Assembly: GCA_903896675.1 (NCBI GenBank)
Contig: CAITYU010000289.1
Location: 1 to 41,804 of the forward strand
Source: an uncultured Planctomycetaceae bacterium
GTDB lineage: Bacteria > Planctomycetota > Planctomycetia > Planctomycetales > Planctomycetaceae
Direction of reading: 5' to 3'
DNA length: 41,804 nucleotides
Shown: positions 1 through 41,804 of the stretch, piece after piece
Position numbering within the stretch: the stretch's first letter is position 1
Layout: each line of letters begins with the position of its first letter
Notes under the pieces: generated by a model
What the model was told of the DNA's origin: nothing
Seen by the model: only the letters and a program-made list of their open reading frames with translations
Databases searched by the model: none
Position numbers and translations under genes: made by a program

Positions 1-194
1 TCTGCCAGCACTTCCGACTCCAGACGCCGAAACTCAGCCTCCCCGGATGTCTCAAAGATCTGACGCACTGTCAGCCCGGCCCGCTGCTCGATCGCCCGAT
101 CACAATCCACCCACGACCACCCCAGCCGACCGGCCAGCCGAGGTGCAACGCTGGATTTCCCAGAAGCACGGTATCCTATCAGGCTGATCACCAT
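1..194 (-). CDS. aroK: Shikimate kinase, N-terminal part (cut by window edge)
   Basis: Shikimate kinase phosphorylates shikimate with ATP in the cytoplasm, the fifth step of the chorismate pathway. Only the first 64 codons are in the window. The translation starts MVISLIGYRASGKSS, which holds the P-loop GxxxxGKS at residues 7-14. Asp30 and Asp32 in VDCD match the shikimate-binding Asp region, and Arg56 in GEAEFRR matches the conserved substrate-binding arginine. The ATG at 192-194 shares one base with the TGA of the upstream aroDE gene (TGATG), a layout typical of translational coupling. Two consecutive shikimate-pathway steps plus the kinase therefore sit in one operon. The identification is firm although the C-terminal lid domain is not visible. 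Confidence 0.9.
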   Translation of the reverse strand, partial: MVISLIGYRASGKSSVAPRLAGRLGWSWVDCDRAIEQRAGLTVRQIFETSGEAEFRRLESEVLA

Positions 195-1711
195 CAGGAC
201 TCACCACCACTCTGCTCAGGACTGACGATCGTTCTCGCTGCCGCATTCGAACGACGCAGTGTGTCCGCCATGTATTCCACAGGAGCCTCATATCCGGTGA
301 ACAGCGCAAACTGCAGTGCCGCCTGCCGAATAAACATTTCCACCCCACTGACCACAGCACAGCCACGGTTACGAGCCTGCTTCAGCAGCAGCGTCTGCTC
401 AGGGTTGTAGACTGTGTCAAACACCAGCGTGCTGTCGCTGAGCCAGTGCTGTTCAAATGGTGTCTCGTCCACGTTCGGATGCATCCCCACCGCCGTGCAG
501 TTCACCAGCACATCACAGGTTTCAGATCCACGATTCTCCCAGGACGTAAACTGACACCCCAGCTCCCCTGCCAGCGACTTCCCACGATCCCGCGATCGGT
601 TCGTTAATGTCACCACAGCGCCCTGCTGCAGCAATCCATGACCCACAGCACGAGCAGCGCCGCCAGCACCCAGGATCAGTACCTTCCGAGCTGCGAGGTC
701 AGGAATACAGCCCGCCTTCCGCAATCCCTCCTGTATTGCGGAAATTGCCGCAGGAGCATCCGTATTGGTCGCACACCACTGCCCACCGCGACGAAACAGA
801 GTATTTGCCGCCCCCATCAGGTCCGTTGCCTCATCCATCTGCTCCGCATACTGCAGCACACCCTCCTTGTGCGGGATCGTGACGCTGTAGCCCGCCACCT
901 GCAGTCGCTCAAGCTCATTCAGTGACTCCTGCAAACGGTCCGGTGGTACCCGAATCGGCACATACACCGCATTCAGCCCCAACCTGCGATAGGCCGCATT
1001 GTGAATCAGCGGACTTTTACTCTGTGCAATCGGATCCCCTATCACCGCAAACACCGCTGTCCGCTCACTGATATGGTCAAAACGATACAGATTTCGCACC
1101 TCCGCCCAGCTCAACTGTCCCGGAGCCATCTCACGCTCGCGACTGAAACTGGCGTATGTGAACGGCGACCCATACCGACCACACAGAACACGACTGATGG
1201 TCCCCATCTCACCCATACAGAAACCAACTGTCGGCACATCCGCCGCACCCACCATCTCCAGCATCCTCACATTGTCACCCGGCGAATTCGCCATGGTCAC
1301 AATCTTGATCACATCCGGATCCAGCTTCGCCATCCGCTGGTAAATATCAAACAGCTCCAGCGGAGTCTCATCGAAGTTGTGATAACTGACGATCCGCTTC
1401 GTTTTTCCATAACGACGAATCGAACCCGCCACATCCACTTCCAGATCCACATACTCCGCACCCCCGATGATCGCCTCCCGCAGAATCGCCAACCGCTGGT
1501 CTTCCGTACCAAACCAGCGTCCCCGATCCGCCTTGCGACGACAGGTCACAACCACCGGAGTCGGACGATCCTTCAGCAGACGCCCGATGTCCGGCCGCTT
1601 CCGCATGAAGTCCACTCGCAACTCCACCAGCTCTGCACCCTTTTCCGCCAGCGCCCGGTGCTCTTCCATCATGGACGAATGCCGAGTTCGCCCCAGACTG
1701 ATACAAATCAT
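194..1711 (-). CDS. aroDE: Bifunctional 3-dehydroquinate dehydratase (type I) / shikimate dehydrogenase
   Basis: The 505-residue protein fuses two consecutive chorismate-pathway enzymes: dehydration of 3-dehydroquinate, then NADPH reduction of 3-dehydroshikimate. Residues 1-~212 are a type I dehydroquinase, with Glu30/Arg32 in ELRVD, catalytic His111 in SYHNF and Schiff-base Lys136 in VIKIVT. Residues ~218-500 are an AroE domain, with the shikimate-binding SKSP at 231-234, catalytic Lys282 in TIPHK, Asp318 in TNTD and the nucleotide-binding GAGGAARA near 348-355. The start MICISLG is the usual type I dehydroquinase start. The gene follows argC after 43 bases and overlaps aroK by one base. Such fusions are known from plants, chlamydiae and planctomycetes; most bacteria keep the genes separate. 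Confidence 0.95.
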   Translation of the reverse strand: MICISLGRTRHSSMMEEHRALAEKGAELVELRVDFMRKRPDIGRLLKDRPTPVVVTCRRKADRGRWFGTEDQRLAILREAIIGGAEYVDLEVDVAGSIRRYGKTKRIVSYHNFDETPLELFDIYQRMAKLDPDVIKIVTMANSPGDNVRMLEMVGAADVPTVGFCMGEMGTISRVLCGRYGSPFTYASFSREREMAPGQLSWAEVRNLYRFDHISERTAVFAVIGDPIAQSKSPLIHNAAYRRLGLNAVYVPIRVPPDRLQESLNELERLQVAGYSVTIPHKEGVLQYAEQMDEATDLMGAANTLFRRGGQWCATNTDAPAAISAIQEGLRKAGCIPDLAARKVLILGAGGAARAVGHGLLQQGAVVTLTNRSRDRGKSLAGELGCQFTSWENRGSETCDVLVNCTAVGMHPNVDETPFEQHWLSDSTLVFDTVYNPEQTLLLKQARNRGCAVVSGVEMFIRQAALQFALFTGYEAPVEYMADTLRRSNAAARTIVSPEQSGGES

Positions 1712-1754
1712 CGCTTCTTCCCGACTGTGCGAGTCGCCCTCGAAATACTCAAAT

Positions 1755-2765
1755 TCACAGCAGTCCCGTCCGCTGATCCAGACCCAGCAGCAGATTCATG
1801 TTCTGAATCGCCACACCACTGGCACCCTTCACCAGATTGTCAATCACTGCCAGAATCACCAGCTGGTCCCGATTGAATCGCACAGTAATGTCGCAGAAAT
1901 TCGAGTACGCCACGTCCTTCGTTGCGGGAATGTGATCCACCACCCGAACAAACGGCTGCCCCTCATAGTATCGACGATAAACCGACAGCAGTTCGGCCTG
2001 CGTTCGCGACTGCAGCAGACGCGGATAAATCGAACAGAAAATACCCCGATCCATCGGCATCAGGTGCGGATTAAACGCCACCTGAACCTCACGACCACCC
2101 ACATCCGTCAGAACCTGCTCGATCTCCGGAGTATGACGATGATTGCCAATGCTGTATGCCGTCACACTCTCATTGCACTCTGAATACAGGTTGGACAGCT
2201 TTGGAGTCCTGCCCGCACCACTGATGCCACTCTTCGCGTCAATCACAATTCCCGATGGTTCAATCAATCCCTCCGCTATCAGCGGTGCCAGGGCCAGAAT
2301 CGACGTACTGGTATAACAGCCCGGATTGGCCACCAGCCGGGCCGGTGGAATCAATGCCCCAAAGATCTCCGGCAACCCGTAAACCGCCTGCGGCAGACGT
2401 CCCGCATCCGTGTGCACATGACCGTACCACTGCTGATAAACCCCGGGATCCCGCAAGCGGTAGTCCGCACTGAGATCCACGACGCGACACCCAGCCTCAA
2501 GCAGCTTCGGTACCGCCTCCATACTGGCAGTGTGCGGCAGACAGCAGAAGGCAATGTCACAACGACTGCCCACCTCCTCCGGTGACAGATTCTCACAATG
2601 CAGATCAAACAGACCCGTCAAAGAGGGATGAATTGACGCTATCGTCGGACTGTCCGTCTGACGAGTCGTTGCCGCAACAACCCTGGCCGTCGGATGACGC
2701 GCCAGTATCCGAAACAACTCCAGCGCCGTGTAACCGGTCGCACCCAGAATCGCTATTCGAGCCAT
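1755..2765 (-). CDS. argC: N-acetyl-gamma-glutamyl-phosphate reductase
   Basis: ArgC reduces N-acetylglutamyl 5-phosphate to the semialdehyde in arginine biosynthesis. The 336-residue protein begins [17 protein letters not shown], with the NAD(P)-binding GATGYT at 8-13. It carries the catalytic cysteine in ANPGCYTS (Cys150) and the HRHTPEI histidine motif typical of type 1 ArgC. The reading frame stays open upstream to 2984, but the family match begins at the ATG at 2763-2765 and the length then fits the family, so I chose this start. It is the first gene of a probable argC-aroDE-aroK transcript, 43 bases ahead of aroDE. A 183-base gap separates it from the preceding gene and probably holds its promoter. 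Confidence 0.95.
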
Positions 2766-2772
2766 ATCAGTC

Positions 2773-2820
2773 GCCGAACCGCCGCTGTCAGAAACACACG
2801 TGGAAAACATCCGGTTCGGC
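2773..2820. repeat. Inverted repeat in the argC leader
   Basis: Nine-base arms GCCGAACCG (2773-2781) and CGGTTCGGC (2812-2820) are perfectly complementary around a 30-base loop, just upstream of the argC start codon. They could form a leader hairpin near the translation start or mark a two-site operator. No T-run follows, so it is not an intrinsic terminator. The role is unknown. Confidence 0.3.
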
Positions 2821-2947
2821 AGCAAAACGCTGCGCAAACTCGCAGAATGCCCCAGTATATCGGGCTGCGCGAGACTAAGACAGAGTGCATGCGCGGGATT
2901 CTGACCGACAATCGCAGGGAAATTCACACAACTGCTGGCACAAGGCC

Positions 2948-4156
2948 TCAAAACAGGCGTTTTTGCCCCGGAAAACCGGCCCACTGCGGTGACGGCTCAA
3001 TACCACCCCGACTGCCCGGCCTCGACACCGCATCAATCATGCCCCGGTGCATCGTCGGCTCAAATTCAGCTCGCGGCGGCACTGACAATGCACCAGCAGA
3101 TCCCGCTGCCGGACGACGAGGAACCGGAGCCTGCAAGCGAAAATCCCGGTAACCCGGTAACCCACTACGCTCCCTCGACCCTCCGAATTTCACGTCCGCA
3201 GACCTCTCCGACCCGGTGGTCTCAAGTCCCCCTGCGTCGGTCTGTTTGCCCGCCTTCTCCCGAGTTTCCGGGGTCTGCGATCGGATCACCGCACCGGTCC
3301 CACCAGACATCGCTCCAGACACCCGCGACTGCAGAACAGTCCCCGCTGCCACCGGTTGCAATGCCACCATCTCCACCCGAGAAGGCTCGCCATGATTCAA
3401 CCGCGGCATCCCCGCACGAATCCACGCCAGCCAGTTTTTCTCCAGCAACTCCACCCCGGCATGATCAAAATTGTCACGGATGGCCCCCTCCCACCCCCCG
3501 GTCTCCGCGTCACCAAGAAACTTCAGATACGCCGTTCGACCTCCCTGCTGCACCAGAAAATCCGCCAGTGCATAACCCTGTGCATACAGAATCAGCATCC
3601 GCCGCGCATCCTCAGGATACTCCTTCATGGACAGCAACTCAGTCAGCGAATAACGCTCCCGAGGGTTTTCAATCACCGACTGCAGCAAATGCAACTGCTT
3701 CCGCTGCTCGGAACTGTGCTCAAACAGAGTTGCTGCTCCCTCATCCGCCCAACGCGGCAAAGGACGCCGAAAATAACTGGCAAACACCGTGTGATTCACT
3801 TCATGCGGCAATACCGAATCCAGAATTCGCTCCAGACTGCCCTGCAGATTCATCCGCCAGTTCAACACCTCACCATTCACAAACTGAAAGGTCGTCGAAC
3901 CACCAGCACCCATCGAACCCACGTTGACAGACACACGACACGGTCGACTCCATTTGGGCATCCGCCGCCCCAGCCAGTGCTCAGCCAGACGACTGCGACA
4001 AACCTCCGCCGCCTCTCCCACGGCCCGCGCCGTCTCAGCATTCGCCGCTGTGACCACAAAGTTCGCCGTCTCGTACTTCTCTGCGGACACGGCCACCGCT
4101 GACAGCAGCAGACTGACCGCAAATGCACGGCAAAACATCATTCCACACGCATCCAT
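2948..4156 (-). CDS. Secreted HExxH zinc metallopeptidase-like protein
   Basis: The 402-residue protein opens with a signal peptide (hydrophobic stretch about residues 11-24, cleavage plausible after AVSA at 25). The core contains H118-E119-V-N-H122, an HExxH zinc motif, followed by RWADEGAA with Glu139 in the position of the third (gluzincin) ligand. This gives the outline of a small peptidase MA-type fold. From about residue 265 the sequence becomes a Pro/Arg/Gly/Ser-rich tail with no recognisable domain. It acts outside the cytoplasm if active; the substrate is unknown. An in-frame ATG pair at residues 6-7 is an alternative start. It is separated from argC by 182 bases. The metallopeptidase assignment rests on the motif only. 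Confidence 0.75.
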
Positions 4157-4282
4157 GCTGTGTTCCCGTCATCACTGCTGCACTGCCACCGGATCCCGAC
4201 GCGTCCCTGCGCCTCCGGCAGTTTTTGCCGATCTTACACCACTCCTGCCAAAAAATGCCAGACCAGTTCAGAAGACCCCGCT

Positions 4283-5371
4283 TCAGAACAGCGTTCGCTG
4301 CCCCGCAGCGTCGGCAGGCGGCCTGAACAGGTCCGTCCGCAGTGCCGGCAACTGCTCGGAAAGCCCGCTCCTCACCCGATTCACCCGAAACAAAGCCGAT
4401 ATCTGCTCAGAAAAAATCCCTGTCCCCCGCATCCGCACGTGAAACTCACTCTGACTCAGTCGCCCCCCACGAATCGATTGCAGCCGCGAACGCACCTTCT
4501 GCTCCTCGTCCGGACGATGACGCTGCAGCCACTCCAGAAAGACCGGCTCCACAGTCAATGGAAGACGCACCATAATGTAACCGGCCGATTTCGCTCCAGC
4601 GGCCGCAGCTCGCTGCAGCACCTCCGGAAAATCTGAATCCGTCAGTCCCGGAATCAGCGGTGCAGCCATCAGATGCACAGGAATCCCCGCCGTCGAAAGC
4701 TTTCGCACTGCCTCCAGACGGGCTGCAGGAGCAGAACAGGCGGGCTCCAGTACCTTTGTCAGCTCCTGATCCATGGTACTGAGGCTGATCGCCACACGAC
4801 ACAACCCCTGCCCCGCCAGCTCTGACAACAGGTCCAGATCCCGGACAATCAAAGCATTCTTGGTTATCAGCGAAACAGGCTGTCGAGCCTCCAGAGCAAC
4901 CTCCAGGCAACTCCGGGTAATTCGCAACTCTCGCTCCACCGGCTGATAACAGTCCGTTACACCCGACAGCATGATCGCTTCACAGGCATATGCAGGCCGA
5001 GCCAGCCAGTGGCGAAACAGACGAGGAGCATCGTCTCTGTAAAAAATCTTCGTTTCAAAGTCCAGACCAGCACTCAAACCCAGATACTCATGGGTCGGTC
5101 GAGCATAACAGTAGCTGCAGCCATGCAGACAACCACGATAGGGATTCAGACTGTAACGAAATGGTATGTCAGGACTGTCGTTCTCAGAAATGATGGACTT
5201 CGCCGAATCCCGAAAGTACTCCGTCCGCGGACGTCGCAGACCCTCCAGAAACTCCTCATCGAACTCCAGTTGCTCGTAATCGGACTCACGAATCACCGGC
5301 AGAAAACGGTTGGCCGGATTACCGGCAGCCCCTCGACCAGTCGGAATCGGCTGATCTGATCCTGTTGTCAT
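4283..5371 (-). CDS. SplB-like radical SAM protein (PA0069/Rv2578c type)
   Basis: The 362-residue protein carries the radical SAM cluster motif Cys81-x3-Cys85-x2-Cys88 inside NPYRGCLHGCSYCYARPTH, with the tyrosine/alanine context typical of the PA0069/Rv2578c family related to spore photoproduct lyase. Further conserved pieces are SGVTDCYQPVE, a SAM/substrate-contact segment, and SLITKNALIVRD. The family is widespread but its reaction is not established. The protein is cytoplasmic, with a likely disordered first 30 residues. It is divergent from the small secreted protein at 5634, with a 262-base intergenic region in which I found no convincing promoter. Family placement is confident, function is not. 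Confidence 0.85.
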   Translation of the reverse strand: MTTGSDQPIPTGRGAAGNPANRFLPVIRESDYEQLEFDEEFLEGLRRPRTEYFRDSAKSIISENDSPDIPFRYSLNPYRGCLHGCSYCYARPTHEYLGLSAGLDFETKIFYRDDAPRLFRHWLARPAYACEAIMLSGVTDCYQPVERELRITRSCLEVALEARQPVSLITKNALIVRDLDLLSELAGQGLCRVAISLSTMDQELTKVLEPACSAPAARLEAVRKLSTAGIPVHLMAAPLIPGLTDSDFPEVLQRAAAAGAKSAGYIMVRLPLTVEPVFLEWLQRHRPDEEQKVRSRLQSIRGGRLSQSEFHVRMRGTGIFSEQISALFRVNRVRSGLSEQLPALRTDLFRPPADAAGQRTLF

Positions 5372-5633
5372 GCCAATCCCCTCAGAGACAACCTGACAGG
5401 TTCTCCCGATACCCCCGCTTTCTGATTGTATTTCCAGACTACCCCCCGCGACACCCTCAATCCACGAATGTTCGGCAGAATCCGCCGGGGTATTTCCCGC
5501 GCTTTCCGAAATCCTGCAGCTTCTCGGCTGCAGAAACCCGTTTTGTCAGACCGATAAACAAATCAGGACGAGTGATGGACGGAGCGGTTTCCTGGCTCGT
5601 TCGCACTGAGTTTCTCACTTCAAAGGCGTTGAG

Positions 5634-6167
5634 ATGCGAAAATATACGTTGCTGAATCGGATGGCCAGCATCGCTGCATGTGTCGGAATGCTGCTCACAG
5701 GAGTTTCTTCAGCCTTCGAAGGCAATCGTGCCCCCATCGCGAAGGATGTGGAAATCAGTGCACGTGGCACCCTTCAGGGTCAGGTGCTGACTCCCGCAGG
5801 AACCCCGATTGCCAACGCCCCAGTGCGATTGGCATGGCAGGGGACCCCCGTTGCCGAAACCAAAACGACCGCAGAAGGTCGCTTCGTGATCTCCGGAGTT
5901 CGCAGCGGTGTGCACGAACTGTCCGTAGGTTCGTCGCAGTCTTCGCTGCGTCTCTGGAAGAATGGAACGGCCCCGGCCAACTCCCTCCAGACTGTTTCAG
6001 TCACTGAAAATGAACAAGTCGTCCGTGGACAGTTTGCTGACGGTGTCGTTGGCAGCACGAACTCCACGTTCATCACCATCGCAGCCGTTGCTGGTGTTGC
6101 CGTGGGTACGACTGCCCTCGTGATCGCCGCGAATAACGACGATGAGTCTGCTCCTGCATCTCCCTGA
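5634..6167 (+). CDS. Secreted carboxypeptidase-regulatory-like (transthyretin-fold) protein
   Basis: The 177-residue protein has an N-terminal signal sequence (about residues 9-27, cleavage near SSAFEG). It then carries one beta-sandwich of the carboxypeptidase regulatory-like type: a GTLQGQVLTPAGTPIANAPV strand pair, then TTAEGRFVISGVRSGVHELSV. This fold often occurs in surface or adhesion proteins. Near the C-terminus lies a hydrophobic Ala/Val/Gly stretch (about 146-167, TFITIAAVAGVAVGTTALVI) that could be a membrane anchor, followed by an acidic tail. It is a single-gene unit: its own upstream region of over 250 bases and a strong terminator 38 bases after the stop. The specific role is unknown. 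Confidence 0.8.
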   Translation: MRKYTLLNRMASIAACVGMLLTGVSSAFEGNRAPIAKDVEISARGTLQGQVLTPAGTPIANAPVRLAWQGTPVAETKTTAEGRFVISGVRSGVHELSVGSSQSSLRLWKNGTAPANSLQTVSVTENEQVVRGQFADGVVGSTNSTFITIAAVAGVAVGTTALVIAANNDDESAPASP

Positions 6168-6205
6168 GCCGCAGGTCATCTCCTGAAGAAAATCATGCAC
6201 AGCAG

Positions 6206-6233
6206 ACGGCTCGCTTAACGCGAGCCGTTTTTT
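6206..6233 (+). terminator. Intrinsic terminator after the 177-residue secreted protein
   Basis: The perfect nine-base stem ACGGCTCGC (6206-6214) / GCGAGCCGT (6220-6228) closes a TTAAC loop and runs into six T (6228-6233). It lies 38 bases beyond the stop at 6167 and 14 bases before the end of the convergent hemL gene, so it ends the plus-strand transcript. Confidence 0.9.
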
Positions 6234-6246
6234 CGTGCGCACAGAT

Positions 6247-7554
6247 TCAGGCCGCAGCAATCTCACGGAACGCAACCTCCGCCGCTGCCCCCGTTGACAA
6301 AATGTCCTCGTCAGTGTGAACCGCCGAAATAAACATCGCCTCAAACTGACTGCAGGGCAGATAGACCCCGCGATTCAGCAGTCCGTGAAACCAGGTTGCA
6401 AACCGAGCAGTATCAGAGCGGGATGCAGACTCGAGGTCCGTCACCGGACGGTCCGTCATGAACACCGTCAGCATACTGCCCACACGGTTGATGCTGACCG
6501 GTATGCCGGCTCGCCCCGCAGCCGCGCGAAACTGACTCTCCAGAGCCAGTCCCAACTGCTCCAGCCTCGCGTAGGGACTGCTGCTGCGAATCAATTCCAG
6601 CATCGCCCTTCCAGCAGCCATCGCCACTGGATTACCCGACAATGTCCCCGCCTGATACACCCGCCCGGCAGGTGACACGCACTTCATGATGTCGGCCCGC
6701 CCGCCATAAGCACCAACCGGCATTCCGGCTCCCAGAATCTTCCCCAGAGTCGTCATGTCCGGCGTTATTCCGAACAACTCCTGTGCCCCCCCGGCTGCCA
6801 GACGAAAACCCGTCATCACCTCATCAAAAATCAGCACCGTGCCATGGTGATGACACAACCGACGCAACTCACCCAGAAACTCACTCGTCGGAATCACACA
6901 CCCCATGTTTCCAACCACAGGCTCAATGATGACAGCCGCCAGCTGATCACCGTTGACGGCAAACGCCTGCCGCAACTTCTCCGTGTCGTTGTATGGCAAC
7001 ACCAGAGTATCCGCAGTGGCACCGGCCGGAACACCGGGACTGGATGGACATCCCAAAGTCAGAGCACCGCTGCCGGCCGCCACCAGCAGACTATCAACAT
7101 GTCCGTGATAACAGCCGGCAAACTTGATGATGCCGCTGCGGCCCGTGAAACCACGAGCCACACGGATCGCCGACATCGTCGCCTCCGTCCCGGAATTCAC
7201 CATCCGCACCATCTCAATCGATGGTACCATGGAAACCACAAGTTCCGCCAGAGCCCCCTCGGCTGCGGTTGGCGCCCCAAAACTGGTTCCGATCTCCAGC
7301 GCCCCCTGAATGGACTGCAGTATCGCCGGATGCCGATGACCAAACAGATGCGGTCCCCACGAACCGATATAGTCAATAAAACGATTCCCGTCCACATCCG
7401 TCAGGTACGCAGCGTCGCCCCGACGCATGAACGGTGGAGTTCCTCCCACCGCACCAAAGGCCCGCGCCGGACTGTTCACGCCTCCCGGAATCAGCTCCGC
7501 AGCACGCCGAAATAAACGCTCACTCTCCGCACGCAATGACGTATCCACAGACAT
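6247..7554 (-). CDS. hemL: Glutamate-1-semialdehyde 2,1-aminomutase
   Basis: HemL is a PLP enzyme that converts glutamate-1-semialdehyde to 5-aminolevulinate in C5-route tetrapyrrole synthesis. The 435-residue protein shows the family start LIPGGVNSPARAF, the gating-loop region SSPGVPAG, IFDEVMTGFR (PLP-ring Asp) and TTLGKILGAGMP with Schiff-base lysine at about residue 272. The length is normal. A GTG nine bases further upstream (7563) is possible, but the ATG at 7554 has AAGAG eight bases ahead and begins MSVDTSLRAES. It lies 36 bases downstream of the LRR lipoprotein gene and may be co-transcribed. The end is convergent with the terminator of the preceding plus-strand gene. Confidence 0.96.
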   Translation of the reverse strand: MSVDTSLRAESERLFRRAAELIPGGVNSPARAFGAVGGTPPFMRRGDAAYLTDVDGNRFIDYIGSWGPHLFGHRHPAILQSIQGALEIGTSFGAPTAAEGALAELVVSMVPSIEMVRMVNSGTEATMSAIRVARGFTGRSGIIKFAGCYHGHVDSLLVAAGSGALTLGCPSSPGVPAGATADTLVLPYNDTEKLRQAFAVNGDQLAAVIIEPVVGNMGCVIPTSEFLGELRRLCHHHGTVLIFDEVMTGFRLAAGGAQELFGITPDMTTLGKILGAGMPVGAYGGRADIMKCVSPAGRVYQAGTLSGNPVAMAAGRAMLELIRSSSPYARLEQLGLALESQFRAAAGRAGIPVSINRVGSMLTVFMTDRPVTDLESASRSDTARFATWFHGLLNRGVYLPCSQFEAMFISAVHTDEDILSTGAAAEVAFREIAAA

Positions 7555-7590
7555 TTCAGACACTCTTTCAGCAGCATAGCTGCCCAGGAT

Positions 7591-8883
7591 TCAGTTGACC
7601 TTCAGTTCCAGGCCGGGACGAGCAGCTCGCAGCTTTGCGATCGTTTCCTCAGTCGCCCCAAGATTCGATATGTCCAGATACTTCAGCGCCGGCAGTTGCC
7701 CCAGCTGCACCAGCCCCGCATCGTCAAGCTGAGTACCACCCAGATGCAGCCGCTCCAGCTTCTGCAGTTTCAACAGCACTGGTACAGACTCCGAAGTAAT
7801 CCGAGTCGCCTCCAGATTCAGCTCAGTCAGATTCACCAGCGACCCCAAAGTCGCAAATGACTCGTCCCGGACCTTCTTGATCTCTCGCAGTTCCAGATAT
7901 GTCAGCCCAGTCAGCGCCGCCAGCTCCGGAATCCCGTCGGCCGTCACCAGACGACACTCACTGATATCCAGAAACGCCAGCTTCGTCAGAGATTTCAAAG
8001 CCTTCAGACCCTCATCGTCCAGAGACGTCTCACGAAGCTCCAGTCGCGTCAGCTCGCGACACTCCGCCAGCTTTGCAACACCCGCTCCCGTCACGTCCGC
8101 AAGGCGACAGCCAAAACGCCTGAGATTTTTCAGCCTGCCAATATCCTGCAACCCGATGTCCGTCAGACGTGTCGCCTCCATCTGCAGCTGTTCCAGTGTC
8201 ACCATTCCCGTGATCACAGGCATCGCCGCATCACTGATCTCCGTGTTGTAGTTCAGGTTCAGCGACTTCAGCGGCAACTTCGCCAGCGAAGTCAGACAGG
8301 CATCCGTCGCTTTCGACTTCTCCAGCTGAACGTCAACCAGAGACTGCATGCCCTCCAGCTGCGCAATCCCGGCGTCCGTCGCATTCGTGTTCCGCAGATC
8401 AATTGCCCGCAGTTTTTTCAGCGATTTGACGAACTTCAGACCGTCATCCGTAAAACCCGAACGCCGCAGAATCAATGCCTCCAGATTCGGCAGCCCCGAA
8501 GCAATCTTCAGTGTACCGTCACCAAGGCTGGAAGCGTCCGTCAGATCCAGTCGCTTCAGACTCGTCAGTGCAGCCAGAGGCGGCATTGCCTCGTCCTTCA
8601 GCCCCGGTCCACCCAGTCGCAGCACCGTCACACTGCGGAGCCCCGCCAGACTCTGCAGCGCTGCAGCAACATCCTGGTCGGCCGAAACGGACACCTCCGC
8701 CACATTGCCCGCAGCATTCTTCTTCAGACTGAAGCCCGCCTGCTCCAGTGCCGCCACCGCTGCCGGATCATCCGCCGATACGGTCGCTGCACCACCGGCA
8801 GAACCTGAGCCACCCGGAGTCCCGGAATTGCAGGATGCAGTCAGCAACAGCAACAGAACTGAAAACAGACGCAGATTGTTCAT
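7591..8883 (-). CDS. Leucine-rich-repeat lipoprotein
   Basis: From the ATG at 8881-8883 the 430-residue product begins MNNLRLFSVLLLLLTASCNSG, a lipoprotein signal with lipobox LTASC (lipidated Cys18). A Gly/Ser/Ala linker follows. From about residue 75 to the end the protein is a run of roughly 14 leucine-rich repeats of about 24 residues with the pattern LxxLxxLxLxxTxIxDxGL, the bacterial LRR type common in planctomycetes. The frame is open 17 codons further upstream, but that would spoil the signal peptide. It is probably a periplasmic or outer-surface scaffold that binds protein partners. It lies upstream of hemL by 36 bases; no functional link is evident. Confidence 0.85.
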   Translation of the reverse strand: MNNLRLFSVLLLLLTASCNSGTPGGSGSAGGAATVSADDPAAVAALEQAGFSLKKNAAGNVAEVSVSADQDVAAALQSLAGLRSVTVLRLGGPGLKDEAMPPLAALTSLKRLDLTDASSLGDGTLKIASGLPNLEALILRRSGFTDDGLKFVKSLKKLRAIDLRNTNATDAGIAQLEGMQSLVDVQLEKSKATDACLTSLAKLPLKSLNLNYNTEISDAAMPVITGMVTLEQLQMEATRLTDIGLQDIGRLKNLRRFGCRLADVTGAGVAKLAECRELTRLELRETSLDDEGLKALKSLTKLAFLDISECRLVTADGIPELAALTGLTYLELREIKKVRDESFATLGSLVNLTELNLEATRITSESVPVLLKLQKLERLHLGGTQLDDAGLVQLGQLPALKYLDISNLGATEETIAKLRAARPGLELKVN

Positions 8884-8977
8884 GGTATGGACCGCAAGAC
8901 TGTCACTACCCGGCAGACAGCAGATCCCTGCCAACGCTTTGCAGGCTGCCCCTCCACAGTGTAAAGCTCGTTACAGG

Positions 8978-8987
8978 TTGCATGCAA
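8978..8987. promoter_or_regulatory. Ten-base palindrome between divergent genes
   Basis: TTGCATGCAA is a perfect palindrome in the 280-base region between the divergent LRR lipoprotein and the cytochrome-tailed protein, about 95 and 177 bases from the two starts. It could be an operator half or a chance palindrome. I found no clear -35/-10 pair around it. Confidence 0.2.
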
Positions 8988-9163
8988 TCAGACCGACGGC
9001 AGTTCCCGCGAGTCCTGCTGGAGTCTCGAAAGGGAAAGTCCCGGCAGACACCGATAACCCCGCCACACACCACCCCCTTCCCGATTGCTTCAGCCGGATG
9101 TTTCCGTCACCATATTCACGTTAGCCAGACCTCCCAATTCAAATCCAATCCGGAGCCCCCGGT

Positions 9164-12100
9164 ATGGCCCGCCTGTTCTCCCGCTGCCTGCTGCTGCTCA
9201 TCAGCCTCTGCCTGCCACCACTCGCTGCTGCTGACGAACGCATCCCCCATGCTCAGGATCGTCCTCCCGGCCCGGCTCTCTCACCACAGGACGCCATCGC
9301 ACGCATGACCGTCCCACCCGGGTTCTCCGTCGAACTCATCGCCGCCGAACCCGATGTTGTCAATCCCACCGCCATGACCATCGATGAACGAGGTCGCTAC
9401 TGGATCACGGAATCCCTCGAATATCCACGCCGCTCACCCGGCCCCGGCAGGGACCGAGTCCGAATCCTCGAAGATACCGACGGAGACGGCCGCACCGATC
9501 ACACCACAGTCTTCATGGAAGGTCTCAACATCCCCAGCGGTATCGCCGTCGGACACGGTGGGGTCTGGGTGGCCAATGCCCCGGACCTGCTCTTCGTCCA
9601 GGACACCGACGGCGACGGAAAAGCTGACAGACAGGAGGTCGTTGTCACAGGCTTCGGTCGAGACGATACACATGAACTTCCGAATTCACTCACCTGGGGC
9701 CCCGACGGCTGGCTCTATGGCCTCAATGGAGTCTTCAATCCTTCACACATCCGCTACGGACCCTCAAACCCCAATTTCAAAGCCGACAGCGAAGGCTGGA
9801 AATTCACCTGCGCGATGTTCCGCATCCATCCGGCCACTCGCGAATTCCAGGTATTCTGCGAAGGCACCAGCAACCCCTGGGGTATCGCCTTCGATGATGC
9901 CGGTGAAGCCTTCGTCAGTGCCTGCGTCATCGATCACCTGTGGCACCTCACTGAAACCGGCTACTACCACCGTCAGGGGGGCCCCTATCCGCCCTTCACA
10001 TGGAAAATCGAAAGTATCGTCCAGCACCGACATCAGAAAGCCGCCTACTGCGGAATCCACTGGTACGACAGTGATGCCTACCCTGAACCCTTCCGCCGCA
10101 GACTCTATATGGGGAATATTCACGGAGGCTGCATCAACAGTGATCGGGTGATACCTCAGGGAGCAACCTACCGCGGCGAACCCGAAAATGACCTGCTCAC
10201 CGCCAACGACGCGTGGTTCATGCCCATTGTCCAGAAAACCGGACCGGACGGCTGCCTCTGTATTCTCGACTGGTACGATCGATATCACTGCTATCAGGAT
10301 GCCAATCGGGACCCCGGCGGAATCGATCGCCTCCGCGGTCGACTGTACCGCATTCGCTATCAGAACACTCCTCACTCCCGCCCATTCAACCTCGCCGGGG
10401 AAACGGATCAGTCCCTTATTGACATGCTCAGCAGTCCCAACGGCTATCGCCGCGATACCGCTCAGCGACTCCTCTCGGAACGACTCCTGCAGAACCGCTC
10501 CCCGCAGATGAACCACAGCCTGCTGCAACTCGTTACCAGCAGCTCGAACACGGAAACACGGCTCCGCAGCCTCGGAATCCTCAGCGTTGCCGGAATGCTC
10601 GAGGAACCCCTGCTGCTGACTCTGCTGCAGGATTCCGAGCCGATCGTTCGTGCTCGCACCCTGCGTGCCGCTCGCGAACTCAACACACCGTCCCCCGCAC
10701 TGCTGACAGCCGCTCTCGAACGATCCGCAGATGCCGCACACTCCGTGCGACTGCAGACCGTTATCACCGCCGCCCGACAACCCGCCACTGTTGCCATGCC
10801 GGTCCTCGTCAAAGTGCTCGCTCTGGCCGGTGAAGACCCCCTCACGCCACGCATCGTCTGGAAACATCTGCAGCCCCTGCTGGAACAACAGGCTGCCCTG
10901 TTCGTAACCGAGGTTCGCCGACAGACACCAGCCGACACTGGCATACCCGCCTCCGTCCTGCAACTGCTGCCACGAATTGCCGAACGAGTCCTTGCGGCCG
11001 CCACACCCGATAACGCGTCTCTCGCTGCTCTGCTCGACCTGCTGCTCCTCGATCCCACCTCATCCACCGCCGCGGATCAGTGCCTGCAACTGCTGCTCAG
11101 CCGACTGCGATCAGGAGAAACCAGTGCAGCAGCAGCCGATAACCTGGGACAACTGCTGCGACAGCCACTGCAGAAAGCCGTGACGGAAAACAGCCCCGTT
11201 GCAGTCTCGGCCCTGCAGTTGCTCGTCGCCACGCAGTCCGCAGAAGCCACCAGACTCGCTCTGCAGAAGTTTCAGGAATCCACAAACCCGGAACTCCGGC
11301 TGCAACTTCTGGATGCATTCATCATCGCACGCACCCCTGATGCTGAAAAACTCGCCCGCACTCTGATTGAATCTGACCTCCAGCCCGAACCGCTTCGCAA
11401 AATCATCCTCGCCACCGGTCGCATCCGCACACCAGCCGCCTCCCGATTGCTGCTGGAAAAAACCCCGACACTGCCGCCCGATGTTCGACCCGCAGCCATC
11501 GAAATACTCACTGATCAACTGCCGTCCTCCATCCAGCTCATGCAACTCGTCCGCGATGGCAAAGTCGAGCCCGGCAATATCAACTCCAACCAGGCCCGAA
11601 AAATGCTGCTGTTCAAAGACCAGAATCTCAATGACCTCGTCACCAGACACTGGGGCTCCGTCAGAACAGAACGCGACCCCGCCAGACAGGAACTCATCGC
11701 TCGCATGCGCAACGAACTCCGCATCGCCCGCGGAAACCCCGTCGCCGGCAAAGCCGTCTTCGCAAAAGTCTGCGGGCAGTGCCACAAAATGTACGGCGAA
11801 GGCGCCGATGTCGGACCGGATATCACTCGCAACGGTCGAGCCTCCTTCGAACAACTGCTCTCCAATGTCTTTGACCCCAGCCTCGTAATCGGCGCCGCCT
11901 ACCAGGCACAAACCATCGTCACCCGCGACGGACAGATCATCACCGGACTGCCCGTGGAAGACAATGCCCAGCGAGTCGTCCTGAAAATTCAGGGAAATCG
12001 CACTGAAACCATCCCACGAAACGACATCGAACAGCAGGTCATCAGCCCGCTCTCACTCATGCCCGAAGGACTCGAAAAACAACTCCAGCCGTCCGAACTG

Positions 12101-12625
12101 CACGACCTGTTCGCATGGCTGACACTCGATAAACCACCCACCGACCCCAACGCAAAATTCCTCCCCGGAGCACGCATCGAACCAGGAACAGCCCGCAAAA
12201 TTTCCAATTACCCCCAACTCGTCGAACAACTGCTGCCCGGATTCTCCGTGGAAGCTTCCGGAGAAGGCGGTATCGAACTGCTCGAAAATCACCTCGGACG
12301 GCCAGCCCTCAGAACTCACCCACCCGACAAAAATCGCCCCTGCCGATTAACAGCCAGCTTGCAGATGCCAGTCGCCGCAAAAATCAAACTCCGCATCTCC
12401 GTCGCCTCACACGAACAGGGTGACTGGCAACTCGATGTCAAAATCAATGGACTGCAAAGACACAAATCCATCATCCGCCCAACTCAGAACCCACGCTGGA
12501 AAGATCTGGAAATTGACCTCTCTGACCTATCTGGACAAAAGATCAGTATAGATTTATTCAATACCCCAAATGATTGGTCCAATGAATTCGGATTCTGGAA
12601 CGCCGCAGAAGTCGTGTCCGAGTAG
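9164..12625 (+). CDS. Secreted PVC-type dehydrogenase-like protein with HEAT repeats and C-terminal heme-binding CxxCH domain
   Basis: The 1153-residue protein has a signal peptide (residues 1-23). Residues ~45-410 form a beta-propeller of the membrane-bound dehydrogenase type known from planctomycetes (start PPGFSVELIAAEPDVVNPTA), with two DTDGDG calcium-type loops near 104 and 147. Residues ~415-830 are helical HEAT-like repeats. A c-type cytochrome domain follows, with CGQCH (Cys870, Cys873, His874) and VGPDITRNGR. A beta-rich C-terminal domain from ~1030 resembles a carbohydrate-binding or NPCBM-like sandwich. Family knowledge suggests periplasmic oxidation of sugars or alcohols with electron transfer to the heme; the substrate is unknown. 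The ATG at 9164 gives the signal peptide directly. It stands alone, with 149 bases before the Rrf2 gene. Confidence 0.88.
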   Translation: MARLFSRCLLLLISLCLPPLAAADERIPHAQDRPPGPALSPQDAIARMTVPPGFSVELIAAEPDVVNPTAMTIDERGRYWITESLEYPRRSPGPGRDRVRILEDTDGDGRTDHTTVFMEGLNIPSGIAVGHGGVWVANAPDLLFVQDTDGDGKADRQEVVVTGFGRDDTHELPNSLTWGPDGWLYGLNGVFNPSHIRYGPSNPNFKADSEGWKFTCAMFRIHPATREFQVFCEGTSNPWGIAFDDAGEAFVSACVIDHLWHLTETGYYHRQGGPYPPFTWKIESIVQHRHQKAAYCGIHWYDSDAYPEPFRRRLYMGNIHGGCINSDRVIPQGATYRGEPENDLLTANDAWFMPIVQKTGPDGCLCILDWYDRYHCYQDANRDPGGIDRLRGRLYRIRYQNTPHSRPFNLAGETDQSLIDMLSSPNGYRRDTAQRLLSERLLQNRSPQMNHSLLQLVTSSSNTETRLRSLGILSVAGMLEEPLLLTLLQDSEPIVRARTLRAARELNTPSPALLTAALERSADAAHSVRLQTVITAARQPATVAMPVLVKVLALAGEDPLTPRIVWKHLQPLLEQQAALFVTEVRRQTPADTGIPASVLQLLPRIAERVLAAATPDNASLAALLDLLLLDPTSSTAADQCLQLLLSRLRSGETSAAAADNLGQLLRQPLQKAVTENSPVAVSALQLLVATQSAEATRLALQKFQESTNPELRLQLLDAFIIARTPDAEKLARTLIESDLQPEPLRKIILATGRIRTPAASRLLLEKTPTLPPDVRPAAIEILTDQLPSSIQLMQLVRDGKVEPGNINSNQARKMLLFKDQNLNDLVTRHWGSVRTERDPARQELIARMRNELRIARGNPVAGKAVFAKVCGQCHKMYGEGADVGPDITRNGRASFEQLLSNVFDPSLVIGAAYQAQTIVTRDGQIITGLPVEDNAQRVVLKIQGNRTETIPRNDIEQQVISPLSLMPEGLEKQLQPSELHDLFAWLTLDKPPTDPNAKFLPGARIEPGTARKISNYPQLVEQLLPGFSVEASGEGGIELLENHLGRPALRTHPPDKNRPCRLTASLQMPVAAKIKLRISVASHEQGDWQLDVKINGLQRHKSIIRPTQNPRWKDLEIDLSDLSGQKISIDLFNTPNDWSNEFGFWNAAEVVSE

Positions 12626-12774
12626 GGTTGTACGTCCTGAACAGTTGCGGATCCGCTATTCCTCTGCCCAGTTTCGCCGGTTACTTTTGAAGCAAATCCA
12701 TTTTCGCTGTATGTTTCAGATTGCCTGCGCCTGCAATTCTAAGCTTCGCTTTCGTTTCCAATGGCAGTGCCCCC

Positions 12775-13272
12775 ATGATTTCGCAGACTGTTGAATACTC
12801 GCTGCGCGCAATCGTCGTCCTGGCGCAGAACGCAGGCAAAGCCTGTACTGCCAAAGAACTGGCGGCCGTCACTCGCGTCCCCGGACCATACCTCTCCAAA
12901 CTGATGCAGTCCCTCGTTCGCGGTGGACTGGTCACCGCACAGCGCGGGCCGAATGGCGGATTCCAGCTCAACCGCAATCCCGCCGATCTGACCGTCTGGG
13001 AGATCGTGGATGTCCTTGAACCGGTTCCGCGAATTACAGCCTGCCCGCTGGGCCTTAAATCACACTCCGGGCAGCTTTGCCCGCTTCACCGCAGTCTCGA
13101 CCACACTTACGCGCTCGTCGAAGCCCAGTTTCGCGGCATGACCGTGTCACAACTCCTCGCACAGCCAGGCACTGTTTCCCCGCTCTGCGAAGAATCACCG
13201 ATCATACCTCTCACCGGACTGCTGCAAAGCGCCGTCAGCGCCGGCCCCACCTGCGACCAGAGCAACTGCTGA
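12775..13272 (+). CDS. Rrf2-family transcriptional regulator with IscR-like ligand pattern
   Basis: The 165-residue protein begins MISQTVEYSLRAIVVLAQ, the standard Rrf2 start. It has a winged helix with KELAAVTRVPGPYLSKLMQSLVRGGLV and a wing RGPNGGFQL. The effector segment has Cys90, Cys102 and His105, spaced as Cys92, Cys104 and His107 of IscR. The middle IscR ligand (Cys98) is replaced by Ser96. It may still bind a cluster with another ligand, or may sense a redox change. Extra cysteines occur near the C-terminus (PTCDQSNC). The frame is open 18 codons further upstream, but homology starts at this ATG. It is followed after 39 bases by the TIM-barrel epimerase, so the two probably share a transcript. 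Confidence 0.88.
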   Translation: MISQTVEYSLRAIVVLAQNAGKACTAKELAAVTRVPGPYLSKLMQSLVRGGLVTAQRGPNGGFQLNRNPADLTVWEIVDVLEPVPRITACPLGLKSHSGQLCPLHRSLDHTYALVEAQFRGMTVSQLLAQPGTVSPLCEESPIIPLTGLLQSAVSAGPTCDQSNC

Positions 13273-13311
13273 ATTCACCCAGTCCACCCCTCGCTGCTGA
13301 TTGAGTACTTC

Positions 13312-14139
13312 ATGATCCGCTCTGCCGTCACAGTCTGCCTCGTTGAACAGGCTCGTCGTGGACCTTTTGTGTTTCACGAGGATCTGCCTGCAGCCTGTGC
13401 CGCGGCTGCTGAACTGGGCTTTCACGCCATCGAACTTTTCGCACCGTCTGCTCAGCACATCCGTCAACTGCCACTGCGGCAACTGCTCGCACAGCACGGC
13501 CTCAGCCTCGCCGCAGCCGGAACCGGTGCCGGCATGCTGATTCACCAGCTCTCGCTCTGCGATCCCGACCCTGCCCGACGTCAGCAGGCCGAACAGTTCA
13601 TCTCGGATATCATCGACGCAGCCGCCGAGTTTCGGGCGCCCGCAATCATCGGTTCCATGCAGGGACGCTGGACAGAACACGTTGATCGCACAACCGCACT
13701 CGCCCTGCTGTCCGCCGCACTCCACCGCCTCGGAAATCGCGCTGCAAAAGCCGGAACAGTACTGCTTTACGAACCACTCAACCGCTACGAAACCAATCTC
13801 TGCAACACGCTTCAGCAGGGCCACGAACTGCTCACCACCTGCGGATCAGATTCCGTAAAGCTGCTGGCAGACCTGTTCCACATGAACATCGAAGAAACTT
13901 CCATGGCACAGGCTCTGCTCGACGCAGGCTCCGCTGTCGGCCACGTCCACTTCGTCGACTCCAACCGTCAGGCCGCCGGACTCGGACACATGGACTTCCG
14001 CCCCATTGCCACTGCCCTGCAGCAGTTGAGCTGGCACGGCTACGCCTCGGCCGAAGCTTTTCCGCTGCCCGATTCACAATCTGCTGCGGAACATACAATT
14101 CGCACGTGGATGCAGCTGTTCGGGACTCAGTCCGCCTGA
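13312..14139 (+). CDS. Sugar epimerase/isomerase of the xylose-isomerase-like TIM-barrel family
   Basis: The 275-residue protein fits a hydroxypyruvate isomerase / ketose 3-epimerase TIM barrel. Candidate metal ligands are Glu154 (YEPLNRYETN), Asp187 (LADLFHMNIEE), His213 (HVHFVDS) and Glu248 (AEAFP), with spacings equal to those of D-tagatose 3-epimerase (152, 185, 211, 246 from memory). The activity is therefore a metal-dependent aldose-ketose or epimerase reaction; the substrate cannot be read from the sequence. It is the second gene behind the Rrf2 regulator. Its last 13 bases overlap the end of the convergent NagA-like gene. Confidence 0.82.
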   Translation: MIRSAVTVCLVEQARRGPFVFHEDLPAACAAAAELGFHAIELFAPSAQHIRQLPLRQLLAQHGLSLAAAGTGAGMLIHQLSLCDPDPARRQQAEQFISDIIDAAAEFRAPAIIGSMQGRWTEHVDRTTALALLSAALHRLGNRAAKAGTVLLYEPLNRYETNLCNTLQQGHELLTTCGSDSVKLLADLFHMNIEETSMAQALLDAGSAVGHVHFVDSNRQAAGLGHMDFRPIATALQQLSWHGYASAEAFPLPDSQSAAEHTIRTWMQLFGTQSA

Positions 14140-15347
14140 TGCAGTAACTGGCCCCCGACCACCACACCGTCAACCCGCAGGCGACGATTCAGCAGCAATA
14201 CGTCAGCCCGCTTGCCCGCTTCCAGACTGCCAACCTTCCGCTGCAGACCCACCCGCTCCGCCGGTGTCAGGGATGCCATCCGAAAAACTGCCGGCAGGTC
14301 GGCCGAAGTGTCCGCGTGCATCTGCCGCACCATATGATCCATCCCCACGATCGCACTCGCCAGCCCTCCATTCGTCGCCCGCCCCACAGAACCATCACTG
14401 ATGAACGGAGTTCCAGTCTGCTGATTCCCGAAAATGTAGTCCCCTGCAGGCATGTCCAGCGCACGATTGCAGTCCGTCACCAGACACAGACGTTCCGGCC
14501 CCTTCATCCGTACCGCAAACTCCAGCAGTTCCGGAGCCAGATGGCAGCCGTCTGCAATCACCTCCGTACTCATCTCACGCTCCAGCAGCACAAACTCAGC
14601 CATGCTGCCCTGCATGGGAGTCCCCAGACGCTGGCGTATCGACGGCACGGAACTCATGGCACACCAGAAATGATCCACGTGACGCATCCCCGCCCGAAAA
14701 CCCTCTCGCATCTCCGACCAGCTGGCATTCGAATGCCCACAGGTCACCAGACAGCGACGCCGACGAGCCGCACGATAGAAATCCACCGCCCCGGGCAGCT
14801 CTGCCGCACACGTGGCAATCTTCACCAGTCCAGACTGAAAATACTGTTCAAACTCCACTGCCTCAGGAACTCGACACGACTCACGGTCATGACAGCCGGA
14901 CTTGTCAGCCGCAAAATACGGTCCATAAAGGTGCACTCCTGCAATCGTGGCCACCCCCCACTCCCGCCGCTGCTGCTCAATCGCGCCGTGACAGGCAGAA
15001 ATCATCGCCTGCAACTGCTCCGCCCCGGCTGTCGTGGTCGTCGGAAAAATTGTCGTGGTACCGTGCCGCAGATGCGCAGCACAGCTTCGCTGCACTGCCT
15101 CCACCGTGCCATCCATGAAATCGGCTCCAGCCCCGCCATGCACATGCAGGTCAACAAAACCGGGCCCGATGTATCCGCCACCCGCGTCCAGCAACCGCAG
15201 GCCACGACGCACTCGCCGCTCCGGCCCGGCATAACTGAGCTTTCCCGATTCCCACAGCACCAGCCCGCCACGGATCAGTCCCGCCGGCAGAATCAGCGTA
15301 CCATTGATCACACCGTCCCACGCGGACTCCACCTGGCCGGACTGCAT
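14127..15347 (-). CDS. NagA-like amidohydrolase (N-acetylglucosamine-6-phosphate deacetylase family), altered metal site
   Basis: The 406-residue protein has the amidohydrolase metal motif DLHVHGG (His68, His70), then HLYGPYFAADKSGCH. Canonical NagA has HLEGPF here, with Glu as a metal ligand, but this protein has Tyr141. His205 (CGHSNAS), His226 (VDHFW) and the catalytic Asp292 (LVTDCNR) are present. Canonical NagA deacetylates GlcNAc-6-phosphate on the way to glucosamine-6-phosphate. The loss of Glu means another ligand or a mononuclear site, and the true substrate may differ. The ATG at 15347 has a GGGGGGAG stretch upstream; a GTG six bases earlier is an alternative. It lies 50 bases downstream of valS and overlaps the end of the convergent epimerase by 13 bases. 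Confidence 0.8.
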   Translation of the reverse strand: MQSGQVESAWDGVINGTLILPAGLIRGGLVLWESGKLSYAGPERRVRRGLRLLDAGGGYIGPGFVDLHVHGGAGADFMDGTVEAVQRSCAAHLRHGTTTIFPTTTTAGAEQLQAMISACHGAIEQQRREWGVATIAGVHLYGPYFAADKSGCHDRESCRVPEAVEFEQYFQSGLVKIATCAAELPGAVDFYRAARRRRCLVTCGHSNASWSEMREGFRAGMRHVDHFWCAMSSVPSIRQRLGTPMQGSMAEFVLLEREMSTEVIADGCHLAPELLEFAVRMKGPERLCLVTDCNRALDMPAGDYIFGNQQTGTPFISDGSVGRATNGGLASAIVGMDHMVRQMHADTSADLPAVFRMASLTPAERVGLQRKVGSLEAGKRADVLLLNRRLRVDGVVVGGQLLHQAD

Positions 15348-15397
15348 TCTCACGCTCCCCCCTCAGATTAATCCTGCCCGTTGCAGCAGACACGCCC

Positions 15398-18300
15398 TCA
15401 GGACAGGTCCGCGATGATTCGCTCCGCCGCAGCCAGCTGCAGTCGCAGATTCTCCAGCGTCTCCCGAATCTCTGCCACAACCTTCTCCGGAGCCTTCGCC
15501 AGAAAACCCGGATTCGACAGCTTCGACTCGTGACCCCGGATGAAGCCCCGCAGTTTCTCGGCCTCACGCCCCTGACGAGTCAGCTCGGCATCCCGATCAA
15601 TCAGACCCTCCAGCGGAATATACCCCTCAGCATCCCCCAGCGAAAATCCGGCAGAACCCTTCGGACGGCTGATATCCAGACCAGCCGCCTCCAGCATCGT
15701 CCGCGCCAGAAAATCAAACTGCGCCGATACCGCCTGCAACTGCTCCGCAACCGCCGGATCACACTTCATGAACAGTTTCAGTTGAGCCGTTGGCGAAATG
15801 CCGTAGACCGACCGCACATTGCGCACCGCGGCAATCGTCTGCTGCAGACGCTCAAAACGCCGCTCCAGCACTTCATCAATCCGCTCCGGCTGCAATTGCG
15901 GCCAACTGGCCATCATCACCGAACTGCCTGCAGACACCGGCTCAGACAATCCTCGCAGCGGTGCCAGCTCGTTCAGCTTGTGCCACAGCTCCTCAGTAAT
16001 GAACGGGGCAAACGGATGCAGCAGACGCAGCAGTGAATCCACCACCACCACCAGACAGCGCTGCGCTACTGCCCTCTGCTCAGCACTGCGAAATCGCGGC
16101 TTCAGCATCTCCAGATACCAGTCGCAGAATTCGTTCCACGTAAATTCACGCACCGCCCTCGTCGCCTGGTCAAACTGATAACGCTCCAGCATCAGGGTCA
16201 CATCTCGCACCGTTGTGGCCAGCCGGCTCAGGATCCAGCGATCCTCCACCTGCAACTGCTGCTCGCCAACAGCCGCTGCCTCATAACCCTCCAGATTCAT
16301 GAACGCGAAACGGCAGGCATTCCACAGCTTGTTGCAGAAATTCCGACCATAATCAAAACGCTCACTCACGATTCGCGCGACCGGCGCACCCGGGTCCGCA
16401 GTAAACCACGGACTGGGAAACTGAAATGATTTTTTGCAGCGACTGCACTGGATCGATGGGTTCGGCCCACCCAGTGGCTTCAACTCCTGATGCTCCTTCG
16501 TCTGCGGAGTCACCGTCTGACAGTGCGGACACTCGTACCCCACCGGCAGACGCACATCCTGAGTCTCACCACACAGAGACGCTATCGTAAAACGCACCGC
16601 ATCCGTGCCGTACTTCTCAATCAGTTCCAGCGGATCCACCCCGTTGCCCTTCGACTTCGACATCGTCTGGCCGAGACCGTCAAGGATCTTCGGGTGGATA
16701 TACACATGCCGGAATGGCACGTCCCCCATGTTGTATAAACCCGTCAGCACCATCCTCGCAACCCACAGCGTGATGATGTCCCGAGACGTCACCAGCACTG
16801 AACCCGGATAAAAATAACTCAATACACGATTACCATCAGCAGACACTGATTCCGCCTGCGAAATCATCGGCGGATCATGCTGCCGATCCGGCCAGCCCAG
16901 TGTGGCGTGCGGCCACAGCGCCGAACTGAACCACGTGTCCAGTACATCCTCGTCCTGCACGAAACCAGCCGCCTCCAGACGCCGCTCCAGATCCTCACAA
17001 CCGGCATCCACACAGCACAGAATCAGCTCGCGACCGGACTGCAGGCCCGGAGCAAGTCGCACCACCAGCTTGTCACACAGCTCAGACGGCAGAACCACCT
17101 CACCATCAACCGTCAGCTCGGCACCAAAATCCCGCAGTGCTGCAAGACGGTCCGTACCAGTGCCCGCTGGCTGCGACCACACCGGAATACGATGCCCCCA
17201 CCACAACTGACGACTGATGCACCAGTCCCGCTTCTCTGCCAGCCAGTCAACATACGTCCGTGCATACCGCTGCGGAAAGAATCGCACTCGACCGTCTTCC
17301 ACAGCGTCAATCGCATCCTGCGCCAGCCTGTCCATCTTCACAAACCACTGATCACTCAGAAACGGCTCGATCGCCGTCTTGCTGCGATCACTGTGCATCA
17401 GCGGAATGATGCGATCCTCAACCTTCTCCAGATGACCCAGCGACTCCATGCGCGCCACCACGCGCTTGCGAGCCTCAAAACGATCCAGACCGGCATACTC
17501 ACCACCAGCAGCATTGATCGTTCCGTCCGGATTCAGGATGTTGATCATCGGCAGACCATGACGAAGACCACATGCATAGTCATTCGGATCATGCGCCGGT
17601 GTCACCTTCACCACACCAGTACCCAGCGTGCGATCGGCCAGCAGAGCATCCGCAATGATCGGAATGCAGCGATCAATCACCGGAATCCGTACCTGACTGC
17701 CCACCAGATCCGCATAACGCTCATCGGCAGGATGCACACACACCGCAGCATCACCCAGCATCGTCTCCGGACGAGTCGTCGAGAAACTGATCCGACGCCC
17801 CGTCGGCTGGCCCTGCTGATCCACCACCGGGTAGTTCATCGTCCAGAAATGCCCGGCCACGTCCTCATGAAATACCTCGTCATCCGCCACCGCCGTCTGC
17901 AGGTACGTGTCCCAGTTCACCAGTCGCTTGCCGCGATACACCAGACCGTCACCGAACATCCTGAAAAACGTGCGCCGCACCGCTTTGCTGCACACCTCGT
18001 CCAGAGTAAACCGCACACGTCGCCAGTCACAACTGGATCCGATCTGCTTCAGCTGATTCAGAATCCGAGCCTCGTAGTCGTCCTTCCACTTCCAGATGCG
18101 ACTGACCAGTGCTGCACGACCAATGTCGTGGCGAGTCAACCCCTCCTCCTCCAGCATCCGCCGCTCCACCACGGCCTGAGTCGCTATGCCGGCGTGATCA
18201 GTACCCGGCATCCACAGCGCCGAATAACCCTGCATCCGCCGCCAGCGCGTCAGCAGGTCCTGCACTGTTCCGTTCAGACAGTGCCCCATGTGAAGTGCAC

Positions 18301-18448
18301 CCGTCACATTCGGAAGCGGGATCATGATCGTATGCTGCCGTCGAGCCGGATCGGGCTCGGCGTTGCAGAATCCCTGTGACAGCCAGTATTCCACCCAGCG
18401 CGTCTGTGCAGCCTGGGAATCGTAGGTTTTGGGGAGTTCAGAGGACAT
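15398..18448 (-). CDS. valS: Valine--tRNA ligase
   Basis: Class I aminoacyl-tRNA synthetase that charges tRNA-Val in the cytoplasm. The 1016-residue product has the HIGH-type motif HMGH at 53-56 in PNVTGALHMGH and TDHAGIATQ, typical of ValS. The KMSKS-type motif is TMSKS (Met596-Ser599) in GQTMSKSKGNGVDP. Editing-domain sequence STTRPETMLGD and a C-terminal coiled coil (ELTRQGREAEKLRGFI) are present. It is longer than the usual ~880-950 residues because of an insert at about 640-671 with Cys640-x2-Cys643 and Cys668-x2-Cys671, which looks like a zinc ribbon between the catalytic core and the anticodon-binding domain. The start MSSELPKTYDSQAAQ is normal. Confidence 0.97.
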   Translation of the reverse strand: MSSELPKTYDSQAAQTRWVEYWLSQGFCNAEPDPARRQHTIMIPLPNVTGALHMGHCLNGTVQDLLTRWRRMQGYSALWMPGTDHAGIATQAVVERRMLEEEGLTRHDIGRAALVSRIWKWKDDYEARILNQLKQIGSSCDWRRVRFTLDEVCSKAVRRTFFRMFGDGLVYRGKRLVNWDTYLQTAVADDEVFHEDVAGHFWTMNYPVVDQQGQPTGRRISFSTTRPETMLGDAAVCVHPADERYADLVGSQVRIPVIDRCIPIIADALLADRTLGTGVVKVTPAHDPNDYACGLRHGLPMINILNPDGTINAAGGEYAGLDRFEARKRVVARMESLGHLEKVEDRIIPLMHSDRSKTAIEPFLSDQWFVKMDRLAQDAIDAVEDGRVRFFPQRYARTYVDWLAEKRDWCISRQLWWGHRIPVWSQPAGTGTDRLAALRDFGAELTVDGEVVLPSELCDKLVVRLAPGLQSGRELILCCVDAGCEDLERRLEAAGFVQDEDVLDTWFSSALWPHATLGWPDRQHDPPMISQAESVSADGNRVLSYFYPGSVLVTSRDIITLWVARMVLTGLYNMGDVPFRHVYIHPKILDGLGQTMSKSKGNGVDPLELIEKYGTDAVRFTIASLCGETQDVRLPVGYECPHCQTVTPQTKEHQELKPLGGPNPSIQCSRCKKSFQFPSPWFTADPGAPVARIVSERFDYGRNFCNKLWNACRFAFMNLEGYEAAAVGEQQLQVEDRWILSRLATTVRDVTLMLERYQFDQATRAVREFTWNEFCDWYLEMLKPRFRSAEQRAVAQRCLVVVVDSLLRLLHPFAPFITEELWHKLNELAPLRGLSEPVSAGSSVMMASWPQLQPERIDEVLERRFERLQQTIAAVRNVRSVYGISPTAQLKLFMKCDPAVAEQLQAVSAQFDFLARTMLEAAGLDISRPKGSAGFSLGDAEGYIPLEGLIDRDAELTRQGREAEKLRGFIRGHESKLSNPGFLAKAPEKVVAEIRETLENLRLQLAAAERIIADLS

Positions 18449-18538
18449 GATCTGAATTGAATTCCGGAACAGAATGCAGCGGACAGAAGTCAGATGCCCG
18501 CAGCTTCCGCGGGCCAGCAGGTCCCGAGCTTATCAGGT

Positions 18539-19717
18539 TCAGTGCAAATCTGCAGCGCCCGGCTCGCCCGCCGCCGCGAATTCCCCTGCCCTGTGATGGT
18601 CTGAAACGATTTTTTCATACAGCTCAACCGTTTTCCGCAGCATCTCACCCAGACCCAGCTCCCCGGGGAACTCGCCACGCACCGCACCGCCGCGCAACGC
18701 CCACAGCACTCGCTGCAACAATTCCTGACGATCACCCGGCAGCACCAGACCACCAGGAAAGATCCGCCGCAGCAGTTCCCCCACTCCTCCATGATCGTAC
18801 CCCACCACCGGAACTCCGACCGCCAGCGCTTCCGCCGTCGTCAGACTGAAGGACTCCGGGTGGACCGACAGCGATAACACCACGTCCACCCCCGCGTAAA
18901 TTTCCGGCAGATCATCCCGTATCCCCGGAAACGTCAGACGGCCCGCAACACCCGACTCCGTCGCCAGCCGCAGCAACTCCTCCAGATACCGCTCACGACC
19001 CAGCAGACTCCCAGGACAGATCGCATGCACCTCCACACCCGCCCGACACAAGTCCGACAGCAGGCGAATCAGATCCACGTGCCCCTTGCCACGCACGACA
19101 CGACCCGGCAGCAGCAGCAGGAATCGCCCCGCCGCAGCCGGATACTGCCGCACAAACTCCGCTCGCCAGCCCACCAGCGACGGCCACATACGTCGGTACC
19201 GCTGACAGTCCACGCCACGCGAAATCACCTGCACACGACACTGCTCCCCCTGTACTGACAAACCCTCAAGATGCCGACGCACACTCTCAGATACCGCCAC
19301 CACCACATCAGCCCGCAGCATCACCCGACTGTACCAGCCACGCGAATTCAGGCCATGCACAGTGTGCACCACCACCGGACGTCGCTCCCGAGGCAGCAGC
19401 CGCAATGCCCAGCGCAGACACCACGCCGGTAATCGGGAATGCACATCCACCACATCCACACACTCACGCAACAGCAGTCCTCGCAGCCGCAGCACTGCAC
19501 CCAGCCAGCTCAGCGATTTCCTGCCACAGGCCAGCCGGATCGGCTCAGCACCCACCAGCCGCAACTGCGACTCGAGGCGACCACCCGCAGAACCCACCAG
19601 CACCCGCTGACCCGCCTCCACCAGCGCACGACTCTGCTCCAGCACACAATACTCAGCACCACCCGAGTCCATCGCGGGAATCAGCTGCAGCACCGTCATT
19701 CGCTTTCGCCGATTCAT
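18539..19717 (-). CDS. GT4-family glycosyltransferase
   Basis: The 392-residue protein is a GT-B retaining glycosyltransferase. Near the start is LIPAMDSGGAEYCVL, the glycine-rich N-terminal acceptor loop; in the middle are HTVHGLNS and VAVSESVRRHL. In the C-terminal domain are LLPGRVVRGKGHVDL and the E-x7-E nucleotide-sugar motif HPESFSLTTAEALAVGVP. It probably adds a sugar to a cell-envelope polysaccharide or lipid; donor and acceptor are unknown. I chose ATG 19717 (MNRRKRMTVLQL); ATG 19699 (MTVLQL) is equally credible. The open frame further upstream lacks homology. It lies 90 bases from the valS start on the same strand. Confidence 0.88.
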   Translation of the reverse strand: MNRRKRMTVLQLIPAMDSGGAEYCVLEQSRALVEAGQRVLVGSAGGRLESQLRLVGAEPIRLACGRKSLSWLGAVLRLRGLLLRECVDVVDVHSRLPAWCLRWALRLLPRERRPVVVHTVHGLNSRGWYSRVMLRADVVVAVSESVRRHLEGLSVQGEQCRVQVISRGVDCQRYRRMWPSLVGWRAEFVRQYPAAAGRFLLLLPGRVVRGKGHVDLIRLLSDLCRAGVEVHAICPGSLLGRERYLEELLRLATESGVAGRLTFPGIRDDLPEIYAGVDVVLSLSVHPESFSLTTAEALAVGVPVVGYDHGGVGELLRRIFPGGLVLPGDRQELLQRVLWALRGGAVRGEFPGELGLGEMLRKTVELYEKIVSDHHRAGEFAAAGEPGAADLH

Positions 19718-19870
19718 GAGTTGCACAGACCCGCTTCCCAAACCCACACAATTCCCTGCACCACCCGTTTGCCCGCCAGCCACGCCGACTGCTAACCTTC
19801 CCACTCCCCGACAGGCTGCCACTCAATCGCCAGCCACCCGCCCCGGCTGAATCGCCCGGAGAATCGCCCA

Positions 19871-21607
19871 ATGAAGATAACACCCGCCCCGACTTCTGCA
19901 CAGACCAGCCGGAACAACTGCATCGGACCACAACTGCCCCGGGTCTGCCTGCTGCTCGCTGCACTCCTGCTGGACCATTCCGCCGTCGCTCAGAACACTG
20001 CCCCGGCAAAAAACGAATTCGACCCGGCACCTGTGACAGAACAACACCAGATGATCCCCATGCGCGACGGACTCAAACTGTCCGCATGGCTGTACTTCCC
20101 CCCAGGTGCAGGACCATGGCCCGTCCTGTTCGAACAGCGATATGCGGATATCCGCGGCGAAGGCACCCGCAAAGCTGCCGCCAGCCTCGCATCAGCCGGC
20201 TACGTCGTTGCCATGGTCAATTATCGGGGCACGTGGCAGTCCGAAGGACGCTGGCAGGGCTACCGGGCACTCGGCTGGGGCACCCTGCAGGATGGATACG
20301 ACGTCTGCGAATGGCTGGGGACGCAGAAGTGGAGCACCGGCAAGGTCGGAACCTTCGGCTCCTCCCAGGCCGGCTACGCCCAGAATTTCCTCGCTGTCAC
20401 ACAGCCACCGCATCTCGCAGCACAGTACATGGTCGACACCGGACTCAGCCTCTTTCATGAAGGCTATCGCATCGGCGGAACCACCCGCCCAGCACGCTTC
20501 CGCTCACTCGCTCAGGTCTGTCGGGACCCCATGGACAATGACCGACTCCTCGAAGAATGGCTGCAGCACCCGACATATGATGACTACTGGCGCGACGAAG
20601 ACTGCTCGCTGCACTTCGATCGCATGAATGTCCCCTGCTTCACCATCGGCAGCTGGTACGATTTCATGAACCAGGGATCCATCGCCAGCTTTCACGGACG
20701 ACAGCACCAGGGCGGGGCAGGCTCACGCGGAAGACAGCAGCTTGTCATCGGACCATGGCTCCACGGTCGACTCAATAAGGGCTTCCGGAATGGTCAGCTC
20801 ACATACCCAGCGCACGCCGCATGGCCGGAACAACAACACATGATTCGCTGGTTTGACCGCTGGCTCAAAGGACAGCAGAACGGCGTCGATGCCGAACCCC
20901 CCGTGCGCTGGTTCGTCATGGGGGCCGTCGGAGAACCAGAGGCCCCCGGAAATGTCTGGCGCGAAGCCGCAGACTTCCCACCCCACTCCAATGCCGTCCC
21001 ACTCTACCTCCGCGCAGCCGGTCTCCTCTCCGAACAGGCCCCCGACACACCCACCGGAAACACCTCGTGGATCAGCGACCCACTGCACCCCTGTCAGATC
21101 CCCGGGACCGCCTTCCCAGGTGCCACTGATGCCCGCACCTTCGAACAACAGGCCGAAGTCCGCACCTTCACCACCGAAATCCTGACCGAACCCGTCGAAT
21201 GGACCGGCCGCATCAAAGCCGAACTCTGGCTCTCCTCAACAGCGCCCGATACCGACGTCATTGTTCGAGTCAGTGATGTCTACCCCGATGGAAGATCCAT
21301 ACTGATTGTCGATTACCCGTGGCGACTCCGCTATCGCGAAGGACTCCACACAGAAGTCCTCCTGCAACCCGGTGAAATCGTCCCCGTTCGCTTCGACATC
21401 GGCTGGATCAGCCAGATCTTCAATCGCGGGCACCGCATTCGGGTTACCGTCGCCAGCACCGGAGCTCCACTGTACGAACCCAATCCACAAAACGGTCAGC
21501 CCTTCACCCTTGAAATGCCACGCGACGCCGCCACTGCTACCAATACACTGCACCACAACAGGACCTTCGCGTCCAGAATTCTGGCACCGGTCATACCCGC
21601 AGACTGA
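19871..21607 (+). CDS. CocE/NonD-family (X-Pro dipeptidyl-peptidase-like) secreted hydrolase
   Basis: The 578-residue protein has an N-terminal signal sequence (hydrophobic stretch about 24-40, cleavage near AVAQ). An alpha/beta-hydrolase domain of the CocE / S15 type begins at MIPMRDGLKLSAWLYFP. The nucleophile is Ser165 in TFGSSQAGYAQ; most relatives have a Tyr at the position after Ser, and here it is Gln. YRGTWQSEGRW supplies the oxyanion-hole region. The C-terminal third is the jelly-roll X-Pro-peptidase C domain (VEWTGRIKAELWLSST, PGEIVPVRFDIGWISQIF). It probably cleaves esters or amides outside the cytoplasm; the substrate is unknown. It is divergent from the GT4 gene with 153 bases between the starts. 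Confidence 0.87.
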   Translation: MKITPAPTSAQTSRNNCIGPQLPRVCLLLAALLLDHSAVAQNTAPAKNEFDPAPVTEQHQMIPMRDGLKLSAWLYFPPGAGPWPVLFEQRYADIRGEGTRKAAASLASAGYVVAMVNYRGTWQSEGRWQGYRALGWGTLQDGYDVCEWLGTQKWSTGKVGTFGSSQAGYAQNFLAVTQPPHLAAQYMVDTGLSLFHEGYRIGGTTRPARFRSLAQVCRDPMDNDRLLEEWLQHPTYDDYWRDEDCSLHFDRMNVPCFTIGSWYDFMNQGSIASFHGRQHQGGAGSRGRQQLVIGPWLHGRLNKGFRNGQLTYPAHAAWPEQQHMIRWFDRWLKGQQNGVDAEPPVRWFVMGAVGEPEAPGNVWREAADFPPHSNAVPLYLRAAGLLSEQAPDTPTGNTSWISDPLHPCQIPGTAFPGATDARTFEQQAEVRTFTTEILTEPVEWTGRIKAELWLSSTAPDTDVIVRVSDVYPDGRSILIVDYPWRLRYREGLHTEVLLQPGEIVPVRFDIGWISQIFNRGHRIRVTVASTGAPLYEPNPQNGQPFTLEMPRDAATATNTLHHNRTFASRILAPVIPAD

Positions 21608-21683
21608 GCACAGATGAGAAACACGCTTGAATGACCGTGGTGACTGGCATCCGGAGGTCGATTGTCGGCATAGTTACTGCATT

Positions 21684-21701
21684 GCAGTGCACAGCAGTGC
21701 A
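21684..21701 (+). repeat. Direct repeat upstream of mnmG
   Basis: GCAGTGCA occurs at 21684-21691 and again at 21694-21701, one helical turn apart, 29 bases ahead of the mnmG start. The spacing would suit a dimeric DNA-binding protein, but chance is a fair explanation. Confidence 0.2.
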
Positions 21702-21729
21702 GCCAGTCTGTTCTTGGTAAGGGCCGAAG

Positions 21730-23577
21730 ATGAACGCCGCCTGCGTTTACGATTTCGATGTGGTGGTTGTCGGAGCGGGTCATGCGGGAGTCGAAGCCGC
21801 ACTCGCTGCCGCTCGCATCGGCGCTCGCACCGCCCTGCTCACAATGAACTGCGACACCGTCGCGCAAATGAGCTGCAACCCCGCGATCGGCGGAGTCGCC
21901 AAGGGGCAGATTGTCCGCGAAATCGACGCACTCGGCGGCGAAATGGGTCACGTCATAGATGCCACCGGCATCCACTTCCGCATGCTCAATGCCAGCAAGG
22001 GCCCCGCCATGCACAGTCCACGTGCCCAGGCGGACAAAAAAGCCTACCAGTTCGAGATGAAATACCGTGTCGAGCAGCAGGAAAATCTGACACTCCGACA
22101 GGAAATGGTCGATGCTCTCGAAACGGAAGGGGGGCGAGTCACCGGGATTCGCGTCGCCGGCGGCGCCCTCTATCGCACTCGAGCCGCAGTACTCACCACA
22201 GGTACCTTCCTCAAGGCCATCATGCACACCGGCGAACAGCAGGCCGAAGGTGGTCGAGCCGGTGATAAGGCCGCACACGGCATGTCCGCATCACTCAGCA
22301 ACCTCGGAATCGAACTGCGACGATTCAAAACCGGCACACCCGCCAGACTCAATGGACGCACCATCGATTTTTCTCGCTGCGAAGTGCAGCCCGGTGATGA
22401 TCACCCCGAACCTTTCTCCTTCCTCACCGAAACCATCACTCAGCCACAGGTGCACTGCTACCTCACATCCACCACACCCGAAATTCACGACATCATTCGC
22501 GCAAACCTGCACCGCGCACCAATGTATTCCGGACAAATCCAGTCCACCGGGCCACGCTACTGCCCCTCCATCGAAGACAAAGTCGTCAGATTCGCCGAAC
22601 GCGAAACTCACCAGGTGTTTCTCGAACCCGAAGGACGAAACACCTGCGAAATCTACTGCAACGGAATTTCCACCAGCCTGCCACGCGACGTCCAGGATCA
22701 GATCATCCACCTCATTCCCGGCTGTGAACGAGCCGAAATCATGCGGTACGGATATGCCGTCGAATATGACTTTGCACCTCCGACTCAGTTGTTCCCAACA
22801 CTCGAAACACGCGCCGTCGAGGGCCTGTTTTTTGCCGGTCAGATCAACGGCACAACCGGATACGAAGAAGCTGCCGGTCAGGGACTGATCGCCGGTATCA
22901 ACGCCGCACGACGTGTTCAGGCACGGGAAGGATTTGTTCCTGATCGCAATCAGGCCTACCTTGGAGTACTGCTTGATGACCTCGTCACGAAGGGCGTCGA
23001 TGAACCCTATCGCATGTTCACATCCCGGGCCGAGTATCGGCTGCTGCTGCGACAGGATAATGCCGATCGCCGACTGACGCCTGCCGGCATCGAACTGGGC
23101 ACGGTGTCCGCCGCGCGAGCCGACCGATTTCGCCGCTACGAAAAGGAGCTTGAGCAGGCCTTCACCGCAATGACAAAACTCCGCTCGCAGGGAGCCTCCC
23201 TCGACGAATGGATTCGACGCGATACCCCATGGGATCAACTTGAACAGATCTTCCCGGAACTCGCAGCACTGCAGCTTTCCTGGCAGACAAAACGCCAGAT
23301 GCACATCGAATCCCGGTACGCCGGCTACGTCCGTCGCCAGGAAGCGGAAATCGCAAAACTGCAGAAGGTTGACTCTGTCCGCATTCCGGAAACATTCGAC
23401 TTCCGCGCCGTGCCCCAGTTGCGCATGGAAGCCCGCGATAAACTGTCTCGACACCGACCTGTCACACTTGGCCAGGCCGGTCGAGTCAGCGGAATCACCC
23501 CCGCTGACCTCGCCGTCCTCATGTTCGCACTGAAACCACGGCTGTCCGATGAGACCGCCACTGCACAGTCAGACTGA
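21730..23577 (+). CDS. mnmG: tRNA uridine 5-carboxymethylaminomethyl modification enzyme MnmG (GidA)
   Basis: MnmG works with MnmE to install the 5-carboxymethylaminomethyl group on the wobble uridine of certain tRNAs. The 615-residue protein has the FAD-binding VVVVGAGHAGVEAALAAARI near residues 11-30. It also has the MnmG signatures MSCNPAIGGVAKGQ and LNASKGPAMHSPRAQ, and later FTSRAEYRLLLRQDNAD. The C-terminal MnmE-binding helical domain is present (SGITPADLAVL). It stands alone behind a 122-base gap, without mnmE or rsmG beside it. The length is normal and the start MNAACVYDFD agrees with the family. Confidence 0.97.
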   Translation: MNAACVYDFDVVVVGAGHAGVEAALAAARIGARTALLTMNCDTVAQMSCNPAIGGVAKGQIVREIDALGGEMGHVIDATGIHFRMLNASKGPAMHSPRAQADKKAYQFEMKYRVEQQENLTLRQEMVDALETEGGRVTGIRVAGGALYRTRAAVLTTGTFLKAIMHTGEQQAEGGRAGDKAAHGMSASLSNLGIELRRFKTGTPARLNGRTIDFSRCEVQPGDDHPEPFSFLTETITQPQVHCYLTSTTPEIHDIIRANLHRAPMYSGQIQSTGPRYCPSIEDKVVRFAERETHQVFLEPEGRNTCEIYCNGISTSLPRDVQDQIIHLIPGCERAEIMRYGYAVEYDFAPPTQLFPTLETRAVEGLFFAGQINGTTGYEEAAGQGLIAGINAARRVQAREGFVPDRNQAYLGVLLDDLVTKGVDEPYRMFTSRAEYRLLLRQDNADRRLTPAGIELGTVSAARADRFRRYEKELEQAFTAMTKLRSQGASLDEWIRRDTPWDQLEQIFPELAALQLSWQTKRQMHIESRYAGYVRRQEAEIAKLQKVDSVRIPETFDFRAVPQLRMEARDKLSRHRPVTLGQAGRVSGITPADLAVLMFALKPRLSDETATAQSD

Positions 23578-23605
23578 GACAGAAGTCCCAGCGGAGATCA
23601 CCGGA

Positions 23606-24112
23606 ATGTCTGCAGGAGCAGCACTGATTTCTGCCAGCGTGCGACTGGCTCTGCTGTGCTATGCAGCCACTGTCGCAGGAAGATTACTGGGATTCCGCGG
23701 ACGGAAGATCCGATTTTTGTGGACCGTCGGCTGCCTGCTGTTCATCGTGCACGTCGCAGCCGCCTTCCACTATGTGCATCACTGGAGCCACCACGCTGCT
23801 GTCCGGACCACTGCCACTGAAACCCGCCAACTGCTGGGCGTCGCCTTCGGTGAAGGACTCTGGTTCAGCTATGCCTTCGTTCTGCTGTGGCTGGCTGATG
23901 CCGTCTGGTGGTGGTCATCAGCCACCAGCTACCTGCAACGACCACGCTGGCTGAATCATGGACTGCACGGCTATCTCCTGTTCATCGCCTTCAATGGCGC
24001 TGTCATCTTTGAAGCCGGTCCCACTCGACTTTTCGGACTGCTGATTACCCCGCTGCTGCTGGTGATGATGATTCTTAAACTGCGCAGCAGACAACACGCT
24101 GACAGCAGATAA
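23606..24112 (+). CDS. Four-helix integral membrane protein of unknown function
   Basis: The 168-residue protein has about four hydrophobic helices (roughly 7-25, 35-58, 85-108, 125-158). Histidines cluster at the second helix end, FHYVHHWSHHAAV, and a Trp-rich VWWWSSA follows the third. The His-rich segment could be a heme- or metal-binding site. I do not recognise the family. The ATG at 23606 has GGAG about ten bases upstream; an open frame from 23549 would overlap mnmG. It follows mnmG by 28 bases and may be co-transcribed. It ends 11 bases from the convergent HtrA-like gene. Confidence 0.7.
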   Translation: MSAGAALISASVRLALLCYAATVAGRLLGFRGRKIRFLWTVGCLLFIVHVAAAFHYVHHWSHHAAVRTTATETRQLLGVAFGEGLWFSYAFVLLWLADAVWWWSSATSYLQRPRWLNHGLHGYLLFIAFNGAVIFEAGPTRLFGLLITPLLLVMMILKLRSRQHADSR

Positions 24113-24123
24113 GGCTGATCCGG

Positions 24124-25299
24124 TTACAGCAGTACCTTCAGGGGTTGCAGCTGCACCTCAACCTCACCGATCCGCCCGTTTCGCAGCACACGCACTCGCA
24201 CTGTATCACCCGCCTTTCGCTCACTCAGAACCTTCCGCAGGTCACTGGCACTGACCAGGGGTTGATCATCCACGGCTACCAGAATGTCGCCCAGGATGAT
24301 GGCACCCATCTGTACGCGACAGCCCACCAGACCAGCACGCGCTGCCGGTGAATTCGGGTACACCTGCAGCACAACCACGCCGGCAGGCAGGTCCGAAATC
24401 GAAATACTGTTGTCCTCGGCTGTGGACTCATCCAGAACCGCAATTCCCAGCGTCGGAGTCTGCGGACGCTGCGATTCCGCAATCACAGCCTGCACCGACT
24501 GCACTACATCGTTCACCGGAACGGCAAAACCAATCCCCGCAGAATCACCGGAACGACTGAGTATCGCAGTGTTGATCCCGATCAGACGCCCCGAACTGTC
24601 CAGCAGTGGCCCGCCCGAATTGCCCGGATTGATCGCCGCGTCCGTCTGAATCAGCCGCTTCAGAACGACGTCCGAGTTGCCCGCCACCTCCCGATCCAGT
24701 CCGCTGATGATCCCGGAGGACAGCGTCTGATTCATCCCGAACGGACTGCCAATCGCAAACACTCGCTGTCCCACCTTCAGATCATCCGATGTCCCCAGAG
24801 TCACTGGCTGCAGTTCTCCTGCCGCTGCCCGAATCTGCAGCACCGCTATGTCACAGCTGGATACTGCACCAATGAAATCCACGGCAAACACCTGCTTGTT
24901 CGGCAATTCCACCTCCAACTCACCAATTCCACCGAATACCGAGGCCTCAACCACGTGCAGGTTTGTAATGATCCGCCCCTGCTCGTCCCACACCACACCA
25001 GTCCCGGAAGTCAGCTCACGCTTCGCCACAGCGTCCTGACCAATCCGCTCGTAACCCTGAGTATGAATCCACACAACGGATGGAGAAGCCACCTCAAACA
25101 GCCGAATCGTCGACTGCTCGTCCTCCGCCAGACTGCCCCGCGGAGTTACCGTGCGGGGAGTGTAATCCGGCTGATTCCTCACCGAATCAACAATGATGCG
25201 AAACGTCAGTGCCGCAGCCATGACGACCAGAATCAGCACCAGCCAGCCATTCACGGCAGCCGTCGGATTCACCGGCGGACGAGAACCAGAGGGGGACAT
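24124..25299 (-). CDS. HtrA/DegP-like S1C serine protease, single PDZ, membrane-anchored
   Basis: The 391-residue protein has one transmembrane segment at about residues 17-38 (GWLVLILVVMAAALTF). A trypsin-like domain follows with His115 (TNLHVVEA), Asp150 (SSCDIAVL) and Ser228 (NPGNSGGPLL). One PDZ domain lies at about 290-385 (NSPAARAGL, DILVAVDDQPL). HtrA proteases degrade or refold damaged proteins outside the cytoplasm, with the PDZ controlling activity. A single PDZ plus a membrane anchor matches DegS-like or Gram-positive HtrA layouts. It might have a sensor role, but no anti-sigma partner is adjacent. The ATG at 25299 was chosen; the open frame extends to 25359. It is divergent from the SUKH gene across about 220 bases. 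Confidence 0.9.
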   Translation of the reverse strand: MSPSGSRPPVNPTAAVNGWLVLILVVMAAALTFRIIVDSVRNQPDYTPRTVTPRGSLAEDEQSTIRLFEVASPSVVWIHTQGYERIGQDAVAKRELTSGTGVVWDEQGRIITNLHVVEASVFGGIGELEVELPNKQVFAVDFIGAVSSCDIAVLQIRAAAGELQPVTLGTSDDLKVGQRVFAIGSPFGMNQTLSSGIISGLDREVAGNSDVVLKRLIQTDAAINPGNSGGPLLDSSGRLIGINTAILSRSGDSAGIGFAVPVNDVVQSVQAVIAESQRPQTPTLGIAVLDESTAEDNSISISDLPAGVVVLQVYPNSPAARAGLVGCRVQMGAIILGDILVAVDDQPLVSASDLRKVLSERKAGDTVRVRVLRNGRIGEVEVQLQPLKVLL

Positions 25300-25520
25300 C
25301 GACACGGTACTCTCCTGCACTCCAATGCGTAATGCACTGCCCGGAATTCTAGCGTCCACGCCTTTCTTCGTTTAATCGTATTCCGGGAATTTTCTCGGCC
25401 CGCACGGGAATGCCGAAAAATCAGGCACCCCGCGAGTGTGCGGGACCGAAGACCGGTCTAGACTCACCGCTGATCAACCAGTCAGGTCGCTGCCAGCCGG
25501 TCCAGGATTCACCACTGAAC

Positions 25521-26021
25521 ATGCGAAATGAAATACGCCGCCAACTGGAACAACTCTGCGGGTACCCACTGCCCGCAGCATGGCAGCAACTGATCAGCAA
25601 CTACCCCCACGCACTGCTCACCGCAGGTCGCGGAGACGAAAATCAGCACGACGAAGGCACCGTTGCACAGGTCGAACTGCTGGCCAGTGATTCCGCAGTC
25701 CTGCAGATCAACCTCGAAGTTCGCCACGGCACCTTCCTCGATCCCCACGGCATGGAATTCCAATGGCCAACCGCATATCTCGTCATCGGCGAAACCGGTG
25801 ACGGTGACTACTACTGTCTCGATGCCGCCGCGCAGACAACCGCTGTACTGCAGTACCGCAGTCACGCAGTGAAATTTGAAAACGCCGCAGAATCCCTCGA
25901 GGAATTTATTGAACTCCTGCTCGTCGCCTTCACTGAAGACGATCCCGACGACCCCGAACTTCTGTCCGAATTCACGGAGAACGAATCAGATGAATGCACC
26001 GATCAATATCCGAGTCCATAA
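25521..26021 (+). CDS. SMI1/KNR4 (SUKH) family protein
   Basis: The 166-residue protein fits the SUKH fold: N-terminal LEQLCGYPLPAAWQQLISNYP, central PTAYLVIGETGDGDYYCLDA, and ESLEEFIELLLVAF near the end. An acidic tail follows (EDDPDDPELLSE). SUKH proteins are often immunity proteins against contact-dependent toxins, but single copies also occur in housekeeping settings. No toxin is next to it here. It begins a compact cluster: its end overlaps the DUF971 gene by 32 bases, and the CYTH gene follows. The ATG at 25521 gives the start MRNEIRRQLEQ; the upstream open frame lacks homology. Confidence 0.75.
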   Translation: MRNEIRRQLEQLCGYPLPAAWQQLISNYPHALLTAGRGDENQHDEGTVAQVELLASDSAVLQINLEVRHGTFLDPHGMEFQWPTAYLVIGETGDGDYYCLDAAAQTTAVLQYRSHAVKFENAAESLEEFIELLLVAFTEDDPDDPELLSEFTENESDECTDQYPSP

Positions 26022-26307
26022 GGAACGTCGGATCCTCGAACTGCAATGGAGTGAATCCGAAGTCGCCGAACTGCCCTTCCGCACCGTTCGCCAGAATTGC
26101 CGCTGCGCCGTCTGTGTCGACGAACTCACGGGACGACAGATCCTCGATCCCGAAACTGTCCCGATCGACCTCGGATTGCTCGAAATCTCACTCGCAGGCA
26201 ACTACGCACTGCGAATCCGCTGGTCCGATAATCACGACTCCGGTCTGTTCACATGGCGACATCTGGCAGCCATCTCTGATGCTCTTGCAGGCAGAACTCG
26301 GCCATGA
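25990..26307 (+). CDS. DUF971 / gamma-butyrobetaine hydroxylase-like N-terminal domain protein
   Basis: The 105-residue protein begins MNAPINIRVHKERRIL. It contains the family signature ELPFRTVRQNCRCAVCVDELTGR (residues about 26-48), ending SDNHDSGLFTWRHLAAI. The fold is the small domain found at the N-terminus of gamma-butyrobetaine hydroxylase and often near Fe-S assembly proteins of the Mrp/ApbC type. The CxC-x2-C cluster could bind metal; the stand-alone role is not known. Its start lies inside the SUKH gene (32-base overlap) and its TGA overlaps the CYTH start (ATGA). The three genes therefore look translationally coupled. Confidence 0.85.
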   Translation: MNAPINIRVHKERRILELQWSESEVAELPFRTVRQNCRCAVCVDELTGRQILDPETVPIDLGLLEISLAGNYALRIRWSDNHDSGLFTWRHLAAISDALAGRTRP

Positions 26308-26912
26308 CCATCGAAGTCGAAGCAAAATTTCCTGTCCACAGACTCGCACAACTGCAGCTCGACGCCGAAAAACTGGGCTTTCGATTCCCCGACGATGCAG
26401 CACTCGAACAGGACGATTACTTCAATCATCCTTCCCGGGATTTTCGACAGACTGATGAGGCTCTGCGGATTCGCCGCTGCGGCAGTGAACTGGTCCTGAC
26501 CTGGAAAGGACCTCGACTTGACAACCTTTCCAAAACCCGACACGAACTCGAAGTACCCTTCCCCGTCGCCGCAGATCAAATCGCGGACAAACTGCAGTCT
26601 CTGACTGCCATCCTGCTGGCTCTCGGCTTCACCCACAGTGGCTGCGTACGCAAACTGCGACGCTCCGCATCCCTCGTGTTCGAAGGACGCACCTTCCACT
26701 GCAGTCTCGATGACGTCAGCGGACTGCCGCTCCACGCCGAACTGGAAACCCTCTGCGAAGACTGCGAAAAACAAGACGCCCTGCAGTCACTGCTGAGACT
26801 GGCTGCAAGCCTGAATCTGCAGCTGCAGGAACGCCGCTCCTACCTCGAACTGGTCCTCACATCAAACCGCGACGACTCAGCTCCGCCACAACCTGACGCA
26901 CGATCGCAGTGA
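26304..26912 (+). CDS. CYTH-domain protein (class IV adenylate cyclase / triphosphatase-like)
   Basis: The 202-residue protein starts [11 protein letters not shown], the ExExK motif that begins CYTH domains. [24 protein letters not shown] and [14 protein letters not shown] supply the basic and acidic residues lining the tunnel for triphosphate and metal. Members are adenylate cyclases (CyaB), thiamine triphosphatases or inorganic triphosphatases; the sequence cannot decide between them. The ATG overlaps the DUF971 stop in an ATGA. The 3' end overlaps the end of the convergent DapA-like gene by 56 bases. Confidence 0.85.
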
Positions 26913-27885
26913 CATCCGCAGCATCAGGCTGAGACTCGCTGCCCGCTGGCAGTGGACATCCCCCCACGGGCTGGTCCGTGAACCCATGCGCGGAAAGCAT
27001 GCACTGCAGTTCGCGGCTGAGTGTCCCCAGATCCGTTTTCTGCTTGTCACTCAGGGGCTGCCGCCCCTGTCCCATCTGGAAGCCCCGCAGGCCCACTGCG
27101 GCCCGGAATCCCTCCGGAAACTCAGCCGAATAGATCATCGTGTCAAACAGCCGGATCAGGTCGTACTGCACACGACGAGCCTCATCAATCTGATAGGACA
27201 CCGTCAGATCATAAAGTCTCCGAGTCAGCTCAGGTACCACACCCGAACTGGCGTTCGTACCACCATCACAACCGGCCAGCAGCATCGGCATCAACGCCGC
27301 ATCCCAGCCCGTCAGAAATGCAAAATCAGGTCGGTTCGGACGAACCGCCTGAATCATTCGAATCATGTGCGGAATGTCACCCGAAGAATCCTTGATCGCC
27401 ACAATCCGCTCAAATTCCTCAGACAGACGCTGAATCGTCGGCACGTCGATCGGACTGGCAAACATCGGAATGTTGTAAAGCGTCACATCAATCGGAGTAT
27501 TGCGGCCAATCTCTGCAAAATATGCGTATACGGAGGCAGGGCTGAGCTTGTAATAAAATGGAGCCACAATCGCGACAGCACGAATTCCCAGAGACGCATA
27601 ATACTCACAGGCACGAATCGTCTCCTTCACATTCGCTTCCGCCGCTCCAGCCAGAATCGGCACCCGACCACGCACCTGATCCGCCAGAATCGCCACAATC
27701 CGCCGACGCTCCTCCGGAGTAAATCGAGTGAATTCGCCGGTCGAACCGTTCGGATACAACCCATGAACTCCACGGGCAATCAGCCAGTCTGCGTAACGCC
27801 GCAGTTCGCCTTCATTGATTCCGCCATCAGCGGTGTAAGGCACAAGGTTGGGAGTAAAAATGCCCTGCAGCTTCGATGCAGCCAT
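26857..27885 (-). CDS. Dihydrodipicolinate synthase-family lyase with encapsulation-peptide-like C-terminal tail
   Basis: The 342-residue protein is a DapA/N-acetylneuraminate lyase-type Schiff-base aldolase. It begins [17 protein letters not shown] and has NGSTGEF, LYNIPMF (core Tyr) and the Schiff-base Lys in VAIKDSSG. The barrel ends near residue 300. About 40 extra residues follow: a Pro/Gly/Ser linker, then [19 protein letters not shown] (about 322-340), a short amphipathic helix that resembles bacterial-microcompartment encapsulation peptides. The substrate is not readable and it need not be lysine-pathway DHDPS. It might be a keto-acid aldolase. ATG 27885 was chosen over a weak upstream GTG. 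Its end overlaps the CYTH gene by 56 bases. Confidence 0.85.
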
Positions 27886-28031
27886 GATTCCGAACTTTCC
27901 GATGACATCAGTTTTGACGCCGACAGCCGCAGCCACCAGCTTCACTCAGTTCCACTGCCCCTATTAAACCTCACAAACTGGCAACCGGCGCGAAGAATTT
28001 TCAGCCGAATCCAGCCGTTCCCGAGACCGAT

Positions 28032-29174
28032 TCAGGGCACCGGGGGTCGCTGAGGCAGAGCAATCCGACAGCAAACTCCCCCAGACGGCAGATTCTCCAG
28101 ACAAATCGCACCACCATGCTGCCGCACGATCCGCCACGACACACACAAGCCAAACCCCAGGCCACGACCCGCAGAACGCCCCGAATAAAATGGATCAAAT
28201 GCATGCCGCAGCACTTCCGCTGATCCCAGACCCGGCCCATTGTCCTCCACAGTCAATTCCACACAGTCTTCAACCGCCCTGCCGGACACCACCACCGCAC
28301 CGGATCGCGAAGCACCGCGCAGAGCCTCACACCCGTTCCGCAGCAGATGACAGATCAGAACTCCGAGCTGCGCACGATCTGCCGTCAGTTCCGGATCACC
28401 CTCACAATCACTCCCCACCGAGACCCCTGCCACCCCGGACTGACGCAAAACACCTGCACACTCCTCCAGCAAAACCCGCAACCGAAACGGTTGCGCATGC
28501 AGCGCCGGTGGTCGCGCAAACAGCATCGCGTTCCCGATCATATCCCTGATTCGCCACGCCTGTGCACCAATCGTCTCCAGTGACTGACGCAAATCAATCC
28601 CCGCAGCACCCCGCAACTGCAGTTGCGCCTGACCGATAATTGTCGCCAGCGGATTGTTGATCTCGTGCCCCGCACCAGCAGCAAACTCAGCCAGCGCCTC
28701 CATCCGCGCAGGATCAGGCAGCAGCACCGCACGCCCCTCAACAGCAGACAGCAGTCGCCTCGATAATACTTCCAGCAGTCCACGCAGCTCCGGTCCCGAC
28801 TGCAACTGCTCAGCAGGCCCCACCACCAGCCCACACAACAGATCCGGCCACAAAAGCACTTCACCCTCACCCGGCTCTGCACCCGCAGCTGCCAGCAACT
28901 GCCGAAACTGACGCGAACTGACGAACACCGAAAGACCACCAGACAGACGCATCGGCATCGCCTGAACCTGACCATCCTCGCCACGTCGATACTGCAGTCC
29001 GCTGATTCCACCCCCGGCAACAGACCCCACTATCCACACCGAACGACACCCGAACTGCCGCAGCCAGACATCAGCCACCGCCGCCGATATGTCACTCCAC
29101 GAGCCTCCACGCTGCAGACAACGCAGCAGACCCCACTCACCCACACCTGACTCCCATCCGCTGTCACCCGCCAC
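28032..29174 (-). CDS. Soluble sensor histidine kinase
   Basis: The 380-residue protein has no transmembrane helix. Residues ~1-150 look like a degenerate GAF-type sensor region without clear signature. The kinase core has the H-box His170 in GAGHEINNPLAT, an N-box in LLRNGCEAL, G1 VEDNGPGL and G2 GRGLGFGLCVS. It autophosphorylates His170 and passes the phosphate to a response regulator. The gene starts with GTG, supported by AGGTG six bases upstream. The HTH-REC regulator lies directly upstream on the same strand, and a terminator stands between them. They may be partners but need not be co-transcribed fully. Confidence 0.88.
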   Translation of the reverse strand: MAGDSGWESGVGEWGLLRCLQRGGSWSDISAAVADVWLRQFGCRSVWIVGSVAGGGISGLQYRRGEDGQVQAMPMRLSGGLSVFVSSRQFRQLLAAAGAEPGEGEVLLWPDLLCGLVVGPAEQLQSGPELRGLLEVLSRRLLSAVEGRAVLLPDPARMEALAEFAAGAGHEINNPLATIIGQAQLQLRGAAGIDLRQSLETIGAQAWRIRDMIGNAMLFARPPALHAQPFRLRVLLEECAGVLRQSGVAGVSVGSDCEGDPELTADRAQLGVLICHLLRNGCEALRGASRSGAVVVSGRAVEDCVELTVEDNGPGLGSAEVLRHAFDPFYSGRSAGRGLGFGLCVSWRIVRQHGGAICLENLPSGGVCCRIALPQRPPVP

Positions 29175-29185
29175 TACAGCACCTC

Positions 29186-29215
29186 AAAAACAAAACGGCC
29201 ACCAAAAGGTGGCCG
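29186..29215 (-). terminator. Intrinsic terminator after the HTH-REC regulator
   Basis: On the minus strand CGGCCACC / GGTGGCCG closes a TTTT loop (29215 to 29196) and continues as TTTTGTTTTT. It lies 53 bases past the regulator stop and 12 bases ahead of the histidine kinase start. Read-through would be needed for co-transcription. Confidence 0.85.
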
Positions 29216-29267
29216 CTTACCTGAACTTACCCGCCACAGGCACGGCGGAATCTGCACACCCGGATCC

Positions 29268-29846
29268 TCAGGTCTGCAACTGCTCAATGTCCAGCAGCCG
29301 ACAGATGTTGTCGATCAGAGCCTCCACCTCAAATGGCTTCTGCAGGAAATGATTGGCCCCGGCGTTTCGCAGGTCCTGAATCTTGTCCGCTTCCACCATC
29401 CCGCTGATACAGATGATGCGGACATCATCCAGAGCAGAATCGCTGCGGACACGCTGACACACTTCCTTACCATTGATGTCCGGCAGCATCACGTCCAGAA
29501 CTATGATGTCCGGATGATACTCCTTCACCATCATGCCAGCATCAAAACCATTGTTCGCAACACGCACCTCGAATCGACCGTCCGCCTGCAGAGCATCAGT
29601 TATCAGCTCCACCAGCTCAAGATCGTCGTCGACAATCAAAGCCTTGCGCTTGCCCGATTCCAGAGCGTCCGTCGGAATCCCGTTCTCCTTCATGAACTTG
29701 TAAAGAACGTCACGAGGAATACGGCGAAAGCGAGAACCCGGGACGCGGAATCCCTTTAACTGTCCGGAGTCAAAGCAGCGAATAATCGTCTGCTGACTGA
29801 CCTTACAGATCTTTGCCGCTTCACCGGTTGTGAACACTGTTTTCAT
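29268..29846 (-). CDS. Response regulator with N-terminal excisionase/BldC-type helix-turn-helix
   Basis: The 192-residue protein has an N-terminal MerR/excisionase-like HTH (residues ~1-57: TTGEAAKICKVSQQTIIRCF, FRVPGSRFRRIP). A linker and a receiver domain follow. In the receiver, Asp73-Asp75 are the acidic pocket, Asp118 (IIVLDVM) the phospho-acceptor, Ser148 the switch residue and Lys170 (FLQKPF) the conserved lysine. This order, DNA-binding domain first and receiver last, is the reverse of OmpR-type regulators. It probably binds DNA or a partner in a phosphorylation-dependent way. ATG 29846 begins MKTVFTTGEAA. The histidine kinase lies downstream, behind a terminator. Confidence 0.88.
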   Translation of the reverse strand: MKTVFTTGEAAKICKVSQQTIIRCFDSGQLKGFRVPGSRFRRIPRDVLYKFMKENGIPTDALESGKRKALIVDDDLELVELITDALQADGRFEVRVANNGFDAGMMVKEYHPDIIVLDVMLPDINGKEVCQRVRSDSALDDVRIICISGMVEADKIQDLRNAGANHFLQKPFEVEALIDNICRLLDIEQLQT

Positions 29847-30400
29847 TTGCACAATCCGTTTTGAGGAAAAGCGATGAGCTGCCAGACGCAGCATCCCATC
29901 GTCCGGAAGTTCCCGGACGCCATCCCTGACGCTTCCACTCGTGAACCCACAGGACTACCGACTCTGCAACCGCTGCCAACAAAATCCATCATCAGTACAC
30001 CAGATCGGCATACCAAAAAATGCCGGCAGATACCGAGACAACTCCTGAGATCCTGAGTCAGAACTCGCCTAAATCCCTGAGAGTTCCGAGGATGCCAGCG
30101 GTCAAACCGCCAGTCATCCCACGACACCATCGCCACCACAGACCACATCGCTGCAGTCCCCGTGGCACGGTAGGAGGTAAAGCTGAGTCCCTTCAGTCCT
30201 CTGGATCCTGCTCGACCTTCGGGAGTTCCCCCGACTTTGCCAACCCTCGATCCCGCCGATTGTATCCATCCGCATCAGACGGTCAACGGCAGTTTCCTTT
30301 CCGCATCTTGCCTGTATTTACGGCAAACTCATCGTAAATTCTTCGATTTTCTGTGCAGAATTCCCAAATTCCACTGGCTCAGCCCATCCAGCTGCACCGG
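29847..30400. other. Intergenic region upstream of the HTH-REC regulator
   Basis: I see no convincing gene in these 554 bases. The candidate 60-codon frame at 29874-30056 has no recognisable protein character. A hairpin CGTCCGG / CCGGACG (29900-29919) lies about 60 bases upstream of the regulator start and could sit in its leader. No clear -35/-10 pair was found for the regulator. Confidence 0.5.
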
Positions 30401-30434
30401 AAAAACAAAAAAAACGGCGGAGTTACCCGCCGTT
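30401..30434 (-). terminator. Intrinsic terminator after the 263-residue unknown protein
   Basis: On the minus strand AACGGCGG (30434 to 30427) pairs with CCGCCGTT (30420 to 30413) around GTAACT. The stem runs into eight T, then G and five T (30414 to 30401). It lies about 30 bases past the stop at 30463. Confidence 0.88.
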
Positions 30435-30462
30435 ATCAGCAGAACTGCACAAATCAACAGGT

Positions 30463-31254
30463 TCACTCAAGCCCCCGCTCCACCTTCTCCGCAATCTCCT
30501 GCAGTGACTCCTGCAAACGCTCACGCACCTTGTCCGACTGCTCAGATAACGCACGCAGATACTGCGGACTCAATGCCCGATTCAGCTTGTCCAGCATCGA
30601 TGCCGCCCGCTTCCAGAATTGCTCTGCCGTCAGTTCCACTCGCTCAGCCGGATGCTCCTGAACACTCACAGGGGCACTGCCGGCGTCCGCCCGAAATGGT
30701 GCATAGCTCGAGTCACCCGCATCCCGAGCCACTGCGTCCATCGTTGCCACCGCACCGGGCCTTGTACCACCCAACCCCGCCCGATCACCCGACCCGCTCG
30801 GCACATATTCTGCCGGATCCACAACACGCGACAGAGGCACCGTTGACGTGTCCACTGCCGCCGGGGCCGCCCACTCAGAATACCCCTCCTCACTCTCCGC
30901 AAATAAATCCTCACCACGCTGAGCCTTCCGCCAGGCACGCATTTCCGCAACCGTCGCCGACTCATCACGAGCCCATGCCAGACAGTCCTCAGCATCGTCC
31001 CAGTTCAGCGCTACGTAGAAAAATGACCACTTCAGCGCTGCATAACTCTCATACACACCGCCAAACTTCTCCCAGACCCGACGACGCTGAAAAATCTGGT
31101 CGCCGCTCAAACCCACCATCTGCCCAAAGTCGACATCCGTGCGACCCTTCGCATATCGCGATGTCCACTTCGATGCACACTCGCCCACCACCCAGTTACA
31201 CTGGCTGACCGCATCACGAGCGACCTGAATCAACTGATCTTCCGTCTCTGCCAT
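30463..31254 (-). CDS. Conserved protein of unknown function, possible HTH-type DNA-binding core
   Basis: The 263-residue protein begins MAETEDQLIQVARDAV. Residues ~19-114 contain CNWVVGECASKW, DFGQMVGLSGDQIFQRRRVWEKFG, LKWSFFYVALNWDDAED and TVAEMRAWRKAQRG. The layout resembles phage/plasmid proteins where a Trp-Gly-Glu start and an FGxxxGLS helix-turn-helix precede a WSxxxxALNW helix; I infer this from memory of such motifs. The middle (~115-210) is low-complexity, and the last 50 residues form a charged helix (LNRALSPQYLRALSEQ), possibly a coiled coil. It has its own terminator and is divergent from tRNA-Cys. I do not know the function. Confidence 0.7.
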   Translation of the reverse strand: MAETEDQLIQVARDAVSQCNWVVGECASKWTSRYAKGRTDVDFGQMVGLSGDQIFQRRRVWEKFGGVYESYAALKWSFFYVALNWDDAEDCLAWARDESATVAEMRAWRKAQRGEDLFAESEEGYSEWAAPAAVDTSTVPLSRVVDPAEYVPSGSGDRAGLGGTRPGAVATMDAVARDAGDSSYAPFRADAGSAPVSVQEHPAERVELTAEQFWKRAASMLDKLNRALSPQYLRALSEQSDKVRERLQESLQEIAEKVERGLE

Positions 31255-31599
31255 CGTTGCTTTCCCGCTGCTCACCAATGACACACAAACACACAAACCT
31301 CCATGCTACGCACCAGAATCCCCCGCTTCCATGCGCCGTTCCGCGAACCTGCAGCAAATCCACAATGTCCTGCTCCCAGCCACTCCAGCATACCAAAACC
31401 ACAAAAACACCGCAAAACACCAGAATTCACAAAAATCCGGCAAAGGTCCCCCGATGTGCCGAAAAATGCCCAGATTGCCTCCTCTGAGATTTCCCCGGGA
31501 ATTGGCTTCAGCAGCCTCGACCTCCTGCCGATACACTCGTTATAGAAATCCGGAACGGTGGGCTCGTGAAATTCTGCCCATCTCTCCCGGATTTCGCTC
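31255..31599. other. Divergent intergenic region between unknown gene and tRNA-Cys
   Basis: These 345 bases hold no convincing gene. The long minus-strand frame covering this region and the tRNA is an antisense artefact. The region is A/C-rich and contains a possible minus-strand promoter (listed separately). A TATAGA box at 31541-31546 could serve the tRNA, about 54 bases upstream of its 5' end, but no good -35 precedes it. Confidence 0.5.
31387..31415 (-). promoter_or_regulatory. Candidate promoter for the 263-residue unknown protein
   Basis: On the minus strand TTGCGG (31415 to 31410), 17 bases, then TATGCT (31392 to 31387), preceded by TGG (extended -10). The -35 matches the consensus at three positions, the -10 at four. 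The start would be near 31380, giving a leader of about 126 bases. Confidence 0.3.
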
Positions 31600-31672
31600 G
31601 GGGCGGTAGCCAAGTGGCTAAGGCAACGGATTGCAAATCCGTCACGCGAGGGTTCGACTCCCTCTCGCCCCT
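31600..31672 (+). tRNA. tRNA-Cys (anticodon GCA)
   Basis: The 73-base tRNA has an acceptor stem GGGGCGG/TCGCCCC (one G-U pair), a D arm GCCAAGTGGCTAAGGC and an anticodon stem ACGGA/TCCGT enclosing TTGCAAA with anticodon GCA. The variable loop is CACGC and the T arm is GAGGG-TTCGACT-CCCTC. The discriminator base is U73, an identity element of tRNA-Cys. The CCA tail is not encoded. Confidence 0.96.
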
Positions 31673-31677
31673 CTTTC

Positions 31678-31722
31678 AAAAAACCTTTCCAGTTGGCCCC
31701 ACAGCCCTGAGAAAGGTTTTTT
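31678..31722 (+). terminator. Hairpin terminator after tRNA-Cys, overlapping the next gene's upstream region
   Basis: AAAAAACCTTTC (31678-31689) pairs perfectly with GAAAGGTTTTTT (31711-31722) across a 21-base loop. The T-run continues to 31723, directly before the ATG at 31724. It begins six bases past the tRNA. The 3' arm contains GAAAGG, which also looks like a ribosome-binding site for that ATG. Confidence 0.75.
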
Positions 31723-31723
31723 T

Positions 31724-33295
31724 ATGCGCCGCTTTCTGCACGCATCCTGGAACCGGAACCCGCTGATGCCCACCTGCAAACACCCCACAGCCTCCCCTCG
31801 GCAACTCCTGCAATACGTACTGCGGACAACCTGCTGCTGCATACTACTGGCCTCCATCACGCCACAAGCCTCCGCACAAACACAGCGCCTTGAACTCGGA
31901 AGACGACTTAAACGCTTCGAAATTGCCTGGGAACAGGCCTCCCCCAAACAACGCTCTGAATCCATCAAACCCCTGAAACAGGCCGTAAACAGCTTTTTCA
32001 GCCTCCAACTGTCTCAGGCCGGACAGCAACTGGACAATGCATGGTTCGCTGTCCGCAGCACCGATCCTCCGTCGCAGACCGAAAAAACCGCCATCGCCCA
32101 CTCTCTCTCCGCCCTGCCCCTCTGCGCTGTGCCCGAAACAGCCGAACTCAGACTGCATCTCACCCCCTTCTACCCGCTGGAATCCACACTCCCGGAGAAC
32201 ACTCTGCTGCAACTCGTACTCAAAAACAGATCCTCAGAAACTCTCGCCGAATTCCAGTGCCCGGCCTCCACTGCCTCGGCCGGCACCACATGGAACACCG
32301 GCCCCCTGCCCGCCGGTGATCACCACATTGAAGCCACACTCCACGCCGAAAATCAGACCATTCGACTCCCCGGCATCAGCATCAGTCGCATCCCGGAACT
32401 TCCGCAACGACTTGAAAAACTCAAACAGGTTGCCGAAACACTCCGTCAGCAGGCCCTGTCAGCCTCTCCTGCCCCCGACCTGCCCCCGGCCACACTCGCC
32501 GCCGCCGCCACTGCACGCAGCGAAGTCGCTCTGCTGACAGCCGCCAGTGAAGGTCGCTCCACCGAGGCCGACTTCCCCCTGCAGGACAGACTCCTGATCG
32601 CCGAACAGCTGGCGGCCAGCCCCAGGAACGCCGCCGAAATCATCGCACGGCACAAATCCCCACAGGACCTCTGGCTCACTCTCGCAAAAGGCAGAAAATC
32701 CGCCCCCGTCCGCCTCAGACTGCCCGCTGATGCCACTGCACGGCCAAAACTTCCCGTGCTGTTCGTCTTCCACGGTGCCGGTGGCAGCGAAAACATGTTC
32801 TTCGAAACCTACGGCGCCGGACGCACCATCAGCGAAGCCAGCAAACGCGGCTGGCTCGTCGTAGCCCCCGGCCAGGGATTGCTCGGACTGTCGCTTTCAG
32901 TTGCCGATATGCTCGATAACCTCGAACACTTCACCACAATTGATCGCAGTCAGGTTATGCTGCTGGGACATTCCATGGGTGCTGCCCAGGTCATGAGACA
33001 GATGCAGCAGGACCCCGCCTGTGCCCGCGCCGCAGCAGCACTCGGAGGTGGCGGACGCATGACAACAACTGCTGCTGCCACTCTCACACCCGTACGCTGG
33101 TATGTCGCCGCCGGAACCGAAGACTTCGGGCGCGCCGGAGCCATGCAGTTGCACCGCAGCCTCAGCAACGCCGGTGTCACCAGCGAATATCACGACTTCC
33201 CGAACGTCGAACACCTCGTCATTGTGCAGGCCGCCACCACCGACGTCTTCCGCTTCTTCGATCAGTCACTCACTGACGCAGACTCCGCCAGATAA
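31724..33295 (+). CDS. Secreted alpha/beta hydrolase (esterase/depolymerase-like)
   Basis: The 523-residue protein has an N-terminal signal (hydrophobic core CCCILLASI, cleavage near QASAQ). A helical/beta N-terminal half of unknown fold (~50-330) follows, then an alpha/beta hydrolase domain: VLFVFHGAGGSENM (oxyanion region), nucleophile Ser417 in LLGHSMGAAQ, Asp in AGTEDFGRAG and His in NVEHLVIV. This resembles PHB-depolymerase or feruloyl-esterase-like enzymes; the substrate is unknown. The start at 31724 has GAAAGG seven bases ahead, but that lies in the tRNA terminator stem. ATG 31766 (MPTCKHP) is an equal alternative that leaves a compact signal peptide. It ends one base before the convergent coiled-coil operon. 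Confidence 0.82.
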   Translation: MRRFLHASWNRNPLMPTCKHPTASPRQLLQYVLRTTCCCILLASITPQASAQTQRLELGRRLKRFEIAWEQASPKQRSESIKPLKQAVNSFFSLQLSQAGQQLDNAWFAVRSTDPPSQTEKTAIAHSLSALPLCAVPETAELRLHLTPFYPLESTLPENTLLQLVLKNRSSETLAEFQCPASTASAGTTWNTGPLPAGDHHIEATLHAENQTIRLPGISISRIPELPQRLEKLKQVAETLRQQALSASPAPDLPPATLAAAATARSEVALLTAASEGRSTEADFPLQDRLLIAEQLAASPRNAAEIIARHKSPQDLWLTLAKGRKSAPVRLRLPADATARPKLPVLFVFHGAGGSENMFFETYGAGRTISEASKRGWLVVAPGQGLLGLSLSVADMLDNLEHFTTIDRSQVMLLGHSMGAAQVMRQMQQDPACARAAAALGGGGRMTTTAAATLTPVRWYVAAGTEDFGRAGAMQLHRSLSNAGVTSEYHDFPNVEHLVIVQAATTDVFRFFDQSLTDADSAR

Positions 33296-34213
33296 TCATC
33301 GCTGACGCTGTACCCACAACTGCTCCACAAGCTTTCGCCGCTGCTGCAGTTGATCACGCTCCACACGCAACTTATCCAGCTCCACCATCAGATACTCCGG
33401 CGAGGATTCCAACCCGCGATTCGCAGTCGCAGCCAGATACTCAGCAGACTCACCCCGAATGTCCTGCACGATCTGCCCACACTCCGACTCCAGCTGCGAC
33501 AGCCCCTGCAACTCCAGCTCCAGTTCTTCTGCACGTGATGCTGACTCCGACTCACTGTCACTGAACCCAGCCTCCTCGTAACAAGCCAGTCGCCTCAGCT
33601 CCGCCAGACGCCCGCTCGCACGGTCTCGCATCGGCCGCTGCTGCAGTTCCCGCTCCAGCTGATCACAGACCAGTGCATACAGCAGCCCACTATTCCGATA
33701 ATCTCCGACAGCCCAGCCCTCCTCCGCCAGCCTCAGTCTTTCCGCTACAGCCTCCGGAAGCGGACCAGCACCCGCAAAGCGATCGCGAAAGACCAACAGC
33801 AGCCGACTCCGCTCACGATCACACCCGGCAGATTCCCCGAAGTACAACGTCAACCGCTCACGCACCACACGCCGCAACTGCTCGTCCGGTGGCAGCTCCA
33901 CAGGAAGCTGGCCTCCCTGATACAGTGCCACCAACCAGTGATTCGACTGCGGCCACAGCTTAGACCACGCATACGGAATCTCAGAACTGCGTTTCCACGT
34001 CACAACACTCTCAATCTGAATGCTCCCTGCCAGGACGACCAGCAGAAACCAGTGCACACATGGCAGCAACCAGCAGCAGTGTCGCCATAACCGCTTCCAG
34101 TGACACTGCACTCGTCCGCCTGATACCACCGTCAGCAACCACAGCAGTAAAGCCATCAGCGCCGGCACCGTTATCAGTGTCAGCACAACCAGAGTTTTCC
34201 AGCTCACAGCCAC
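33296..34213 (-). CDS. Two-TM membrane protein with C-terminal coiled coil (third gene of coiled-coil operon)
   Basis: The 305-residue product starts with GTG (MAVSWKTL; GGAAAG ahead). It has two hydrophobic helices at about 8-30 and 44-66, a soluble region to ~200 containing LPPDEQLRRVVRERLTLYFGE, and a charged heptad-rich C-terminus (about 225-300: ASRAEELELELQGLSQLES, ELDKLRVERDQLQQRRK). No catalytic motif is visible. It is the last of three adjacent minus-strand genes with the same design: anchor plus coiled coil. It lies 36 bases behind the second gene. I do not recognise the family; an envelope scaffold is a reasonable inference. Confidence 0.7.
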   Translation of the reverse strand: MAVSWKTLVVLTLITVPALMALLLWLLTVVSGGRVQCHWKRLWRHCCWLLPCVHWFLLVVLAGSIQIESVVTWKRSSEIPYAWSKLWPQSNHWLVALYQGGQLPVELPPDEQLRRVVRERLTLYFGESAGCDRERSRLLLVFRDRFAGAGPLPEAVAERLRLAEEGWAVGDYRNSGLLYALVCDQLERELQQRPMRDRASGRLAELRRLACYEEAGFSDSESESASRAEELELELQGLSQLESECGQIVQDIRGESAEYLAATANRGLESSPEYLMVELDKLRVERDQLQQRRKLVEQLWVQRQR

Positions 34214-34249
34214 CTCGATCTTTCCGCGCTCGGTAGTTGACTGACATAT

Positions 34250-35320
34250 TCACAGTTCCCCTCGCGTTCGATCCCCGGCCACATCAGCCAGAATCTCCTG
34301 CGACAGCAGTTCGGTCGCCAGCCTCAGCAACTCACCCTCACGGTCAACCTCTCTGCGAACTTCTGCGGTGGACTGCTCCAGTTGCTGACGCTGTTGACGC
34401 TGCTGATCAACAGACTGCCGACGCCGCTGCAGCTCAGCCAGTTCAACCCGCAGTTGCTGCAATCGCTCCTGCTGCTGGCGAAACTCCAGCCGCACGCACT
34501 CCAGATGCTCAGCCTCCCGCAACCGCTGCTCACGCCGCTCCATAACTTCCTCACGCCGCTGCTGCAGTTCCACGGACTGCTCCACAATCGCCTGTTCCGC
34601 CACCACCAGCCCGCCTGCTCGTGCCAGCAGATCCTCACGCGGTACTTCCGGCGCAGACAGACGCTGCCGCAACTCCAGCGACCGCACCAGCAGACTCCCC
34701 GCAGCCAGTTTCAATTCACCAGCCGCAGCCGGCAACCGCCTCTGCTCCCACTCACCCTGCAGCTTCAGGATTTCCTCACAAACCGCATTCACCGCCTCCC
34801 GCTCAGTTCCATCAGCCAGTCCACTCAGATCCTTCTGAATCGACTGCAACTGCTCGCGCAGTATCCGCAATTCAAACGAATCCGCCGAACACAATTCGGA
34901 CAGCTGACGCAGCAGTGATGCAACCTCTGAGTCTGCACGCAATGCAGCTCCGCTGGCCAGCTTTGTCAGACACGCACGCTGATTCTGCTGCAGCTCCACC
35001 AGCCTCCGCTGCAGCGGACTGCCAGCTTCCACTGCCGACTCAATCCGCTGCAACTCTTCACCTGTAACCGACACCAGACTTCGAGTCAGTGACAGATGCT
35101 CGGCGGCTTTCACCGCCAGCCGCTGCTCAATCTGCTGCTTCCGGTGCTCCAACTGATCCAGATTCGACAGCAACGCACGCAGCATCGCCCCCGGAATCAT
35201 GGAACAACATCCCAGCACCAGCAGCCACTTAAAGATACCGCAGCCACGACCAGCTTCCGCCCCTTTCAGATTCATCGTCCGCCACTCCCGCAAATCGCTG
35301 CACCATCGGGTCAGATTCAC
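34250..35320 (-). CDS. Single-TM coiled-coil protein (second gene of coiled-coil operon)
   Basis: The 356-residue product begins with GTG at 35320, which overlaps the upstream stop in a GTGA. An in-frame ATG at 35275 is the alternative. One hydrophobic segment (about residues 29-50, FKWLLVLGCCSMIPGAML) is followed by ~280 residues of Glu/Leu/Arg/Gln-rich heptads (HRKQQIEQRLAVKAAEHLS, LQQRREEVMERREQRLREA). This is a long extended coiled coil with breaks. No enzyme motif is visible. It is probably a membrane-anchored rod that assembles with the flanking products. Confidence 0.7.
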   Translation of the reverse strand: MNLTRWCSDLREWRTMNLKGAEAGRGCGIFKWLLVLGCCSMIPGAMLRALLSNLDQLEHRKQQIEQRLAVKAAEHLSLTRSLVSVTGEELQRIESAVEAGSPLQRRLVELQQNQRACLTKLASGAALRADSEVASLLRQLSELCSADSFELRILREQLQSIQKDLSGLADGTEREAVNAVCEEILKLQGEWEQRRLPAAAGELKLAAGSLLVRSLELRQRLSAPEVPREDLLARAGGLVVAEQAIVEQSVELQQRREEVMERREQRLREAEHLECVRLEFRQQQERLQQLRVELAELQRRRQSVDQQRQQRQQLEQSTAEVRREVDREGELLRLATELLSQEILADVAGDRTRGEL

Positions 35321-36150
35321 AGCCCCGCCACCGGAGCATCAGCACTGTCTCTTCGCAGTCGCTCCAGCAGATCCTGATGCCTTGCCGCCCGACTCAACTC
35401 ACTCTCCTGACCGTCGCGCAGATTTCCCCGCGCGGCGTTTGTCGCCTCAGCCTCCGCAACCTCAGACCGCAGCCCCTCCAGGTGCCTCCCGATCTCCGCA
35501 GCAGCCGAACCACCCGTCCGACCAGCTGACTCCACCAGATCCAGTAGTTGCCGCCGACTGCCCGCCTGCTCACGCCGCAACTGCAGCGACTGCCACTCTG
35601 ACTCAGACTGCCGCAGCAGATCCTCCATCTCACCCACCACTGCTCGCCCTTCAGCCAGTACCCCCTCCAGCTCAACCAGGGCGTCCCGCTGCTCCTCCAG
35701 ACGACGCTGCTCCCGCTCCTGCTCTCCAGTCAGTCGCTCCAGCTCGTCCGCAAACTGAGTCCCCGACCATTCCCGACCGGCAAACAGCACTGTACCCTTG
35801 CCTTCCGGCACCGGCTCCGCAGCAACTGCAGCATCCCGCAGCAGCACCGAACGTCGCTCAATCGCTGATTCCAGCTCCACCGTTAACTGCTGCAGACGAG
35901 TCTGTTCCGCTGCTGCCAGATTCAGCTTCGCCCGCCGCTGCACAATCTCTTCCCGAAATTCCTCCAGATCATTCGCCAGCTTGCGATCACGCACACCCGT
36001 CGGCAACTGCTGCTCCACCTGCCGAGCAGAATGCTCAATCGTCGCACGAGCATACCCGTGGGCTCCACTGAACCCACGACCCGCCGACAGCAGAATCAGC
36101 AGCACCAGCGCACCACCCGACCAACCGACCACCCTGACTGCTCCCAACAT
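35317..36150 (-). CDS. Single-TM coiled-coil protein (first gene of coiled-coil operon)
   Basis: The 277-residue product begins MLGAVRVVGWSGGALVLLILL with a transmembrane helix at about 5-22 and AGGTG six bases before the ATG. The rest is coiled coil (about 50-120 and 150-260: LANDLEEFREEIVQRRAKL, EQEREQRRLEEQRDALVEL) with a small Gly/Trp-containing break near 130-145 (LFAGREWSGTQF). Its TGA overlaps the GTG of the next gene by four bases, so the two are translationally coupled. The DMT transporter gene lies 103 bases upstream on the same strand. I do not recognise the family. Confidence 0.7.
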   Translation of the reverse strand: MLGAVRVVGWSGGALVLLILLSAGRGFSGAHGYARATIEHSARQVEQQLPTGVRDRKLANDLEEFREEIVQRRAKLNLAAAEQTRLQQLTVELESAIERRSVLLRDAAVAAEPVPEGKGTVLFAGREWSGTQFADELERLTGEQEREQRRLEEQRDALVELEGVLAEGRAVVGEMEDLLRQSESEWQSLQLRREQAGSRRQLLDLVESAGRTGGSAAAEIGRHLEGLRSEVAEAEATNAARGNLRDGQESELSRAARHQDLLERLRRDSADAPVAGL

Positions 36151-36253
36151 CGCACACCTGCCTTCCCGTTTGATTCGTCGTCCCGATCCACACAGGACCT
36201 CAGACACCAACCCCGGAAACGCAAACCGCAGTTTTCAGAACAGTCCGCAAAAT

Positions 36254-37159
36254 TCAGCGACCCGCCACTGAAATGATCAGCACTCCCGCCATCAGCCCGG
36301 CAATGCACACGGCCTTGACTCGCCAGTTCTGCTCACCATACATCCGAATCCCCGCCACAAATGCAATCACCACTGAAGTCCTGCGCAGCGGCGAAATCAC
36401 AGAAATCAAAGCACCCTGCTGCTCAATCGCATGAAAATACACGAAGTCCGACACCAGCAGCAGCAGTGCAATCGCCGGTATCGACCAGCGCCACTCAAAT
36501 GGACTCGACGCCCGCCCCGCTCGCCACCACCAGGTCGCCAGCGGCAGCATCACCGGGACCAGATACACCGAAAACCACGCCTGCACCGTCGCCGATCGAA
36601 ATCCACTGTCGGCCAGTAAAAACTTGTCATACAGCGAACTGCCAGCACCCAGAATCGTCGCCATCACCATACAATACACCCAGCGATCCCGGTGAAACAC
36701 TATTCCCTCGCGACGACCAGCCAGCGAAAACGCATAAAACGAAATCAACACCACCCCCACCCCCAGCCACTGCCACATCGTCGGACGCTCACCCAGTACC
36801 AGGACCGCCGCCAGAATCGTGACAAACGGACTGCTGGCTCGAATCGGAGCCGCTATCGATACCGGCAAATGCTTCAGCGCAAAGGAAGCAAAGACCCACG
36901 AGCTGCCAGCCAGCAGGGACTTGCCAGCCAGCATCAGGTGCCCCGTCCAGGACAGATCATCAACCCGCAGCAGATCACTCGGCAGCAACCCCGGCGACAG
37001 CCTCGAAACCAGTATCACCGGCAGATACACCGACGCAGACGTCAGCACGTTGAACAACAGCACCACCGGCACCGCATTCCCGCGCAACGACTCCTTCTTC
37101 GCAATCTCATACAATCCCAGAAACACCGCCGACAGCAGACTCAGCACAATCCAGTTCAT
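36254..37159 (-). CDS. EamA-type (DMT superfamily) transporter
   Basis: The 301-residue protein has about ten hydrophobic helices in two repeats of five, the drug/metabolite transporter layout. It begins MNWIVLSLLSAVFLGLYEIAKKE. The EamA pattern in the first half is SIAAPIRASSPFVTILAAVLVLGERPT. The second repeat has AIEQQGALISVISPLRRTSVVIAF. It exports or imports a small metabolite; the substrate is unknown. ATG 37159 was chosen because the membrane helix begins there. It lies 88 bases after rho on the same strand; seven T just upstream of the start are preceded only by a weak hairpin, so termination there is unclear. Confidence 0.88.
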   Translation of the reverse strand: MNWIVLSLLSAVFLGLYEIAKKESLRGNAVPVVLLFNVLTSASVYLPVILVSRLSPGLLPSDLLRVDDLSWTGHLMLAGKSLLAGSSWVFASFALKHLPVSIAAPIRASSPFVTILAAVLVLGERPTMWQWLGVGVVLISFYAFSLAGRREGIVFHRDRWVYCMVMATILGAGSSLYDKFLLADSGFRSATVQAWFSVYLVPVMLPLATWWWRAGRASSPFEWRWSIPAIALLLLVSDFVYFHAIEQQGALISVISPLRRTSVVIAFVAGIRMYGEQNWRVKAVCIAGLMAGVLIISVAGR

Positions 37160-37247
37160 GGCCCACCCAAAAAAACAGGCCCGTCCGCCAGAAACGACGA
37201 ACAGGCCCACTTGCGTCACAAACTGCCCCGATACAGAGGCAGATGGC

Positions 37248-39752
37248 TTACAGTATCGCACGAATCTTCGTCAGAAACTCACGATTCGTCGGAAAACGAT
37301 CCATCGTCTTCGTCAACTGCTCCATCGCCTCCACAGGACTCAGACTGATCAGACTCCGCCGCAGCATCGTTATACCCTCCAGCAGATCCGCAGCCAGAAT
37401 CTTCTCCTCACGGCGAGTCCCGGAACGAGTAATGTCAATCGAAGGCCAGATGCGACGATCTGCCAGTTCACGGCTGAGCATCATTTCCATGTTGCCCGTC
37501 CCCTTGAACTCCTGGAAAATCGCCTCGTCCATCCGACTGCCGGTATCAATCAATGCCGTACCGCAAACCGTCAATGAACCACCTTCGTCAAAACGTCGAG
37601 CCTGACCGAAGAGCTTCTTCGGGACGTCCAGAGCACGAATGTCCAGACCCCCGGTCGCCGTCCGCCCCGTATTGCTGTACTTGTTGAACGCACGAGCCAG
37701 ACGAGTAATGCTGTCCAGCAGAATGAAAACGTCCTTACCCTCCTCCGCCAGACGCTTCGCCCGCTCAATAATCAACTGCGCAATCCGAATGTGACTCTCC
37801 ACATCGTTGTCCAGCGATGACGAAATCACTTCGCCCTTCACCAGACGACGCATTTCCGTCACCTCCTCAGGACGCTCGTCAATCAGCAGCACCATCAGAT
37901 GAATTTCCGGATGATTCACACTGACAGCATGAGCAATGTCCTGCAACAGCATCGTCTTGCCGGTTCGCGGAGGTGCCACCAGCAGTGCACGCTGCCCCTT
38001 ACCGATCGGACACAACAGATCCATCACCCGCATCGTCAGCGGTTTAGGACCCGTCTCCAGACGAATCTGCTCAAACGGATTGATCGCTGTCAGCTGGTCA
38101 AAATGCCGAATCCGGTCGTAGTCCTCCGGAATCAGACCGTCGATCGTCTCAACCTCCAGCAGACGCGGACCCTGATTGTGAGTCCCAGCACCCACCTCGC
38201 CACGGACCAGCACCCCTTCACGCAAACGGTACTTTTCCACCAGCGAACTGGAAACAAACGGGTTCGAATCCTCTGCAGCATAGTTCCGCTTCGGATCCCG
38301 CAGAAACCCATAACCCCGATTGTGCAGTTCCACAACTCCCTCAAAGGTTCCCTCAATCACCTCGGCGGAAGGTGAAATGCTCCGTGGCCTGCGTGGCATA
38401 CCACGATCACGATCACGATCGCGATCGCGTCCACCACGACCACCACCCATCGGCTGACCACCCCGATGAGCATTGTCGCCACGCCGATCTCGCGGCGCCC
38501 CAGGACCAATCGGACCGCCCCGACGACCACCATGCCGACGATTCCCACCATCCGGACGACCCGCATCAAAACGCGGACCGTCATTGCGATACCCCTGATC
38601 ACGAACAAAATGATCCCGCTGACCCGGATCTCCCGGACCACGTTCCAATGGACCGCGATCTCCCGGACCACGCTCACCACCGCCCCCACGACGACGACGA
38701 CGACGACGACGACGTGATGGACGACGGTCATCCCCGTCGTTCACATCATACCCGCCACCACCAGAACCCGGACCACCTTCAAAGTCACCCTCACCCTCGG
38801 GGCCCTGACCACCACGGTCCTCATCACCGTCAGAGCCGCCACCAAACAACTGGTCCGTATACCGCTCCAGATCATCCTCACGACGCGGCGGACGGGAAGC
38901 ACCCGAACCACCAAAACCATCATCACCACGACGACCACGCCCCCAGTCCTCGCGGACACCCTCAGGCCCACCCTCAGCACTCACTCGCGACTCGCCACCA
39001 TTCTCGCCAGCCGGTGGACCATCCTCGTAACGCGATGACTCATCACGACGTCGCGGGAATCGACGCCCCCCCGAATCGCCATAACTGTCCTCCCGACGGC
39101 CACCACGACGCCCACGATCACCACGCGGCTCACCACGATCACCACGCGACTCACCACGCGGCTCACCACGGTCACCACGCGGCTCACCACGGTCACCACG
39201 CGACTCACCACCATCATCGTCGACAAAATCCAGCTCATCGGTGCTGAAATATCGCATACCAGTCTGCGACTCAACGTCCGCCAGCTGCCGCTCAAAACGA
39301 TTCGATGTCCGGTCCGTCGACTCCGACCCCGCAGCGTCCACCGACTCAGACACTGAGTCCCCATCCGGACCACGCTGAGTCTCACGGCGCAGACCACGCT
39401 CCGCACGCACCCGCCGCGGACGCCGAATACCTGCATCCTCACCAGCCACCGCACCTCCCGCGTCCGACGGGCGAGCTTCATTCACAGGCTCCACCCGCTC
39501 AGGAGCCTCAGGACGCTCGACAGCCGCACGACGGACACGAGTCGGACGAGGCTCGGCGGGAACCGCAGGACCACCTGCATCCGAATCCACTCCCGAACCA
39601 AAGTCATCAGACTCCGTCGGCACAACCGCATCCTCCGCAGACGCTGCTCGCCGCGAACGCCCCGGTGCGCGGGGTTCATCTGCTGATCGGGAAGGTGATC
39701 GACGACGAGGACGCGGGCTGGTTCCGTCAGAATCGGAACTACGTGAAGGCAT
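37248..39752 (-). CDS. rho: Transcription termination factor Rho with long disordered N-terminal extension
   Basis: The 834-residue protein is twice the usual ~420. From about residue 462 it is a standard Rho: RNA-binding domain (VELHNRGYGFLRD) and ATPase with Walker A APPRTGKT (Lys599), Walker B FILLDSITRLARAFN, the Q-loop area GEVISSSLDNDVESHIRIAQ and R-loop ELADRRIWPSIDI. Rho is a hexameric helicase that ends transcripts. The first ~460 residues are Arg/Gly/Asp/Glu/Pro-rich with no domain, including GEPRGDR repeats (~181-211) and ten consecutive Arg (~346-355). Similar extensions occur in several phyla. The frame is open to 40154, but the extra part is Cys/Trp-rich and unlike the rest, so I start at the ATG 39752. 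Confidence 0.93.
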   Translation of the reverse strand: MPSRSSDSDGTSPRPRRRSPSRSADEPRAPGRSRRAASAEDAVVPTESDDFGSGVDSDAGGPAVPAEPRPTRVRRAAVERPEAPERVEPVNEARPSDAGGAVAGEDAGIRRPRRVRAERGLRRETQRGPDGDSVSESVDAAGSESTDRTSNRFERQLADVESQTGMRYFSTDELDFVDDDGGESRGDRGEPRGDRGEPRGESRGDRGEPRGDRGRRGGRREDSYGDSGGRRFPRRRDESSRYEDGPPAGENGGESRVSAEGGPEGVREDWGRGRRGDDGFGGSGASRPPRREDDLERYTDQLFGGGSDGDEDRGGQGPEGEGDFEGGPGSGGGGYDVNDGDDRRPSRRRRRRRRRGGGGERGPGDRGPLERGPGDPGQRDHFVRDQGYRNDGPRFDAGRPDGGNRRHGGRRGGPIGPGAPRDRRGDNAHRGGQPMGGGRGGRDRDRDRDRGMPRRPRSISPSAEVIEGTFEGVVELHNRGYGFLRDPKRNYAAEDSNPFVSSSLVEKYRLREGVLVRGEVGAGTHNQGPRLLEVETIDGLIPEDYDRIRHFDQLTAINPFEQIRLETGPKPLTMRVMDLLCPIGKGQRALLVAPPRTGKTMLLQDIAHAVSVNHPEIHLMVLLIDERPEEVTEMRRLVKGEVISSSLDNDVESHIRIAQLIIERAKRLAEEGKDVFILLDSITRLARAFNKYSNTGRTATGGLDIRALDVPKKLFGQARRFDEGGSLTVCGTALIDTGSRMDEAIFQEFKGTGNMEMMLSRELADRRIWPSIDITRSGTRREEKILAADLLEGITMLRRSLISLSPVEAMEQLTKTMDRFPTNREFLTKIRAIL
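38688..38714 (-). repeat. Nine-copy CGT trinucleotide tract in rho
   Basis: Nine perfect CGT codons in a row (minus strand), encoding nine arginines inside the disordered Rho extension. Uniform codon use at the DNA level suggests recent expansion by slippage. Copy changes would keep the frame. Confidence 0.8.
39119..39210 (-). repeat. In-frame 21-base tandem repeats in rho
   Basis: About four units of a 21-base repeat (plus-strand form CACGCGGCTCACCACGGTCAC, partly degenerate) encode GEPRGDR/GESRGDR. The last two units are nearly identical. This is low-complexity coding repeat, not CRISPR: there are no unique spacers. Confidence 0.8.
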
Positions 39753-40676
39753 ATCAAAAGCTCGGCAGGACAGTAATCGGAGAAACAGCAGTCTGCACAA
39801 TCGGACCGCTTCAGATAAATTGACCGGCATGGATTCCGCAGCCACACTTGCAGCCCGCGCCCGGCATACAGCCGGTACCCAACTTCCGGTTAGACCACCG
39901 CCAGCAACGCTATCGCTGATGCCCGTGGACACACTAAGGTAAGAAGTCACTGCCTGAAACACAGACAGCACAAAACACTGAACCGTTCGAGAACATAGCC
40001 CCCGAAGACACGACCCCGAAAATACGAGGCCCCAAGCAGGACTTCCACGACTGAGCCCCCCGAAACGACTTCGGAAGACCATAGCCACCTGCCCGCTCCA
40101 GAATGCCCGCTCAGGACCACCGGGTACCCGCCGCAATACTGCCACCGCAGTCACGGAATTCAGAGCACTACCAGTCGGCAGAAAATCGGAACAGCAGCCA
40201 GAACCCTACTGTAACGCCAGCAAAAACGCCAGCGTGAACAACCGCAGAAATGCAAAATTCAACCAGCAATGAACAAATTAACAACGGCAGGAAAAGCAGG
40301 CGAGCAATACCAGACAAAGAACCGACCAACATCACAGCCCACTCGGTCCCCTCTGCTGCCGTCCACTCTAGTATTAACGGATCACACCGCCGTGTCAATT
40401 CAACTCTTCCATCCAGACAAAAACATTTTCAAGAGCACACCCGCCCCGCCAAACTGCCACCAACGGTGACCCTGAGGATCAGACAGGTTGCAACGACACT
40501 CATCCACACCCCGCAACTGCAGAACACCCGATACCGCAGGTAAAATCGGCCACAAACTCCACTCACGCCCTGCAATTCTCTCCCCAGACCGGAATTTCAC
40601 TCCGCTTCCCTGCCGAAATCCCGCTCCAAACCAATCCCATCCCACACTCGACCAACGAACCGAAAGGACTCAGTCG
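39753..40676. other. Long intergenic region: rho leader and divergent promoter area
   Basis: I see no convincing gene in these 924 bases. The minus strand holds a good promoter (listed separately) that would give rho a leader of about 610 bases. An in-frame extension of rho to 40154 and a hydrophobic 76-codon frame at 40168-40398 starting with TTG look accidental. On the plus strand TAAAAT at 40541-40546 could be the -10 box of the secreted 78-residue gene, with a poor -35. Confidence 0.6.
40370..40398 (-). promoter_or_regulatory. Candidate sigma-70-type promoter for rho
   Basis: On the minus strand a perfect TTGACA (40398 to 40393) is followed after exactly 17 bases by AATACT (40375 to 40370), which matches TATAAT at four of six positions. 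Transcription would begin near 40363. This leaves a ~610-base untranslated leader before the rho start at 39752, which would suit autoregulation of rho through termination in its own leader, as known from E. coli. Confidence 0.5.
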
Positions 40677-40913
40677 ATGCGCTACATCACCGGCCTCGCC
40701 CTGCTTTTTGCCCTCTCCACCACCGCCACTTCCGTCGCCGGTGATACACCGGTACACGTGCTGCCCGCTACCACAGCGGTCAAGTCCGTCACCGTACAAC
40801 CAGTCTCCGCACGCCGAGTCACCCGGAGCTCAAAACAAACGTTCTTCGGCAAAGTCATGGAGCTGGAACGTCGTAAAAACGCCTGGCTCCGACGAACATT
40901 CCTCGGCCGCTGA
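40677..40913 (+). CDS. Small secreted protein, 78 residues
   Basis: The product begins MRYITGLALLFALSTTATSVAG, a clear signal peptide with cleavage near residue 22. The mature part is basic, about 56 residues, and ends QTFFGKVMELERRKNAWLRR-TFLGR, which looks like an amphipathic, Arg-rich helix. The ATG has AAAGGA about nine bases upstream. It is divergent from rho and convergent with the DEAD-box helicase. I do not recognise the family; the regular signal peptide plus basic helix suggests a real small exported protein. Confidence 0.7.
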   Translation: MRYITGLALLFALSTTATSVAGDTPVHVLPATTAVKSVTVQPVSARRVTRSSKQTFFGKVMELERRKNAWLRRTFLGR

Positions 40914-40950
40914 TGCCAATCAGTACGCACGCCCAATCAGGCTCTGCTCA

Positions 40951-40984
40951 GTGGGGCGTTCTGCTCGCAAACAGATCGCCCCAC
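40951..40984. other. Long hairpin between convergent genes
   Basis: GTGGGGCG (40951-40958) pairs with CGCCCCAC (40977-40984), and inside it TCTG pairs with CAGA after one T-T mismatch, leaving an eight-base loop. No T-run follows on either strand. It may stop or stabilise both converging transcripts, being 37 bases past the small gene and 45 past the helicase stop. Confidence 0.4.
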
Positions 40985-41029
40985 CGAAGTGCCCCATACG
41001 CTCGGACACTGCACACCACCGGAAGCCCC

Positions 41030-41804
41030 TCACGGCCCCCGACGGTCTCGACCACGCCCAGCGCCGCCTCCACGCGGACCATTTCTCGGCCCGCCACGCT
41101 GACCTCCACGCCCCCCCGCGAATCCACCTCGCCCACGCTCGCCAGAGCCGCCTGAACGTCCACCTCCACCCGGACGGAAGCCCCCACCCGGGCGCGGTCC
41201 ACGCCCACCAAACCCCCGCCGCTCCTCACTACCCGCTCCCTCTCCACCGGTCCCTTCTCCACCCGGAGCAAAACCGCCCTCTCGAGGGCCGCCCTCTCGC
41301 GGAACACGCTCTCGTGAACCACCTTCCCGCGGACCACGCTCTCGCGGACCACGCGATCTCCGCTCACCACCACCCGGAAACTCAGACGCGTCCCGACGCG
41401 GTGCACTGCGCCGCACCTCAGATTCACCCAGCTCAGAAATCTGCAACTGACGACCTGCCACCCACGCTCGTCGCAGCTTCTGAAAAATCTCCGGGGGCAT
41501 CCCAGCAGGCAACTGCACCGTACTGAAGTCATCAAAAATATCAATCCGACCGATCCGGCCACTGTCCAGACCGGACTCGCCCGCTATCGCCCCTACGATA
41601 CTCCCTGCACGAACATCGTGCACACGCCCCACCTCCAGCCGAAAATTCTGCATCGGCCCCTGCTCACGCTCACCCCGAAACGCCCCCCGCGGCTCCCGCG
41701 GCTCCCGACGCTCGCCGCGCTCGAATCCACGCTCGCCCCGAGCACCACGATCGCGGAAACCAGGCCGACGATCACCTCCCCGCTCAGAAAACCCCGGAGC
41801 CCCA
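41030..41804 (-). CDS. DEAD-box RNA helicase, C-terminal part (cut by window edge)
   Basis: The frame is open from the window edge to the TGA at 41030 (258 codons). The first ~50 residues seen are Arg/Gly/Glu-rich. A DbpA-type RNA-binding domain follows: MQNFRLEVGRVHDVRAGSIV, GAIAGESGLDSGRIGRIDIFDDFSTVQLP, then FQKLRRAWVAGRQLQI. The last ~140 residues are RGG/RGP/GGG-rich (GGGRSGGSGERGRGGF), an RGG-like tail. This domain order is that of CsdA/DeaD-type helicases with a DbpA RNA-binding domain; the helicase core lies outside the window. Such proteins remodel RNA, for example in ribosome assembly or cold adaptation. A methionine at 41653 lies within the protein, not at its start. Confidence 0.85.
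   Translation of the reverse strand, partial: GAPGFSERGGDRRPGFRDRGARGERGFERGERREPREPRGAFRGEREQGPMQNFRLEVGRVHDVRAGSIVGAIAGESGLDSGRIGRIDIFDDFSTVQLPAGMPPEIFQKLRRAWVAGRQLQISELGESEVRRSAPRRDASEFPGGGERRSRGPRERGPREGGSRERVPREGGPREGGFAPGGEGTGGEGAGSEERRGFGGRGPRPGGGFRPGGGGRSGGSGERGRGGFAGGRGGQRGGPRNGPRGGGAGRGRDRRGP

What the first reader, a model, noticed from the sequence alone, without database searches (positions are those of the whole stretch)
33296..36150. Three-gene operon of membrane-anchored coiled-coil proteins of unknown function
Three adjacent minus-strand genes each pair one or two transmembrane helices with long heptad repeats. The first two are coupled by a GTGA overlap, the third follows after 36 bases. 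The same architecture in tandem suggests that the products assemble into one membrane-attached structure. I recognise none of them, and no known secretion or division gene is adjacent. Planctomycete envelope structure is unusual, so a lineage-specific scaffold is plausible.
Basis: partly seen in the sequence, partly recalled or inferred. Interest (0 to 1): 0.6.

Follow-up and report, generated by a model that had tools for sequence, protein, structure and literature searches.

The report
Lineage-specific operon from kinase-signalling coiled-coil protein
Three small membrane-protein genes in a planctomycete form a young, lineage-specific operon; its first gene is a fast-evolving copy of a coiled-coil hairpin protein that in other planctomycetes is usually encoded with a protein kinase and a sigma factor, while the other two have no recognised relatives.

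Summary
The three minus-strand genes A (35317-36150), B (34250-35275 or -35320) and C (33296-34213) are real: dN/dS against the nearest relative is 0.19, 0.42 and 0.61. The cluster is a young insertion: the order rho-transporter-A-B-C-hydrolase occurs in the window genome and two relatives, while in three other genomes of the genus the transporter and hydrolase genes are direct neighbours. A is not unknown: it belongs to a planctomycete family of membrane-anchored antiparallel coiled-coil hairpins (model pLDDT 78.5). In 15 of 17 such loci with enough sequence an ECF-type sigma gene lies directly downstream, with a Ser/Thr kinase next in 11. A distant, much wider family lies upstream of a Ser/Thr kinase in 12 of 12 loci read. 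A, B and C have no sigma or kinase beside them, and A sits on a long branch inside the genus's kinase-associated clade. B and C have no recognised relatives, and their heptads are absent in one relative. Best reading: A was duplicated out of a kinase/sigma module, lost its partners and acquired B and C; it probably still acts as a membrane-bound interaction arm. A general planctomycete envelope scaffold is not supported.

The parts
35317..36150 (-). Gene A, 277 aa: N-terminal membrane helix, then antiparallel coiled-coil hairpin
   Evidence: ORF; family and context; model pLDDT 78.5; dN/dS 0.19
36076..36147 (-). Membrane helix of A (residues 2-25)
   Evidence: hydropathy and helix 2-25 in the model, low local confidence
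35515..36000 (-). Long hairpin of A, helices 51-111 and 130-212
   Evidence: AlphaFold2 model, ten-residue blocks mostly above pLDDT 85
35764..35793 (-). Beta-hairpin tip of A's hairpin (residues 120-129), the stretch shared with the wide family
   Evidence: model; alignments
34250..35275 (-). Gene B, probably 341 aa from the conserved ATG at 35275 (ORF open to GTG 35320, 356 aa): one membrane helix and variable helical region
   Evidence: ORF; conserved ATG; no Pfam family, NCBIfam only SMC at E 0.12; dN/dS 0.42
35180..35236 (-). Membrane helix of B (residues 14-32 from the ATG)
   Evidence: hydropathy
33296..34213 (-). Gene C, 305 aa: two membrane helices, helical region, C-terminal heptads
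   Evidence: ORF; no family; dN/dS 0.61; model poor, pLDDT 56
34136..34192 (-). First membrane helix of C (residues 8-26)
   Evidence: hydropathy
34019..34075 (-). Second membrane helix of C (residues 47-65)
   Evidence: hydropathy
36254..37261 (-). Upstream flank: DMT-type transporter gene, direct neighbour of the hydrolase gene in the empty sites
   Evidence: NCBIfam hits below their cut-offs; synteny
31631..33295 (+). Downstream flank: convergent alpha/beta-hydrolase gene; its stop codon abuts that of C
   Evidence: Pfam Abhydrolase_6; synteny

Best explanation
A-B-C is a young, uncoupled offshoot of a planctomycete kinase/sigma-factor signalling module. Shown: gene A is homologous to the membrane-anchored coiled-coil hairpin protein that usually heads operons of an ECF-type sigma factor and a Ser/Thr kinase; within this genus it forms its own long-branched clade; it stands without sigma or kinase, beside two fast-evolving membrane proteins, in an insertion between a transporter and a hydrolase gene found in only three of the genomes searched. 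Inferred: the ancestral hairpin is a membrane-bound arm that senses or relays a membrane or envelope signal to the kinase, which activates the sigma factor by phosphorylation; A keeps that arm, and B and C are new membrane partners that hold it or replace the kinase as its client, so the trio works as a small membrane complex, possibly tuning a kinase/sigma pathway encoded elsewhere.
For: Family: 24 of 170 genomes of the family have a match to the A profile, own genome and weak matches included. Context: of 20 non-window A-type loci read, 3 are cut by contig ends; of the other 17, 15 have an ECF-like sigma gene directly downstream and 11 show a kinase next; the other four have 0 to 1.4 kb left after sigma (six of the 15 sigma and three of the 11 kinase proteins were in the search models; Pfam checks). 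Distant wide family: hhalign probability 96.8, E 2e-10, against 10.5 for the reversed decoy; kinase downstream on the same strand in 12 of 12 loci read, the window's own genome included. Tree: window A with G008 and G007 (100/100), inside a genus clade (100/99) with the sigma/kinase-linked G013 copy, stem 1.65. No sigma, kinase, FGE or RT match in the window or its two syntenic loci. Empty sites. Purifying selection on all three. Phosphorylation-activated ECF sigma factors beside kinases are described in passages of PMC8103513 and PMC8999054.
Against: No experiment on any member of the A family is known to me, so the role of the hairpin even in the kinase operons is a guess. B and C resemble nothing with confidence. 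A's hairpin might work without any kinase: G008 and G007 have two A-type genes each but no A-type kinase match and only weak sigma matches, and one G008 copy stands alone; this weakens the idea of a trans partner. The membrane topology of A could not be settled. B was not searched outside the genus.
Confidence: 0.5

Rival explanations
1. Lineage-specific structural scaffold: A, B and C assemble into a membrane-attached coiled-coil structure of the envelope, with no link to signalling.
For: Membrane helices and heptads in A and B and marginally in C; genes kept in order in two relatives.
Against: A's relatives are tied to kinases and sigma factors; heptads of B and C are absent in G007; B and C not found in 15 of 18 genomes of the genus.
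Confidence: 0.22
2. Relaxed or decaying duplicate: A-B-C is a lineage-specific duplicate with little function, drifting towards loss.
For: Against G008 dN/dS rises along the operon (0.19, 0.42, 0.61; against G007, with dS above 1, it is 0.34, 0.52, 0.47) and B and C show large length changes.
Against: All three frames stay open in three genomes; dN/dS is below 1 even for C; A is as constrained as the neighbouring hydrolase (0.19 against 0.21 with G008; 0.34 against 0.26 with G007).
Confidence: 0.15
3. Membrane-remodelling protein: A is a membrane-anchored relative of PspA/VIPP1 (ESCRT-III superfamily) and polymerises on membranes, with B and C as membrane adaptors.
For: Foldseek's first PDB hit is VIPP1 (E 0.019) and several VIPP1/PspA chains are near the top; VIA-align Z 11.3 with a VIPP1 chain; PF04012 matches 2 of 12 A relatives, best 23.4 bits, and the wide-family member L125 with 29 bits, all below the cut-off of 33.9; same helix order, hairpin then two shorter helices.
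Against: Unrelated hairpins such as p85 score within 0.2 of that Z; window A itself has no PF04012 match; hhalign to planctomycete PspA 32 percent with 12 rows, 12 percent with 22 rows; the rmsd of the top match is 29.9; A has a membrane helix and a beta tip.
Confidence: 0.08
4. Trans partner: in this genome window A serves the unlinked sigma-kinase-receptor locus on contig C260, whose receptor is varied by a diversity-generating retroelement.
For: C260 carries sigma, kinase, TM/FGE receptor, bAvd and RT with no A-family match in the forward frames of its first 450 bases; the window's is the only A-type gene found in this assembly; in G013 A and sigma overlap.
Against: G008 and G007 keep window-type A-B-C without an A-type kinase match and with only weak sigma matches; the C260 contig begins 255 bases before the sigma ORF, so a missing A cannot be excluded; the assembly is 95 percent complete.
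Confidence: 0.1

Closest known systems
A-type coiled-coil hairpin protein of planctomycete sigma/kinase operons (unnamed; e.g. L017, G013)
   Same: homologous over the full length, 37 percent identity to window A, aligned membrane helix, hairpin and tip
   Different: those genes are followed by an ECF sigma and a Ser/Thr kinase; window A is followed by B and C and has a longer branch
Wide planctomycete hairpin protein upstream of a Ser/Thr kinase (unnamed; own genome G000:C404)
   Same: membrane helix, hairpin, FAG-type tip; distant homology
   Different: far diverged, in 94 of 294 phylum genomes, encoded with its kinase
Phosphorylation-activated ECF sigma factor systems (ECF43: EcfP/PknT, EcfK/PknS; ECF59, 61, 62, 217 proposed)
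   Same: the kinase/sigma pairing that A's relatives accompany
   Different: no sigma or kinase in this operon; the passages read mention no hairpin protein; to which ECF group A's neighbours belong was not tested
PspA/VIPP1/IM30 (PF04012)
   Same: coiled-coil hairpin followed by two helices; top Foldseek hit
   Different: no significant profile relation; integral membrane helix and beta tip

Membership tests
A-type kinase/sigma-associated coiled-coil hairpin family | Sequence homology over the hairpin | tested here: met
   E 1.6e-45 to 9e-21 for members in other loci with window A as query; nested in the clade
A-type kinase/sigma-associated coiled-coil hairpin family | N-terminal membrane helix and long hairpin with beta tip | tested here: met
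   (only window A was modelled; relatives by alignment)
A-type kinase/sigma-associated coiled-coil hairpin family | ECF-type sigma gene directly downstream | tested here: not met
   none in the window or in L015, L016 at E 0.01; present in 15 of 17 other loci
ECF-sigma/Ser-Thr-kinase signalling system | Kinase and sigma genes in the operon | tested here: not met
ECF-sigma/Ser-Thr-kinase signalling system | Sigma factor activated by phosphorylation | not testable with these tools
   needs biochemistry
PspA/VIPP1 (ESCRT-III superfamily) | PF04012 match over the curated cut-off | tested here: not met
   window A: 0 Pfam families; best A relative 23.4 bits against a cut-off of 33.9
PspA/VIPP1 (ESCRT-III superfamily) | PspA fold | tested here: inconclusive
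   Foldseek E 0.019 and Z 11.3, not separable from unrelated hairpins
PspA/VIPP1 (ESCRT-III superfamily) | Polymerises on membranes | not testable with these tools
   needs purified protein
Diversity-generating retroelement locus | Reverse transcriptase beside the genes | tested here: not met
   no match to the one-sequence RT model among window ORFs of 70 aa or more; RT loci are elsewhere
General planctomycete envelope scaffold | Conserved gene order across planctomycetes | tested here: not met
   B and C in 3 of 18 genus genomes; C in 4 of 99 relatives, own genome included, one of them a weak TPR-type match; B not searched beyond the genus

The most novel reading that the evidence does not exclude
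A, B and C are the detached membrane arm of a self-diversifying signalling system: A's ancestors sit in operons in which a Ser/Thr kinase and ECF sigma factor are wired to a membrane receptor whose C-terminal FGE/lectin-fold domain is, in some of them, rewritten by a diversity-generating retroelement, and in this genome the arm was moved away, sped up, and given two new fast-evolving membrane subunits, the whole acting as an envelope recognition or self/non-self device.
Probability: 0.1. Interest if true: 0.8.

Novelty: new variant of a known kind. Interest (0 to 1): 0.42.

Why it matters
It turns three orphan genes into a case with a testable ancestry, and it points to an apparently unnamed membrane hairpin protein as a frequent companion of Ser/Thr kinases and ECF sigma factors in planctomycetes, a lineage rich in both (recalled) whose signal inputs are largely unknown. 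If the hairpin is the input arm of these kinases, one protein family would open many planctomycete pathways to test. The window's operon shows that the arm can leave its kinase and evolve with new membrane partners.

Tried and rejected
Curated families for A, B, C: Pfam, NCBIfam and PADLOC gave nothing beyond weak coiled-coil matches (SMC E 0.1 for A and B, HpsJ-like E 0.4 and LmuB E 0.03 for A). Two relatives, L125 and L058, matched long PADLOC proteins (JetC E 9.5e-7, DruC E 4.6e-6; no cut-off is given there); I take these as coiled-coil matches and did not follow them. PHROGs was not run. Solved structures by sequence: four chance-level matches, E 0.03 to 0.25. A-B, B-C and C or B against the L017 receptor fragment: no homology. 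C and B against the TM protein of the wide locus: 13 percent at best, reversed controls 2 to 3 percent: rejected. B and C against the receptors of the A-type loci: best BLASTP E 0.006 (B with the L058 kinase, coiled coil), hhalign under 1 percent. C against the C260-type receptor: C shares a short stretch (AEEGWAVGDYRNSGLLYALVCDQLE); a profile of four receptors without C gave E 0.0036 (G007 C) and 0.0096 (window C), best of 500 shuffles 0.081, but I chose that stretch because it looked like C; a ten-receptor profile gave window C E 0.37 and did not list G007 C, against 0.56 for the best of 2000 shuffles, and hhalign gave 10 percent: kept as a lead only. C outside the genus: the G012 match is a TPR protein. 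Plasmids, phages and viral contigs: no match for C, none for A in viral contigs; B not tried there. No promoter-like site was found by the sigma-70 scan, which does not cover other promoters, and the terminator-like sites do not exceed shuffles. The C model is too poor to use; B was not modelled.

Rows dropped before the count: of the 30 matches I did not read the weak ones (G034, G438, G051, G511, G030, G513) nor two contig-edge fragments (G525:C195, G526:C107); L061 comes. Some of the 20 loci share a genome (L059/L060 in G342, L098/L106 in G525). The 12 wide-family loci are my choice: 11 out of the matches, plus L062.
Full report
WHAT IS THERE. A hydropathy scan gives one membrane helix in A and B and two in C; a simple heptad score exceeds all of 100 shuffles for A and B and 97 of 100 for C. 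The GTGA overlap of A and B is present, but in G008 the frame of that GTG closes after four codons and in G007 it is not B's frame (sequences). The in-frame ATG at 35275 is methionine in all three orthologues, so I take B to start there, 41 bases after A.

REAL GENES, YOUNG CLUSTER. The block rho, DMT-type transporter, A, B, C, alpha/beta-hydrolase recurs in two genomes of the same genus, G008 (A 85, B 65, C 61 percent identity) and G007 (53, 26, 36); matching contigs in the named collection are MAGs titled Planctomyces sp. isolate F1-20-MAGs055 and uncultured Planctomycetaceae bacterium LaPlata_bin-4282. Profiles of B and C find them in 3 of 18 genomes of the genus, own genome included. The transporter gene is found in 14 of 18. 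In three genomes (G016, G003, G009) transporter and hydrolase genes are neighbours with 55, 55 and 316 bases between them and no A-B-C; in the other eight fetched transporter loci no hydrolase match lies beside it, though in two of them (L054, L056) the contig ends on that side. So A-B-C is most simply a gain in the ancestor of G000, G008 and G007. Against G008, dN/dS is 0.19 (A), 0.42 (B), 0.61 (C), with 0.06 to 0.21 for three neighbours; against G007, with dS above 1, 0.34, 0.52 and 0.47: protein-coding and selected, with B and C fast. In G007 B and C are shorter and score no heptads at all, and G008 C lacks about 60 residues. The conserved element is therefore A's hairpin, not a shared coiled-coil architecture.

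GENE A BELONGS TO A FAMILY. None of the three has a Pfam match or an NCBIfam match better than E 0.09. But with window A as query, 7 of 99 genomes (own genome among the seven) match, including copies at 33 to 38 percent identity, and one fragment at 47, elsewhere in the genus and family, and a 12-row profile matches 24 of 170 genomes of the family. The AlphaFold2 model of A (pLDDT 78.5) has a membrane helix, a short helix, a long antiparallel hairpin (51-111, 130-212) with a beta-hairpin tip (120-129), then two shorter helices.

ITS RELATIVES SIT WITH SIGMA FACTORS AND KINASES. I read 20 A-type loci outside the window clade. Three end within or just after A (L019, L022, L100). Of the other 17, 15 have an ECF-like sigma gene directly downstream; the exceptions are a solitary copy in G008 (L018) and a truncated one (L107). 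A Ser/Thr kinase follows in 11; the remaining four have 0 to 1.4 kb left after sigma. Six of the sigma and three of the kinase proteins were in the search models. Pfam finds sigma domains in seven of seven tested, three of them only below the curated cut-off, and kinase domains in four of four (C260 included). In several loci the kinase is fused to, or followed by, an FGE-sulfatase-domain protein.

A WIDER FAMILY. A protein in G069 (L125, met in a PspA search) led to a much wider family with the same plan (membrane helix, hairpin, FAG tip): 94 of 294 phylum genomes, including the window's own genome (C404). Profile comparison with 22 A-type and 36 wide sequences gives probability 96.8, E 2e-10 (a one-to-one comparison), reversed decoy 10.5. 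In 12 of 12 wide loci that I chose to read, a Ser/Thr kinase lies downstream on the same strand. By eye, an FHA-like protein lies between in 8, a TM protein follows the kinase in 10 and an ECF sigma in 6; Pfam on examples gave FHA above the cut-off in L158 and below it in L160, kinase in L062, L158 and L160, sigma in L062, L160, L163 and L166. I found no description of this hairpin protein in the listings or in passages of eight papers (PMC8195603, PMC7159879, PMC8103513, PMC10936438, PMC11237479, PMC10907252, PMC8144416, PMC8999054); subscription papers and Jogler et al. 2012 (not held) were not seen, so it may be in print.

HOW THE WINDOW OPERON AROSE. In the tree, window A, G008 and G007 copies form a clade (100/100) within a genus clade (100/99) that also holds the sigma/kinase-linked G013 copy and the copies L018/L019; its stem is long, 1.65. 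No sigma, kinase, FGE or reverse-transcriptase match occurs among ORFs of the window or the two syntenic loci. Duplication, loss of the old partners, fast change and new partners is the simplest account.

MECHANISM. Reported elsewhere: ECF43 sigma factors EcfP and EcfK are activated by phosphorylation through the neighbouring kinase, and ECF59, 61, 62 and 217, with planctomycete examples, are proposed to be (passages of PMC8999054 and PMC8103513). Inferred: the hairpin protein is the membrane arm that senses or relays a signal for such kinases. In A-B-C it retains membrane anchor, hairpin and tip under purifying selection, so it probably still binds something; B and C, co-transcribed to judge by position, are the likeliest partners. 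Whether it also touches a kinase in trans is open. The own genome does hold an A-type sigma-kinase-receptor locus on C260 with no A-family match before sigma, where only 255 bases are left. But G008 and G007, which keep A-B-C, show no such kinase at E 1e-20 and only weak sigma matches, which speaks against a general trans role.

PSPA. VIPP1/PspA chains lead the Foldseek list (E 0.019) and Z is 11.3, but p85 coiled coils score within 0.2, and profile comparison gives 32 then 12 percent. I treat it as resemblance, not membership.

VERDICT. The interpretation of three unknown proteins as a planctomycete scaffold is replaced by a lineage-specific offshoot of a kinase/sigma-associated hairpin protein with two new membrane partners. 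Interest moderate: the operon itself is narrow, but the family it leads to is broad and, as far as I saw, untested.

Noticed in passing
L181 (G000:C260) 256-6364, same genome as the window: ECF-like sigma, Ser/Thr kinase, TM/coiled-coil/FGE receptor, bAvd and reverse transcriptase in a row: a diversity-generating retroelement. Template 4951-5087 against variable region 4350-4486 differs at 16 of 137 positions, all 16 at template A, ending at the receptor's stop.
   Followed up: partly
L058 (G412) 227-7327 and L103 (G512) 4872-12594: Similar layout with the A gene in place and the FGE domain fused to the kinase (bAvd matched in L058 only): template/variable repeats with 9 of 14 and 15 of 24 changes at template A.
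   Followed up: partly
L158-L168, L062: Recurrent planctomycete locus: membrane hairpin protein, often an FHA-like protein, Ser/Thr kinase, TM protein, often an ECF sigma; the two hairpin proteins scanned had no Pfam match over a cut-off.
   Followed up: partly
window 33293-33298: Stop codons of the convergent hydrolase gene and of C abut with no base between them, also in G008.
   Followed up: no
L018 (G008) 395-1279: A-type gene standing alone, no sigma or kinase match in the 2 kb downstream to the contig end, so uncoupling has happened outside the window clade too.
   Followed up: no
L181 1-255 and L019 1-397: A dispersed repeat, 91 and 82 percent identical, shared between contig starts of G000 and G007.
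   Followed up: no
window 37248-40154: Rho with a long Arg/Gly/Asp-rich N-terminal part; the ORF is 968 aa here and 878 and 879 in G008 and G007, while the last 377 residues are 97 to 99 percent identical.
   Followed up: no
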